A stretch of DNA of 54,162 nucleotides from the NCBI GenBank assembly GCA_017471465.1, contig JAFUTI010000040.1:1-54162 (forward strand). The letters are read 5' to 3'. The translations under genes and the position numbers were made by a program. This document shows, in pieces, positions 1-54,162 of this stretch (position 1 is its first letter; every line of letters begins with the position of its first letter). This DNA comes from Prevotella sp. Lineage in GTDB: Bacteria > Bacteroidota > Bacteroidia > Bacteroidales > Bacteroidaceae. Below the pieces are notes generated by a model. That model was not told the origin of the DNA. It was given only the letters and a program-made list of their open reading frames with translations, and did not search any database.

Positions 1-1
1 C

Positions 2-148
2 TTCACATGGCGTAAGATAAGCAATCGCCCAGCATTAGTCCTCACTGTAGGCGACACCAGTATAGGATTGGTATTTGTAAGAGGTGGCGACTACTCGATG
101 ACCATCAATCGCGACGGTACGGAGTTGAAGACATCGGGAACAACATAG
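2..148 (+). CDS. C-terminal fragment of an unrecognised protein
   Basis: An open frame runs in from the left window edge and stops at TAG 146-148, giving 48 residues with an alternating hydrophobic/polar pattern that suggests beta strands (for example LVLTVGDTSIGLVFV). The gene's start lies outside the window, so the family cannot be identified. Codon use is compatible with a real gene end, and the AT-rich repeat stretch begins soon after the stop. Confidence 0.45.
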   Translation, partial: FTWRKISNRPALVLTVGDTSIGLVFVRGGDYSMTINRDGTELKTSGTT

Positions 149-504
149 AGTTAAGTGGGGCTCTCGGCTAATTCAAAGTATGGTTGGTAATAGGGGTTGA
201 AAAAGCGGGGGCATATGAAACCCGCGACTTCGGCTAACTATCTATCTTTAGGAGCCAGAGAAGAATCGTTTCTGCTGGTTCCTTTTGCCTGTCCAGTCCA
301 ATCATAATCATAAAAGCATTTCCAAGTGTGCGTATTAAACCTGCATTTTATTTGGCCATATCAAATATAATGGATAGCGGGTCTTACACGGGAAACGGGT
401 TTGTATTTTTTATTCCACATTTTTTTGATTTTAACCTACACACCTACACTTTTTGGTGTAACCATTTGATTATTTGTGTGTTAATTAGTGTATGTTGCTA
501 AAAT

Positions 505-700
505 GAACCTACACCAACCTACACCAACCTACACCAACCTAAATCACCGAAAAATTTTCATAAACAGCCGTGAGATTTTTACGAATAGCCGTGAGATTTT
601 TACGAATAGCCGTGAAATTTTTACGAACAGCCGTGAGATTTTTACGAATAGCCGTGAGATTTTTACGAATAGCCGTGAGATTTTTATTTAGTGTAGGTTC
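505..700. repeat. Repeat element bounded by inverted GAACCTACAC arms
   Basis: GAACCTACAC at 505-514 is the exact reverse complement of GTGTAGGTTC at 691-700. Inside the left arm ACCTACACCA is repeated about three times in tandem, and between the arms lies the array of six 21-bp units. A related element sits at 47845-48021: it starts with the same AAAATGAACC, carries GAACCCTCACC inverted arms and has two units of the same 21-bp family. The two loci therefore share a design. Confidence 0.75.
560..685. repeat. Six tandem 21-bp units, consensus ACGAATAGCCGTGAGATTTTT
   Basis: Six units start at 560, 581, 602, 623, 644 and 665. They differ at only a few positions (first unit ATAAACAG, third GTGAAATT, fourth GAACAG). 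Because 21 is a multiple of three, one plus-strand frame from ATG 503 to TAG 691 stays open and would encode heptads of the type FTNSREI. The minus strand is open as well, so openness alone does not prove coding. There are no unique spacers, so this is not a CRISPR array. Confidence 0.85.
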
Positions 701-846
701 ACTCTTCAAAGTGTAGGCTACATACACTGTCTAACCTGTTAAACTACAGGCGTTTATCTGTAAAAGTGTAGGTATGTAGGTTATTTTTAAACATTTTTCT
801 GTGTGATAAAAAATCGTTTAATCTGTCATTGAACCATGAAGTCGTT

Positions 847-1008
847 ATGGCTTCCTCCGACAAAACAACTAACAACTTCATTACAAAAATGAAGAAGGAA
901 GGGCGTCTTGTCAAGATTGCCACGAAGATTTACACTACGAATCTCAACGACACTCCGGAGAGGCGACACCCGGCGCGCCGGGTGTCACCACCTGTTCGAT
1001 TTACCTAA
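847..1008 (+). pseudogene. Truncated N-terminus resembling AbiEi/Fic-associated domain
   Basis: The frame from ATG 847 gives 53 residues containing MKKEGRLVKIATKIYTTNL. This resembles the N-terminal winged-helix segment of AbiEi-type antitoxins and of Bacteroidota Fic proteins that carry the same domain (recalled from the family, not searched). After about 37 residues the similarity stops at DTPE and the frame runs into an arginine/proline-rich tail encoded by the palindrome at 965-986, then stops. Full members are several times longer, so this looks like a decayed remnant of a toxin-antitoxin or defence gene. Confidence 0.5.
965..986. repeat. Perfect 22-bp GC-rich palindrome
   Basis: GACACCCGGC, then GC, then GCCGGGTGTC: the 22 bases are their own reverse complement. 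The palindrome falls exactly where the gene remnant at 847 loses similarity. No T-run follows, so it is not a standard intrinsic terminator. It could be a deletion or insertion scar, a REP-like unit or a protein-binding site. Confidence 0.8.
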
Positions 1009-1015
1009 AATCACA

Positions 1016-1396
1016 CTATTTCGAGGAGCTCACAATCTCGCGACCGAAGGGCGTGAGGGCGATGGCGGCGAGCTTTAAGTGCTGCTTGCCGAAGGGGATG
1101 CCGATGATGGTGATGAAGAAGACGATGCCGATGATGACGTGCTCAAGGGCGAGCCAGATGCCTCCGATGAGAATCCACAGTACGTTCATGCCGGTGCTCA
1201 GACAGCCTGCCGACTGCTGCTTGTAGCGTACCTCACGGCCGAAGGGCCACAGGGCGAGGCCTGCCACCTTGAAGATTTGCAGTCCGAAGGGGATGCCGAT
1301 GATGGTGCAACACAGGATGATGCCTGAAAAGACATAGCCCATCGCGAGGAAGAGTCCTCCGAAGATAATCCAAATGATGTTTCCTAATGTTTTCAT
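1016..1396 (-). CDS. YccF-family (DUF307) inner-membrane protein
   Basis: The 126-residue protein is two tandem copies of the YccF repeat, each a hydrophobic pair of helices ending in IIGIPFG and then PFGRE (near residues 31-54 and 96-121). These are the hallmarks of the YccF domain, a small inner-membrane family of uncertain function. Length fits the family. It lies 25 bases downstream of the nucleoside kinase stop on the same strand, so the two are probably co-transcribed from the promoter at 3114-3121. The family call is firm; the role is not known. Confidence 0.88.
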   Translation of the reverse strand: MKTLGNIIWIIFGGLFLAMGYVFSGIILCCTIIGIPFGLQIFKVAGLALWPFGREVRYKQQSAGCLSTGMNVLWILIGGIWLALEHVIIGIVFFITIIGIPFGKQHLKLAAIALTPFGREIVSSSK

Positions 1397-1421
1397 AATG
1401 ATGTTGTTATTATAAGGTTTG

Positions 1422-3080
1422 TCAATAGTCGAACGACGAGCCGCCGAGGAACTCGCGCAGGAGCGATGTCGGCGGTATCTGCGTCTCGGGGATGGGCTTG
1501 ATGTAGCGCAGGAACTTCAGCAGACGGTAGGCCTCGGCATACTCGGGCACGTTCTCGGGCACCTGCTCCAGCAGCGGCTCTGCCTGACGCTTGATGACGG
1601 CCAGCTCGAAGAGCATGGCGGTGTTGAACATCTGGTCGGCATTCTCCTGGAAGGGGAAGATCCAGCGGTTCTCGCCGGCACGCACCGACGGCCAGCGGCG
1701 GATGGTCTCCTGGGCCGTGACGCCGCGGTACTTATGGTCGCGGATGATGCGGCGCAGCAGGCGGTTGTCAGTGGTGGGTATGTAGTTGTGCTTGTCGAGG
1801 AGAAGTGTGGTGAGCGCTGAGGCATAGACGCGGAACACCTGATGCGGTGGCACCTGCGACATCAGCTCGGGGTTCAGGGCATGGATGCCTTCGACGACGA
1901 GCACCTCGTCGTCGTGCAGTCGCAGCCGGTGACCACTCCACTCACTGCGCCCCTGCTGGAAGTTGTAGCGCGGCAGTTCCACCTCGTCGCCGCGCAGCAG
2001 GGCGTTCATCTGCTCGTTCAGCAGGTCGAGGTTCAGGGCGTGCAGGTGTTCGAAGTCGTAGTCGCCCTTCTCGTCGCGCGGCGTCTTCTCGCGGTCGACG
2101 AAGTAGTCGTCGAGCGAGATGCCCACAGGCTTGATGCCGTTGACGGCGAGCTGCACTGAGAGGCGCTTGCAGGTGGTGGTCTTGCCGGAGCTGCTGGGTC
2201 CGGCGATGAGCACGAGCTTGATGTCGCGGCGACGGGCGATGTCGTCGGCAATCATCGAGATCTTCTTCTCCTGCAGAGCCTCGGAGACTTGTATCAGCCG
2301 CGACGAGTAGCCGGCATCGATGGCCTCGTTCAGGTCGCCGATGGTGCGCAGACCGATGATGTCCTGCCAGCGGTGGTGCTCCTTGAAGATGCCGAACATC
2401 TTGTCCTGATGTACCATCTCGCCGAGCTCCGTGGGGTGTTCTGCCGAGGGTATGCGCAGCAGCAGGCCGTCGTAGTACTTCTCCAGTCCGAAGAGGTAGA
2501 GCTGTGAGGTGTTGGTCAGCAGCGCGCCGTAGTAATAGTCAATGTAGCCGTCAATCTCGTAGTAGGTGGTGTAGAGCCGTCCGCTGCTCTTGAGCAGCTT
2601 CACCTTCGAGAAGGTGTGCAGGTCGGTGAACAGGCGGATGGCCTCGTCGGTGGTGGTCTCGTGGCGGTGGATGGGCAGTGCCGCGTCGATAATCTCCTGC
2701 ATGCGACGGCGGATGGTGCCAGCATCGTCAGGCGTCACGGCGTGCCCGATGTCGAGGTCGACGTAGTAGCCGTTGGACACGGGGATGTCTATCGACACCT
2801 TGCACTTGTCGTACAGGTCGTGGACGGCCTTGCAGAGGACGAAGAAGAGCGAGCGGGTGTAGGCCCTCAGACCGCTTGGCGAGGTGATGTCGAGAAACTC
2901 CACCGTCTTATGCTTGTAGAGTCGGAAGTGCATACCCTCCACCTTGTTGTTCACGTGAGCCAGCACCGGTCCGTAGGCCATCTGCAGACCCGTCTGGCGG
3001 TAGACGTCGTCGAGGGTGGCGCCCATGGGTACGCTCACCGTCTGCCCGTTGTTAAGGCAGTTCACCTGTATCATTTCCAT
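1422..3080 (-). CDS. Uridine kinase-like nucleoside kinase with N-terminal TGS-like domain
   Basis: About 552 residues. The N-terminal part resembles the TGS/threonyl-tRNA-synthetase-type region of Bacteroidota uridine kinase family proteins. The C-terminal half is a P-loop kinase with Walker A GPSSSGKTTTCKRL and the substrate-side segment ISLDDYFVDRE. It probably phosphorylates a nucleoside, likely uridine, in the cytoplasm. The open frame extends upstream to 3134, but that extension overlaps the -7 box TATCTTTG (3114-3121, minus strand), so translation must start downstream. ATG 3080 or ATG 3074 are the candidates. yccF follows 25 bases after its stop. Confidence 0.88.
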   Translation of the reverse strand: MEMIQVNCLNNGQTVSVPMGATLDDVYRQTGLQMAYGPVLAHVNNKVEGMHFRLYKHKTVEFLDITSPSGLRAYTRSLFFVLCKAVHDLYDKCKVSIDIPVSNGYYVDLDIGHAVTPDDAGTIRRRMQEIIDAALPIHRHETTTDEAIRLFTDLHTFSKVKLLKSSGRLYTTYYEIDGYIDYYYGALLTNTSQLYLFGLEKYYDGLLLRIPSAEHPTELGEMVHQDKMFGIFKEHHRWQDIIGLRTIGDLNEAIDAGYSSRLIQVSEALQEKKISMIADDIARRRDIKLVLIAGPSSSGKTTTCKRLSVQLAVNGIKPVGISLDDYFVDREKTPRDEKGDYDFEHLHALNLDLLNEQMNALLRGDEVELPRYNFQQGRSEWSGHRLRLHDDEVLVVEGIHALNPELMSQVPPHQVFRVYASALTTLLLDKHNYIPTTDNRLLRRIIRDHKYRGVTAQETIRRWPSVRAGENRWIFPFQENADQMFNTAMLFELAVIKRQAEPLLEQVPENVPEYAEAYRLLKFLRYIKPIPETQIPPTSLLREFLGGSSFDY

Positions 3081-3113
3081 ATTCTGAGCCACGTTAGGTA
3101 ATATTTTTTGCTG

Positions 3114-3166
3114 CAAAGATACAAAATAATTCATAATTCATAATTCATAATTATTTCGTATCTTTG
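3114..3166. promoter_or_regulatory. Back-to-back divergent promoters with TTCATAA repeats between them
   Basis: TATCTTTG occurs on the minus strand (complement of 3114-3121, for the nucleoside kinase) and on the plus strand (3159-3166, for the Na/Pi transporter). The 37 bases between the boxes are mostly tandem TTCATAA repeats. There is no TTTG -33 element at usual spacing for either promoter; the repeat sits where it would be. The same arrangement recurs at 5464-5524 and 45275-45334. Confidence 0.7.
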
Positions 3167-3193
3167 TGGCCGAAACAATAAAAAACTAATCCC

Positions 3194-4933
3194 ATGTCCA
3201 TCTGGATTATCTTCAAACTGCTCGGCTCGCTGGCTCTTCTCATGTTTGGTATGAAGACCATGAGTGAAGCCCTGCAGAAAATGGCAGGACCGCAGTTGCG
3301 ACACGTCCTGGGAGCCATGACCACCAATCGCTTTACGGGTATGCTGACGGGTATGCTGGTGACAGCCTCCGTACAGTCGTCAACGGCTACGACGGTGATG
3401 ACCGTCTCGTTTGTCAATGCCGGTCTGCTCACGCTGGCACAGGCCATCTCGGTCATCATGGGTGCCAACATCGGCACGACGCTGACGGCATGGATCATGT
3501 CGGCAGGCATGTCGTTCGACATCACGGCAGCCGTCTACCCGGCGTTCTTCCTCGGCATCATCCTCATCTACCAGAAGCGCTACCGCTACATCGGCGACTT
3601 CCTCTTCGGCCTGAGCTTCCTGCTGCTGGGATTGGGGACGCTGCGTGCTACCGGCACGGAGATGAACCTCGGCGAGAACCAGGCGCTGCTCGACTTCTTC
3701 GCATCCTTCGACCCCACGTCGTTTGTCACGACAATTGTCTTCCTGCTCCTCGGCGGCATCCTGACGTTCTGCGTACAGTCGTCGGCAGCGGTGATGGCCA
3801 TCACGATGATACTCTGTTCGAGCGGTGCACTGCCCATCTATCAGGGTATTGCACTGGTCATGGGCGAGAACATCGGCACCACCGTGACGTCGAACCTCGC
3901 TGCCATGTCGGCTAATGCGCAGGCCCGCCGCGCCGCACTGGCCCACATGTTCTTCAACGTCTTCGGCGTCGTCTGGATACTGTTCGTCTTCCGGCCATTC
4001 ATCGATATGGTCTGCGGCTGGGTGGGCTACGACGTGACGATGACAAAGGAGACGGCAGGTGCTGCTGCCTTCTTGGCTAACTCGGCGAAGCTGAGCTTTG
4101 TGCTGGCAGCCTTCCACACGACGTTCAACGTGGCCAATACGATGATTCTCATCTGGTTTATTCCGCAGATAGAGCGTTTCGTCTGCTGGGTCATCAAGCC
4201 CAAGCGCATGGACGAGGAGGAAGACTTCCGTCTGCACTTCATCACCGCCGGCTTCATGAAGACGCCGGAGCTCTCGGTGCTCGAAGCCCAGAAGGAGATA
4301 CAGTCGTTCTCGGAGCGTATGCAGCGCATGTTCGGCATGGTGCGCGAGCTGCTCTCGCTCTCGTCGAGCGCCCTGGCCATGCAGGCTGAGTCCAAGACGG
4401 GCGACTTCAACAAGCTCTACACACGTATCGAGAAGTACGAGGGCATCTCCGACAATATGGAGCTGGAGATAGCCAAGTATCTTGACTCTGTCAGCGACGC
4501 CCACCTCTCTGACGACACGAAGGCCAAGATCCGCGCCATGCTTCGCGAGATCAGCGAGCTGGAGAGTATCGGCGACGCCTGCTACAACATGGCACGCACC
4601 ATCCACCGCAAGTACAACGGCAAGCAGGACCACTTCACCGAGCGGCAGTACGACCACCTCCACCAGATGATGGGTCTCACCGACCAGTCGCTGACTGAGA
4701 TGAACAAGCTGATGGGCGGCCGCAAGGAAGCCTACGACGTGAACCGCACGTTCAACATCGAGAGCGAGATCAACAACTACCGCAACCAGCTGAAGTCGCA
4801 GAACATTGCCGACATCAACAACCACGAGTACACCTACGCCGTAGGCACCATCTACATGGACCTCATCAACGAGTGTGAGAAGCTGGGCGACTACGTGGTG
4901 AACGTCGTCGAGGCGCGCATGGGAATCAGGTAG
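3194..4933 (+). CDS. Na/Pi cotransporter family protein with PhoU-like C-terminal domain
   Basis: 579 residues. The N-terminal half is a membrane domain with two inverted repeats bearing the family signature QSS (QSSTATT near residue 60 and QSSAAVMA near 197) and the paired motifs GANIGTT and GENIGTT. From about residue 350 it is soluble and helical, resembling PhoU. This is the architecture of bacterial NptA/YjbB-type sodium/phosphate transporters, which move phosphate across the inner membrane, in or out depending on the protein. Its own promoter box is at 3159-3166. The stop codon merges with an 8-bp tandem repeat. Confidence 0.92.
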   Translation: MSIWIIFKLLGSLALLMFGMKTMSEALQKMAGPQLRHVLGAMTTNRFTGMLTGMLVTASVQSSTATTVMTVSFVNAGLLTLAQAISVIMGANIGTTLTAWIMSAGMSFDITAAVYPAFFLGIILIYQKRYRYIGDFLFGLSFLLLGLGTLRATGTEMNLGENQALLDFFASFDPTSFVTTIVFLLLGGILTFCVQSSAAVMAITMILCSSGALPIYQGIALVMGENIGTTVTSNLAAMSANAQARRAALAHMFFNVFGVVWILFVFRPFIDMVCGWVGYDVTMTKETAGAAAFLANSAKLSFVLAAFHTTFNVANTMILIWFIPQIERFVCWVIKPKRMDEEEDFRLHFITAGFMKTPELSVLEAQKEIQSFSERMQRMFGMVRELLSLSSSALAMQAESKTGDFNKLYTRIEKYEGISDNMELEIAKYLDSVSDAHLSDDTKAKIRAMLREISELESIGDACYNMARTIHRKYNGKQDHFTERQYDHLHQMMGLTDQSLTEMNKLMGGRKEAYDVNRTFNIESEINNYRNQLKSQNIADINNHEYTYAVGTIYMDLINECEKLGDYVVNVVEARMGIR

Positions 4934-4956
4934 TTTAGGAGTTTAGGAGTTTAGGA
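4933..4956. repeat. Three tandem copies of GTTTAGGA at a convergent gene junction
   Basis: The 8-mer is repeated exactly three times. The first base is the last base of the transporter stop codon, and the TAA stop of nrdG (complement of 4951-4953) lies inside the third copy. The repeat thus forms the ends of two convergent genes. It belongs with the other short tandem repeats at gene boundaries in this window. Confidence 0.85.
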
Positions 4957-5454
4957 TATGTCAGGCTTCCACAGTACGGTCTCACCGCTGTACAGGGAAG
5001 CCTGGACGTCAATCAGACGCTGGTTGGAGGAGCCGCGGAAGAGCAGGTCGGGGTCGTGGAGCGACTCCACGAAAGGTCCGTCGACCAGCACGTCGACCTC
5101 GGCCAGCAGTTCGCGCTGATCTTGCTGTATCAGGCTCTCAAACGTAAAGCCCGTGTAGCACCACACGTCTTTCTGCGTCCGACGGTGTATCTGCCGCGCC
5201 AGTTCGGCAAAGCGTGCCGCCTGGTACATCGGGTCGCCCCCCGAGAAGGTGACGCCCCGCGTGTAGGGGTCGGCCATGATGATGCGCATAATCTCCTCTA
5301 CGGTCATCTCCCGTCCCTGGTTGAAATCCCACGACTGCGGGTTGTGGCATCCCTTGCACTGATGACGGCAGCCGGCACAGTAGATGGACGTCCGGAACCC
5401 CGGCCCGTCGACCATCGTGTCCTCAACAATATCCAGTATGCGCAGTCTCATCAT
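4951..5454 (-). CDS. nrdG: Anaerobic ribonucleoside-triphosphate reductase activating protein
   Basis: About 167 residues. A radical-SAM enzyme that installs the glycyl radical on the class III ribonucleotide reductase NrdD. The cluster-binding motif Cx3Cx2C is seen as CRHQCKGC, preceded by DGPGFRTSIY and followed by TFSGGDP, all typical of NrdG. An apparent TTG start at 5466 lies inside the -7 box TATCTTTG (complement of 5464-5471), so the real start is ATG 5454 or 5451, leaving a leader of only about nine bases after the box. In many Bacteroidota nrdG is next to nrdD; here nrdD is 27 kb away at 32334-34571. Confidence 0.93.
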   Translation of the reverse strand: MMRLRILDIVEDTMVDGPGFRTSIYCAGCRHQCKGCHNPQSWDFNQGREMTVEEIMRIIMADPYTRGVTFSGGDPMYQAARFAELARQIHRRTQKDVWCYTGFTFESLIQQDQRELLAEVDVLVDGPFVESLHDPDLLFRGSSNQRLIDVQASLYSGETVLWKPDIS

Positions 5455-5463
5455 TTCAAGGTG

Positions 5464-5524
5464 CAAAGATACGAAAATAATTATGAATTATGGATTATGA
5501 ATTATGAATTATTTTGTATCTTTG
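5464..5524. promoter_or_regulatory. Divergent promoters nrdG / fructan regulator 1 with TTATGAA repeats
   Basis: Minus-strand TATCTTTG (complement of 5464-5471) serves nrdG; plus-strand TATCTTTG (5517-5524) serves the regulator. The 45 bases between are repeats of TTATGAA, one copy varied to TTATGGA. This matches the other divergent promoters at 3114-3166 and 45275-45334 in layout and spacing. Confidence 0.7.
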
Positions 5525-5550
5525 CAGCACGAAACGAAAAACTTAAACAG

Positions 5551-7107
5551 ATGAAGAAGCTATTCGCATACCTTATTATATTAGTGACGGCCTTGACTTC
5601 ATGCTCCACAAACGCGAAGAAGTACAGGATTGGCGTGTCGCAGTGCTCGGCCGACATCTGGCGTGAGAAGCAGAACGCTGAACTGCGGATGGGTGCCTAT
5701 CTGCAAGGTAACGTCGAACTGCGGTTTGCTGCTGCCTACGACAGCGACGAACGGCAGGTGCAGCAGATTGACAGTCTGGTGGCGACAGGCATCGACCTGC
5801 TGATTGTGGCGCCCAACCAGGTGGCTACCATCTCGCCCGCCATCGACCGCGCCTACGACAAGGGCATCCCCGTCATCGTGTTCGAACGGAAGACCAACTC
5901 AGAGAAATACACCGCCTTTATCAGTGCCGACAACTACGAGATGGGCCGCGTGATGGGCGAATACATCGCTACGCAGTTGCACGGGCAGGGACGCGTGATG
6001 GAGATCATGGGTCTGAAAGGCTCGTCGCCAGCCATAGAGCGGCATAACGGTTTTGCCGACGCCCTGAAGAGCTATCCTGACATCAATATCGTAGCCACCC
6101 TGCAAGGCGACTGGACGGAGGAGAGTGCCGTCAAGGCTGTCAACGGCTATAAAGGCGACCTGTCGGACCTTGACTTCGTCTTCGGCCAGAACGACCGTAT
6201 GGCGATAGGTGCCCGCCAGGCACTAAAATCAGCATCCACCAGATTCTGCGGCATCGACGGTCTGCCTGGTGAGAACGGAGGCATACAGCTGGTACGCGAC
6301 TCCATTCTCGATGCTTCCTACATCTATCCTACCCACGGCGACCAGCTGATTCAGTTGGCTATCGACATCCTGGATGGCAAGCCATACGAGAAAGAGACGC
6401 TTATGATGTCGGCACTGGTAACCCCTGGCAATGCCCGCGTGCTACTGATGCAGAACGAAGAAATCATGCGTCAGTCGGGCTATCTCGACCAGCTGCACCA
6501 GAAGGCCGACGGCTATCTCCATGAACTCGACACCCAGCGCATCGTCAACTGGATGGCCGTCGGCGTCATAGCCCTGCTGCTGCTGACCCTTGTGCTGCTC
6601 TACCTCTACCACCTCCGCAAGATTGCTCTTCAGCATGAGCGTGTCGTCAACACCTTGTGGAACATGAAGCCGGAAGACCTGCCGGCGCCGACGGAGAACA
6701 CGAACCCTGCAAAGGATGCTGAGCCAGCAGTGGACAGTGACACTACAAAAACCTTAGCGACACCTGATGAGGATGAAGACGAACCCGCCGCCGTCTCGCT
6801 GTTTATCACCCGCTTCAAGGAGGTCGTCGAGGCACGACTCGACGACAGCGACGTCAGCGTAGAGGACCTGGCCGCCGACATGAATCTCAGCCGTGTGCAG
6901 CTCTACCGCAAGGTGAAGTCCATCACGGGCTCATCGCCTGTCGAGCTGCTGCGCAACACCCGCCTGAAGAAAGCCTACCAGCTGCTGCTGACAACCGACA
7001 AGAGTGTCAGCGAGGTGGCTTACACCGTCGGTTTCACCGCTCCCAGCTATTTCACCAAGTGCTTCAAGAATGAGTATGGCATGGTGCCGGGCGAGGTCAA
7101 GAAATAA
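5551..7107 (+). CDS. Transmembrane one-component regulator: periplasmic sugar-binding domain, TM helix, AraC HTH
   Basis: 518 residues. A lipoprotein-type signal ends LTSC (Cys18). Residues ~25-325 are a LacI/ribose-binding type periplasmic domain (RIGVSQCS, LLIVAPN, GIDGLPGENGG), closest in memory to the fructose sensor of the Bacteroides hybrid two-component protein BT1754. One membrane helix lies at about 334-354, then a ~60-residue acidic/proline-rich linker, then an AraC helix-turn-helix from about 420 (SRVQLYRKVKSITG, VGFTAPSYFTKCFK). Hybrid sensors normally have histidine kinase, ATPase and receiver domains in between; none is present. It precedes susC/susD module 1 and probably activates it in response to fructose or a fructo-oligosaccharide. 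The start was set at ATG 5551 because longer frames overlap the promoter. Confidence 0.88.
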   Translation: MKKLFAYLIILVTALTSCSTNAKKYRIGVSQCSADIWREKQNAELRMGAYLQGNVELRFAAAYDSDERQVQQIDSLVATGIDLLIVAPNQVATISPAIDRAYDKGIPVIVFERKTNSEKYTAFISADNYEMGRVMGEYIATQLHGQGRVMEIMGLKGSSPAIERHNGFADALKSYPDINIVATLQGDWTEESAVKAVNGYKGDLSDLDFVFGQNDRMAIGARQALKSASTRFCGIDGLPGENGGIQLVRDSILDASYIYPTHGDQLIQLAIDILDGKPYEKETLMMSALVTPGNARVLLMQNEEIMRQSGYLDQLHQKADGYLHELDTQRIVNWMAVGVIALLLLTLVLLYLYHLRKIALQHERVVNTLWNMKPEDLPAPTENTNPAKDAEPAVDSDTTKTLATPDEDEDEPAAVSLFITRFKEVVEARLDDSDVSVEDLAADMNLSRVQLYRKVKSITGSSPVELLRNTRLKKAYQLLLTTDKSVSEVAYTVGFTAPSYFTKCFKNEYGMVPGEVKK

Positions 7108-7138
7108 CTGACACGACATATTTCCCGCTAAGAAATTT

Positions 7139-7195
7139 CGTTCATTCCTTCGCAAAAATGTTACATTGAAACATTATTTGCACGGGATGAACGAT
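7139..7195. promoter_or_regulatory. Candidate operator cluster upstream of susC 1
   Basis: Contains CGTTCAT (7139-7145, minus orientation), a 23-base site at 7160-7182 related to the one before the LamG-GH32 gene (GTTACA-TGAA-ATT-TTTGCA in common), and ATGAACGAT (7187-7195). The -7 box is at 7225. Sites of the same kind lie at 13355-13377, 18018-18080 and 28374-28428, always upstream of fructan genes. AraC-type regulators usually bind repeated half sites, so these are the likely targets of the two PBP-AraC regulators. Confidence 0.55.
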
Positions 7196-7224
7196 ATTTT
7201 TAATCTGTCAACTCGTAGAGTTAG

Positions 7225-7232
7225 TACTTTTG
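7225..7232 (+). promoter_or_regulatory. -7 box TACTTTTG for susC/susD operon 1
   Basis: TACTTTTG matches the Bacteroidota TAnnTTTG element, 46 bases before the susC start. A small dyad, AACTC-GTA-GAGTT, lies just upstream at 7210-7222. The leader 7234-7278 and the first 32 coding bases are identical to the second susC gene (18100-18176). Confidence 0.65.
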
Positions 7233-7278
7233 TGTCAGATTTCTGAACCAATGAGTATTAACTAAAAACGTAAAGCAA

Positions 7279-10200
7279 ATGGAAAGACTCAAGAGAATCC
7301 TACTGAGTACGCTGCTCGTCTTTGCCAGTACTATAATGTACGCGCAAAGCGAAATAAGCGGAACGGTGGTCGATGAAACCGGTGAGGGTGTCATCGGCGC
7401 TACTGTGATGGAAAAAGGTACGTCGAACGGCACGGTGACCGACTTTGAAGGTAACTTCAAACTGAAAGTGAAGGCCGGCACCCTGCTGGTCTTCTCGTAC
7501 ATCGGCTACGACAAACAGGAACAACCTGCCAAGACAGGGATGAAGGTAACACTGAAGGACAACGCCGCTGAGCTGGCCGAGGTGGTAGTCACAGGTTACC
7601 AGGTGCAGCGTAAGGCCGACCTGACGGGTGCTGTCGCCGTGATGGACATGAAGAGCGCCAAGAGTGAGGGTGACCCCAATATGCTGAATTCGATGCAAGG
7701 AAAACTGCCTGGTGTGAACATCGTGACTGACGCAGCACCTGGTGGCGGCGGGGCCTCTATCCGCGTACGTGGTATGAGTACGGTCAACGGAGCCTCTCCT
7801 CTTTATATTATTGATGGCGTTGCCACTACTGAGAACCTGAATTCGCTGAATGCTGCCGACATCGAGAGCATCCAGGTGCTGAAGGATGCCTCTTCAGCCT
7901 CTATCTATGGTAGCCGCGCCGCCAACGGTGTGATCATCATCACTACGAAGAAAGGCAAGGGCGACAAGGTGACAGTGAATGTGAACTACGCTGCCTCACT
8001 TAATGTGATTGCCAAGCAGTATGAAGTGCTCAACGCCGAGCAGTGGGGACAGGCTTACTGGACGGCTAATAAGAACGCCGGACTGACGCCCTCGCATCCT
8101 TTCTACGGCAATGGCGAAACCCCTCAGCTGAAGGAATATCTGGATGCCGACGGCAAGGTAAAAGCCGGTGATACTAATTGGCAGGACGAGGTCTTTTCAT
8201 CGGCATGGACCAACAACCTTTCGGCCAGCGTGTCGAACAGCACCGACAAGGGCTCTTACATGCTTTCAGGCAACTACATCAACCAGAATGGTCTGATGAA
8301 CAACACGTTCTACCGTCGCTACACCGCCCGCATCAACACCACCTATAACATCAGTAAGGTGTTCAGCGTAGGTGAGAACCTCATGATAGCGCAGTGGACA
8401 GATCGTGGCTACGGCACCGGCGACGACCGTGGCATACCCTACACCGCCATGCGCCAGCACCCGGCCATTCCCGTAACTGACAGCAATGGTAAGTTCACCA
8501 ATCCTATGCAGCTCTCAGGCAGCGATATTGCCAACCCCGTACATGAGCTGTATAACGGACGCGACAACAGCAACGAGAGCTGGCGCATCTTCGGCAATGC
8601 ATATATAGACATCAAGCCTCTGGATGGCCTGACACTGAAGTCGAACCTCGGTATTGAGCACACCCAGTATTTCAATAAGACCCTGGGACGCCGCATTCAG
8701 CCCAGCGACATGAATAGTGTAAGCCGTGGCTACGGACAGGGCGACACCTATACATGGACCAATACCGCCAACTATCTGAAGACCTTCAGCGGTGTGCACC
8801 ACTTCAGTGCCCTGCTCGGCTCTGAGTTCATTAAGTATCGCTCTGAAGACCTGAGCGGTGCCAATCGCGACTATGCTTTCGAAGATGCGGACTACATGCA
8901 GATCGGTGCAGGCGGCGGAGAACAGACCATCAGCGGCGGCAAGGCAGAGTGGGCACTGTTCTCGCTCTTCGGCAAACTAGACTACAACTATGCTGACCGC
9001 TATCTGGTGAGTGCCACACTACGACGTGACGCCACCTCTCGTCTGCATAAGGACAACAACTCGGGTGTCTTCCCTGCCTTCTCGGCTGCCTGGCGTGCCT
9101 CAGAAGAAAAGTTCTTCCCCAAGAACAAGGTGGTCAGCGACCTGAAGATCCGTGCTGCCTGGGGCCAGAACGGTAACTCAGCCATCAGCGACAACTACGC
9201 TTATTATACCCGCTATGCTTACAACCTGCGTCACGGTTCTTACGACCTCAACGGTACGAACAACTCCGTCGTCCCCGGCATCGTAGCCGCCAGCAGTGGT
9301 AACCGCAACCTAAAGTGGGAGACCACCACCCAGACAAACATCGGTCTCGACGCCCAGCTGTTCGGTGGTGCTCTCAGTCTCTCGTTCGATTACTACTGGA
9401 AGAACACCAAGGACATGCTCACCATTCCGCCGACACTATCAGTAGAGGGTGAAGGAGCTGCCATGTGGATGAACACTGGCGAGATGAAGAACAATGGTTG
9501 GGAACTGACGATGACCTACCGCTCGCCGCAATATGGCGACTTCTCCTGGAACGGCACACTCAACCTCTCACAATACAAGAACAAGTTGGTGAAATTCAAC
9601 GACGTAGTGACCTCACAGGGTGGCGACTACCGCCTAATGGTTGGACAGCCTATGGGCGTTTACTATGGCTATGTCTGCGACGGTATCTTCCAGAACGAAG
9701 ACCAGGTATCGAACCACGCCATCCAACAGGGTAAAGGTGTCGGGCGCCTCATCTTCCGCGATATCGATAGCAATGGTGTGGTCGATGATAACGACCGCTG
9801 TATCATTGGCGATCCGAATCCTGACTTAGCCATGGGTTTGAACCTCGACCTGAACTACAAGGACTTCACACTCTCGGCTTTCTTCAGCGGTGAGTTTGGC
9901 TTCGACATCTACAACACGACACGCCGTCAGCTGGAGTTCATGCACTACGGCGGTGGCTCTTCTACCAATCATGGCGTGGACATCCTCGATGCCTGGAGCC
10001 CCACCAACACCGATGCCACCATTCCCGCTCTGACGATGGTTGACAACAACAACGAGACACGCATGTCGAACTATTTCGTAGAGGACGGCTCTTACCTGAA
10101 ACTGAAGTACCTGAAGCTGGGCTATCAGCTGCCACAGAACATTGCCAAGATGGTATATGCCTCTCATATCAGCGTTTACGGACAGGTAGAGAATATCTTC

Positions 10201-10323
10201 ACCATTACCAGCTATAAAGGTCTTGACCCCGAGGTCATGCTGGGCGGTTACGGAGCCCGTGTCGACAGTGGTCTCTATCCCCGTGCCCGTACCTTCACGC
10301 TGGGTCTGAACGTAACTTTCTAA
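7279..10323 (+). CDS. SusC-like TonB-dependent outer-membrane transporter 1
   Basis: 1014 residues, typical for SusC/RagA. Order: signal peptide (cleavage near YA-Q at 22), carboxypeptidase-D-like regulatory domain (~25-100, SGTVVDETGEGVIGA), plug domain with SusC signature (IRVRGMSTVNGASPLYIIDG, VLKDASSASIYGSRAANGVI) and a beta barrel ending in aromatic F at the C-terminus (LGLNVTF). It would import oligosaccharides, here probably fructo-oligosaccharides, across the outer membrane using TonB energy, capped by the SusD downstream. Operon: susC, susD 35 bases later, then a DUF4960-like lipoprotein. The first 77 bases around the start match the paralogue at 18145 exactly. Confidence 0.96.
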   Translation: MERLKRILLSTLLVFASTIMYAQSEISGTVVDETGEGVIGATVMEKGTSNGTVTDFEGNFKLKVKAGTLLVFSYIGYDKQEQPAKTGMKVTLKDNAAELAEVVVTGYQVQRKADLTGAVAVMDMKSAKSEGDPNMLNSMQGKLPGVNIVTDAAPGGGGASIRVRGMSTVNGASPLYIIDGVATTENLNSLNAADIESIQVLKDASSASIYGSRAANGVIIITTKKGKGDKVTVNVNYAASLNVIAKQYEVLNAEQWGQAYWTANKNAGLTPSHPFYGNGETPQLKEYLDADGKVKAGDTNWQDEVFSSAWTNNLSASVSNSTDKGSYMLSGNYINQNGLMNNTFYRRYTARINTTYNISKVFSVGENLMIAQWTDRGYGTGDDRGIPYTAMRQHPAIPVTDSNGKFTNPMQLSGSDIANPVHELYNGRDNSNESWRIFGNAYIDIKPLDGLTLKSNLGIEHTQYFNKTLGRRIQPSDMNSVSRGYGQGDTYTWTNTANYLKTFSGVHHFSALLGSEFIKYRSEDLSGANRDYAFEDADYMQIGAGGGEQTISGGKAEWALFSLFGKLDYNYADRYLVSATLRRDATSRLHKDNNSGVFPAFSAAWRASEEKFFPKNKVVSDLKIRAAWGQNGNSAISDNYAYYTRYAYNLRHGSYDLNGTNNSVVPGIVAASSGNRNLKWETTTQTNIGLDAQLFGGALSLSFDYYWKNTKDMLTIPPTLSVEGEGAAMWMNTGEMKNNGWELTMTYRSPQYGDFSWNGTLNLSQYKNKLVKFNDVVTSQGGDYRLMVGQPMGVYYGYVCDGIFQNEDQVSNHAIQQGKGVGRLIFRDIDSNGVVDDNDRCIIGDPNPDLAMGLNLDLNYKDFTLSAFFSGEFGFDIYNTTRRQLEFMHYGGGSSTNHGVDILDAWSPTNTDATIPALTMVDNNNETRMSNYFVEDGSYLKLKYLKLGYQLPQNIAKMVYASHISVYGQVENIFTITSYKGLDPEVMLGGYGARVDSGLYPRARTFTLGLNVTF

Positions 10324-10358
10324 AACAACGAATAAAACCAATTAAACGAAATACAGTT

Positions 10359-12041
10359 ATGAAAGCAATATATAAAGTCTGCGCCATCTGCGCAATCAGT
10401 GCGCTCACTGCTTGCAGCGACCAGCTCGACCTTGCCCCACAGGGTGAGTTCACCGCTGAGCAGCTGACTGATGAGAGTATCGAGGGTCTGATGTCATCTG
10501 CCTACCAAGGTCTGGAGGCCCACTTCTTTGACGACAACAATGCCGCTTTCGCTGGTCCCATCACCAACTGGGTCTTCGACGTGCGCTCTGACGATGCTTA
10601 TAAAGGCGGCGAGGGTGTGTCGATGGAGGCTAATATTCACCAGTTGGAGATTCAGAACATCACCAGCGACAATGCCACCTGTCTGAACAAGTGGGAGAAC
10701 AACTACTTAGGTATTGCCCGCGTACATAAGGCTATGCTGGCTATCCAGGATGCCACTGTCAATGACAAGGCCTCCCTGCTGGGTGAACTGAAGACACTTC
10801 GTGCCTGGTACTATTTCGATCTGAACCGTATCTTCAAGAGTATTCCTTACTTCACGGAGAACGATGATCCGAAGACCATCACCAACGGCAATAAGAACCG
10901 CGAGGAGATCTATGCTGCCATCAAGGCCGACCTGGAGGATGCTTACAACGCTATGCCGGAGAGCCAGGACCAGCCCGGACGCTTCAGCAAGTATGTGGCT
11001 GCCGCCCTGCTTGCCAAGGTCAACGCCCAGACCGCCTCTTGGTCAGAGGTAGAGAAATGGGCCGACGTGGTCATCAACAGTGGCAAATACCAGCTCTACG
11101 ACAATTTTGCCGACATGTCGAAGCTCGAGTTCAACAATAAGAAGGAGAGCATCATGGCCATCCAGTTCTCAACAGCCAACGACAATATCCACATCAACTT
11201 CTGCAACCTGCTGAACACCACACGCTCCGAGGGTAATGTCTTCGGGTCGGGCGATGACTTCTTCCTGGGTTCGCAGAATCTGGTGAACGCTTTCCGAACC
11301 GACCCAGCCACAGGCCTGCCCTACCTGGACGGCACGTTCAACAAGGTGAATGTCACCGAGAACTACGCCGGCACACTCGACCCGCGTCTCGACCTCACCG
11401 TAGGTCGTATCGGACTTCCCTTCCGTGGTCATCTATACACAATGGGATGGTGTCGCGACTATAACACATACGGTGAGTACTCCGGCAAGAAGGGACTCAT
11501 AGACCCCTCCAGTCCCGATATGGTACAGGGCTTCCCCTGGGGTGCCAGCGGTCTGAACTTCAGCCTCATCCGCTATGCTGACATCCTGTTGCTGAAGGCA
11601 GAGGCTCTCGTTGAACAGGCCACAGGCAACAATGCTGCTGAAGATGATAAGCTGGTGGAGGCCCGCACACTGGTTAACCAGATACGTCAGAAGGCTGCCC
11701 GCAGCGTTGACGGCAACTACTCACCTATAGACCTCGACCCTGCCAAGGCCGACTACTTCGTAGGACTCTATCCTACCGACTGGGACGGCAACCTCTATTG
11801 GACCAAGGAACGTGCCCGCATGGCCGTGCGCTTTGAACGTCGTCTGGAACTTGCCATGGAGGGTCAGCGCTGGTTCGACCTCGTACGCTGGGGTGTGGCT
11901 GTCGAGACTATCAACAAGTACATGCAGGAAGAGTCTACCCTTCGCCCTTACTATGTAGGAGCCAGTCTGACAGAAGACGAGATTTACCTGCCTATTCCTA
12001 TCTCACAGATTGAGAATTCCAATGGACTGTACAAGAATTAA
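10359..12041 (+). CDS. SusD-like surface glycan-binding lipoprotein 1
   Basis: 560 residues with lipobox LTAC (Cys19). Starts with the SusD/RagB pattern (TACSDQLDLAPQGEF) and has the conserved tail segments ARMAVRFERRLELAMEGQRWFDLVRWG and LPIPISQIENSNGLYKN. It would sit on the cell surface as the lid of the SusC pore and bind glycan chains. The gap to susC carries a stretch (about 10325-10375) closely resembling the susC-susD junction of module 2 at 21252-21295, supporting module duplication. Substrate, probably a fructan, is inferred from neighbours. Confidence 0.95.
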   Translation: MKAIYKVCAICAISALTACSDQLDLAPQGEFTAEQLTDESIEGLMSSAYQGLEAHFFDDNNAAFAGPITNWVFDVRSDDAYKGGEGVSMEANIHQLEIQNITSDNATCLNKWENNYLGIARVHKAMLAIQDATVNDKASLLGELKTLRAWYYFDLNRIFKSIPYFTENDDPKTITNGNKNREEIYAAIKADLEDAYNAMPESQDQPGRFSKYVAAALLAKVNAQTASWSEVEKWADVVINSGKYQLYDNFADMSKLEFNNKKESIMAIQFSTANDNIHINFCNLLNTTRSEGNVFGSGDDFFLGSQNLVNAFRTDPATGLPYLDGTFNKVNVTENYAGTLDPRLDLTVGRIGLPFRGHLYTMGWCRDYNTYGEYSGKKGLIDPSSPDMVQGFPWGASGLNFSLIRYADILLLKAEALVEQATGNNAAEDDKLVEARTLVNQIRQKAARSVDGNYSPIDLDPAKADYFVGLYPTDWDGNLYWTKERARMAVRFERRLELAMEGQRWFDLVRWGVAVETINKYMQEESTLRPYYVGASLTEDEIYLPIPISQIENSNGLYKN

Positions 12042-12062
12042 TCACAGAAAAATGATACGATT

Positions 12063-13235
12063 ATGAAAAAAATATATTTTGCAATCATAGCTGCACTAAG
12101 CTTCTTCACTGCTTGCTCTGATGTAGAATTTGAAGAAGCCACCTACTCAGAGGCTGTCAGCAACCTCGTTGCCGACTATCAACAGGGTAGCCGTCAGGTG
12201 ACTCTCCGCTGGGACAATCCTTCGATGCAGGGTCTGTCGGGCATCCAGATTATCAAGGATGACGCTGATATCACCAATATCGATGAGGTGGTCAACAGCT
12301 ACTTTATCAAGAAGGCGCCGACGAATGTCGACGTCAGCTACACCGTGAAGGCCCGCTACAGCGACGGCCGTGTCTCTGAGGGTCAGACCGTACGCTTCAA
12401 CATTGCCTATGAGGTACAAAAAGGCGCTTCAAAGATAGCAATGCTCGTACCCGACGACTACGCCACGTCTGACGACGAGAAGGATGCAGTGGCCTGGTTC
12501 AAGAAAAACTATGTTGACACGAACAAGGGCGTTTTGGTGACACCTGCCACCATCGACGAACTCGACATCGAGAAGCAGTCGGCCTGCTGGGTGATGTGCG
12601 ACCGCATCGGCATCGAGAAGGGCTGGCAAAATCTGCCTGGCAACCTCGCATCGAACGCTACCATTGAAGCTCTGAAAGCTTTCACGGCTGACGGCGGCAA
12701 CCTCCTGCTGACCAACCACGCCACCCAGCTTACCGTAGCCGTTGGCCGCATCGATGAGGCATACGCTCCTGGCATTTATGGCAATGGCGAGGGTGGACAG
12801 AACAACGACGTGTGGGGTTCACAGCCCATCATCGGCAATGCCGAAGGGCAGATCTACGACCACTCCGGTCACGACATCTACTGGGGTATGGATTTCGTCA
12901 GCGGTCTGTACGAGCGCAGCATCTACTGCTTCGAGGGTGCCGGTGTGAAGGGTGACCACAACTGTATGTGGGACCTGAATGCCTACGGTTTGGCTCCTAA
13001 CCCCAACGTTGTGAAGACATGGGAAGAGACCACCAACTCCACCGTCCTTGGTACCTGGAACCATGTGGTCGACTACTGCTGCGCCGGTATCATCGACTTC
13101 GCTCCTACCACTACCTTCGCAGGCCGTGTCCTCGCCGTGGGTCTCGCTGCATACGAGTGGAATATCAGTGGTACGAACCAGTACCAGTCACAGTTGGAGC
13201 GTTTCACCAGCAACTGCATTGGTTATTTGAAATAA
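12063..13235 (+). CDS. DUF4960-like surface lipoprotein (candidate fructan-binding protein) 1
   Basis: 390 residues, lipobox FTAC (Cys18). Residues ~30-115 look like an FN3-type beta sandwich (RQVTLRWDNP...YTVKARYSDGR). The rest has an alternating alpha/beta, amidotransferase-like pattern (IAMLVPDDYA, WVMCDRIG, NLLLTNHATQ) that I associate with DUF4960, a domain found in fructan utilisation loci next to SusC/SusD, where such proteins bind glycan at the surface (BT1761-like position). It is the last gene of operon 1 and is followed by a strong terminator. The domain name is recalled, not searched; the surface-binding role is inferred. Confidence 0.75.
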   Translation: MKKIYFAIIAALSFFTACSDVEFEEATYSEAVSNLVADYQQGSRQVTLRWDNPSMQGLSGIQIIKDDADITNIDEVVNSYFIKKAPTNVDVSYTVKARYSDGRVSEGQTVRFNIAYEVQKGASKIAMLVPDDYATSDDEKDAVAWFKKNYVDTNKGVLVTPATIDELDIEKQSACWVMCDRIGIEKGWQNLPGNLASNATIEALKAFTADGGNLLLTNHATQLTVAVGRIDEAYAPGIYGNGEGGQNNDVWGSQPIIGNAEGQIYDHSGHDIYWGMDFVSGLYERSIYCFEGAGVKGDHNCMWDLNAYGLAPNPNVVKTWEETTNSTVLGTWNHVVDYCCAGIIDFAPTTTFAGRVLAVGLAAYEWNISGTNQYQSQLERFTSNCIGYLK

Positions 13236-13305
13236 TAGTCATTCATACATAATGGTAACTATTGTTAGTTAGGTTTTTGTTAGGTATGAAGATTGTTTCT
13301 AGGTT

Positions 13306-13345
13306 GGGGCAAGACCGAAAAAAACGGTTTTGCCCCCTTTTTTCT
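13306..13345 (+). terminator. Intrinsic terminator of susC/susD operon 1
   Basis: GGGGCAAGACCG pairs with CGGTTTTGCCCC (one G-U pair) around an A-rich loop, followed by CTTTTTTC. It lies 70 bases after the lipoprotein stop and separates operon 1 from the LamG-GH32 gene. Confidence 0.9.
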
Positions 13346-13354
13346 TGTAAAAAA

Positions 13355-13377
13355 GTTACAATGAACGATTTTTTGCA
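13355..13377 (+). promoter_or_regulatory. Candidate regulator site upstream of LamG-GH32
   Basis: GTTACAATGAACG followed by ATTTTTTGCA. It closely resembles the site at 7160-7182 before susC 1 and those at 28374-28428 before the GH43/GH32 pair, and lies about 43 bases upstream of the -7 box TATCTTTG (13420-13427). Confidence 0.6.
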
Positions 13378-13419
13378 TCATTTGTAACATTTATTAAAGG
13401 GCGCAAAATAGGAAAAACG

Positions 13420-13427
13420 TATCTTTG
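13420..13427 (+). promoter_or_regulatory. -7 box TATCTTTG for LamG-GH32
   Basis: An exact TAnnTTTG element 19 bases before ATG 13447. Together with the terminator at 13306 it shows the GH32 gene has its own promoter. Confidence 0.7.
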
Positions 13428-13446
13428 CACAACAAAACCAGTAATT

Positions 13447-15729
13447 ATGAAACCGAAAAAACATCTGCTTATTGTATTGACAACAGCCCTGACCACAATG
13501 GCAGCAGCACAAACATCTGTAGCCCATTTCGACATGTCGCTGAAAAGCGGAAAGATAACGGAACAGGTGTCGAACGTGGACTATGCGGTTGCCTCGCAGT
13601 TGCCTGCCTGTAGTAAGGCTGGAGTCGACGGTGAGGCTCTGCGCTTCGACGGCTATTCTAATTATGTACGTGCCGGTCTGCCCAGCGGACTGAGTAAAGA
13701 GGCGCTGACGGTCAGCGTGGTGTTGGCGGCAGAGACCTACCCGATGATGCAGGTGGATGTGGCGGAGACCACACCGACCTTTGCCACCATCTGCGGCAAC
13801 CTCGATGAAGACGGGAAAAAAGGCATTGCTCTTGAACTATCGTCACAGGGTGACCTGCGGTTTCGCTTTGGCTCTGCCACAGGATTTCTGATGACTGTCA
13901 CAGGTGATAAGAAACTGCCACGAGGACAGTGGTGCCAGTTGACAGCAGTACTCGACAAGGCCGGCAATGCCGCCACTCTCTACTTGGACGGTAAGAGCAT
14001 TGGCACCAGCCGTATGAGTCGTGCTGACATCGCACACTCCACCACTGATTTCTATATCGGCAAGAATGTCACAGAGAAAAAGTCGGGGCCGTTCCTTATC
14101 AATACGTTCTGCGGACTGATTGACGATATCCGTATTACTAATGAAGTCACAGATTTTACGCTCATCGATCCCATAGACTTCAGCTCTTTTCCACGTCCTG
14201 ACTTCAACTACCCTGCTGAGCGTTATGCTGCTTCCCTTTGGCGCCCACAGTTCCACGGTATGCCTTCAGGTTCGTGGACGAACGAGACACATGGTTTAAT
14301 CTGCAGCGGTGGCCGTTATCACGTGTTCTTCCAAAAGAATGCCAATGGTCCCTATATGTCGTGCCTGCACTGGGGACACATCTCCAGCGAGAACCTCTAC
14401 GACTGGACGGAAGAGCCGATAGCCATCTATCCAGGAGAATCGTATGATATCAAAGGCTGCTGGAGCGGCTGCGTGTATGAAGACGGAGGCGACACCTATA
14501 TATTATATACTGCGGTGGATAATGCCAAAGCCCGCATTGCGCAGGCTAAGGCGAAGGACGGCAATCTCATCGAGTGGGAGAAACAGGGCGTCATCATCGA
14601 CGGACGACCCGCAGGACTCTCCGATGACTTCCGCGACCCCTATTTCTTCACAGCAAACGGAGAGAAGTACATTATCGTCGGCACGAGTAAGAATGGTGTA
14701 GGCGCCTGCACGCTCCACCAGTATAAGAACGGTGCGTGGACCAACGACGGCACCATCTTCTTCCAGGGAGGCAATGCCAACCAGCACGGCACGTTCTGGG
14801 AGATGCCCAACATCACAGACATGGGCAATGGCAAGTGGCTCTTCACCTGTACCCCGTTGAATACCGGTGTTGGCGTTCGCACACTCTGCTGGGTGGGCAC
14901 CATTGGTTCGGACGGCAAATTTATTCCTGATGGAAATGGTGTGCAATACCTTGAAATGGGCGGCATCAGCCGCGACGGCTACGGTCTGCTCTCACCATCC
15001 ATCTTCCAGAAGGACGGCAAGACGCTGCTGCTGGGTATTGTTCCCGACAAACTGCCCACTCAGAACAACTTCGAGATGGGCTGGGCACACAACTACTCGC
15101 TGCCTCGCGAACTGTCGTTGGATGGCAACGGTCGTCTTGTTCAAAAGCCCTACAGCAGACTGACCGCCATGCGCACTCAGGCGACAGTAAGCGTCGAGGA
15201 ATCGTTACTTGCCTCAAAACCGCTGGTTAGCGGACGTCAGATAGAACTGCTGGGTGAGTTTGCGCCAACAACAGGCACTTGTGGCTTCCGATTTCTGAAG
15301 AACGCCTCGCTGACGTACGATGCCGACACCAAGAGGCTGACGCTCGACCTGACGGGAGTTGGTCGCACAAGCAACGACAATGGAGCCTATAACGGCATCT
15401 ATGCCACCACGCTCACCGAACCGCTCACGAAACTCCATCTGTTCCTTGACGACAGTATCCTCGACATCTTTGTCAACGACAAGTGGGCCTATAGCGTCAG
15501 AGTGTTCCCCACCGACGCCACTGCCATTGAGACCGAGGTCTTTGCCACGGCATCCACCCCCGTCAAGGTCAGTGCCTGGGCACTCGATGCCAAACAGACC
15601 ACCGGTATAGCTGCAACCACTCTTCAGGACAAGGCATACGATGCGTACTATAATCTTTACGGTCTTAAGGTCGATAAGCCATGTAAAGGTATCTATATCA
15701 AAAACGGGAAAAAGTATGTTTGTCGCTGA
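13447..15729 (+). CDS. Secreted GH32 fructanase with N-terminal LamG-like domain
   Basis: 760 residues. A signal peptide is cleaved near MAAAQ, without lipobox. Residues ~22-225 form a LamG/concanavalin-like sandwich, then a GH32 five-blade propeller and C-terminal beta sandwich. GH32 motifs are present but altered: the nucleophile motif WMNDPNG reads WTNETHG, with Glu280 at the Asp position; RDP is intact (Asp397); the acid/base motif is FWEMPN (Glu452). The C-terminus (YNLYGLKVDKPCKGIYIKNGKK) resembles tails common on secreted Prevotella proteins, possibly linked to type IX secretion. It probably cleaves inulin or levan outside the cell. The stop overlaps the following DUF1573 gene by 14 bases. 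Confidence 0.88.
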   Translation: MKPKKHLLIVLTTALTTMAAAQTSVAHFDMSLKSGKITEQVSNVDYAVASQLPACSKAGVDGEALRFDGYSNYVRAGLPSGLSKEALTVSVVLAAETYPMMQVDVAETTPTFATICGNLDEDGKKGIALELSSQGDLRFRFGSATGFLMTVTGDKKLPRGQWCQLTAVLDKAGNAATLYLDGKSIGTSRMSRADIAHSTTDFYIGKNVTEKKSGPFLINTFCGLIDDIRITNEVTDFTLIDPIDFSSFPRPDFNYPAERYAASLWRPQFHGMPSGSWTNETHGLICSGGRYHVFFQKNANGPYMSCLHWGHISSENLYDWTEEPIAIYPGESYDIKGCWSGCVYEDGGDTYILYTAVDNAKARIAQAKAKDGNLIEWEKQGVIIDGRPAGLSDDFRDPYFFTANGEKYIIVGTSKNGVGACTLHQYKNGAWTNDGTIFFQGGNANQHGTFWEMPNITDMGNGKWLFTCTPLNTGVGVRTLCWVGTIGSDGKFIPDGNGVQYLEMGGISRDGYGLLSPSIFQKDGKTLLLGIVPDKLPTQNNFEMGWAHNYSLPRELSLDGNGRLVQKPYSRLTAMRTQATVSVEESLLASKPLVSGRQIELLGEFAPTTGTCGFRFLKNASLTYDADTKRLTLDLTGVGRTSNDNGAYNGIYATTLTEPLTKLHLFLDDSILDIFVNDKWAYSVRVFPTDATAIETEVFATASTPVKVSAWALDAKQTTGIAATTLQDKAYDAYYNLYGLKVDKPCKGIYIKNGKKYVCR

Positions 15730-16327
15730 TTCTCTCATAGTCCTCGGACTGGCTACAATCTCTCTCGGTACCATTCAAGAGGCCGACGGAATCAAGGAAC
15801 ACGACTTTTGGCTCCGCAATGCAGGTCAGGAAGCAGTAACCTTACAGCAAGGTTACACTTCCTGCGGCTGCACCACCATCCAGTTTGCCAAAGAGGAGTC
15901 AGTAGCACCAGACGACTCCACCTGCGTCACCCTGCGTTTCAACCCACAAGGCAAAGGCGGTGAGTTCGAAGAGACGGGCACCGTCGTCTACGGGCCTAAC
16001 CGCAAACGTATTCAACTGTCCTTGACTGGTTATTGTATTACGTCGGAAGAAACCCTGATGCGTCAATTCCCTATCCGCATCTCCGATGACATTCGTCTTT
16101 CTGCCAATCGTTTCGACCTCGGCATCATGCACGTTGGTGAGACTAAACAGCGTGGGGTCATTGTCCTTCATCGTGATGAAGATAATCGTCAGGAGCGCAT
16201 CCCTGTCACATTCACTGTCGACGCCAATACTCCCAAAGGGCTGCAGCATATAGTCCATCCCGTCAAAACGATGGTAAACGATAATGAACTGACAATTGTC
16301 ATCACGTTAGACGTTATGATAAAGTAG
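15716..16327 (+). CDS. DUF1573-domain protein overlapping the GH32 gene
   Basis: 203 residues from ATG 15716. The motif GTIQEADGIKEHDFWLRNAG...SCGCTT is the DUF1573 signature (an Ig-like beta domain with a CGC cysteine cluster), and a second similar unit follows (DLGIMHVGETKQRGVIVLHR). Most DUF1573 proteins are exported, but this start gives no clear signal peptide; the short hydrophobic stretch LIVLGLATISLGTI belongs to the first strand. It overlaps the GH32 stop by 14 bases, so translational coupling is likely. An upstream ATG at 15641 would add 25 residues inside the GH32 end. Function unknown. Confidence 0.72.
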   Translation: MFVADSLIVLGLATISLGTIQEADGIKEHDFWLRNAGQEAVTLQQGYTSCGCTTIQFAKEESVAPDDSTCVTLRFNPQGKGGEFEETGTVVYGPNRKRIQLSLTGYCITSEETLMRQFPIRISDDIRLSANRFDLGIMHVGETKQRGVIVLHRDEDNRQERIPVTFTVDANTPKGLQHIVHPVKTMVNDNELTIVITLDVMIK

Positions 16328-16391
16328 TAATAATTGGTTAGTAATATTAGATTTTTTTCTGCATAATCAAAGATTGTTTTCAGTTTTTTTG

Positions 16392-16399
16392 TATCTTTG
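16392..16399 (+). promoter_or_regulatory. -7 box TATCTTTG for fructan regulator 2
   Basis: An exact TAnnTTTG element 25 bases before ATG 16425. An AGGTGA sequence lies nine bases before the start codon and may help ribosome binding. No TGAACGAT-type site is seen upstream, so the regulator gene itself may not be under fructan control. Confidence 0.65.
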
Positions 16400-16424
16400 C
16401 CTTCACAAAACAAAAGGTGAAGCT

Positions 16425-17978
16425 ATGAAAATATTTTGGGGAATGTTATGGGTGGGTACCTTGATGGGGACTTTCGTTTCCTGTACAAACGAACACACCT
16501 ATAAGATAGCAGTCTCGCAATGCGGTTCTGGGCAGTGGCGCGACAAGGTGAACAACGAAATGCTGGCCGCACAGCACCTGTACGAGCAAAACGTAAAAGT
16601 AGAAGTCATCGAAGCCCACGACGATACAGAGCGACAAATTCGCCAAATAGACAGTCTGGCGAATACCGACATTGACTTGCTGGTTGTGGCTCCCAACGAG
16701 GCCGCTCCTGTATCCAAAGCCATTGCTAAAGTCTACGAGGCCGGAATTCCGGTGATTTACTTCGACCGAAAAGCTGACGCCACAGCATATACAGCTTTCA
16801 TCGGTGGAAATAACTTTGAGGCAGGGGAGGCATCTGCCAACTATGTGTTAAGCCTTGTTGATCAGTTACCTGTCAATGGGCACAAGCCAAGAGTAGTGGA
16901 GATAACAGGAGCTATGTCGTCATCGCCAGCGCAGGAACGCCATCAAGGTTTCCTTAGTGTAATGAAGGAGCACGGCGAACTAGAATACGCCTGCATGGAG
17001 GCCAACTGGACATCAGACTCGGCCTATCAGATTGCGAAAGAGCAGATAGACGCTGAAAACCCACCTATTTTCTTCTGCCATAACGACGGTATGGCTACAG
17101 GTGTCTATAAGGCCATTGTCGAGAAATGTGTAGAAGGGCAGGTGATGGTGACAGGCATTGATGGACTGCCCAACGAAGGTATCGAATATGTGCTGTTGGG
17201 ACATCAGGTAGGCTCCTACGTTTATCCTACACATGGCGAGCTCGTGGTAAAACTGGCACTCGACATTCTGACAGGTCAGCCTTACGAACGCGAAAACGAG
17301 CTACAAGGCATGATGGTAACTCCAGAGAATGCCAAACTCATGGCACTAAACAGCAAAGAACTGATTCGCCAGAACTATGACCTCATAACCATACAAGACA
17401 AGTTAGAGGCTTATTTTGGACTGTACGACACACAACACAAGGTGCTAATAGGTAGTTTTATAGCCATCATCCTTTTAGCGGTAGCGCTTATCATGATGTG
17501 GCGGGCATACATTCAAACGCGCCGGACTATCCGTCAGCGTCAGGCGTTGAATGAGGAAGAGACATTGTTCTACACAAATACTGGCAGCCGCACGCTGGTT
17601 CAGGTGTTCGAGACGCCAAAAGAGGAGTTGCCCGTTCCCAAGTCACAGGACACCATCTTTGCAGAGACGCTCAATGAAGCCATCCGTAAGAATATGTCGA
17701 ACCCCAACCTAAAGATGGAAGAGTTGGGCGAAGAAATTGGCTTAGGGCGTGTACAATTATATCGCAAGGTTAAAAGCATAACAGGTCTCACGCCCGTAGA
17801 GCTGCTTCGCAAGATTAGGCTGCAGCAAGGCTACGTTCTGCTGACTACAACCACCAGAACCGTTGCAGAAATAGCCTTTGAGGTGGGATTTAACACTCCT
17901 GGCTACTTCTCTAAATGTTTCAAGGAGCAATACGGAAAACTGCCTGGCGCGCTTCGTGCTAATGAAGAAAGTCAATAA
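16425..17978 (+). CDS. Transmembrane one-component regulator 2: sugar-binding domain, TM helix, AraC HTH
   Basis: 517 residues, paralogous over its length to the protein at 5551. Lipoprotein-like signal ending FVSC (Cys20), periplasmic binding domain ~25-325 (KIAVSQCGSG, LLVVAPNEAA, TGIDGLPNEG), one membrane helix at about 341-362, a linker, then AraC HTH from about 415 (GRVQLYRKVKSITG, VGFNTPGYFSKCFK). Again there is no kinase or receiver domain. It stands directly before susC/susD module 2, so each module has its own regulator. Differences in the binding domains suggest they sense different fructan products. An upstream in-frame ATG at 16374 precedes the -7 box and is rejected. Confidence 0.88.
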   Translation: MKIFWGMLWVGTLMGTFVSCTNEHTYKIAVSQCGSGQWRDKVNNEMLAAQHLYEQNVKVEVIEAHDDTERQIRQIDSLANTDIDLLVVAPNEAAPVSKAIAKVYEAGIPVIYFDRKADATAYTAFIGGNNFEAGEASANYVLSLVDQLPVNGHKPRVVEITGAMSSSPAQERHQGFLSVMKEHGELEYACMEANWTSDSAYQIAKEQIDAENPPIFFCHNDGMATGVYKAIVEKCVEGQVMVTGIDGLPNEGIEYVLLGHQVGSYVYPTHGELVVKLALDILTGQPYERENELQGMMVTPENAKLMALNSKELIRQNYDLITIQDKLEAYFGLYDTQHKVLIGSFIAIILLAVALIMMWRAYIQTRRTIRQRQALNEEETLFYTNTGSRTLVQVFETPKEELPVPKSQDTIFAETLNEAIRKNMSNPNLKMEELGEEIGLGRVQLYRKVKSITGLTPVELLRKIRLQQGYVLLTTTTRTVAEIAFEVGFNTPGYFSKCFKEQYGKLPGALRANEESQ

Positions 17979-18017
17979 ATGAACAAAGCGTACGGTTGAA
18001 CAAAAGTAACTTTGTGC

Positions 18018-18080
18018 TGAACGATTGTTTCATGAAACAAAATTCTTAAAGGCCGAACGATAATTGACATTCGTTCGGCC
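18018..18080. promoter_or_regulatory. Operator region of susC 2 with a perfect 10-10-10 dyad
   Basis: TGAACGAT at 18018-18025, and GGCCGAACGA (18051-18060) separated by ten bases from its exact reverse complement TCGTTCGGCC (18071-18080). The dyad ends ten bases before the -7 box TACTTTTG (18091-18098), so it lies upstream of transcription and is more likely a protein-binding site than an RNA hairpin, although it could also end transcripts of the regulator gene. The core GAACGA is shared with the other candidate sites. Confidence 0.65.
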
Positions 18081-18090
18081 TATATTTAGG

Positions 18091-18144
18091 TACTTTTGCG
18101 TCAGATTTCTGAACCAATGAGTATTAACTAAAAACGTAAAGCAA
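18091..18144 (+). promoter_or_regulatory. Promoter and leader of susC/susD operon 2
   Basis: The -7 box TACTTTTG (18091-18098) is followed by a leader. From 18100 onward, through the first 32 coding bases to 18176, it is identical to 7234-7310 in module 1. The GH32 gene at 28514 has a shorter version of the same leader (CAGATTT and CTAAAAACGTAAA). Confidence 0.7.
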
Positions 18145-21100
18145 ATGGAAAGACTCAAGAGAATCCTACTGAGTACACTGTTCATCTTTACATGTACTAT
18201 AATGTACGCGCAGGAGATAACAGGAACAGTAGTCGATGAGACCGGTGAGCCTGTGATTGGAGCCACCGTGAAAGAGAAAGACACGTCGAACGGTACGGTG
18301 ACCGACTTCAACGGAAACTTCAAACTGAAAGTGAAAACCGGCGCTACACTGGTGGTGACCTATATCGGTTATGATCCAGTAGAGGCTGTTGCTGCCCCAG
18401 GCATGAAGATTCAGTTGAAGGAGGACCAGCTGCTGCTGAATGAAGTGGTGGTGACGGGCTATACCACCCAGCGCAAAGCCGACCTGACAGGTGCTATCTC
18501 AACGGTGAGTCCTTCAGACTTAGCCAAGCAGAACGAGAACAACCCTATTAAGGCTATGCAGGGGCGCGTGCCAGGCATGAACATCCAAGCCGACGGTAAC
18601 CCCTCGGGAGCCGCCAGTGTCCGCATCCGCGGTATCGGCACACTGAACGACAACGACCCGTTGTACATCATCGACGGTGTGCCTACGAAGGCTGGCATGC
18701 ACGAACTGAACGGCAACGATATCGAGTCAATTCAGGTGCTGAAGGATGCCGCTTCAGCCAGTATTTATGGTAGTCGTGCTGCCAACGGCGTGATAATCAT
18801 CACGACGAAAAAGGGTAAGGAAGGTACGGTGAAAGTAAACTTCGATGCCAGCATAGCAGCCTCGCTCTATACGAACAAGATTGAAACGATGAACGCATCG
18901 GAGTGGGGACGGGCTTATTGGCAGGCATCTGTCAACGACGGTCTCAATCCTAATAACAACAACTTAGGCTACAACTTCGATTGGCGTTATGACCAGAACG
19001 GCAACCCCGTGCTGAACAAACTGTCGATGAACATGTTCCTCGATGAGAATGCCACCGTCCGTACAGGCGATACCGACTGGTTTGACGAGATTACCCGCAC
19101 GGGCATCGTCCAGCAGTATAACCTCTCAGTGAGCAATGGCTCGGAGAAAGGACACTCATTCTTTTCAATAGGCTATTATGACAACAAGGGTACCATCAAG
19201 GAGTCGCAGTTTAACCGTCTCTCAGCCCGTGCCAACAGCGAATACAAGCTGTTCGATGGTCTGGTGAGCATCGGCGAGAATTTTACGATGAACCGCACAC
19301 AGGGCACCGATGCCCCTGGCGGCATACTAGAGAACGCCCTGGAGTTCAATCCCAACTTCCCCATCTATGCCGAGAACGGAGAGTTCGCACAGGCCCTCGG
19401 TGCCTATTCAGAGCGTGAGAACCCATTGAGCCTGCTCTATAACAATAAGGATAACCAGTACACCCAGTGGCGTTCGTTCGGCGATGTGCACCTGAGCATC
19501 ACGCCGCTGAAGGATTTCTCTATCCGCACCACCTTGGGTATGGACTACAGCCAGAAGCAGCAGCGCTTCTTCACTTACCCAATAGCCAACGGTAAGGTAA
19601 TGCGTACAGAGACGGCTGCCGAGAACAAGCAGGAACACTGGATGCGCTGGATGTGGAACGCCATTGCTACCTATAATCTGGAAATTGGCAAGCATCGTGG
19701 CGACGCAATGATTGGTATGGAGGTGAATCGTCAGGACTACAACTGGACCAGTGCGAAGCGCTATGAGATGAGTATTCTGAATACCGACTATATGTGGCCG
19801 TCGGCAGGCAGTGGCAGGCAGTTAGCCGAAGGTTCTGGCGACGGTTTCTCTTTGGTATCGTTCTTCGGAAAGGTGAACTATACATACAATGAGAAGTACC
19901 TTGCATCATTGACCATCCGGCGTGACGGTTCGAGCCGTTTCGGTAAGAACAACCAGTATGGTACGTTCCCATCGGCCAGCGCCGGTTGGAGAATCAGCGA
20001 AGAGAAGTTCATGAAGAGTTTCAGCTGGCTTGACAACCTGAAGCTGCGCTACTCTTGGGGACAGACGGGTAACCAGGAGATCTCTAACACCGCTCGCTAC
20101 ACACTCTATCAGGCCGTTGTCTCTACAGGCCTCTGGGGAAGTGGTCAGGCTGGTACGTCCTACGACATCGCCGGCAGCAATGGTGGTTACGCTCTTAACA
20201 ACGGCTACGTCCGTACACAGCGCGGCAACGAGGACATCAAATGGGAGACAACCACCCAGCATAACATCGGTATCGACTTTGCACTGCATCACAACGAGAT
20301 CTATGGCGGCTTCGACTGGTTCCACAAGCTGACCAGCGACATTCTGCTCCCGATGGAAGGTATTGGCGCTATGGGTGAGGGTGCCTCACAGTGGATCAAT
20401 GCCGGTGAGATGAAGAACATCGGTTGGGAACTGTCGGTAGGCTATCGCCACACGTTGGCTAACGGCCTCTCATGGGACATCAACGGTAATGTCAGCCGCT
20501 ACTCCAACGAAATAACAAAACTGCCTGCAACGGTGGCTGCCAATGGTAAGTTCGGAGGCAATGGTGTGAAGAGTGTTATCGGTCATCCAATGAGTGCCCA
20601 AGTAGGTTACATCGCCGACGGTATCTTCAAGAGCCAGGACGAGATTGACAATCACGCCACACAAGAAGGGGCTGGCTTGGGGCGCATCCGATATAAGGAC
20701 CTGAACGGCGACGGCATGATTACTGAGGCCGACCAGGACTGGATATATGACCCGACACCCGACTTTACTTGGGGCTTAAACATCTACTTGGAGTATAAGA
20801 ACTTCGACTTCACCATGTTCTGGCAAGGCGTTCAGGGTGTGGATGTCGACTGCCGCGGCTATAAGTCGCAGACCGACTTTTGGGCCAATACAAACATCAA
20901 TGTACCTTATCTGAACAAGGGCGTCCGCGTGCTCGATGCATGGAGCCTTGCTAATCCTGACAGTGACATCCCTGCACTGACGACCACCGACTCCAACAAC
21001 GAGGGGCGCGTATCGTCCTACTATATTGAGAATGGTTCTTTCGTCAAACTGCGCACCATCCAACTGGGATACAACGTACCAGATGCCTTCTCCAAGAAGC

Positions 21101-21249
21101 TACGAATGGACCGCATCCGCCTCTACGTCTCTGCCCAGAACCTGCTGACCATCAAGAGCAGCAAGTTCTCTGGTGCCGATCCTGAGAATCCTGGATTCAA
21201 CTATCCTATTCCTCTGAACATGACATTCGGTTTGAACGTGAACTTCTGA
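18145..21249 (+). CDS. SusC-like TonB-dependent outer-membrane transporter 2
   Basis: 1034 residues. Signal peptide (YA-Q), regulatory domain ~24-100, plug with the SusC signature (IRIRGIGTLNDNDPLYIIDG, VLKDAASASIYGSRAANGVI) and a barrel ending LGLNVNF-like (FGLNVNF). The N-terminal 90 residues strongly resemble module 1, while the extracellular parts of the barrel differ considerably, which would fit a different oligosaccharide. It forms an operon with susD 2, a DUF4960-like lipoprotein and a GH32 lipoprotein. Confidence 0.96.
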   Translation: MERLKRILLSTLFIFTCTIMYAQEITGTVVDETGEPVIGATVKEKDTSNGTVTDFNGNFKLKVKTGATLVVTYIGYDPVEAVAAPGMKIQLKEDQLLLNEVVVTGYTTQRKADLTGAISTVSPSDLAKQNENNPIKAMQGRVPGMNIQADGNPSGAASVRIRGIGTLNDNDPLYIIDGVPTKAGMHELNGNDIESIQVLKDAASASIYGSRAANGVIIITTKKGKEGTVKVNFDASIAASLYTNKIETMNASEWGRAYWQASVNDGLNPNNNNLGYNFDWRYDQNGNPVLNKLSMNMFLDENATVRTGDTDWFDEITRTGIVQQYNLSVSNGSEKGHSFFSIGYYDNKGTIKESQFNRLSARANSEYKLFDGLVSIGENFTMNRTQGTDAPGGILENALEFNPNFPIYAENGEFAQALGAYSERENPLSLLYNNKDNQYTQWRSFGDVHLSITPLKDFSIRTTLGMDYSQKQQRFFTYPIANGKVMRTETAAENKQEHWMRWMWNAIATYNLEIGKHRGDAMIGMEVNRQDYNWTSAKRYEMSILNTDYMWPSAGSGRQLAEGSGDGFSLVSFFGKVNYTYNEKYLASLTIRRDGSSRFGKNNQYGTFPSASAGWRISEEKFMKSFSWLDNLKLRYSWGQTGNQEISNTARYTLYQAVVSTGLWGSGQAGTSYDIAGSNGGYALNNGYVRTQRGNEDIKWETTTQHNIGIDFALHHNEIYGGFDWFHKLTSDILLPMEGIGAMGEGASQWINAGEMKNIGWELSVGYRHTLANGLSWDINGNVSRYSNEITKLPATVAANGKFGGNGVKSVIGHPMSAQVGYIADGIFKSQDEIDNHATQEGAGLGRIRYKDLNGDGMITEADQDWIYDPTPDFTWGLNIYLEYKNFDFTMFWQGVQGVDVDCRGYKSQTDFWANTNINVPYLNKGVRVLDAWSLANPDSDIPALTTTDSNNEGRVSSYYIENGSFVKLRTIQLGYNVPDAFSKKLRMDRIRLYVSAQNLLTIKSSKFSGADPENPGFNYPIPLNMTFGLNVNF

Positions 21250-21277
21250 AAAACAACGAATTAAACGAATTGAAGTT

Positions 21278-23026
21278 ATGAAAACAATATATAAATATTT
21301 CTGCGCTTTCTGCGCTTTCTGCGTGACATTGACCTCCTGTAGCGATTTCCTGGAAGAGCAAGTGCCTCAGGCTACACTGACTCAGGACGAAGTCAAGGAT
21401 GCTAAATATATTGACAACGTGATTATCTCTGCATACGCAGGTTTGGTTACCATCGAAGACATGAATGCATCGTTCTCGCTATGGAACTACGACACCCGAT
21501 CTGACGACGCCTATGTAGGCGGTGCAGACGCCAGCGATGGCGGTCCGTTCCACAATTTGGAAAAGGAAGTGGGTATCAACACCACCGACTGGCCTTTCGC
21601 CTCAATCTGGGGAAAGATGTACAACTACCTGTCGCGTGTGTCTCTCTCTTTGGATATGCTGCAGTCTGCCGACCAGGGCAATGCTAAGATTCAGCAGCGT
21701 ACTGCAGAAATGAAGTTCTTGCGTGCATACGGTCACTTCCAGCTAAAGCGTCTGTTCAAAAAAATTCCTTTTGTCAACAAAACCAATATGCAGGAGGAAG
21801 ACTATAACAACCTCTCTAATACCGAGTACAACAACGACGAAGGTTGGCTGCAGATTATCAACGACCTGGAGGATGCTTACAACGTACTGCCTGTGACACA
21901 GACGGAAAAGGGGCGTCCCACCAAGGCTGCCGCCGCCGCCTTCCTGGCAAAAGTCTATCTCTATAAGGCCTATCATCAGGACGATGCCAACAGCAATCAG
22001 GTGACCTCTATCAGTGATGTCGACCTGCAGAAGGTTGTTGAATACACCAATCCTGCCATCTATAGTGCTGCCGACTACGGACTGGAGAGCGACCTGCATA
22101 ACCTGTTCCGTCCTGAGGAGCAGTACGAGAATGGCAAGGAGAGCATCTGGGCTATCCAGTATTCCAGAAACGACGGTACGGAGTATGGCAACGTGAATTT
22201 CTCAAATCGTCTGATTGTTCCTTGTATTCCGAAGGTACACGACTCGGGCTGCGACTTTTACAAGCCTTCACACAATCTGGTCAATGCCTACCGCACCAAC
22301 AGCGACGGTCTGCCTCTGCTTGATACCTTTGCTGCTGTTGACTATACTGTTGGTTCAAATGAGACCGTTGATCCCCGTCTCTTTGTGACGGTTGGCGTGC
22401 CAGGCACACCCTATATGTTCAACACTGCCTACATGATAAGTGAAAGCAACACCTGGAGCCGCTCTGGTGGCGACTACGGCTACTTCGTATCGCTGAAGCA
22501 GAATGTTGACCCCGACCTCACCAACATCTATCTCTTCAACTGCGACAACCAGTGGGCATCGTCAATGAACCGCGTTGTACTGCGCTATGCCGACGTGCTG
22601 CTGATGCGTGCCGAGGCTCAGGCTCAACTGAACAACACAACGGAGGCCATCGCCTTGGTTAACCAGGTGCGCCAGCGTGCAGCCGGCATGATGACCAACA
22701 GTATTGTTGCGGGCTATCCCAACAAGTATGGCGTACATTACGCAGTCGGTAAGTATAATGGTTCCTATAGTAAGGAACAGGCCATGAAGATTGTGAAGAT
22801 GGAACGCCGCTTGGAGCTGGCCATGGAGTGTGAACGTTTCTTCGACCTCGTGCGCTGGGGCGATGCTGCTGCTGTCATCAATAAGTTCTATACCGACGAG
22901 AGCGAGACGATGAACTTCCTGAAAGGCTCTTCGTTCACAGAGAACAAGAACGAGTACCTGCCCATTCCTTTCGAGCAGATTGCAGCCTCTAACGGACACT
23001 ACACGCAGAACTGCGGTAGTTGGTAA
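21278..23026 (+). CDS. SusD-like surface glycan-binding lipoprotein 2
   Basis: 582 residues, lipobox LTSC (Cys21). SusD/RagB features: SCSDFLEEQVPQATLTQDE at the N-terminus, MERRLELAMECERFFDLVRWGD and LPIPFEQIAASNGHY at the C-terminus. The partner lid of SusC 2 at the cell surface. The first codons carry a short tandem repeat (CTTTCTGCG), giving the FCAFCAFC run in the signal peptide. Confidence 0.95.
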   Translation: MKTIYKYFCAFCAFCVTLTSCSDFLEEQVPQATLTQDEVKDAKYIDNVIISAYAGLVTIEDMNASFSLWNYDTRSDDAYVGGADASDGGPFHNLEKEVGINTTDWPFASIWGKMYNYLSRVSLSLDMLQSADQGNAKIQQRTAEMKFLRAYGHFQLKRLFKKIPFVNKTNMQEEDYNNLSNTEYNNDEGWLQIINDLEDAYNVLPVTQTEKGRPTKAAAAAFLAKVYLYKAYHQDDANSNQVTSISDVDLQKVVEYTNPAIYSAADYGLESDLHNLFRPEEQYENGKESIWAIQYSRNDGTEYGNVNFSNRLIVPCIPKVHDSGCDFYKPSHNLVNAYRTNSDGLPLLDTFAAVDYTVGSNETVDPRLFVTVGVPGTPYMFNTAYMISESNTWSRSGGDYGYFVSLKQNVDPDLTNIYLFNCDNQWASSMNRVVLRYADVLLMRAEAQAQLNNTTEAIALVNQVRQRAAGMMTNSIVAGYPNKYGVHYAVGKYNGSYSKEQAMKIVKMERRLELAMECERFFDLVRWGDAAAVINKFYTDESETMNFLKGSSFTENKNEYLPIPFEQIAASNGHYTQNCGSW

Positions 23027-23058
23027 TGGTTATAATTGATAGTTTATAAGTTTAGAGA

Positions 23059-24465
23059 ATGAAGATTATGAAAACAAAGATATTCAACATCATAGGTCTT
23101 ATCTGCTTTGTCTGCGGCTTCGCAGCATGCTCTGATGACGACCGTACGGGAAGCATTGATGTCAGCGGAGAATGTCTGGTTCAGGAGTTTGTGCTCAACA
23201 ATCAGTATACCGCTACCATTAACACTGAAAAGCGTCTTATTAAGGTCAAGGTTCCTGTAGACTTTACCGCGAAGGACAACATGGAGATAACCAGCCTCAC
23301 CGTTTCTGCTGGTGCAAAGAGCAACCTGAAGGTGGGCGACCACATTAATCTCGTGGCCGACAAGACCCTGCACGTCACCAACGGCGACCTTGTCATGGAC
23401 TATCAGGTGGCTGTGCGCAATGATGAAGCTATCATGACGCTCTTCCTCTTGGGAGGCGTGAAGGGTGCCATCAACCAGACTGACAAGACCGTGACCGTCT
23501 CAGTGACGGCCAATAGCGGTATCGACCTTGCCAATGCCACCTTTGAGGTGGAATGCAGCGAGGATGCCACGTGCAGCCCTGCCAGCGGCACGAAGGGCAA
23601 CTTCACGGAGCCCTTCCAGATTACCCTGACCGACAATACGGCTTCGAACACTTACACCGTCTATGCCGTCATGATCGATAAGCCCAAGGCGCTGTTCGTT
23701 GGCGAAGCTGAGAATGTGGAGATGCTCAACGACGAAGAGAAAACTGCCGCCAAGTGGCTTACGGGCAACATTGCCGGTTCGGCTTACGCTTCCTGGAGCG
23801 ATATAGCCAATGGTAACGTGTCGCTCGACGAGTGCCGGTTCATCTTCTTCCATCGTCATTGCTCGTCCTACGGCAACTACAACGGCTTTGCCGAGGCTGA
23901 GACTGCTGCCATGTCGGCACTTGTTAAGATGAAGGAGTGCTGGCAGCGTGGCGTAGGCTTCGTACTGGGCCGTTCGGCAGTGAACTATGCTATTGCCTTA
24001 GGTGCCATGCCTGAGGACGCTTATCCCAACAACGTCTGGGGTGGCGGTGGCGGTGAAGGCTCCGACCTCATGGGCGATGATCCCTGGCACTTCTACGCCT
24101 ACGACATCACACACCCGCTGTGGAAGAGTCTGAAGACCTATCCGGGTGCTGCCGAGGGTGCCGTCTATACCCTCGACAAGGATTACACCATCTGTAACAC
24201 CACGTCGCAGTACGGATTCTGGGGCGAATACGAGGGTCGCGAAGGTGCAGTAGAAGCGAAAACCGGCGGACGTGCCCTGGGTGGCGACAATAGTGTCTCT
24301 TCATGGGAACTGAAGGCTGCCAACGGTGAATATGGCAAGGGTGGTGTTATCTGTTTCGGTTCTGGACTCTTTGACTGGAACTCACCGACCCCCTACACGT
24401 CTAACTACCACGACAACATGGGCACCATCATGCTCAATGCCTATCACTATCTGACAGGAGAGTAG
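23059..24465 (+). CDS. DUF4960-like surface lipoprotein with Ig-like repeats 2
   Basis: 468 residues (467-465 if ATG 23068 is used), lipobox FAAC. Residues ~35-215 look like two DUF5018-like Ig repeats (EITSLTVSAGAKSNLKVGD; VTVSVTANSGIDLANATFEV...TYTVYAV). The C-terminal ~250 residues match the layout of the module 1 lipoprotein (KALFVGEAE, VGFVLGRSAV, GGVICFGSGLFDWNSP), which I associate with DUF4960. It probably binds fructan at the surface next to SusC/SusD 2. The stop codon abuts the GC-rich repeat at 24464. Confidence 0.75.
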   Translation: MKIMKTKIFNIIGLICFVCGFAACSDDDRTGSIDVSGECLVQEFVLNNQYTATINTEKRLIKVKVPVDFTAKDNMEITSLTVSAGAKSNLKVGDHINLVADKTLHVTNGDLVMDYQVAVRNDEAIMTLFLLGGVKGAINQTDKTVTVSVTANSGIDLANATFEVECSEDATCSPASGTKGNFTEPFQITLTDNTASNTYTVYAVMIDKPKALFVGEAENVEMLNDEEKTAAKWLTGNIAGSAYASWSDIANGNVSLDECRFIFFHRHCSSYGNYNGFAEAETAAMSALVKMKECWQRGVGFVLGRSAVNYAIALGAMPEDAYPNNVWGGGGGEGSDLMGDDPWHFYAYDITHPLWKSLKTYPGAAEGAVYTLDKDYTICNTTSQYGFWGEYEGREGAVEAKTGGRALGGDNSVSSWELKAANGEYGKGGVICFGSGLFDWNSPTPYTSNYHDNMGTIMLNAYHYLTGE

Positions 24466-24495
24466 CCCCCTCCCAGACCCTCCCCGAGAGGAGGG
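24464..24495. repeat. CCCCCTCC-type GC-rich repeat, copy A
   Basis: AGCCCCCTCCCAGACCC followed by TCCCCGAGAGGAGGG. It begins at the stop codon of the DUF4960-like gene. A second copy in opposite orientation (24589-24617) lies inside the next gene. The two copies could pair and place the start codon of that gene (24544) in the loop. Confidence 0.75.
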
Positions 24496-24543
24496 AATAG
24501 ATACACAAATCAATTGACAAACATAATATAAAAGAATAACAAT

Positions 24544-26175
24544 ATGAAAAAGCAAATCATATCATTAGTTGTTTACATGGTAACCGCGCTCCCCCTCGGG
24601 GGAGTTGGAGGGGGGCTCCTCTGCTCATGCTCCGACGATGACATCGTTGGCGATCCCGCCAAGGACTGGGCTGGAACCACCACGTTCTTCACCCCTACTG
24701 ATGAGACTGGTTTCTCCACCTACTATACGCCTGCCATCGGACGCTGTGGCGACCCCATGCCTTTCTACGATCAGAAGTCAGGTGACTTCAAGGTGCTCTA
24801 TCTGCAGGAGTATACGAACAACATGACCTTCCGTTTCCACCCCATCTGGGGCGTGTCGACCACCGACGGCTGCAACTACCAGTCGCTGGGCGAAATACTC
24901 CCCGTTGGTGCCAACGACTATGAGCAGGATGCTGCACTGGGTACAGGCTGTTGCTATTACAACGAGAAGGATGGTCTTTACTACATCTATTATACAGGTC
25001 ACAACGGCAATAGTAAGTATCGTGAGGCCATCATGCGTGCCACGTCTCCCGACTTCATGACCTGGACGCGCGACGAGCTGTGGCAGCTCAATGGCCCCGA
25101 CTATGGCTATTCTGCCACCGACTTCCGCGACCCTCAGATTTTCGTGGCCGAAGACGGGCAGTACCGCATGATTATGAGTACACGCCCCGTCAGTGGTGGC
25201 GACCCGAAATTTGCCGAGTTCAAGTCTGCCGATATGAAGAACTGGGAACACGTCGGCTCCTTCAATATGGTGTGGGACCGCATGCTCGAATGTCCTGACA
25301 TCTTCAAGATGGGCGACTACTGGTATTTGGTCTACAGCGAGAGCTACAAGGCATCATGGAGCCGCAAGGTGAAGTATATGATGGCTTCCTCGTGGGAAGC
25401 CTTGAAGGCCTGCTTCAACGATCCGGGGGCCAACTGGCCGAAGGACGGCAAGGAGGGTATCCTCGACAGCCGTGCCTTCTATGCTGGCAAAACGGCCTCG
25501 AACGGTACCGACCGCTACATCTGGGGCTGGTGTCCCTTCCGCTCAGGTGCCGACATCCACGAGATGAACACCAATGTGGGTGCAGGCGACGGTAACGAGC
25601 CCAACTGGTCAGGGGCACTCGTCTGCCATAAGATTATCCAGCACGCCGACGGTACGCTTACCACTGGCGAGGTGCCGGCAATGGCCGCCAAGTACAATCA
25701 GGCACAGAACCTCAGTGTGATGGCCAGCAACGGCTACAGCAATGGTACGTTGACAGGCGACGATGCCTACGTGCTTTACAACCGCTTAGGCACTCACAAC
25801 CATATCTCGCTGACTGTCATGACATCGAACGACTGGGACAAGTTCGGTATCTCGCTGGTTCGCGGCACCGACTCGAAGAAGTACTACACGATGGTGTTCA
25901 ATCCCGAGAACGAGAATTGGCGTAAGGTGAACTTCGAGCAGGAAGGTGAGGAAGGCAAGGGCTTTGTCGAGGGCATCGACAGCTACGGCTTCGCACGTCC
26001 ATCTGACAACGTCTACAAGATTGACATCTATACCGACAACTCTGTCATGGTGATGTACGTCAACGACAAAGTCTGCTACACCAACCGCATCTACGGCATC
26101 CAGAAGAACTGCTGGAGCATCAACAACTATGGAGGCTCTGTCACCGTCAGCGACGTGAAAGTGTCTCAGTATTAA
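24544..26175 (+). CDS. GH32 lipoprotein, probable surface endo-fructanase
   Basis: 543 residues. GH32 propeller with a nucleophile motif of the form CGDPMPF (Asp70), RDP within DFRDPQIF (Asp196) and acid/base MLECPDIF (Glu249), followed by the C-terminal beta sandwich. Layout and lipid anchor recall the surface endo-levanase BT1760 of Bacteroides thetaiotaomicron. The signal peptide is unusual: residues 16-24 (LPLGGVGGG) are encoded by the GC-rich repeat copy B, between a normal start (MKKQIISLVVYMVTA) and the lipobox LCSC (Cys29). It is the fourth gene of operon 2. Specificity for levan or inulin cannot be told from sequence. Confidence 0.88.
   Translation: MKKQIISLVVYMVTALPLGGVGGGLLCSCSDDDIVGDPAKDWAGTTTFFTPTDETGFSTYYTPAIGRCGDPMPFYDQKSGDFKVLYLQEYTNNMTFRFHPIWGVSTTDGCNYQSLGEILPVGANDYEQDAALGTGCCYYNEKDGLYYIYYTGHNGNSKYREAIMRATSPDFMTWTRDELWQLNGPDYGYSATDFRDPQIFVAEDGQYRMIMSTRPVSGGDPKFAEFKSADMKNWEHVGSFNMVWDRMLECPDIFKMGDYWYLVYSESYKASWSRKVKYMMASSWEALKACFNDPGANWPKDGKEGILDSRAFYAGKTASNGTDRYIWGWCPFRSGADIHEMNTNVGAGDGNEPNWSGALVCHKIIQHADGTLTTGEVPAMAAKYNQAQNLSVMASNGYSNGTLTGDDAYVLYNRLGTHNHISLTVMTSNDWDKFGISLVRGTDSKKYYTMVFNPENENWRKVNFEQEGEEGKGFVEGIDSYGFARPSDNVYKIDIYTDNSVMVMYVNDKVCYTNRIYGIQKNCWSINNYGGSVTVSDVKVSQY
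24589..24617. repeat. CCCCCTCC-type GC-rich repeat, copy B, inside a signal peptide
   Basis: CTCCCCCTCGGGGGAG followed by TTGGAGGGGGGCT, the reverse orientation of copy A. It lies in frame within the signal peptide of the GH32 lipoprotein and supplies its glycine-rich residues. Confidence 0.75.
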
Positions 26176-26185
26176 AAAAAACTTC

Positions 26186-26212
26186 GAGTAGCCGTCATCA
26201 CAACGGCTACTC
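26186..26212. other. Hairpin between GH32 lipoprotein and the next gene
   Basis: GAGTAGCCGT (26186-26195) and ACGGCTACTC (26203-26212) form a perfect 10-bp stem with a 7-base loop, 11 bases after the GH32 stop. No T-run follows on the plus strand; on the minus strand a T-run follows (complement of the A-run at 26174-26181). It may reduce read-through or protect the upstream mRNA end. Confidence 0.6.
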
Positions 26213-26242
26213 ACTAAGAACACTGTTTTAACAAAAAAGATT

Positions 26243-26899
26243 ATGAAGAAAATATTTTTACTCCTCTGCCTTATGGCAACCGCCACTATTGTTTCAGCCA
26301 CTGATTTGTGGGAAGGTACCCACGCTGTGAACTGGGACAACACGCTGACAATCGAAGCCGCTAAGTTCGCTGATGCACAGGTAGGCCAGAAAATAGTCAT
26401 TGAATTTACTAACGCTACTGGCGAGGTCATCGAGCTGCATAGCAACGGAGGTATGCTACCTGGCACACGCTATGAGCATCACCTCTATGCCGACCAGAAC
26501 GCTATGGAGGTATTCATCACTAAAGGAATGCTGGCCCGTCTGAAAGAATCTGGACTGGAAATCTGTGGTACAGGCTTCACAGCTACCAAGGCATGGTATG
26601 GCGACGGTAAGGACAATGTTGACGAGAATACCGTTTGGACCGGCTATTTCTGGATAGACGAGTGGAGCACTTTAGAGGTGGCAAAAACCTTGTTCGACGG
26701 TATCAACTGGAGCGACTACAAGGCTATCCGTTTCTATTCAGAGGCTAACCGTACCAACTATGTCATCAATGTGCTCACTAAATGGGGCGATGGCGGCAAA
26801 CTGGGCGACCAGAAAACGATGACCATGACCAACGAGTATGCCGAACTCAGTATAGAGAATATCGATATGGCAGCAAGATCAGATAGTGTTGATAGCTAA
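26243..26899 (+). CDS. Secreted protein with two carbohydrate-binding-like domains, possibly truncated
   Basis: 218 residues, signal peptide cleaved near VSA. The mature part holds two similar beta-sandwich units, starting LWEGTHAVNWDNTLTI (about residue 22) and VWTGYFWIDEWSTLEV (about 132). The first resembles non-catalytic modules found beside Bacteroidota glycoside hydrolases, so glycan binding is a guess. It ends abruptly after the second unit with a polar tail (AARSDSVDS), followed by a decayed gene fragment, so it may be a truncated larger protein. There is no lipobox. I do not recognise a named family with confidence. Confidence 0.6.
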   Translation: MKKIFLLLCLMATATIVSATDLWEGTHAVNWDNTLTIEAAKFADAQVGQKIVIEFTNATGEVIELHSNGGMLPGTRYEHHLYADQNAMEVFITKGMLARLKESGLEICGTGFTATKAWYGDGKDNVDENTVWTGYFWIDEWSTLEVAKTLFDGINWSDYKAIRFYSEANRTNYVINVLTKWGDGGKLGDQKTMTMTNEYAELSIENIDMAARSDSVDS

Positions 26900-26938
26900 T
26901 AATTCATTCATCGTTTTAGGTCATAAGTAGTTCGGTAA

Positions 26939-27130
26939 AAAGGACTCCTTGAGCAGGGCAGCACCGACTTTCAGGGCACGCTACTCTGCATAGGCAACAG
27001 CGGCTGTGAATTCTCTATGAAGAATGTTGACGGCACACCCGACAAGAGTGCCAGTCCCCAAAACAACTCTTGTCAGCAGAACGTATTGAAACTGGCCAAG
27101 AACAGTGTAGATTATCTGATGTCTACATAA
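26939..27130 (+). pseudogene. C-terminal remnant resembling a DUF4960-like lipoprotein
   Basis: An open frame without a start codon reads LLEQGSTDFQGTLLCIGNSG...QQNVLKLAKNSVDYLMST and stops at TAA 27128. Its pattern (small hydrophobic strand with CIGNSG, then a segment ending in an amphipathic helix xxYLM) matches the C-terminus of the protein at 23059 (VICFGSGLFDW...MLNAYHYL). A stop lies just upstream at 26936. It looks like the leftover end of a third surface lipoprotein gene. Confidence 0.5.
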
Positions 27131-27270
27131 TCCTCTGAAATAATAAAGATCACACAGGTGTATTCAGGATAACCTTTTCTGCAATGAGGCGCGGCCCACC
27201 TATCTGGTGAGCCGCGCTTATTTTCATCAAACGTTGCCCGCCGTCTTCATACGTGCACTCATAGGGAGCA
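27131..27270. other. Intergenic stretch holding the shared terminator
   Basis: Apart from the hairpin at 27189-27224 nothing recognisable is seen here. It separates operon 2 and its decayed tail from the converging GH43 gene. Confidence 0.5.
27189..27224. terminator. Bidirectional terminator between operon 2 and the GH43 gene
   Basis: GCGCGGC (27189-27195) pairs with GCCGCGC (27211-27217), with an inner CACC/GGTG stem, followed by TTATTTT. It is placed between two convergent transcription units and could work both ways, though the T-run is better on the plus strand. Confidence 0.8.
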
Positions 27271-28317
27271 TCACCTCAACTCAGGCCATCCGTCAGTCGT
27301 CCAGCTAATGGGACGTTGGATGAGCAGGGCAGCACCGTTACGCGTGGCACTGTAGCCATGACAGATGAAGATATCCTCACCGTCAAACGAATAGGCAGCG
27401 CAATGTCCTGCTGCCTCCCATTCTTTCTTGTCGCCTTCTAAGAAAAGTGTTCCACCGCCCACAAGCATGTCCTTGCCGCTGCGGTCGAGGTAAGGGCCGC
27501 TCACCGTTTTACTGCGCCCTACGGCTACGCGGTAGTTGCTCTTTGCCCCTCGGCAGCAATAGTCCCAGGAAACAAAAAGATAATAGAAATCGCCATGGCG
27601 GAAGACGAACGGAGCTTCTATGGCATTGCGTCCGGCAAAACGGGAAGTGGGATTCTCTGCTGCCTTTGTATCACCTGGGCTATAACGCCGCGCAATAGTT
27701 ACTGGTTTCGTGGCCAAGTGCATGGTCGTGTCGAGGCGCGCCAGTTGGATGCCGTCCCAAAAGGAGCCCCAGACAAGCCAGGGCGTGTCAGTCTCGTCGA
27801 TGACGAAGTTCGGGTCGATGGCGTTCCAGTTGTCGCCTGAGGTTGCTCCGTCAGCATTGATCTTCCAGTCGTGTGAAGAGACAATACAGCCCTCGTCCTT
27901 CCATAGGTTTGCAGCCAGCGAGCGACTGCTCAGGAGACCGATGGCCGAACCGTTCTTGCCGAAGGTGGAACAGCTATAGGCGAGCCACCACCGGCCATGC
28001 CACTGGATGACATCGGGAGCCCATACATGACTGCGGAAACCGGGTACGGAATCAGTAGTCCATCCCGGGATGACGGTCATCACGGGTTGGGGTAGCACTG
28101 TCCACGTCTTGCGGTCCTTAGAGGTCATCTGCTGAATACCCATACCCGTGGCATAGATATAATAGGTGTCACCCTCTTTGGCCATGACGGGGTCATGAAC
28201 CATAGGCGTCTCTGTTTGGAAGGCCTCGCGTTGATGCCACTGACGGCGTTGCTGCTGTGCCGCAGCCTTTGTGACGATAGTCACGACGACTATTATTAAT
28301 AGAATGGTTTTCTTCAT
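27271..28317 (-). CDS. GH43-family glycoside hydrolase
   Basis: 348 residues from ATG 28317, signal peptide cleaved near AAAQ. GH43 propeller with the three acidic motifs: base VHDPVM (Asp42), pKa modulator NAIDPNF (Asp168) and acid NAIEAPF (Glu234), plus WAPDV and SWDYCCRG, the latter typical of arabinan endo-1,5-alpha-arabinosidase-type members. An upstream start frame reaches 28359, but that start lies in the -7 box TACCTTTG (complement of 28357-28364). It is divergent from the DUF4980-GH32 gene and shares its operator region, so it is expected to be expressed with the fructan genes even though arabinan is the usual substrate of the family. Confidence 0.88.
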   Translation of the reverse strand: MKKTILLIIVVVTIVTKAAAQQQRRQWHQREAFQTETPMVHDPVMAKEGDTYYIYATGMGIQQMTSKDRKTWTVLPQPVMTVIPGWTTDSVPGFRSHVWAPDVIQWHGRWWLAYSCSTFGKNGSAIGLLSSRSLAANLWKDEGCIVSSHDWKINADGATSGDNWNAIDPNFVIDETDTPWLVWGSFWDGIQLARLDTTMHLATKPVTIARRYSPGDTKAAENPTSRFAGRNAIEAPFVFRHGDFYYLFVSWDYCCRGAKSNYRVAVGRSKTVSGPYLDRSGKDMLVGGGTLFLEGDKKEWEAAGHCAAYSFDGEDIFICHGYSATRNGAALLIQRPISWTTDGWPELR

Positions 28318-28356
28318 GATCGACTTTATTTGTTTCACTCCGTTTGTTTCTTTTTG

Positions 28357-28478
28357 CAAAGGTACGAATTTCTGTTAACAAATATCGTTCATTGTTGCGA
28401 TTTTTCGTGCAATGAACGTTTTTTGTTAGTGTTTGTATCATTATTTATAGAAAAAAAAGGAGAAAATTGCTATTTTTG
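28357..28478. promoter_or_regulatory. Divergent promoter region GH43 / DUF4980-GH32 with two operator-like sites
   Basis: Minus-strand -7 box TACCTTTG (complement of 28357-28364) and plus-strand -7 box TATTTTTG (28471-28478). Between them are two copies of the candidate operator in opposite orientation: complement of 28374-28398 (core ACAATGAACGATATTTGTTA) and 28407-28428 (core GCAATGAACGTTTTTTGTTA). Each lies upstream of one -7 box. The plus-strand leader shares CAGATTT and CTAAAAACGTAAA with the two susC leaders. Confidence 0.65.
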
Positions 28479-28513
28479 CAGCAGATTTCAAAAACTAAAA
28501 ACGTAAAACGAAT

Positions 28514-30199
28514 ATGAGAAGAAGAAGTTTGTTGACGCTGGTGGCTGTCTTGCTGACCACTCTGGTTAGCGCACAGGTGAAGCCCATTGTGCTGGGCGAC
28601 CGTCATGCGATGTTGAAAACGGAGCAGGGCTCGCGCTACCTGCTGTTGCCGGTACAGGAGACGGAAGATATCGCGGCTATTGCCATTCTGGACAACCATA
28701 ACAACATGGCGCAGCGCATCAACGTGAAACTGGCCATCGACCGCGTGGACTATTACGTACCATACGAGTTGAAGGGTGCCTCGCTGCTGGACATCGAGTT
28801 CCACGGAGATCGCCGACAGAAGGGGGCCGTGGGTGAGTTCGTATGCTGGAAGGAGATGAAATACAGCGACGAGTTTGACACAACAAACCGCGAGCGCTTC
28901 CGTCCGGCCTATCATCATACACCGCTCTATGGCTGGATGAACGACCCGAATGGAATGTTTTACAAGGACGGCGTGTGGCACCTCTACTATCAGTATAACC
29001 CCTACGGCTCTCAGTGGGAGAACATGACATGGGGACACTCCACATCGCGCGACCTCATCCACTGGGAGACTCAGCCGCTGGCCCTGGAGATGGACTGGCT
29101 GGGCGCCATCTTCTCGGGCTCCTGTGTGACCAACGGCAACGATGTGGTGGCATTTTATACTTCAGCCGGTCATCATCAGACGCAGTCGATGGCCGTCTCG
29201 AAGGACGGCGGACGGACGTTCGAGAAGTTCAGCGGAAATCCAATACTGATGACTAGCGACGTGGCTGACTTCCGCGACCCGAATGTATTCTGGAACGAGG
29301 ATGCTAAGGTATGGAACCTTATTCTGGCTGCCGGTCAGGAGATGCGCATCTACTCTTCGAGGGACTTGAAGGAGTGGAAGTATGAGTCGTCGTTTGGCAA
29401 GGAATATGGCAACCACAGCGGCGTGTGGGAATGTCCAGACCTCTTTCCTCTCACCTCTCACCTCTCACCTCTCACCTCTAAGAAATGGGTGCTGCTGTGC
29501 AACATCAACCCCGGCGGTCCGTTTGGCGGCAGTGCCACACAATATTTCGTCGGACAGTTCGACGGTCGGAAGTTCACCTGCGAGTCGATGCCAAAGGTAA
29601 CCAAATGGCTCGACTACGGCAAGGACCACTATGCTACGGTGTCGTTCTACAACGCCCCTGACAACCGCCGTGTGGTGCTGGCGTGGATGTCTAACTGGCA
29701 GTATGCCAACCAGGTGCCCACGAAGCAGTTCCGCTCTGCCAACTCCATTCCCCGCGACCTTGGACTCTTCCAGTCTGGTGAAGAGACCTACGTGAGCGTA
29801 GTGCCCTCGAAGGAGCTTTCAGCCCTGCGCGGCAAGAAGATGAAGAAGCCGACGGAGGCCTGCGAGATTGTGGTCGACGTAAAACAGAATACGGAGATCG
29901 TGCTGGCTAATAGCAAAGGCGAGCAGGTGGTGATGCGCTATAATCAGCAGAAGCAGACCTTCACGATGGACCGCACGAAGAGCGGCGATGTCAGCTTCAG
30001 CGAGGCCTTCCCTAGCGAGACTGTTGCTCCTACGTATGGAACGATCAAACAGCTACGCATCTTCGTCGACCGCTGCTCGATTGAGGCGTTCGATGCAGAA
30101 GGAAAAATGGCGATGACCAACCTCGTGTTCCCCTCGGAGCCTTACAACATGATTAAGGTAAAGGGTGGCAAGGCCACTATTTATGAAATATTGAAATAA
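28514..30199 (+). CDS. DUF4980-GH32 fructan hydrolase
   Basis: 561 residues. Signal peptide (VSAQ near residue 20), N-terminal DUF4980-like beta domain ~22-115, then GH32 with the full set of catalytic motifs: GWMNDPNG (Asp144), DFRDPNV (Asp255) and WECPD (Glu306). The C-terminal beta sandwich carries the classic DRCSIEAFDAEGK. Without lipobox it is probably periplasmic and releases fructose from imported oligosaccharides. Residues just after the acid/base motif (PLTSHLSPLTS) are encoded by a 7-bp tandem repeat. It heads an operon with the MFS importer and the fructokinase. Confidence 0.93.
   Translation: MRRRSLLTLVAVLLTTLVSAQVKPIVLGDRHAMLKTEQGSRYLLLPVQETEDIAAIAILDNHNNMAQRINVKLAIDRVDYYVPYELKGASLLDIEFHGDRRQKGAVGEFVCWKEMKYSDEFDTTNRERFRPAYHHTPLYGWMNDPNGMFYKDGVWHLYYQYNPYGSQWENMTWGHSTSRDLIHWETQPLALEMDWLGAIFSGSCVTNGNDVVAFYTSAGHHQTQSMAVSKDGGRTFEKFSGNPILMTSDVADFRDPNVFWNEDAKVWNLILAAGQEMRIYSSRDLKEWKYESSFGKEYGNHSGVWECPDLFPLTSHLSPLTSKKWVLLCNINPGGPFGGSATQYFVGQFDGRKFTCESMPKVTKWLDYGKDHYATVSFYNAPDNRRVVLAWMSNWQYANQVPTKQFRSANSIPRDLGLFQSGEETYVSVVPSKELSALRGKKMKKPTEACEIVVDVKQNTEIVLANSKGEQVVMRYNQQKQTFTMDRTKSGDVSFSEAFPSETVAPTYGTIKQLRIFVDRCSIEAFDAEGKMAMTNLVFPSEPYNMIKVKGGKATIYEILK
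29447..29480. repeat. Tandem CCTCTCA repeat inside the DUF4980-GH32 gene
   Basis: Four exact copies of the 7-mer CCTCTCA (29447-29474) plus a partial CCTCTA. The insert stays in frame and encodes PLTSHLSPLTS between the acid/base motif WECPDLF and the strand KKWVLLCNINPGG, a loop position. Low-complexity repeats of this kind are normally seen between genes. Confidence 0.85.
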
Positions 30200-30247
30200 C
30201 GTAATATTGAAATAACGTAATATCGTAATAACGAAATATCGAAAACA
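30185..30247. repeat. 16-bp tandem repeat between GH32 and MFS genes
   Basis: Units GAAATATTGAAATAAC, GTAATATTGAAATAAC and GTAATATCGTAATAAC start at 30185, 30201 and 30217, and a partial fourth runs to the MFS start at 30248. The GH32 stop codon lies in the first unit, so the repeat makes up the whole intergenic space. Confidence 0.8.
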
Positions 30248-31411
30248 ATGAAAAATAAATCCGTTTATCTCATTCCCGTGATGCTCTGCTTCTTCTGCAT
30301 GGGCTTCGTGGACTTGGTGGGCATCGCCTCCAACTATGTGAAGGCCGACCTGGGGCTGACCGACTCCGTGGCCAACGTGTTCCCCTCACTGGTATTCTTC
30401 TGGTTTCTCATCTTCAGCGTCCCTACGGGTATGCTGATGAACAAGATAGGCCGCAAGAAGACCGTACTGCTATCGCTGGTGGTGACCGTTGTGTCGCTGC
30501 TGCTGCCGCTGTTTGGTGAGACTTTTGCTATCATGCTCTGCGCCTTCTCACTCCTCGGCATTGGCAACGCCCTGATGCAGACATCGCTGAACCCGCTGGT
30601 GTCGACGGTGATGGGGGGCGGTAACCTGGCTTCAACGCTGACCTTCGGACAGTTCGTGAAGGCCATCGCCTCGTTCTCGGCACCTTATCTGGCAATGTGG
30701 GGCGCCACGAAGGTAATTCCAGAGTTCGGCTACGACTGGCGCGTACTCTTCGCCATCTTCTTCGTCGTGGGTGTGCTGTCTACTATCCTTCTGTGGGTAA
30801 CGCCTATTGACGAGCCGGCTATTGAGGGCAAGGCATCGACCTTTGTGGAGTGTTTCAAACTGCTAGGCACGCCTATCGTGCTGCTGTCGTTCTTCGGCAT
30901 TATGTGCCACGTGGGCATCGACGTGGGTACGAACACCACTGCCCCCAAGATCTTGATGGAGCGTCTAGGCATGACGCTCAACGAGGCTGCCTTTGCCACT
31001 TCGCTCTACTTCATTTTCCGTACCATCGGCTGTCTGACGGGCTCGTTCTTCCTCCGTGTGTTGAAGATGCGTACCTTCTTTATAATTAGCGTGGTGATGA
31101 TGGTCCTGTCGATGTGCGGCCTGTTCATCGGTACCGAGAAGTGGATGCTCTATACCGCCATTGCCCTCGTGGGCTACGGCAACTCCAATGTCTTCTCCAT
31201 GTGCTTTGCTACCGCTCTTGAGTCAGTGCCTGAGAAGCAGAATGAGGTCTCGGGTCTGATGATTATGGGTCTCTTCGGCGGCACCATCTTCCCGCTGCTC
31301 ATGGGTGTGATGAGCGATGCTATGGGACAGGCAGGAGCCGTACTGGTGATGGCTGTCGGTGTTGTCTATCTGTTCACGTATATCAAACAACTGAAACTAA
31401 AAACCGCATAA
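30248..31411 (+). CDS. MFS-family sugar importer, probably fructose
   Basis: 387 residues with about 12 hydrophobic segments and the MFS loop motif NKIGRKKTVLLS between helices 2 and 3. It lies between a GH32 and a fructokinase with only 3 bases to the latter, the same order as the Bacteroides fructan locus (BT1758 next to BT1757), so inner-membrane uptake of fructose is the likely role. Substrate is inferred from context. Confidence 0.88.
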   Translation: MKNKSVYLIPVMLCFFCMGFVDLVGIASNYVKADLGLTDSVANVFPSLVFFWFLIFSVPTGMLMNKIGRKKTVLLSLVVTVVSLLLPLFGETFAIMLCAFSLLGIGNALMQTSLNPLVSTVMGGGNLASTLTFGQFVKAIASFSAPYLAMWGATKVIPEFGYDWRVLFAIFFVVGVLSTILLWVTPIDEPAIEGKASTFVECFKLLGTPIVLLSFFGIMCHVGIDVGTNTTAPKILMERLGMTLNEAAFATSLYFIFRTIGCLTGSFFLRVLKMRTFFIISVVMMVLSMCGLFIGTEKWMLYTAIALVGYGNSNVFSMCFATALESVPEKQNEVSGLMIMGLFGGTIFPLLMGVMSDAMGQAGAVLVMAVGVVYLFTYIKQLKLKTA

Positions 31412-31414
31412 ACA

Positions 31415-32299
31415 ATGGAAGCAAAACGTTATGTAGTAGGACTCGGCGAAGTCCTGTGGGATGTACTCCCCGAAGGCAAGAAACTGGGCGGTGCCCCTGC
31501 CAATTTCGCCTATCATGCAGGCCAGTTCCTGGGTTCAGAAAACACCATCGCCATCAGTGCGCTGGGAGATGACAAGCTGGCTGACGAGACCATCGAGGCT
31601 TTGAAGGAGCACGGGTTGAACGACCTGCTGCCGCGTGTGCCCTACCCCACGGGAACGGTGCAGGTGCAGCTCGACGAACAGGGTATTCCCACGTATGATA
31701 TCAAGGAGAATGTGGCGTGGGACAACATCCCCTTCGATGACGATATCCGACAGATAGCTGAGAATTGTCGTGCCGTGTGCTTCGGCTCGCTGGCTCAGCG
31801 CAATGTGGTCAGCCGCGAAACCATCCAGAAGTTCCTTGACGCTACGCCCGCCGACTGCCTGAAGATTTTCGACATCAACCTGCGCCAGCAGTTCTATACC
31901 AAGGAGATTATCAAGGAGTCGTTGCTGCGTTGCAACATCCTGAAGATCAACGATGAGGAACTGGTGCTGATAGGCCGTATGTTTGGCTATCCTGGTTTGG
32001 ATATCGAGAACAAGTGCTGGCTCATCCTCGGCAAGTACAACCTCGATATGCTGGTACTCACCTGTGGTACCAACGGCAGCTATGTGTTCACGCCAGGAGC
32101 CATGTCGTTCCAGGAGACGCCGAAGGTGCAGGTAGCCGACACCGTGGGTGCCGGAGACTCCTTCACGGGTTCTTTCGTGGGTTCTATCCTTAACGGGAAG
32201 TCGGTAGCCGAGGCCCATCGCACAGCTGTTCAGGTCTCTGCCTTCGTCTGTACCCAGAACGGTGCCATGCCTACGCTGCCCGAGGCACTGTTAAAGTAG
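31415..32299 (+). CDS. PfkB-family fructokinase
   Basis: 294 residues. Ribokinase/PfkB fold with N-terminal GLGEVLWDVLPEGKKLGGAPANFAYH, the sugar-binding GGAPAN, and the catalytic C-terminal motif VADTVGAGDSFTGSF (base Asp in GAGDS). It phosphorylates fructose in the cytoplasm so it can enter glycolysis. Last gene of the GH32-MFS-kinase operon. The GGAPANFAYH signature is typical of fructokinases rather than ribokinases. Confidence 0.93.
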   Translation: MEAKRYVVGLGEVLWDVLPEGKKLGGAPANFAYHAGQFLGSENTIAISALGDDKLADETIEALKEHGLNDLLPRVPYPTGTVQVQLDEQGIPTYDIKENVAWDNIPFDDDIRQIAENCRAVCFGSLAQRNVVSRETIQKFLDATPADCLKIFDINLRQQFYTKEIIKESLLRCNILKINDEELVLIGRMFGYPGLDIENKCWLILGKYNLDMLVLTCGTNGSYVFTPGAMSFQETPKVQVADTVGAGDSFTGSFVGSILNGKSVAEAHRTAVQVSAFVCTQNGAMPTLPEALLK

Positions 32300-32308
32300 T
32301 AAGACTCT

Positions 32309-32341
32309 CCGAGTGAGCTGTCATCTTGACAGCTCACTCGG
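32309..32341. terminator. Long hairpin shared by the fructokinase and nrdD gene ends
   Basis: CCGAGTGAGCTGTCA and its exact complement TGACAGCTCACTCGG form a 15-bp stem with a 3-base loop. The right arm contains the last codons and TGA stop of nrdD (stop at 32334-32336). There is no good T-run on either side, so termination may be weak or act by blocking read-through and protecting both mRNA ends. Confidence 0.75.
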
Positions 32342-34571
32342 CAAAGAGGTTCTGCTGGCCGTGGTCAATGTGCGTTACGCGATCGTTGAGCTCGGCCAGC
32401 TTTCCGCTATTCCAACGGTCGGTGGTACCTACGAGGTAGCCGGTGATGCGCTGCAGCTTGTCGATATTCTTTGAGCCACACTTCGGGCACGTCTCCAGCT
32501 TGTCATCAGCATTCTCGTAGCCGCAGTCCATGCAACGGTTGCGGTTGTGGTTCACTGAACCGTATCCCATGTCAAGACGATCCATCATGTCGACAACGCT
32601 CATGATGACCTGGGGGTTGTGAGTGGCGTCGCCATCAATCTCGACGTAGAAGATATGTCCGCCGCGTGTCAGGTTGTGGTAGGGAGCCTCCACCTCTGCC
32701 TTGTGGCGTGCCGAGCATTTGTAGTAGACGGGCACGTGGTTGGAGTTGGTGTAGTAGTCGCGGTCGGTGACGCCGGGGATGACGCCAAACTCCTTGCGGT
32801 CGCGCTTGGTGAAGCGGCCGGCCAGTCCCTCGGCGGGTGTTGCCAGCACGGAGTAGTTATGGTGGTAACGTTCGCAGAACTCGCCCACGCGGTCACGCAT
32901 GTAAGTGACAATCCTGAGTCCCAGCTCCTGCGACGCCTCACTCTCGCCGTGGTGCTTGCCTGTCAGGGCGACGAGACACTCTGCCAGTCCGATGAAGCCG
33001 ATGCCGAGTGTTCCTTGGTTGATGACACTTTCGATGGTGTCGGTCGGCAGCAGCTTGTCGGCACCTATCCACAGGCTCTTCATCAGCAGGGGAAACTGCT
33101 TGGCGAAGGCCGTCTTCTGGAACTGATAGCGGTCGTCCAGCTGTTTGGCTGCCACTTCGAGCATATTGTCGAGCTTGGCAAAGAATTGGTCTATGCGCTG
33201 CTGCTGGTCGTCGATGCCCATGCACTCGATAGCCAGCTTCACGATGTTAATAGTGGTAAACGACAGGTTACCGCGTCCTATCGAGGTACGCGGTCCGAAT
33301 CGGTTCTCGAAGACACGTGTGCGACAGCCCATCGTTGCCACCTCATGCAGATAGCGCTTAGGGTCATCGGCGCGCCATTCAGCGTCCTGGTTGAACGAGG
33401 CGTCGAGGTTCAGGAAGTTGGGGAAGAAGCGTCGTGCCGTCACCTTGCAGGCCAGCTGGTAGAGGTCGAAGTTGCGGTCTTCGGGCAGGTAGTTCACGCC
33501 ACGCTTCTTCTTCCATATCTGTATAGGGAAGATGGCAGTCTCGCCGCCACCGACGCCTTCGTAGGTCGACAGCAACAGTTCGCGCATGACGCATCGGCCC
33601 TCGGCACTCGTGTCCGTACCATAATTAATTGATGAAAAAACCACCTGGTTGCCGCCGCGCGAGTGGATGGTGTTCATATTGTGGATGAAGGCCTCCATCG
33701 CCTGGTGCACACGTCCCACGGTCTTGTTGATGGCATGCTGCTGTGCGCGTTCGCGTCCCTGCAGCGTGTCGAGGGGCTTCTTGATGTAGTCCATCAGTGG
33801 CTCCTCATACAGGTCGCTGTAGTCCTCGCCGTTAAGTTCTTCCAGGGCCTTGAGTTCCTCGACGTAGGTCATGCGCACGTAGGGAGCCAGATAAAAGTCG
33901 AAGGCGGGTATGGCCTGTCCGCCGTGCATCTCGTTCTGTGCACACTCCAGCGAGATGCATGCCAGCACCGAGGCCGTCTCAATACGCTTGGCGGGTCGCG
34001 AGGCGCCGTGTCCGGCAATGAATCCACACTCGAGGATATGGTCCAGCGGGTGCTGCACACAGGTGAGCGACTTCGTGGGGTAGTAGTCCTTGTCGTGTAT
34101 GTGCAGGTAGTTGTGTGCCACGGCATCGCGTGTATCCTCCGAGAGGAGGTAGTCGTCGACGAAGGGCTTGGTGGTCTCCGAGGCAAACTTCATCATCATG
34201 CCTGCCGGCGTGTCGGCGTTCATATTGGCATTCTCGCGGGTGACGTCGTTGTTCTTGATATTGACGATATCGAGGAACACCTCGCGGGTCTTGGCCTTGC
34301 GGGCCACACTGCGCTGGTGGCGGTAGGCAATGTACTTCTGTGCCACGTCCTTGCGGCTCGACTTCATCAGTTCGAGTTCCACGAGGTCCTGTATCTCCTC
34401 CACCGTCATCCGCTCCTCGCCGCGTTGTGCGATGCGGTCGGTTATCTGGTAGAGCAGTCGTTCGTCCTCACCTTTGTCGGTATGCAGCATGGCCTTACGG
34501 ATAGCGGCCATCACTTTCTGTTCGTTGAATCCTACGATGCGTCCGTCACGCTTCACTACTGTCTGAATCAT
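32334..34571 (-). CDS. nrdD: Anaerobic ribonucleoside-triphosphate reductase
   Basis: 745 residues from ATG 34571. Class III ribonucleotide reductase: N-terminal ATP-cone (MIQTVVKRDGRIVGFNEQKV), catalytic barrel, C-terminal zinc site (CMDC...CPKC) and glycyl radical segment RITGYLVGTTDRWNSGK. It makes deoxynucleotides without oxygen and is activated by NrdG. A TTG at 34616 would give a longer product but lies in the -7 box TATCTTTG (complement of 34614-34621). It is separated from nrdG (4951-5454) by the fructan region. Confidence 0.95.
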   Translation of the reverse strand: MIQTVVKRDGRIVGFNEQKVMAAIRKAMLHTDKGEDERLLYQITDRIAQRGEERMTVEEIQDLVELELMKSSRKDVAQKYIAYRHQRSVARKAKTREVFLDIVNIKNNDVTRENANMNADTPAGMMMKFASETTKPFVDDYLLSEDTRDAVAHNYLHIHDKDYYPTKSLTCVQHPLDHILECGFIAGHGASRPAKRIETASVLACISLECAQNEMHGGQAIPAFDFYLAPYVRMTYVEELKALEELNGEDYSDLYEEPLMDYIKKPLDTLQGRERAQQHAINKTVGRVHQAMEAFIHNMNTIHSRGGNQVVFSSINYGTDTSAEGRCVMRELLLSTYEGVGGGETAIFPIQIWKKKRGVNYLPEDRNFDLYQLACKVTARRFFPNFLNLDASFNQDAEWRADDPKRYLHEVATMGCRTRVFENRFGPRTSIGRGNLSFTTINIVKLAIECMGIDDQQQRIDQFFAKLDNMLEVAAKQLDDRYQFQKTAFAKQFPLLMKSLWIGADKLLPTDTIESVINQGTLGIGFIGLAECLVALTGKHHGESEASQELGLRIVTYMRDRVGEFCERYHHNYSVLATPAEGLAGRFTKRDRKEFGVIPGVTDRDYYTNSNHVPVYYKCSARHKAEVEAPYHNLTRGGHIFYVEIDGDATHNPQVIMSVVDMMDRLDMGYGSVNHNRNRCMDCGYENADDKLETCPKCGSKNIDKLQRITGYLVGTTDRWNSGKLAELNDRVTHIDHGQQNLFAE

Positions 34572-34613
34572 ATCGCGTATTTTTTTGCTTTTACAGGTCT
34601 TTAATTCGGTTTG

Positions 34614-34621
34614 CAAAGATA
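34614..34621 (-). promoter_or_regulatory. -7 box TATCTTTG for nrdD
   Basis: The complement of CAAAGATA is TATCTTTG, 42 bases upstream of the nrdD ATG at 34571. The sufE-side terminator ends just upstream of it. Confidence 0.7.
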
Positions 34622-34622
34622 C

Positions 34623-34656
34623 AAAAAATATCCCGAAACTGTTTCATTTCGGGATA
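34623..34656 (-). terminator. Intrinsic terminator of the U32-sufE operon
   Basis: On the minus strand TATCCCGAAA, an 8-base loop, then TTTCGGGATA, followed by a T-run (complement of A's at 34623-34628). It stands between sufE and the nrdD promoter. Confidence 0.88.
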
Positions 34657-34695
34657 CCTTTCTCGTGTTAATTAAACTCAAAAAAAGAGGCTCGT

Positions 34696-35124
34696 TTAAT
34701 GCTTCGTGCTGAAAGCCAACGCGTAGGCTCGCATTTGCTTCACCATTGCTAAAAGTCCGTTCGAGCGGGTAGGCGACAGGTGTTCCTTTAGCCCTATCTC
34801 GTCGATAAAGTAGAGGTCGGCGTCGAGGATCTCCTGCGGGCTGTGCCCCGACAGCACGCGGATGAGCAGAGCCACGATACCCTTCACAATCAGGGCATCA
34901 CTCTCGGCTTTGAAGTTGATAATGCCATCCTTATAGTCGGCCTGCAGCCACACGCGGCTCTGACAGCCGTCAATCAGGTTCTGCTCCGTCTTGTACTGCT
35001 CGGGCAGGGGCTGCTGCTCGTTCCCCATGTCTATCAGCAACTGGTACTTGTCCATCCAGTCATCCAGACCGGCGAACTCATCAATAATCTCGTCTTGTAT
35101 CTCGTTAATCGTTTCCATTGTCAC
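34696..35124 (-). CDS. sufE: SufE-family cysteine desulfurase activator
   Basis: 142 residues. The family's sulfur-acceptor cysteine is in LIDGCQSRVWL (Cys54), and the C-terminal segment EHLSPTRSNGLLAMVKQMR is typical. SufE accepts sulfur from SufS for iron-sulfur cluster assembly in the cytoplasm. Its start overlaps the end of the U32 gene by 20 bases (14 if ATG 35118 is used), so the two are co-transcribed and probably coupled. No sufS is in the window. Confidence 0.93.
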   Translation of the reverse strand: MTMETINEIQDEIIDEFAGLDDWMDKYQLLIDMGNEQQPLPEQYKTEQNLIDGCQSRVWLQADYKDGIINFKAESDALIVKGIVALLIRVLSGHSPQEILDADLYFIDEIGLKEHLSPTRSNGLLAMVKQMRAYALAFSTKH

Positions 35125-36382
35125 TTACTAATTTAAACAGTTTGTCGCTCGGCCGCACTTTTCCGCTGACGGCAATCGACACGCGGGTGCCCTGCTGTGC
35201 CACCTCCACGGGTCCGTTGTCGTCGTGTATCTCGTCGGCTGTGACATACATCACGCCTGTCGTCGGTCCCGTTATCAGCAGCTTGTCGCCTCGTTTGAAC
35301 GTCGTGGCCTCGACAGTGAACTCCGCCACGCCAAGCCGTGAGTAGTACTTCGTGCCCTTGCCGACGTAGACCTTTCGCTCGGTGGCATTCGACCCGTAGT
35401 TCTTGTTCCACTCGCCCATGAGCTGACCCTGGTAGTAGCCGTCCCAGAAGCCGCGGTTGAAGACCGTCGCCAGTCTGGCGTCCCACCCGTCCTTCCGCGA
35501 CTCGGTAAATAGCTTTTCGTCTTCGTTGGCGTTTTCGTGATCATGCAGCACCGCTGCGATGGCCTCCTTGTAGCATTTCACCACCGTATACACATATTCG
35601 GGCCCGCGGGCGCGTCCCTCAATCTTAAACACGCGCACGCCTGCGTTCATCATCTTATCGATAAAACGGATGGTCTTCAGGTCCTTCGGCGACATAATGT
35701 ACTTGTTGTCGATCTCCAGCTGGTAGCCCGTCTCGTTGTCGGTGACGGTGTACGAGCGGCGGCACACCTGTATACACTCGCCGCGGTTGGCTGAGCGGTT
35801 GGCGGCATCGAGACTCATGTAGCACTTGCCCGAGACGGCCATGCACAGAGCACCGTGACAGAACATCTCGATGCGGATTAGCTCTCCCGATGGGCCGCAG
35901 ACGTGCTCCTCGACGACCTGCCGGTAGATGTCGGCAACCTGTTCCAGACGCAGTTCGCGAGCCAACACGACGACGTCGGCAAACTGCGCGTAAAACTTCA
36001 GCGCCTCAATGTTCGAGATGTTCAGCTGTGTCGACAGGTGCACCTCCTGCCCCACCCGTCGGCAGTACTGCATCACCGCCACGTCCGAGGCGATAACGGC
36101 CGAGATGCCTGCCTCGCGGGCAGCGTCGATAATCTCGTGCATCAGGGGGATGTCCTCGCCGTAGATGATGGTGTTCACCGTCAAGTAGCTCTTGACGCCC
36201 GCCTGTCGGCAGGTCGCTGCTATCTCGCGCAGGTCGTCTATCGTGAAGTGGTTAGCCGAGTGCGACCGCATGTTAAGCTGCTCCACGCCGAAGTACACCG
36301 ACCCCGCCTCCGCCTGGATGGCGGCTGCGAGCGACTCCCGCGACCCTACGGGTGCCATAATCTCAAAATCTTTCGCAATCAT
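35105..36382 (-). CDS. Peptidase U32 family protein
   Basis: 425 residues. U32 features: N-terminal FEIMAPVGSRESLAAAIQAEAGSVYFG and the central signature EMFCHGALCMAVSGKCYMS followed by NRGECIQVCRRSY, cysteine-rich as in the TrhP/YegQ-type members that act in tRNA uridine hydroxylation with an iron-sulfur protein. Whether this one is a protease or a tRNA-modifying protein cannot be settled here. Its -7 box TAACTTTG (complement of 36387-36394) is only four bases (CACC) from the ATG, so the mRNA is probably nearly leaderless. Confidence 0.88.
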   Translation of the reverse strand: MIAKDFEIMAPVGSRESLAAAIQAEAGSVYFGVEQLNMRSHSANHFTIDDLREIAATCRQAGVKSYLTVNTIIYGEDIPLMHEIIDAAREAGISAVIASDVAVMQYCRRVGQEVHLSTQLNISNIEALKFYAQFADVVVLARELRLEQVADIYRQVVEEHVCGPSGELIRIEMFCHGALCMAVSGKCYMSLDAANRSANRGECIQVCRRSYTVTDNETGYQLEIDNKYIMSPKDLKTIRFIDKMMNAGVRVFKIEGRARGPEYVYTVVKCYKEAIAAVLHDHENANEDEKLFTESRKDGWDARLATVFNRGFWDGYYQGQLMGEWNKNYGSNATERKVYVGKGTKYYSRLGVAEFTVEATTFKRGDKLLITGPTTGVMYVTADEIHDDNGPVEVAQQGTRVSIAVSGKVRPSDKLFKLVSDNGND

Positions 36383-36464
36383 GGTGCAAAGTTACGAAAA
36401 AACGAGTGCAGAACAAAAAGAATCTATTCTTTTTTATGCCGAGTGTAAGTAATTTCGCGCTCAT
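36363..36464 (-). other. Possible 33-codon upstream reading frame before the U32 gene
   Basis: A second minus-strand TAACTTTG (complement of 36471-36478) is followed six bases later by ATG 36464. The frame encodes 33 residues and stops at 36363, overlapping the first 20 bases of the U32 gene out of frame. The box-to-ATG spacing resembles the short-leader genes of this window. It may be a leader peptide or chance. Confidence 0.25.
36387..36394 (-). promoter_or_regulatory. -7 box TAACTTTG for the U32-sufE operon
   Basis: Complement of CAAAGTTA, four bases before the start codon at 36382. With transcription starting a few bases after the box, the ATG would be at or near the 5' end of the mRNA. 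Confidence 0.65.
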
Positions 36465-36491
36465 AGAGCGCAAAGTTACGATTTTTTTTTG

Positions 36492-36499
36492 TAATTTTG
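36492..36499 (+). promoter_or_regulatory. -7 box TAATTTTG for the papain-like lipoprotein
   Basis: An exact TAnnTTTG element seven bases before ATG 36507, again implying a very short leader. Confidence 0.65.
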
Positions 36500-36506
36500 C
36501 AGTCCG

Positions 36507-37271
36507 ATGAAGCATCTTTTTTGTTTTTTATTGGCCGCGACGCTTGCCGCCGGCTGTTCGCAGAAGCCGCCAAAGCACTTCACCCACGAGGTGCTCAACC
36601 CCATGACGCCCATCAAGGACCAGGGTAAGACGCAGCTCTGCTGGGCCTATGCCATGCTCGCCGCCATCGAGACCGAACATCTGCGCTGGGGCGACAGCGT
36701 CAACCTCTCGCCCGCCTTCATCGAACAGAAGCTGGCCTTGGAGCCGCAGTGTCCTGAGTCGCATCGTGGCATGGGCGCCACGCTCATCGACCTTATCCAG
36801 CGTCACGGTATTGTCGGCTACGACGCCATGCGCACTGCCGACATCCCCGCCCCGCGCTACGCCTTCATGCTCGGTGCCCAGTACACGCCGCAGGAGTTTG
36901 CCCGCAGCGTCTGTGCCCCCGGCGAATATGTCTGCCTGACCAGCGACGCCAACCAGCCCTATTATCAAGAGGTGGTCATCGACGCCCCCGACAACTGGCT
37001 GAAGAACCGCTTCCTCAACATCCCCATCGACACACTTATGAGAAAGACCGTACATGCCGTCCGCCGCCACCACGGCGTCTGCTGGGAGAGCCGGGGCCAT
37101 GCCATGGCCATCGTCGGCATAGCCCACGATGACAACGGCAAGAAGTATTTTGTGATGAAAAACTCCTGGGGCACCGACCGTACCCACGGCGGTCTCGAAT
37201 ACCTCTCCTTCAAGCGCTTCGTAAAAGAAACATTAGCCGTAGAGATGACTAAAGAGGCGTATCTCAACTGA
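36507..37271 (+). CDS. Papain-like (C1 family) cysteine peptidase lipoprotein
   Basis: 254 residues, lipobox AAGC (Cys17). All papain-type catalytic residues are seen: oxyanion Gln39 and nucleophile Cys45 in KDQGKTQLCWAY, His198 in SRGHAMAIVG, and Asn219 in MKNSWGT. There is no propeptide, so the enzyme would be anchored to a membrane, facing the periplasm or outside, as mature protease or peptidase. Related Bacteroidota proteins include bleomycin hydrolase/aminopeptidase C-like enzymes. Substrate is unknown. It is a single-gene unit with its own promoter and terminator. Confidence 0.88.
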   Translation: MKHLFCFLLAATLAAGCSQKPPKHFTHEVLNPMTPIKDQGKTQLCWAYAMLAAIETEHLRWGDSVNLSPAFIEQKLALEPQCPESHRGMGATLIDLIQRHGIVGYDAMRTADIPAPRYAFMLGAQYTPQEFARSVCAPGEYVCLTSDANQPYYQEVVIDAPDNWLKNRFLNIPIDTLMRKTVHAVRRHHGVCWESRGHAMAIVGIAHDDNGKKYFVMKNSWGTDRTHGGLEYLSFKRFVKETLAVEMTKEAYLN

Positions 37272-37274
37272 CAC

Positions 37275-37301
37275 CACACAAAGGGTCAGACCCTTTGTGT
37301 G
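37275..37301. terminator. Bidirectional hairpin terminator between C1 peptidase and cysS
   Basis: CACACAAAGGG and CCCTTTGTGTG form a perfect 11-bp stem with a 5-base loop, placed in the 33-base gap between two convergent genes. The T content after the stem is modest. Confidence 0.8.
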
Positions 37302-37304
37302 AAT

Positions 37305-38798
37305 TTACTTGTTCAGTCGCCAGGTGACGCCGTCCTTGGTGTCCTTCACCTCGAAGCCGGCAGCGGCGAGCTCGTCGCGGATACGGTCGGAGGTGGCCCA
37401 GTCCTTATCGGCCTTGGCCTTGGCACGCAGTTCGAGAACCATGTCCATGACCTTTCCAAAGGCAGCTTCGCGAGCGTCGTTAGAGTCTGACGTCTCAGTC
37501 TGGAGTCCGAGGATATCCTCAGCGAAGAGGCGCATCGTCTCAGTGAGTTCCTTGAGGCAGTCGGCACAGATGGTGGCCTTGTGGTCGAGGAGTCTGTTGA
37601 CGATGGTACAGCCCTCGAAGAGGATACTCAACACAAGGGGCGTTGCGAGGTCGTCGTTCATGGCGTCGTAGCAACGCTGGCGCAGGCTCTTGACGATGCG
37701 CTCGGTCTCGGCATCGCACTTGTCGCTAACCTGTATGCGCCCGAGATCGTTGATGGCATTCGTCAGCTTCTCGTAGCCCTTTTCGGCAGCCTGCAAGGCT
37801 TCATTGGAGAAGTCGACGGTGCCACGATAGTGGGCCGAGAGGATGAAGAAGCGGATGGTCATGGGCGAGTAGGCTTTTTCCAGCAGGGGATGGTTACCGG
37901 TGAAGAACTGCTCCAGCGTGATGAAGTTGTTGTACGACTTACCCATCTTCTGGCCGTTGATGGTGAGCATGTTGTTGTGCATCCAGTACTTCACGGCCTG
38001 ATGACCCATCGACGCCGTAGCCTGGGCTATCTCGCACTCGTGGTGGGGGAAGACGAGGTCCAGACCGCCGCCGTGGATGTCGAACATCTCGCCGAGGTAC
38101 TTACGACCCATGGCCGTACACTCGCAGTGCCAGCCGGGGAAACCGTCGCTCCAGGGCGACGGCCAGCGCATGATGTGCTCCGGCTGTGCCTTCTTCCACA
38201 GGGCGAAGTCGGCCTGGTTGTGCTTCTCGCCGACGCCGTCGAGGTTGTCGCGCGAGGCATCCTTGATGTTCTCCAGGGAGCGGCCGCTGAGGATGCCGTA
38301 CTTGTACTGCTTGTTATACGCCTCAATGTCGAAGTAGACGGAGCCGTTCGACTCGTAGGCAAAACCGTTGTCGAGAATCTGCTGCACCAGCTGCTGCTGC
38401 TCGATGATGTGGCCAGAGGCATGCGGCTCTATCGAGGGGCGCAGCACGTTCAGCGCGTCCATATACTGATGGTAGCGGTTGGTGTAGTACTGCGCTATCT
38501 CCATCGGTTCCAACTGCTCCACACGTGCCTTCTTGGCAATCTTGTCCTCGCCCTCGTCGGCGTCGTGCTCCAGGTGACCCACGTCGGTGATGTTGCGCAC
38601 GTACCTTACTTTATACCCGAGGTGCTTCAGGTAGCGGAACACCAGGTCGAAGGTGATGGCGGGACGGGCATGGCCCAGATGGGGGTCGCCATAGACCGTG
38701 GGACCGCAGACATACATACCGACATTGGGGGCATGGAGCGGTTCGAAGCGCTCCTTCTGACGTGTCAGCGTATTGTAAATAACAAGTTTTGATTCCAT
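37305..38798 (-). CDS. cysS: Cysteinyl-tRNA synthetase
   Basis: 497 residues, normal length. Class I synthetase motifs: HIGH-like HLGHARP after the zinc ligand in CGPTVYGDP, further zinc ligands in HCECTAMG and FPHHECE, and the KMSKS-like KMGKSYNNF. It charges tRNA-Cys. Its -7 box TAATTTTG (complement of 38829-38836) is 30 bases upstream of the ATG. Confidence 0.96.
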
Positions 38799-38828
38799 AT
38801 TTTCGGCTGTTTAATTGTTTTTGGGGGA

Positions 38829-38836
38829 CAAAATTA
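38829..38836 (-). promoter_or_regulatory. -7 box TAATTTTG for cysS
   Basis: Complement of CAAAATTA, giving a 30-base leader to the cysS ATG. Confidence 0.6.
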
Positions 38837-38900
38837 CGAAAAAATGAGAGAAAAGCAAAAGAAAAAGTTCGGCTTTTTAGATTTTATATCAAAAAAGCAT

Positions 38901-38938
38901 TATCTTTGCAGGTAAATTGGTCGCTGTGGTACAGCGAC
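38901..38938 (+). promoter_or_regulatory. Promoter and leader hairpin of the first LOS-locus gene
   Basis: The -7 box TATCTTTG is at 38901-38908. In the leader, GTCGCTGT (38920-38927) and ACAGCGAC (38931-38938) form a perfect 8-bp stem with a 3-base loop, 14 bases before ATG 38953. It could protect the 5' end or influence translation. Confidence 0.6.
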
Positions 38939-38952
38939 ATACAGGACACAAT

Positions 38953-39975
38953 ATGATTAAGATTCGAGGTAAAGAGGGCTTACTGCATCGTACAGGCAAA
39001 GAACTTCAGAACGTGTTCCAGAACCTGTTCAAGCAGCGCGGCAAGTGGCGGCGCAAGGCGCTGGAGGTGGCAACCTACTATTCGGCCGATGCGCCACGGG
39101 CCACGAACGCGAAGAAGCTGATTGTCTGTATGTACGACGGGCGGATGGACCACGGCGGCATTGCCGACCGTCTGCGCGGCGTGGTGTCGTCCTACGACGT
39201 GGCCAAGCAGTTGGGCTTCGACTTCCGCATCTACTTCGACCATCCCTTCCGCCTGGAGGACTATCTGGAGCCGGCCGCCGTCGACTGGCGCATCACGAAG
39301 GAGGAGCTGTGCTACAACCCCGAGGATGCCGAAGCGATGTTCTGCGGATCAAACGGCACGCTGGTGGAGCCGTTCTTCCAGCGGCTGTGGTTCAAGAAAC
39401 GGTTCCGCGAGGCCCGTAAGCAGCTGCACGTCTACACCAACGCCCTGCTGCTGCCCCGCAGCAAGCGCTATGGGAAGCTGTTCCGTGAGTTGTTCCGCCC
39501 CACGGAGCGCTTGGAGCAGGCCTTGCAGCATTACAGTGCGCCGCTGGAAGGCGGGTATGTGACGATATCGCTGCGCTTTATCGGCCTGCTCGACGACTTC
39601 ACCGAGCGCGACGGTAAGCACATTGCCCCGGAGGAGCAAGAGCGGCTCATGGCCCGCTGCGTGGAGAAGATCCGCGAGGTACACGGGCGCTACGCGAAGG
39701 GGCGCAAGGTGCTACTGACAAGCGACAGCACACGATTCCTGAAATACGCCGCCGAGCAGCTCGACTTCGTCTATTACATCCCCGGCGACGTCGTCCACAT
39801 CGACTACCAGGACGCAACGTCGGACGACATCAATATGAAGTTGTTTGTCGACATGCTGATGATAAGCCGTGCCGAGCGGGCGTTCCTGCTACAGACTGAC
39901 GGCATGTACAACAGCGGTTTCCCGCGCCGTGCCGCCCAGATTACGGGCATACCCTTCAGCCATCTGCGCTTCTGA
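38953..39975 (+). CDS. Putative fucosyltransferase-like glycosyltransferase
   Basis: 340 residues from ATG 38953; a start at 38917 would place the leader hairpin inside the gene. Features include CMYDGRMDHGGIADRLRGVVSSY near the N-terminus and VTISLRFIGLLDDF in the second half, where fucosyltransferases of the GT11/GT23/GT65 group have a basic HxRxGD-type motif. This is suggestive only. Neighbouring genes are LOS-type glycosyltransferases, so transfer of a sugar to lipid A core or O-chain is the likely role. It is convergent with the following operon, 4 bases apart. Confidence 0.6.
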   Translation: MIKIRGKEGLLHRTGKELQNVFQNLFKQRGKWRRKALEVATYYSADAPRATNAKKLIVCMYDGRMDHGGIADRLRGVVSSYDVAKQLGFDFRIYFDHPFRLEDYLEPAAVDWRITKEELCYNPEDAEAMFCGSNGTLVEPFFQRLWFKKRFREARKQLHVYTNALLLPRSKRYGKLFRELFRPTERLEQALQHYSAPLEGGYVTISLRFIGLLDDFTERDGKHIAPEEQERLMARCVEKIREVHGRYAKGRKVLLTSDSTRFLKYAAEQLDFVYYIPGDVVHIDYQDATSDDINMKLFVDMLMISRAERAFLLQTDGMYNSGFPRRAAQITGIPFSHLRF

Positions 39976-39979
39976 CCTC

Positions 39980-40852
39980 TCACACAATATACCGATGGTC
40001 GCGGTCGGGAAACAGCCGGCTGACGAGCCGGCGCAACCGGCGGGCAGTGCTCGACTTGTGGACGTAGACAGGCAGCGAGGCCCAGTCGGTAGTGTCGAAC
40101 AGGCGCAGCTCGTCGTCGAGCGAGGCCTCAGTGAGGCGGGCACGTGCTATAAGGTCATAGGCCGCCGCCATCCATTCGTCCTTGGCCGCCCAGTAGTGGG
40201 CAATACAGTCGCGCGTCTCCACCAGTCCTGTTTTCTCGTAGAGTGCTACCGACAGTGCATATTGCTCAATGACAATCCGCTCTGCCTGGTCGCCCAGCAT
40301 ACCGTCGCAGAGGGTCAGGGCTGCCAGCACCGTCTCCGCAAGCCGCGTGCCGGGAATTCCCACCACGCCGGCACAGTACATATTGTGCTGAGGACCTAAG
40401 GTGATGCCGCCGTAGGTGCGTCCTTTGATGGTCTGCCACATCCTCAGCGTCTTGGTCTTCATGTGCATAGGATGCCCGTCGTTGGTATCCATCAGGCCGC
40501 GGCCCTTCTTCAACTGCTGCTTCAGCCAGCCGATAGGGCCGCGCAGCACGGTGTCGCAATCCAAGTAGAGCAGGTCATCGCCTCCATACTTCTGCCCGAC
40601 AAACTCGATAGCCTTAATCTTAGCACGCCAGAAGAACTGGTATTCGCCCTGCCACTCACGTACCTTGTCATCGCTGATGGCGACGATGTCGGCCCAGGAG
40701 CGGGCGTGGCTGTAGAACTCCGGGGCAGTGGTCACCATGACGATGCGGTCCTGAGGGGTGGTCTGTCGGCGGAAAGAGAGCATCGAGAGGTAAGCCTGCA
40801 GGTGGTATTCGGTCTTCCGGCCGAAGGTGAGATACATGATGGTCATAGGCAC
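39980..40852 (-). CDS. GT-A type glycosyltransferase, family uncertain
   Basis: 290 residues. Begins MTIMYLTFGRKTEYHLQA and has the metal-binding DxD motif in LLYLDCDTVLRG (about residue 97), followed by a conserved-looking YGGITLGPQHNMYCAG. This suggests a nucleotide-sugar transferase of GT-A fold, but I do not recognise the exact family. The gene is last in a tight five-gene operon and overlaps the phosphoesterase gene by one base, which supports a role in LOS or capsule assembly. Confidence 0.6.
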   Translation of the reverse strand: MPMTIMYLTFGRKTEYHLQAYLSMLSFRRQTTPQDRIVMVTTAPEFYSHARSWADIVAISDDKVREWQGEYQFFWRAKIKAIEFVGQKYGGDDLLYLDCDTVLRGPIGWLKQQLKKGRGLMDTNDGHPMHMKTKTLRMWQTIKGRTYGGITLGPQHNMYCAGVVGIPGTRLAETVLAALTLCDGMLGDQAERIVIEQYALSVALYEKTGLVETRDCIAHYWAAKDEWMAAAYDLIARARLTEASLDDELRLFDTTDWASLPVYVHKSSTARRLRRLVSRLFPDRDHRYIV

Positions 40853-42699
40853 TATTTTTTATAGAAGCGGTTCAGACGCAGGATGGCGTCGTTCAGCTGC
40901 TTGGCGTTCAACGGGTAGTTGTCGAGCTGGTTCATCACCTTGTCGAAGATGACGACGTTGCCGGCACCGCGTTTCTCGACGATGGTGCCGTCGTTGAGGA
41001 TGAAGGCGTAGAAGAGGTCGTTGCCAACGACGTGCCAGTCACGGGGCGTCGGGTCGCTGAGCAGCCGGCCCATCGAGTAGTCGTCGGTGGGATTCTTGAC
41101 GCCGAGTACCTGCTTCAGCAGCGTTGCCGAGATGTCGTAGTGGGTGGTGCGGTGCTTCGCTTTCCGGGGCTTGCAGCCAGGATAGTAGTACACCATCGGC
41201 ACACCCGTCTGCGGCCGTGAGTAGTTAGCCCAGTGGCCCCAGTAGTTCTTGTGGTTCTCGTTGAACTCCTGTCCGTGGTCGCCGGTGACGACGATGACTG
41301 TGTTCTTGAGCAGGTCGCGCTCCTTCAGGGCACGGATACCCTCACCGATGAGTGAGTCGACAGTCCACACGCAGTTGCGGTAGAGGTTGAAGAAGGGCGT
41401 CGGGTCGTCGTCGTTGCCCAGCTCCATATAGTCGGCATACTCCCACGAGGGCTGGAAGTGGTAGAGGTGGTCCTTCGGAATCTGTATGGCGTGGGGCAGG
41501 TCATAGAAGAGGAAAGAGAAGAAGGGCTTCGAGGTGTCGTGCTTGTCGAGATCAGCAATGAAGTTGCGTGTAATCTGACAGTCGCGTTCGAAGACCGTCT
41601 TGCCCTGAGTTTCGGTGTTCAGTCCCTCGATGCCGGCGAAGAACATCTTGGCAAACGGGGGGTCGGCAAAGGTGGCACTGGGGTAGGCCTGAATGTCGTA
41701 GCCCAGCTGACGCATCCGTGTCACCAGGAGCGGCTGGGTGTTGGAGCGTTCGAAGCTGTCCCAGTAATAGGACGACACGCCGGTGAAGAGTCCGAAGAGT
41801 CCACCTCGTGTGCCGTTGCTGCTGCTGAAGTGGTCGGGGTAGACCTCGGCACTGTCGGCCAGGGCGTAGACGTTAGGGACACAGTCGCGGGTCATCGTGC
41901 GGTAGTTCCAGGAGTCGACGCCAAAGACAACGATATTCAGCAGCGTGTCGGGCCGTTCTGTCGTCAACGGATGTAGGGGGTAGGTGAGGTCGCCACTCCC
42001 GCCGTCATCGTCGAACTGCATCAGCGACAGGTGTTCGCCATCGATAAGCCCCCAGCGGTCGAGGGTGGAATTCATGCGGATAGGGAAGTAATAAGGAAGA
42101 TAGCCCGTGACTTCGAGTACCGACCGCTTCAGCGTGGCAGCGGCGTAGACGTGCATCGTCTGTGCCAGCAGGGTGATGCCGAGCAGTGCCAGCAGTCCGT
42201 TGCGCCACAGGTGACAGACCCTTACCTTGAGGGCGAGCCACAGCAGGGCAGCGCAGACGGCTACGACGGCCAGAATGTAGAGTGACCCTTTAAAATAGAT
42301 CCAAGGACTGAAGACAAAGATGTCGGCAGCCCCGGGACCGGTGAGCATACTCAGCACCAGACCGTTGATATGGAAGTGATAAAGGCCGTAGACAAAGCTG
42401 TTGATGATGAGCACGACGGTGACCAGCACCTCTCCTACGCACATCAGTCCCCCACTCCACTTCGGTCCGGCACCGATCAGGGCAGCAGGCAGGTACAGCA
42501 GCAGGAACGGCAGGGCGGCGAAGAGGGCAGCATGCGACAGACAGGAACAGACGAAATAGATCCAGCCACCGACATCCATAAACGACAAACTGGGACTGCG
42601 CAGGATATAGCTGAAGAGCACCATGGCAAGTAGCAGCGTACACAGCAGGAAATAGATAAACCCTATGCGGAGGGTCTGAGAGAGCGGTCTTTTCATCAT
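40852..42699 (-). CDS. DUF3413/sulfatase-fold inner-membrane protein (YejM/LapC-like)
   Basis: 615 residues. Five or so membrane helices (1-200, DUF3413-like) followed by a periplasmic alkaline-phosphatase/sulfatase domain with the nucleophile-region motif SSSNGTRGGLFGLFTG and the metal-site motifs VVTGDHGQEF and TTHYDISATLL. E. coli YejM (PbgA/LapC) has this architecture and controls LpxC and thus lipid A output. Here the gene is in the same operon as an LpxL-type acyltransferase, which fits a lipid A role; it could instead transfer phosphoethanolamine-like groups. Confidence 0.82.
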   Translation of the reverse strand: MMKRPLSQTLRIGFIYFLLCTLLLAMVLFSYILRSPSLSFMDVGGWIYFVCSCLSHAALFAALPFLLLYLPAALIGAGPKWSGGLMCVGEVLVTVVLIINSFVYGLYHFHINGLVLSMLTGPGAADIFVFSPWIYFKGSLYILAVVAVCAALLWLALKVRVCHLWRNGLLALLGITLLAQTMHVYAAATLKRSVLEVTGYLPYYFPIRMNSTLDRWGLIDGEHLSLMQFDDDGGSGDLTYPLHPLTTERPDTLLNIVVFGVDSWNYRTMTRDCVPNVYALADSAEVYPDHFSSSNGTRGGLFGLFTGVSSYYWDSFERSNTQPLLVTRMRQLGYDIQAYPSATFADPPFAKMFFAGIEGLNTETQGKTVFERDCQITRNFIADLDKHDTSKPFFSFLFYDLPHAIQIPKDHLYHFQPSWEYADYMELGNDDDPTPFFNLYRNCVWTVDSLIGEGIRALKERDLLKNTVIVVTGDHGQEFNENHKNYWGHWANYSRPQTGVPMVYYYPGCKPRKAKHRTTHYDISATLLKQVLGVKNPTDDYSMGRLLSDPTPRDWHVVGNDLFYAFILNDGTIVEKRGAGNVVIFDKVMNQLDNYPLNAKQLNDAILRLNRFYKK

Positions 42700-42703
42700 C
42701 GGA

Positions 42704-43525
42704 TTACTTTATTTGTTGAAACAGTTGGTCGAAGTGGCCAAAGCAGTGGGCTGACGGCACGACTGCCGGGTCTTCTATCCAGTAGAGTGGCACGTCACGA
42801 TACATAGAAGCAACAAGCGAGAAGGTGCTGGGAGCGCCTATCAGCCTGTCACAGCGCGACAGCAGGTAAAGGTCCTCGGCGGGGTTGCCCTTGGGGAAGA
42901 GGACGGTAGCATCGGGGAAAGCCTGACGGAACGCCGCCTCATCCAGCTCAGGGTCATTGCCGCAGACAAGAAGGGCGACACGCTTCTCGGGGATGGTGGA
43001 GAGGTGGCCCTTCACCACGTTGATATATTGCTCGTCGCTGTAGTAGTAGCGTCCGCCGTACCACCGGCAATAGTCGCCGCGGCGTATGTGGAGTCCGATA
43101 CACAGGACTCCCTCTGGTAGCGATGACAATAGAAGGTCGGGACGGCGGCACACCTCCTCGTCGAATGTAAAAAGTGATATTATCTCCGACTTGTATTTCA
43201 GGAAGAGGTCGTACCAGCGGGCATACCAGCCTTCGGCGACGACGTGGCGGTGGCTGAGCAAGCGGTTTTCCTGAGCGTCATAGTCGCTGGCCGGCGCATC
43301 GAGGCCGAAGTCGGCCACAGGCAGCAAGTGCCATTTAGCGGCGTACTTGGCCAGCAAGTAGAAAAAGAAGTTGTGATAGCGGGTGTGGCAGATGCGGAAA
43401 TAGCAGTACTTATAGGCAAAGCGCATCGACATCGTACTGCGTCCATGCTCACGCCCCCAGGCGTAGAGATGTCCATATTGCAGGATGTTGTTGCACATCC
43501 GCCCCTTGTCGCGCACGAAAATCAT
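42704..43525 (-). CDS. GT11-family alpha-1,2-fucosyltransferase-like protein
   Basis: 273 residues. N-terminal RMCNNILQYGH corresponds to the GT11 pattern GRLGNQMFQY, and the GDP-fucose binding motif HxRRGDY is seen as GLHIRRGDYCRWYGG (about residue 147). Later LLSRCDRLIGAPSTFSLVASM matches the family's C-terminal motif. It probably adds fucose to LOS or another surface glycan. The start overlaps the acyltransferase stop as ATGA, and the phosphoesterase gene follows 4 bases later. Confidence 0.82.
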   Translation of the reverse strand: MIFVRDKGRMCNNILQYGHLYAWGREHGRSTMSMRFAYKYCYFRICHTRYHNFFFYLLAKYAAKWHLLPVADFGLDAPASDYDAQENRLLSHRHVVAEGWYARWYDLFLKYKSEIISLFTFDEEVCRRPDLLLSSLPEGVLCIGLHIRRGDYCRWYGGRYYYSDEQYINVVKGHLSTIPEKRVALLVCGNDPELDEAAFRQAFPDATVLFPKGNPAEDLYLLSRCDRLIGAPSTFSLVASMYRDVPLYWIEDPAVVPSAHCFGHFDQLFQQIK

Positions 43526-44496
43526 AACATTCCCTTCTTACGTTTCAACTCCTCTACACTCGAAATGATATCCACACGCCCCGTTGCCTCATCGTAGCGC
43601 AGGTTAAACTCCTCACGCGTACGCTTCCAGCGGTTGTGGCTCCACAGGTAGCAGGCAGGGTCGCGACGGATGCTGGACTCCAGACGACGGAAGTAGTCGT
43701 CGGTAAGCTCAAACTCAGGCACCTCCTTAGGAGTGCGGCTGACGAGCTGGAACTCTGCCTCGTAATAGCCACGGCGTATGCGACGTACGTCCATATAGAA
43801 GACAGCATGTCCAGCCTGTCGTGCTATACGCTCTGTACCGGTAAAGACCGGCGTATCGTGGTTCAGGAACTGACACCAGTGGTGGATATTATTCCAGAAA
43901 GGCACCTGGTCGCCGATGTAGCCGATAACGACAGGACGGCCATGCTGACGATATTTCACCAACCGCCGCATCGTCTCTGCCACGGGTATGCAGACGGCAC
44001 CCATACGCTGTCGGAGCTTAAGGAACAGACGGTCGAATGCGGGATTCTCCAAGGCGTGATACAGCTGCCCGCATTGCGCCTCGGCAGGCACCCACAACGG
44101 CAGCGACGTGATCCACTCCCAGTTACAGTAATGCCCCAGATAGACGGCACACGACTGTCCCTCGGCAACGACCTGGCTGACGACCTCTGTGCCTTTGAAG
44201 ACCATACGCCGCTTCAGGTTCTTCTCGCTGATTGTCAACAGCTTGACCGTCTCCACCAGATAGTCGCAGAACCAATGGTAGAAATCGCGTTCTATACGCC
44301 GCAACTCCTCACTATCCTTCTCTGGAAACGATGTGCTGATATTCGTCCTCACCACCTTGACACGGTAGTGCAACAGGCGGTAGACAACCAGATAAAGACA
44401 GTCGCTCAGCACATAGTGGACACGCAGAGGGAGCAGCGACAGCAGATACCAGCATCCGTATATCAGATAGTAGAGCATGGGCAGCAGTGTTTTCAT
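43522..44496 (-). CDS. Lipid A acyltransferase, LpxL/HtrB family
   Basis: 324 residues. A membrane-associated N-terminus and the acyltransferase motif Hx4(D/E) in LGHYCNWEW, followed by IGDQVPF and YMDVRRIRRGYY. It adds a secondary acyl chain to lipid A at the inner membrane. It starts within the stop of the GT2 gene (ATGA overlap) and ends in the same way with the GT11 gene, indicating strict co-translation of the operon. Confidence 0.92.
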   Translation of the reverse strand: MKTLLPMLYYLIYGCWYLLSLLPLRVHYVLSDCLYLVVYRLLHYRVKVVRTNISTSFPEKDSEELRRIERDFYHWFCDYLVETVKLLTISEKNLKRRMVFKGTEVVSQVVAEGQSCAVYLGHYCNWEWITSLPLWVPAEAQCGQLYHALENPAFDRLFLKLRQRMGAVCIPVAETMRRLVKYRQHGRPVVIGYIGDQVPFWNNIHHWCQFLNHDTPVFTGTERIARQAGHAVFYMDVRRIRRGYYEAEFQLVSRTPKEVPEFELTDDYFRRLESSIRRDPACYLWSHNRWKRTREEFNLRYDEATGRVDIISSVEELKRKKGML

Positions 44497-45269
44497 TTCT
44501 CTTGTTCTCTAAGGCGCTTCTCGATAATCTTGGCAATAAGCGTAAACTGGTAGACAGCCTTCAGACCCGCCTTGATGACACCTCGCGTACCATCGCGGAA
44601 ACCGCCGCGAAGCACCAGCTCAGAGAAGAACTTCCACGACGGCTTCAGCATCAGGGCCCATACGCTGTAATGGCGCCCCGCACGCTTGGCTACCTCGCCG
44701 TCGCTGTAGCGGTTGTTCTTCGCCGTAATCTGACCTACCGTCTCGTCGATGAGGTGCAGCAGGCAGACACCGTCCTTGTTGGCGGGAATCTTCTCGGTGC
44801 GCCCCTGCACACTGGGGAAAGTGTGGACGTAGGGTGGCCATGTGGTCCCCTCGCGGATAAAGAAGCGCAACTGGTGATCCTGAGCAAAGCCCCGCTCGTA
44901 ACGTCCTATCAGTTTGTTACGCCGCGGGATATAGAGACCCTCAGGACAGTCGTCGCCAGCTATACGGCGGTAGAGATACTCCCGCAACTCGGGCGTCACC
45001 AGCTCGTCGGCATCGACGACAAGGACCCAGTGGAACGATGCTGACTGTATGGCAAACGTACGGGCAGGTTCAGCACTCACGGCGTCGCCCTTGGGGAAGG
45101 TGACGATGCGGCAGCCATGACGGCGGGCTATCTCGAGGGTGCTGTCCGTCGATTCCATATCGCAGATCAGCACCTCGTCGAACCCGCTGACAGCCTCCAG
45201 CACCTCGTCCAGGAACTGTTCGGCGTTATAGGTGTTGATAACAACAGATATCCGGTTTTCGTTGTTCAT
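44493..45269 (-). CDS. Family 2 glycosyltransferase (LPS core WaaE/KdtX-like)
   Basis: 258 residues from ATG 45269. GT2 features: ISVVINTYNAEQFL, then EVLICDMESTDSTLEIARRHG and the DxD-like VLVVDADELV. This resembles the WaaE/KdtX beta-glucosyltransferases of LPS core. A longer frame to 45341 runs through the promoter (TATCTTTG, complement of 45275-45282) and is not credible; the box is only five bases from ATG. First gene of the five-gene minus-strand operon. Confidence 0.88.
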   Translation of the reverse strand: MNNENRISVVINTYNAEQFLDEVLEAVSGFDEVLICDMESTDSTLEIARRHGCRIVTFPKGDAVSAEPARTFAIQSASFHWVLVVDADELVTPELREYLYRRIAGDDCPEGLYIPRRNKLIGRYERGFAQDHQLRFFIREGTTWPPYVHTFPSVQGRTEKIPANKDGVCLLHLIDETVGQITAKNNRYSDGEVAKRAGRHYSVWALMLKPSWKFFSELVLRGGFRDGTRGVIKAGLKAVYQFTLIAKIIEKRLREQEK

Positions 45270-45274
45270 AGGTG

Positions 45275-45334
45275 CAAAGATACGAAATATTTCATAATTC
45301 ATAATGCATAATTCATAATTATTTTTTAACTTTG
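45275..45334. promoter_or_regulatory. Divergent promoters GT2 operon / GT87 pair with TTCATAA repeats
   Basis: Minus-strand TATCTTTG (complement of 45275-45282) and plus-strand TAACTTTG (45327-45334), with 44 bases between them filled with TTCATAA-type repeats (one copy reads ATGCATAA). Third example of this promoter layout in the window. Confidence 0.7.
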
Positions 45335-45343
45335 TAGCCAAAA

Positions 45344-46531
45344 ATGAGGAAAACGATGGAAATAAAGCCGAAAATCAGCGCTCTCATACACCACCCGCTG
45401 CTGCGCGACTACCGTTTGCTCTGTGGTCTGTGGATGCTGTTGGCGGTTGTCGCCGCCCTCACCAAGCTGCACCGCTGCAACAACTTCCTGATCTTCCGCG
45501 GCGTGTTCTGGCATACGTGGTTGCAGAAGCCGCTCTACGAAGCCTACCCGGCGGAATACGGCGACGTGAACCACTACGGTCCGCTCTTCTCACTGGTCAT
45601 CGCGCCCTTCGCCGTCGTACCGCTGTGGGTGGGTATGCTGCTGTGGTGCGTCTCGCTGACGGCACTGCTCTATGTGGCCGTCCGACGGTCGCAGTTCACC
45701 AACAGCCAGCAGCTGTTCCTGCTGTGGTTCTGTGCCCACGAACTGCTGACGGCACTGTTCATGCAGCAGTTCAACATCGCCATCGCGGCCATCATCGTGC
45801 TCACCTATTACTGCATCGAGCGCGAGCGCGACTTCTGGGCCGCCTTCTGGGTGATGCTCGGCACGTTTGTCAAGCTCTACGGCATCGTCGGACTGGCATT
45901 CTTCCTGTTCTCGAAGCACAAGGGGCGCTTCCTGGCGTCGCTACTCTTGTGGGCTGCGGTCATGCTGGTGGCACCGATGCTCATCTCCAGTCCCGACTAC
46001 ATCCTCGGCCAGTATCAGGAGTGGTACGTCTGCCTGACGGAGAAGAACGGCGAGAACCTGGCGTCGGTCGCGCAAAACATCTCGCTGCTCGGCCTCGTCC
46101 ACCGCACAACGGGCCTCGCGTTCAGCGACCTGTGGCTCATCCTGCCGGGAATGGCGATGTTCGCCCTGCCTTACCTGCGACTGTCGCAGTACCGCCACGT
46201 GGCTTTCCGTCAGACGCTGCTGGCCTCGGTGCTGATGTTCGTCGTGCTGTTCTCCACGGGCAGCGAGTCCAGCGGCTATATCATCGCCTTCGTCGGCGTC
46301 GTCGTCTGGTACACCTGCGTGCCCTGGCGGCGCACGCGGTGGGACGCCGCCTTGATGGTCTTCGTCTTCGTGCTGTCGAGTCTCTCGCCCAGCGACCTCT
46401 TCCCGGCCTACCTGCGCCGTGAGTGGGTGCAGCCATACGCGCTGAAGGCTCTGCCCGTGGTTTTGGTGTGGCTGAAACTGTGCTATGAAATCTATACCCG
46501 TGACTATGCAGCTCAAGCAGTTTCAGAGTAG
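45344..46531 (+). CDS. GT87/DUF2029-type membrane glycosyltransferase 1
   Basis: 395 residues with about 10 hydrophobic segments. The periplasmic loop motif EYGDVNHYGPLFSLVIAPFA and LGTFVKLYGIVGLAFF are typical of the DUF2029 family, membrane glycosyltransferases that use polyprenyl-phosphate sugars (mannose or arabinose in known cases). It is paralogous to the next gene, which it overlaps. Probably attaches a sugar to LOS or a related glycolipid on the outer face of the inner membrane. Confidence 0.85.
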   Translation: MRKTMEIKPKISALIHHPLLRDYRLLCGLWMLLAVVAALTKLHRCNNFLIFRGVFWHTWLQKPLYEAYPAEYGDVNHYGPLFSLVIAPFAVVPLWVGMLLWCVSLTALLYVAVRRSQFTNSQQLFLLWFCAHELLTALFMQQFNIAIAAIIVLTYYCIERERDFWAAFWVMLGTFVKLYGIVGLAFFLFSKHKGRFLASLLLWAAVMLVAPMLISSPDYILGQYQEWYVCLTEKNGENLASVAQNISLLGLVHRTTGLAFSDLWLILPGMAMFALPYLRLSQYRHVAFRQTLLASVLMFVVLFSTGSESSGYIIAFVGVVVWYTCVPWRRTRWDAALMVFVFVLSSLSPSDLFPAYLRREWVQPYALKALPVVLVWLKLCYEIYTRDYAAQAVSE

Positions 46532-47705
46532 GGAATTCTTCCGCCATCCGTTCTGGAGCGACTGGCGCACCATCACCATTCTGTATACCCTGATACCCAT
46601 CATCATCGGTATCCTGAAATGGCATCATCCGAACAGTACCTATCAGATATACAAGTCGGTATTCGTCAACACACTGCAGCAACTGCCGCTCTACGACTTC
46701 TACCCCTACCTGCATGGCGACTGCAACCACTACGGTCCCGTGTTCTTCTACGTCATAGCGCCCTTCGCCTCACTGCCCGACACGTGGGGTATGCTGCTGT
46801 GGCTCTGTTTCCTCGTTGCCACCTTTTATATTGCCGTGCGCTATATGCCGCTGCAGCGGTGGCAGAAGGTGTTCATGTTCTGGTTCTGTGCCCACGAGGT
46901 GCTCACACCGCTCTTCGTCGAGCAGTACGACCTCGCCATGGCCGCCAGCTACCTGCTGATGTTCGCCTGCGTCGAGCGCCGTCAACCCGTGTGGGCCGCC
47001 TTCTTCATCGTACTCAACATCTTCATCAAGCTCTACGGCGTCATGGGCCTGGTGTTCTTCTTCTTTGTTGAGGATAAGCGGCGCTTCATCCTTGCCTGTC
47101 TCGGCTGGGCGGCTCTCTTCTTCGTGCTGCCCATGCTGGTCAGCTCACCTGAATACGTCGTCCAGCAGTACGTCGGCTGGTATGACTCGCTCGTCGCCAA
47201 GAACGCGCAGAATCTGGTGGAGACCTTCAACACCACCAACACGTCGCTGCTGGGCATGCCACGCAAGATCTCTGGCAACACCGAGTACAGCGACCTGTGG
47301 CTCATCATTCCCGGCATCCTGCTATTCCTCTCGCCCTTCCGTCGCATCGACCAGTACAAGCACATTTCCTTCCGCTACGCCATGCTGGCCTCAGCCACGA
47401 TGTTCGTCACACTCTTCTCTACCGGCACCGAGAGCTACGGCTACATCGCCCCGATGACGGGCTTCGTCCTGTGGTACACCACGGCACCGTGGCATCGCAA
47501 CCGCTGGGACCTCGTGCTGCTCGTCTACGCCTTCGTCTTCACCTCGCTCTGCACCAGCGACGTCTTCTTTCCCCGTTTCATCTGGAAACAGCTCATCGAG
47601 CCCTGCGCCCTGAAGGCACTTCCCACGACCATCGTCTGGCTACGCCTGATGTGGGAAATGAACACCCGCAACTACGCGAACGCAGCTGCGGGTAGTACAA
47701 ATTAA
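46506..47705 (+). CDS. GT87/DUF2029-type membrane glycosyltransferase 2
   Basis: 399 residues from ATG 46506 (ATG 46485 would add seven). Same layout as the previous protein: GDCNHYGPVFFYVIAPFA, NIFIKLYGVMGLVFFF, YSDLWLIIPGI and LFSTGTES aligned throughout, pointing to tandem duplication. It overlaps the upstream gene by 26 bases. The two might add successive sugars or act together. Confidence 0.85.
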   Translation: MQLKQFQSREFFRHPFWSDWRTITILYTLIPIIIGILKWHHPNSTYQIYKSVFVNTLQQLPLYDFYPYLHGDCNHYGPVFFYVIAPFASLPDTWGMLLWLCFLVATFYIAVRYMPLQRWQKVFMFWFCAHEVLTPLFVEQYDLAMAASYLLMFACVERRQPVWAAFFIVLNIFIKLYGVMGLVFFFFVEDKRRFILACLGWAALFFVLPMLVSSPEYVVQQYVGWYDSLVAKNAQNLVETFNTTNTSLLGMPRKISGNTEYSDLWLIIPGILLFLSPFRRIDQYKHISFRYAMLASATMFVTLFSTGTESYGYIAPMTGFVLWYTTAPWHRNRWDLVLLVYAFVFTSLCTSDVFFPRFIWKQLIEPCALKALPTTIVWLRLMWEMNTRNYANAAAGSTN

Positions 47706-47844
47706 AAGCAAAGTTGGTATTAGATTATGTCTTAGATGATACTTGAAGCGACAACCTCCTGTCACACCCCCTTTTTCTGTCGCAAAAAGGGCAAAAATAA
47801 CAGAATTGAAAGAACACTGACAACATATATAGTTGTTACAAGCC

Positions 47845-47919
47845 AAAATGAACCCTCACCTCCCGCACCTCCCACACCTACGTCGGGTGCGGGAGGTGTG
47901 GGAGGTGAGGGTTCATTTT
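47845..47919. repeat. 75-bp inverted repeat with GAACCCTCACC arms
   Basis: AAAATGAACCCTCACCTCCC on the left is mirrored on the right by GGGAGGTGAGGGTTCATTTT. The inner arms (CGCACCTCCCACACC against GGTGCGGGAGGTGTGG) pair in two possible registers because CCTCCC is itself repeated. It would make a very stable hairpin in DNA or RNA. It starts with the same AAAATGAACC as the element at 505-700. Confidence 0.9.
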
Positions 47920-47979
47920 CTGTTTTGCAATATATACGCGCGCGACCGTGACGGTTTCACCACACGCCTATATTTTTTC

Positions 47980-48021
47980 ACGAGAGGCCGTGAGAGATTT
48001 ACGAGAGGCCGTGAGATTTTT
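47980..48021. repeat. Two 21-bp units, consensus ACGAGAGGCCGTGAGATTTTT
   Basis: Units at 47980-48000 and 48001-48021. They share the 21-bp length and the GCCGTGAGA(TTT) core with the six units at 560-685, about 47 kb away. Confidence 0.85.
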
Positions 48022-48031
48022 CTGATATAGG

Positions 48032-48063
48032 TTTGCATATTTCAGAATAATGTGCTACCTTTG
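48032..48063 (+). promoter_or_regulatory. Promoter of the GT4 gene, TTTG-N20-TACCTTTG
   Basis: TTTG at 48032-48035 and TACCTTTG at 48056-48063, separated by 20 bases, fit the Bacteroidota vegetative promoter well. It begins ten bases after the last 21-bp repeat unit and leaves a 40-base leader. Confidence 0.8.
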
Positions 48064-48103
48064 TACAGTCAATCAATAAACATATTGTAAAGGGACCGTT
48101 ACA

Positions 48104-49261
48104 ATGGGAAAGACGGTGATAGGCTTCGATGCCAAGAGAGTGGTGCGCAACGGCACGGGACTGGGCAACTACGGACGGACGCTGGTGAACGACCTGGCAA
48201 GGGTGGCACCTGCCGACTGGCAGCTACGGCTCTATGCGCCCGACAAGGGGCGCGACGACCTGCGACGACAGGTGGCAGAGACGGAGCGGCTGACATTTGT
48301 CTATCCGCAGCACCGGCCGCTGAAGGTGCAACGGTCGCTATGGCGCATCGGCCCTATTGTCGACGACCTGCGGCGCGACGGCGTGACGCTCTATCACGGA
48401 CTGACGGGCGAGCTGCCACGCGGCTTGCGGCAGGCAGGCATCCGCTCGGTGGTGACCATCCACGACCTGATCTTCATGCGACATCCGGAATACTACCACG
48501 CGCTCGACAGGAAGATCTACGAGTGGAAGTTCCGCGTGGTTTGTCGTGAGGCCGACCGCATCATCGCCATCAGCGAACGGACGAAACAAGACATCATGGA
48601 GCTGGGCGGCGTCAATGCCAATCGCATCAACGTCATCTATCAGAGCTGTTCGCCACGCTTTGCCGAAACCGTCTCTCAGGAACAGACGGAGGCTGTGCGC
48701 AGCCGCTACGGTCTCTCAGGACGGCTCGTGCTCAGCGTCGGTTCCATCGAAGAGCGCAAGAACATACGGCTGGCGGTAGAGGCCCTGCGCCACCTGCCTG
48801 AGGACATCCACCTTGTAGCTGTGGGACGGCAGACGAGCTACTCACAAAAGGTACTGAAGGCGGCGGAAAAGCAGGACTTAGCCAGTAGGGTACATTTCCT
48901 GCACGGCGTGCCCGACGACGACTTGCAGGCACTCTACCAGATGGCGGAGGTCTTCGTCTATCCCTCGCGGTACGAGGGCTTTGGCATACCTATCATCGAG
49001 GCTATCCACAGCGGCCTGCCTGTCGTGGCAGCAACGGGTTCCTGCTTGGAGGAGGCCGGCGGCCCTGACTGTCTGTACGTCGCCCCCGACGATGCCGAGG
49101 GTCTGGCAGCTGCCATCAAGGAGTCGTTGCACGGAGCCACAGGCCGCGAAGAGCGCATCAGCCGTAGCCGCGACTATGTACGCCGCTTTGAAGGCAGCGA
49201 CGTAGCGGGCCAGGTGATGGACGTCTACCGCCGGGTCTTAGAATTTCCAACGAGCTTGTAG
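48104..49261 (+). CDS. Family 4 glycosyltransferase
   Basis: 385 residues. GT-B fold: N-terminal VVRNGTGLGNYGRTLVNDLA, a linker, then the sugar-nucleotide domain with SVGSIEERKNIRLAVEAL and the EX7E motif in PSRYEGFGIPIIEAIHSGLPVV. It resembles mannosyltransferases of the WbaZ/MtfB kind. Its last 24 bases overlap, tail to tail, the end of the outer-membrane protein gene on the other strand. Confidence 0.92.
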   Translation: MGKTVIGFDAKRVVRNGTGLGNYGRTLVNDLARVAPADWQLRLYAPDKGRDDLRRQVAETERLTFVYPQHRPLKVQRSLWRIGPIVDDLRRDGVTLYHGLTGELPRGLRQAGIRSVVTIHDLIFMRHPEYYHALDRKIYEWKFRVVCREADRIIAISERTKQDIMELGGVNANRINVIYQSCSPRFAETVSQEQTEAVRSRYGLSGRLVLSVGSIEERKNIRLAVEALRHLPEDIHLVAVGRQTSYSQKVLKAAEKQDLASRVHFLHGVPDDDLQALYQMAEVFVYPSRYEGFGIPIIEAIHSGLPVVAATGSCLEEAGGPDCLYVAPDDAEGLAAAIKESLHGATGREERISRSRDYVRRFEGSDVAGQVMDVYRRVLEFPTSL

Positions 49262-51232
49262 GTCAAGGTCGGTCTGTGAAGGGCCGTCAATCTGCTGCAG
49301 GCCGCTGCCAACAGTGCTGCGGTCGAAGTAGCGTGTATAGCCAAGTTTGGCTGTCAGCGACAGGCTGCGGCCAATGCTGACCTGTGCCAACAGATGCAGG
49401 CGAAGACCTTCGCCGTAGTAGGCGGGAAACGAGAAGCTATAGAGCGGGCCGCGCTCGTAGACGTAAAGGCGGCTGTCGTAGTCTGTCGTACGGAAATAGC
49501 CAGCACCCGTCGCCAGCTTGAAGGTGTCCCACTGGCCACTGACGGCCTCACTAAGCATATAGCCCCAGTGACGTTCTCCACTGGCGTCTGTGACAACGGC
49601 GTCAGCTTGTGTGGTACTGCTGAAACGGCCCAGGTCACGCCTTGTGAAGCTCAGTCTCCCACGGTGCTCGGTCTGATTGTCCAAGGCCGTTTTCGCTTCA
49701 TTGTCTTTTTGCCGGAGATGCAGGCGGTAGCGGCCCGTCAGGCTCCATCGCTGGCGGCTGTATGTTGCCGTCAACAGATTGTCCCATGCCCGTGACGACT
49801 GCGACACCTGATAGCGAGCCCACGGGAAGTAGGCATAGTCAGTATAGGCCTGCAACTTCAGGGCGGGAGACGGACACCACGTCAGTCCGAGGTAGACGCC
49901 GCTCTCGTTCTGTACCCTGCCGCCCTCACTCAGCGAACGGGCATAGAGGGCTGTATAGCGATAACTGTAGAAGCGCTGCAGGGCCATCACGCTGACGTCG
50001 CCGTTTAGCGCCACGCTGACACTGTTGACAGTAGCCAGGGCACCGTCACGATTTACTGCCGTCTCACCGCTGAGATTGAAGCGATGGTGGAGATAGCCGT
50101 AGTCGACACTGGCGTTCAGGAAGTCATTACCCTGCGCATAGTAGCGGCGGTAGAGGGTGGCTGTCTGCGGCTGCAGGTCACGGTCGAAATGGGTATAGAC
50201 AGCGGTAGCACCGGCATGAAACGCACCGCTACGGTAGAGGAGGCGGGTGCCGGCATCGATGGCGTGGGTATTGTCCTTCTTGCTCATCTCTGTCTCCGTG
50301 CGGTGGTAGCCGTCGGTAAGCAGGGTTGCCGCCGTGCCGTCATCATTAAGGGTGGCATCCTGCTGTCGGTAGGAGGCAAAGACCGTCAGCTGCCAGCTTG
50401 ACGACAACCTGGCAGTGGCTGCAGCGCCCCGGAAACAGCCTGTCTGCGAACGTGAGGCATGCGGACGCACGGTATTCGTACTGCGTCCCAACTGCTGGAG
50501 CACAAACAGTTTACCCATCCCAAAGCTGTTGTTGAGAACGAGTCCCATACCGGCCGACAGCTTATACTTGCCGACGACAAGGTTCTCGATGGACTTCAGG
50601 TGTTTCAGCTGTAAGTAGTAGGAGTAGAAGTCATAGCCGGCCTTGTTGCGGTTGGCGAAGAAGGGCTCCCCGGCATCCTGCGAGAAGACCACGCCCAGCT
50701 TCACGTGGTCGAGAGATGTCAGCTGGTAGCGTCCCCAGTGACGATAGGGAGGACCTAGGTAGCCATTACGGTCGCCCTCGCGCTCATAGAACGGCAGGCG
50801 GACATTGCCCATCAGTTCATGACGGCCATAGCTCAGGATATCGTTCAGACTAGGGAATGACGGCTCTTGACGGTCATCGTCGACATAGGTAAAGTATTGG
50901 AGCAGCTCCACTTGGGCATAGTCAAGCGCCTTGATCATTCGCAGTTCGCTCAGCGACTTCATAGGACCATATTGGTACAGGTATTCCATGATACCCTCTA
51001 CCTGTTGCGCCGAGAGGAAAGGTAACTGCTCCAGTTCCTCACGGGTAACAGTGTTCAGGTCAAGTGGCTGCTGCTCCAGCTCGCACAACAGCGAGTAGGT
51101 GTCTTCCCACGTCGCTGCCTCAGCATCGTCGGCCGTCAGCACCTGGGCCAGCAGAGGTTCCCACGCGTGCTGTTCCTGCCCCGCAGTACTCAGGGCCGTC
51201 AGCAGTAACACAACCGTCAACAGTGCTTTCAT
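49238..51232 (-). CDS. Helix-hairpin-helix plus outer-membrane beta-barrel protein
   Basis: 664 residues, signal peptide cleaved near STAGQ. Residues ~55-115 hold two ComEA-like helix-hairpin-helix units (LDLNTVTREELEQLPFLSAQQVEGI; MKSLSELRMIKALDYAQVELL). From about 140 on the alternating pattern with many Tyr/Arg (GRYQLTSLDHVKLGVVF, LKLGYTRYFDRS) and a terminal WKF suggests an outer-membrane barrel. This combination is common but uncharacterised in Bacteroidota. The -7 box TACTTTTG (complement of 51237-51244) is four bases from ATG. Confidence 0.8.
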   Translation of the reverse strand: MKALLTVVLLLTALSTAGQEQHAWEPLLAQVLTADDAEAATWEDTYSLLCELEQQPLDLNTVTREELEQLPFLSAQQVEGIMEYLYQYGPMKSLSELRMIKALDYAQVELLQYFTYVDDDRQEPSFPSLNDILSYGRHELMGNVRLPFYEREGDRNGYLGPPYRHWGRYQLTSLDHVKLGVVFSQDAGEPFFANRNKAGYDFYSYYLQLKHLKSIENLVVGKYKLSAGMGLVLNNSFGMGKLFVLQQLGRSTNTVRPHASRSQTGCFRGAAATARLSSSWQLTVFASYRQQDATLNDDGTAATLLTDGYHRTETEMSKKDNTHAIDAGTRLLYRSGAFHAGATAVYTHFDRDLQPQTATLYRRYYAQGNDFLNASVDYGYLHHRFNLSGETAVNRDGALATVNSVSVALNGDVSVMALQRFYSYRYTALYARSLSEGGRVQNESGVYLGLTWCPSPALKLQAYTDYAYFPWARYQVSQSSRAWDNLLTATYSRQRWSLTGRYRLHLRQKDNEAKTALDNQTEHRGRLSFTRRDLGRFSSTTQADAVVTDASGERHWGYMLSEAVSGQWDTFKLATGAGYFRTTDYDSRLYVYERGPLYSFSFPAYYGEGLRLHLLAQVSIGRSLSLTAKLGYTRYFDRSTVGSGLQQIDGPSQTDLDLQARWKF

Positions 51233-51236
51233 AATG

Positions 51237-51297
51237 CAAAAGTACGAAAAAAAAACTTATTTTGCACCACACCTTTCTTATTTATTTCGTAACTTTG
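51237..51297. promoter_or_regulatory. Divergent promoters HHH-barrel gene / DUF4294 gene
   Basis: Minus-strand TACTTTTG (complement of 51237-51244) and plus-strand TAACTTTG (51290-51297), 45 bases apart like the pairs at 5464 and 45275, but here without TTATGAA repeats. Both genes have leaders of eight bases or fewer after the box. Confidence 0.65.
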
Positions 51298-51305
51298 CAG
51301 CCACA

Positions 51306-51914
51306 ATGAGACATTTCCTGATATTAGCGATGCTGACGTGTGTCGTTGGGACGATGGCACAGGAGACGACGCCGGACAGCGGCGCCCCTACCTTCGTGCC
51401 CACGGTGAAGGTGAGCAAGGTAGTGGTTGACGGCGACAGCATCCAGTACATGGAAATGTCGAATGTCTATGTCTATCCGCAGATAACGTTCGGAAGCAAG
51501 CGCCAGCAAGCCTCTTATATGCGACTGGTCACCAATGTGAAGAAGACGCTGCCACTGGCCAAGGAAGTACGGCAGATCCTGATTGAGACGGCAGAATACT
51601 TAGAGACCCTTCCCAACAAGAAAGCGAAGGACGAACACATGAAACGTGTGGAGCAGAGCGTCTTCCGCGAGTACAAGCCGAAGATGAAGAAGCTGACGTA
51701 CTCGCAAGGCAAACTGCTCATCAAGCTCATCAATCGCGAATGTAACTCGACAAGCTACGAAGCCATCCAGGCTTTTATGGGTCCGCTGCGGGCCGGCTTC
51801 TGGCAGGCTTTTGCCTGGGCCTTCGGTGCCTCACTGAAGAAAGAGTACGACCCCGACGGCACTGACCGTCTGACGGAGCGCGTCGTGCTGATGGTGGAAG
51901 CGGGTCAGCTTTGA
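51306..51914 (+). CDS. DUF4294 family protein
   Basis: 202 residues from ATG 51306, signal peptide cleaved near TMAQ. The motif VYPQITFGSKRQQASYMRLVTNVKKTLPLAKEVRQ and the ending FGASLKKEYDPDGTDRLTERVV match DUF4294 as I know it from Bacteroidota (an exported family of unknown function). A longer frame to 51099 overlaps the divergent gene and its promoter and is rejected. It ends 8 bases before the convergent M28 gene. Confidence 0.82.
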   Translation: MRHFLILAMLTCVVGTMAQETTPDSGAPTFVPTVKVSKVVVDGDSIQYMEMSNVYVYPQITFGSKRQQASYMRLVTNVKKTLPLAKEVRQILIETAEYLETLPNKKAKDEHMKRVEQSVFREYKPKMKKLTYSQGKLLIKLINRECNSTSYEAIQAFMGPLRAGFWQAFAWAFGASLKKEYDPDGTDRLTERVVLMVEAGQL

Positions 51915-51922
51915 CTGTTGGT

Positions 51923-52909
51923 TTAATTCTCTGAGAACAGCACCTGGACGATGGTCTGTCCTACAGCCTGCAACGTATTCTTGTCGATATGCTGCATATC
52001 GTCGCTGACGGTGTGCCACGTCGGCCCGAAGGAGCTTGCTTCGCAGTCGGGGTAATAGGGTATGATGTCGATACAGGGAATCTTGGCGTTCTGGTTGACA
52101 GGCAGATGGTCGTCGGTGATGCCCCCGCCCTCGTCCTTAGGGAAATAGCTGCTGTAGCCGACAGCCTCGGCGGCACGCCAGACCTTGCCGACAACATCTG
52201 GTGCATAATACTTCGACATCTGCTCCTGATAGAAGCGGGCACCCTGACCGCCAACCATATCAAGCAGAATACCATAGCGAGCAGTATAGCCGTCGCGATG
52301 CAGGTGCGTGCTCCAGTACTGTGCCCCCAGTGCCCATGTGTCGCCGTCGTTACCATCGCTGTCAGCCCATTGCGGCGTTCCCCAGTCCTCGGCATCGAAA
52401 CAGACGAAGTCGACACCAACGGCAAGGCTGTCTGTCTGCAACAGACGTGCTATCTCAAGCATGACGGCCACGCCTGACGCGCCATCGTTGGCTGCCATAA
52501 CAGGCTTGCGGTGGTTAGCCTCGTCGGGATCATTATCGGCCCAAGGACGGCTGTCCCAATGGGCACAGAGCAGGATACGCTCCTGCTGCTCCGGTCTGTA
52601 AGAAGCAATGATATTGGTGCTTTTCAGCAGCGTGCCGTCATAGCCACGCAGACCGGCCTGCTGCTGTATGACCTCCAGACCATACTGGCGGAAACGCCCG
52701 GCTATCCAAGCGCCGCAACGCTCATGCGCCTCGCTGTTCATCGTCCGAGGTCCGAAGTCGCACTGCTGCTGACAGAACCAATAGGCGGTATCAGCCATAA
52801 ACGCCGGTCCCACAGGCTCCACGGCTGCCGTTGTCTCCACGGCACTTTTCTTTGTATTGCCGCAGGCTGCCAACAGCACGACGGTCAATGCTATCAATAG
52901 TCGGTTCAT
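51923..52909 (-). CDS. M28 family peptidase / glutaminyl cyclase-like lipoprotein
   Basis: 328 residues, lipobox LAAC (Cys16). The metal-binding residues of the M28 fold are present in order: CAHWDSRPWAD, ANDGASGVAV, FDAEDWG, LLDMVGG and PTWHTVSDD. In Bacteroidota such proteins often act as periplasmic glutaminyl-peptide cyclotransferases, forming N-terminal pyroglutamate on exported proteins; aminopeptidase activity is the alternative. Its start overlaps the dipeptidase stop (ATGA), so the two are co-translated. Confidence 0.88.
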   Translation of the reverse strand: MNRLLIALTVVLLAACGNTKKSAVETTAAVEPVGPAFMADTAYWFCQQQCDFGPRTMNSEAHERCGAWIAGRFRQYGLEVIQQQAGLRGYDGTLLKSTNIIASYRPEQQERILLCAHWDSRPWADNDPDEANHRKPVMAANDGASGVAVMLEIARLLQTDSLAVGVDFVCFDAEDWGTPQWADSDGNDGDTWALGAQYWSTHLHRDGYTARYGILLDMVGGQGARFYQEQMSKYYAPDVVGKVWRAAEAVGYSSYFPKDEGGGITDDHLPVNQNAKIPCIDIIPYYPDCEASSFGPTWHTVSDDMQHIDKNTLQAVGQTIVQVLFSEN

Positions 52910-53970
52910 CGTTTGTCTTTTTGTATGTCTGACATCACACGCAGGAAATTGCCGCCCCAGATCTTGCGGATATCGTCCTCGGCATAGCGGCGGGAGAGCA
53001 GCTGGCGTGTAAACTGCAACAGCTCCGACGAATCGCGCAGACCACGGATGCCGCCATCGCCATCGAAGTCGGTGCCTAAGCCGACATGGTCGATGCCCAT
53101 GACCTGGATGGCATGTTCCAGATGCCGCATGGCGTCAAGAATGGTAGCCTCACCGTCGCTGACAAGGAATCCGTGATAGAGTGTCACCTGCATGACGCCA
53201 CCCTTGGCGGCCAGACGACGCATCTGCTCGTCAGTAAGATTTCGCGGATGGTCGCAAAGGGCGCGGCAGGAGGAATGGCTGCAGACGATAGGCGCCTGAC
53301 TGATGTCCAAGGCATCGTAGAACGACTTCTCGCCGGCATGACTCAGGTCGACCATCAGTCCCAAGCGGTTCATCTCGCCGATGACCTCGGCCCCGAAGTG
53401 ACTGACACCGCCGTGGGTGTTGTTGCCGCGGGCAGAGTCGCACAGGTCGTTGTCGCCATTATGGCAGAGGGTGATGTAGACCACGCCACGGCCGGCAAAG
53501 TGCCTGACATTCTGCAGGTTCCCGTCAAGTGCCAGACCGTTTTCAATACCCAGCATGATACTCTTGCGTCCCTGTCGCTTGTTCTCGTACAATTCCTCAG
53601 GTGTGCGGGCTATACTGATGTACCGGCTGTTCTGACTGACAATATCTTCTATCTTGTCGAAAATCAGATCGGCGTAGGCCGTCGGTGTCTGAACATCGAA
53701 GTCAACCTTGCTGGCGAAGGTCTCACCGGCTCCGGGTTGTGGAAGGTAACACACCATGATAGTAGCGTCCTGACGGCCTTCGGTCATCTTGTGAAGGTCG
53801 ACGAGGATGCGCGGGTCACGCTGGTCGAAGTGGATGTCCTGTGAAAACAGCATCGGTGTGTCACAATGGGTATCGAGTGTCAGCAGGCGGTCGTGCAGCC
53901 GCTGGGTCTGCCTGTAGGCAGCCGCCTCGTCGACAAGCCAGCGAAACAACGGCTGTCCGGCATCACCCAT
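52906..53970 (-). CDS. M19 membrane dipeptidase-like protein, fused to an upstream amidotransferase segment
   Basis: 354 residues from the internal ATG 53970. M19 zinc ligands are seen: DTHCDTPML (HxD), GIENGLAL (Glu), VDLSHAG and VCSHSS. It cleaves dipeptides. The frame continues upstream without a stop through a C26-type amidotransferase end (QWHPEC directly before this Met) to a TAA at 54148, so the native gene was probably a C26-M19 fusion, and this Met may not be the true start. There is no signal peptide at 53970. The M28 gene follows with ATGA overlap. Confidence 0.8.
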   Translation of the reverse strand: MGDAGQPLFRWLVDEAAAYRQTQRLHDRLLTLDTHCDTPMLFSQDIHFDQRDPRILVDLHKMTEGRQDATIMVCYLPQPGAGETFASKVDFDVQTPTAYADLIFDKIEDIVSQNSRYISIARTPEELYENKRQGRKSIMLGIENGLALDGNLQNVRHFAGRGVVYITLCHNGDNDLCDSARGNNTHGGVSHFGAEVIGEMNRLGLMVDLSHAGEKSFYDALDISQAPIVCSHSSCRALCDHPRNLTDEQMRRLAAKGGVMQVTLYHGFLVSDGEATILDAMRHLEHAIQVMGIDHVGLGTDFDGDGGIRGLRDSSELLQFTRQLLSRRYAEDDIRKIWGGNFLRVMSDIQKDKR

Positions 53971-54147
53971 ACACTCGGGATGCCACTGTACACCGACAAT
54001 ACTCTTGAACTCCGTACTCTCGATAGCCTCAACGATGCCGTCGGTGGCGGTCGCCGTGACACGGAAGCGGTCGCCGGGATTGCTGACGGCCTGATGATGG
54101 AAGGAGTTGACGTAAAGAGTGAAGAGTGAAGAGTGAAGAGTGAAAAA
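53971..54147 (-). pseudogene. C-terminal piece of a C26 (gamma-Glu-GABA hydrolase type) amidotransferase domain, in frame with M19
   Basis: In frame with the dipeptidase are VNSFHHQAVSNPGDRFRVTA and IVGVQWHPEC. These match the end of PuuD-like peptidase C26 domains and include the catalytic His and Glu (HPE). Immediately before VNSFHHQ the frame becomes FTLHSSLFTL, encoded by a 7-bp tandem repeat, and then meets TAA at 54148-54150. The nucleophilic Cys part lies beyond the window. Either the repeat has broken the gene or the upstream part reads in another frame. Confidence 0.65.
54116..54143. repeat. Four tandem copies of AGAGTGA
   Basis: Exact 7-mer repeats at 54116, 54123, 54130 and 54137 (minus strand TCACTCT). 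They interrupt the C26 domain coding sequence just before its VNSFHHQ motif and are followed by the in-frame stop. Confidence 0.85.
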
Positions 54148-54162
54148 TTAGCTAACGCTAAA

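Follow-up and report, generated by a model that had tools for sequence, protein, structure and literature searches.

Kinase-less membrane-spanning regulators in a Prevotella fructan locus, probably derived from hybrid two-component proteins

Two genes of a Prevotella fructan locus encode proteins in which a periplasmic sugar-binding domain (PBP) is connected by a membrane helix and a short linker to an AraC DNA-binding domain. According to domain content, relatives and the traces left at the joints of the proteins, both genes probably specify one-component, membrane-spanning regulators of the locus that arose from a hybrid two-component protein (HTCS) of the BT1754 type by removal of its middle part, a reading to which we assign a probability of roughly three in four. 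The genes are located in a stretch of 54,162 nucleotides that was analyzed as a whole and is referred to as the window.

Domain composition and genetic context of the two regulators

The presence of two kinase-less fructan sensors in the window was confirmed. Both genes are open frames that encode proteins of 518 amino acids (copy 1, P0001) and 517 amino acids (copy 2, P0002); their coordinates, listed in Table 1, agree exactly with those of the sequence-only reading. The Pfam search yielded matches to Peripla_BP_4 with E-values of 1e-45 for copy 1 and 2.7e-38 for copy 2, matches to HTH_18 with 1e-20 and 2.6e-18, respectively, and matches to HTH_AraC in both proteins. The order of sensor, membrane helix, linker and AraC domain that had been read from the sequence was confirmed. 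HisKA, HATPase_c and Response_reg were found in neither protein, the linkers included, among matches up to an E-value of 1, a limit below which the HMMER filters already remove most matches above approximately 0.1. About 400 residues of phosphorelay are missing from both copies and the frames are intact, as the sequence-only reading had stated. Beyond the signal sequence, one hydrophobic helix per protein was detected. The best match to a solved structure was 2x7x for both copies (E-values of 1e-81 for copy 1 and 6e-52 for copy 2), an entry that is labelled just 'sensor protein' in the search output and that we take to be the periplasmic domain of the fructose sensor BT1754; the kinship to BT1754-type proteins that had been proposed is thus supported.

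Both copies share with HTCSs the Peripla_BP_4-type sensor, the C-terminal AraC domain and the neighbouring susC/susD and GH32 genes, but they are devoid of the HisKA plus HATPase_c kinase and of the receiver domain. Since the kinase and the receiver were looked for and not found, the proteins are not regarded as HTCSs; a sensor and a DNA-binding domain in one membrane-crossing chain, with no phosphotransfer domain, characterize them as one-component regulators. The own genome of the window yielded 19 HATPase_c matches and is therefore not without two-component systems. Ratios of dN/dS were about 0.02-0.12 for the sensor and 0.02-0.17 for the AraC part of copy 1 (four pairs with high to saturated dS), so that both parts look to be under purifying selection; for copy 2 a ratio was obtained for the sensor part only, namely 0.12 from one pair.

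The signal sequence of copy 1 is closed by a lipobox-like Cys18 (positions 5602-5604) that is a cysteine in 138 of 143 sampled relatives, and the N-terminus may therefore be lipid-anchored, in which case the sensor would combine a possible lipid anchor with a membrane helix. Cys32, which is part of an SQC motif (5644-5646), is a cysteine in all 143 relatives.

The window contains two susC/susD pairs, two DUF4960 genes, three GH32 genes and the genes for an MFS transporter and a PfkB-family sugar kinase, a neighbourhood that was classified as a fructan locus. Each regulator gene stands before its own susC/susD pair, as had been noted, with gaps of 171 nt and 166 nt to the respective susC gene. 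The DUF4960 protein encoded at 12063-13235 is perhaps a surface glycan-binding protein, as suggested by the position of its gene. The last 54 nt or so before both susC genes (7225-7278 and 18091-18144) are near-identical, as are the starts of the two coding regions, which look as if one had been copied from the other.

Table 1. Features of the regulators and of the surrounding fructan locus in the window
Feature	Position	Strand	Basis
Copy 1, kinase-less fructan sensor, PBP-TM-linker-AraC	5551..7107	+	ORF, Pfam, structure match
Copy 1, signal sequence with lipobox-like Cys18	5551..5604	+	Cys in 138/143 relatives
Copy 1, periplasmic sugar-binding domain, aa 24-330	5620..6540	+	Pfam; 2x7x best solved match
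Copy 1, membrane helix, aa ~333-355	6547..6615	+	hydrophobicity
Copy 1, junction VVNTLWN and acidic, Pro-rich linker	6643..6801	+	
Copy 1, AraC DNA-binding domain, aa 418-518	6802..7104	+	Pfam
Copy 2, kinase-less fructan sensor, 517 aa	16425..17978	+	ORF, Pfam, structure match
Copy 2, membrane helix, aa ~338-358	17436..17498	+	
Copy 2, remnant of HisKA H-box helix, aa 376-387, His lost	17550..17585	+	profile scoring, alignment
Copy 2, aa 388-397, probably a remnant of the last receiver helix	17586..17615	+	profile scoring, alignment
Copy 2, AraC DNA-binding domain, aa 412-517	17658..17975	+	Pfam
-7-like box TATCTTTG upstream of copy 1	5517..5524	+	
-7-like box TATCTTTG upstream of copy 2	16392..16399	+	
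Putative operator half-site, susC1, one mismatch, 88 nt above -7 box	7137..7144	-	
Putative operator half-site TGAACGAT, susC1, 37 nt above -7 box (7225-7232)	7188..7195	+	
Putative operator half-site, susC2, distal, same orientation as proximal site	18018..18025	+	
Putative operator half-site, susC2, one mismatch, 37 nt above -7 box (18091-18098)	18054..18061	+	
Putative operator half-site, GH32 gene at 13447, 58 nt above -7 box (13420-13427)	13362..13369	+	
Putative operator half-site, GH32 gene at 28514, 87 nt above -7 box (28471-28478)	28384..28391	-	
Putative operator half-site, GH32 gene at 28514, one mismatch, 58 nt above -7 box	28413..28420	+	
susC homologue 1	7279..10323	+	TIGR04056
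susD homologue 1	10359..12041	+	
DUF4960 protein (first)	12063..13235	+	
GH32 enzyme with concanavalin-like (LamG) domain	13447..15729	+	
susC homologue 2	18145..21249	+	
susD homologue 2	21278..23026	+	
DUF4960 protein (second)	23059..24465	+	
GH32 with BT1760-like C-terminal domain	24544..26175	+	
GH32 enzyme	28514..30199	+	
MFS transporter	30248..31411	+	
PfkB-family sugar kinase	31415..32299	+	

Relatives, joints and descent of the stripped proteins

Homologues of P0001 with any architecture were detected in 277 of 398 genomes of the same genus (E<=1e-60), which argues against a chance origin of the architecture. The relatives were sampled as 143 distinct proteins drawn by similarity to copy 1, and hence with a bias towards it; they comprise 100 stripped proteins, 30 proteins without the ATPase that keep HisKA and the receiver, and 13 complete HTCSs. 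The assignment to architectures was based on motifs and length and was confirmed by Pfam for all 18 proteins checked, i.e. the complete proteins L144 and L155, the ATPase-less proteins L026, L087, L130, L153, L161 and L189, and the stripped proteins L020, L030, L032, L074, L141, L151, L162, L172, L184 and L185 (L184, L185 and L189 are located outside the 143-protein sample). The AraC domain is reached in frame by 99 of the 100 stripped proteins, the frame of L090 stopping before it; G508, a listed stripped match, has an inner stop. The stripped form L074 belongs to the closed genome of the isolate Prevotella communis E15-14, which makes an assembly artefact less likely. Almost all of the best 80 of 525 named loci bear the label Prevotella, Prevotellaceae or Bacteroidales, and many of the 80 originate from rumen or other ruminant samples.

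An order-wide search detected a homologue in 44 of 393 genomes (E<=1e-40), and outside the genus the frames measured 907-1014 amino acids in 36 of the 52 matches listed. Ten long proteins from outside the genus were inspected, and kinase motifs were present in all ten: L195, L196 and L198 carry all four relay motifs, L197 and L199 all except the receiver motif, and in L154-L156, L159 and L160 one or other motif was missed by the simple patterns, L155 being complete according to Pfam. The ATPase-less proteins contain the phospho-accepting histidine and the receiver aspartate in 30 of 30 cases each, with glutamate (20) or glutamine (10) following the histidine. Lacking the ATPase, these proteins are unable to phosphorylate themselves in cis. 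HisKA parts are able to act as phosphatases without an ATPase, as in EnvZ, and the retention of both residues would fit either a phosphatase role or phosphorylation in trans; the ATPase-less stage may accordingly dephosphorylate its own receiver under the control of the sugar or accept phosphate from another kinase.

Additionally, in other families of the same taxonomic order, the same kind of sensor was observed in fusion with a SpoIIE-type phosphatase (L186 by Pfam; L187, L191 and L192 by eye) or with a simple histidine kinase (Pfam match in L188). Three paralogous sensors, namely a stripped copy-1-type, a stripped copy-2-type and an ATPase-less third one, lie within about 20-25 kb on G034:C37 and G059:C7.

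For the analysis of the joints, each joint profile was scored at every offset of the relatives, with column permutations as control. The alignment of the kin of copy 2 showed that the stretch NEEQTLFYTN runs into the H-box of ATPase-less relatives (NQEQTLFYTNASHQLKTPL in L174), followed by a gap over the remaining HisKA and the receiver, and that it resumes at the last helix of the receiver. The profile of the N-terminal side scored highest (19.1, the next being -13.4) where the nearest ATPase-less kin have their H-box, which is the best of 340 offsets and was equalled by none of 500 permutations; the same offset was best, though less strongly, in the wider sets, with 27 of 500 permutations as good for the copy-1-like kin and 53 of 300 for full HTCSs. 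For the C-terminal side, the best offset in the nearest kin fell on the end of the receiver (2 of 1000 permutations as good), and in the wider sets the same offset was best without reaching significance (216 and 70 of 1000). On this evidence, the kin of copy 2 keep half of the phospho-histidine box fused to a receiver-end-like stretch.

In copy 1, the helix that follows the membrane matched the coil of the ATPase-less kin (0 of 500 permutations), and no match to full HTCSs was obtained for this N-terminal profile at the corresponding place. The motif VVNTLWN on the C-terminal side was tried as a remnant of the receiver end and was not accepted: the two best of 330 offsets fell there, but permutations were often equal, with 216 of 500 for the copy-1-like ATPase-less kin, 173 of 500 for the remaining ATPase-less proteins and 23 of 300 for full HTCSs. 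Since this joint is not significantly receiver-like, the breakpoint of copy 1 is unproven, and VVNTLWN is only suggestive of a receiver remnant. Relay remnants, taken as a mark of HTCS descent, were detected on both sides of the copy 2 joint in comparison with the nearest kin and on the N-terminal side only of copy 1.

The number of transitions was deduced from trees of the two conserved domains. The AraC-domain tree is based on 133 rows and 111 columns, with 19 starred (well-supported) of 129 branches and several long branches; ten rows were left out, i.e. five full rows with a truncated AraC domain and L155, L159, L160, L031 and L090, in which the domain was not recognized. Each main joint corresponds to one clade of this tree, the copy 1 joint with 79 rows (support 92), the copy 2 joint with 12 rows (support 88) and a third joint with four rows (support 100), and four other stripped proteins contribute three more changes. 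This amounts to six changes between stripped and not stripped, three of which are forced by starred branches. The copy 1 clade is nested in a group of 98 rows together with ATPase-less proteins (support 91), 15 of the rows keeping relay parts, and the copy 2 clade lies inside a starred set of 15 rows with three ATPase-less proteins, a nesting also seen in the PBP tree. When three states were distinguished, the PBP tree required 17 changes and the AraC tree eight; in the PBP tree, closely related sensors are combined with a stripped back half in some cases and with an ATPase-less one in others. This mismatch suggests that sensors and back halves were exchanged, which renders the order of events uncertain, and the 17 changes were rejected as a count of excisions, as each main joint forms one clade on the AraC tree. 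Outside the tree, L184 and L185 from two other families show yet other joints, and a third family code, g113, comprises a copy-1-type joint (L183) and copy-2-type joints (L193 and L194).

The sequence-only reading had left it open whether the phosphorelay was lost or never present. Full-length frames are usual outside the genus, ATPase-less intermediates exist and the kin of copy 2 keep the edges of the relay, all of which argues for a loss, and the second half of that statement was given up. The opposite course, in which a simple PBP-TM-AraC protein was ancestral and the kinase and receiver were inserted later, appears very improbable to us: it could draw on the view that one-component regulators are commonly held to be older than two-component ones and on the interleaving of stripped and ATPase-less forms in the PBP tree, neither tree having been rooted by the programs, but an insertion would not leave half an H-box and a receiver-end-like stretch at the joint of the copy 2 kin, the ATPase-less forms with HisKA and receiver are hard to derive in this way, and the predominance of full-length frames outside the genus speaks against it as well. 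We lean towards the wider reading that within one Bacteroidales sensor family relay proteins repeatedly became direct transmembrane regulators, at the six points of the best AraC tree and perhaps two more in other families, by way of an ATPase-less stage that was maybe kinase-independent and with the same DNA code on the output side. If the output code is indeed unchanged, the relay would be dispensable for the wiring.

Putative operator, sugar pocket and mode of control

The motif TGAACGAT was present in 53 of 60 non-redundant regions behind copy-1-type genes, with about one expected. The geometry of the putative operator is fixed relative to a TAnnTTTG box, with a reverse half-site located 86-89 nt and a forward half-site located either 36-38 or 57-59 nt above it. 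Among the regions with susC behind, the pair was found in 49 of 60 for copy-1-type genes, 5 of 6 for full HTCSs, 5 of 13 for ATPase-less proteins and 3 of 6 for other stripped proteins, and the copy-2-type regions contain the forward site at +37 in 11 of 12 cases and the reverse site at the pair distance in 0 of 12; shuffled controls gave 0.02 or less per group. Both spacings of the half-sites, about 30 and 51 bp and two helix turns apart, are already present with full HTCSs. A wider scan covered up to 800 nt and did not require susC. Of the 30 ATPase-less rows, eight contained the strict pair, three the plus site only and 18 neither, and one ends early; seven of the 18 negative rows have less than 440 nt of downstream DNA, and when two mismatches and a less strict -7 box were allowed, the pair appeared in four of the 18. 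The 13 full rows yielded one pair and seven with neither site, and five end early, longer copies of which (L143-L147) contain the pair in all cases. The putative operator is thus common to all three architectures, yet absent from some loci.

When the forward-site rule was applied to the window, four sites were obtained, located before the two susC genes and before the GH32 genes at 13447 and 28514, and no site was found elsewhere in the window on either strand (Markov controls: mean 0.07, with none of 100 reaching four). A reverse partner is present at two of these sites (7137 and 28384), a second forward site takes its place at susC2, and no reverse partner was found for the half-site at 13362. 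The GH32 gene at 28514, with its putative operator, is followed by the MFS and PfkB genes. With one mismatch, the +37 pattern occurs at seven sites in the own genome, two of them in the window (reversed-pattern control: 0); coincidences of half-site and -7 box at 134 other distances, pooled, amounted to four in the window.

A conserved element of about 165 nt was noticed behind the regulator gene in ten loci, for instance at L087:12273-12465 and additionally in L063, L081, L089, L094, L097, L100, L102, L123 and L137. It is possibly an undescribed RNA, in which strongly paired stretches are joined by a terminal GGTGTGGAC/GTCCACACC hairpin, in most cases with T's behind it; two-sided changes were counted at four of 40 predicted pairs. 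A comparison with Rfam gave no gathering-level match for L087, L094 and L123, and none that was believable for L087 at E<=10. The core pattern of the element is absent from the genome of the window.

The positions of the sugar pocket were presumed by analogy to the ribose-binding protein. Arg113, Arg164 and Asp236 are present in 143 of 143 relatives, Trp188 in 141 and Asn214 in 133, so that the predicted sugar-contact positions are largely kept across all three architectures. Position 112, beside a contact arginine, is an aspartate in copy 2 and 13 of 13 full proteins, whereas it is a glutamate in copy 1, in 82 of 100 stripped and in 20 of 30 ATPase-less rows; the ligand may therefore differ, and the two copies may prefer different sugars.

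Direct transmembrane control is the best reading of these data, since the relay is gone and the output side, represented by the putative operator, is kept; the ligand, DNA binding and mechanism are deduced from sequence. As no phospho-acceptor is left, transmission across the membrane would have to rely on a conformational change or on the association of protomers. The binding domain would close upon fructose, or a related sugar, set free in the periplasm, and the packing of two protomers would be altered. Via the membrane helix this change would reach the AraC domains, and transcription would be activated once these have bound to the paired TGAACGAT half-sites. The linker of the copy-1-type proteins measures between 11 and 85 residues in the 79 proteins with this joint; it is acidic and Pro-rich, with many Glu, Asp, Pro, Ala, Ser and Thr residues and hardly any aromatic ones. 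This variability makes control by proximity or pairing of the AraC domains likelier than a rigid rotation of the helix, and we infer that the linker serves as a flexible tether. The corresponding stretch is constant in the copy-2-type proteins, measuring 31 or 32 residues in all 12, which would permit a rigid coupling.

A variable, disordered-looking linker is also a poor conductor of conformational change, as would suit stripped proteins that bind DNA constitutively at the membrane and leave induction to another input, such as partner proteins or catabolite control, and not to the sugar. We regard this as unlikely, as the whole periplasmic domain is kept, its dN/dS is low, and Arg113, Arg164, Trp188 and Asp236 are found in 100 of 100 stripped rows. 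A further possibility, that the stripped proteins are mere remnants without activity or with an interfering effect and that a full HTCS or an ATPase-less paralogue runs the locus, seems quite unlikely. Genomes G034 and G059 do have three neighbouring paralogues each, a few broken copies (L090 and G508) exist, and a full copy could be missing from the genome of the window, which is 63% complete; in the available part of this genome, only the two copies match over the sensor, and the low dN/dS of copy 1 in its sensor and AraC parts, the in-frame AraC domain of nearly all sampled stripped proteins and the location of each window gene before its own susC with a putative operator speak against remnants.

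Comparison with known systems

One-component regulators are usually seen as the ancestors of two-component systems. The proteins described here would provide a well-sampled natural series in the opposite direction, with complete, ATPase-less and stripped versions that share the same putative operator, and this series makes it testable what a phosphorelay adds if a direct connection of the sensor to the DNA-binding domain is sufficient for function. The stripped proteins may also offer a compact fructan switch that needs no kinase, and in Prevotella-type genomes a large class of locus regulators would escape surveys that recognize such regulators by their kinase.

In ToxR and CadC, which had been cited as models, the DNA-binding domain is N-terminal and cytoplasmic, and the signal crosses the membrane without phosphotransfer. 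The comparison holds for the proposed way of working, but as these proteins are generally described they have a reverse topology and unrelated domains, and SusR is the nearer functional precedent. The ATPase-less relatives (L026, L087, L130, L153, L161 and L189) have the same sensor, helix and AraC domain, and some share the putative operator; they differ by the retention of HisKA and the receiver in the absence of the ATPase.

BT1754 (HTCS_Fru), described in the sections considered of PMC3404733 and PMC3878776 as the fructose-sensing HTCS of Bacteroides thetaiotaomicron, resembles both copies in its periplasmic sensor of the same class, its one membrane helix, its AraC output and its place before a fructan susC/susD locus, and differs by the kinase and receiver domains in between. 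A description of kinase-less or excised HTCS regulators was not found in searches of a library of open-licence papers, and the sections considered of PMC3404733, PMC10766802, PMC3878776, PMC11107044, PMC11784079, PMC5061871 and PMC9239204 contain no kinase-less HTCS descendants. For the inulin locus of Segatella copri, no contiguous HTCS gene was observed and the role of an upstream homologue is called unclear in the part of PMC11784079 considered. The nearest known way of working is that of SusR, which according to the section considered of PMC3878776 is a single membrane protein with a periplasmic sensor and a C-terminal cytoplasmic DNA-binding domain that activates the sus locus. Both copies share with SusR the combination of a sensor and a C-terminal DNA-binding domain in one membrane protein; the DNA-binding domain of SusR is described there as having no significant similarity to other known ones, whereas the proteins of the window contain a standard AraC domain and are probably of HTCS descent, and by this description they are set apart from SusR.
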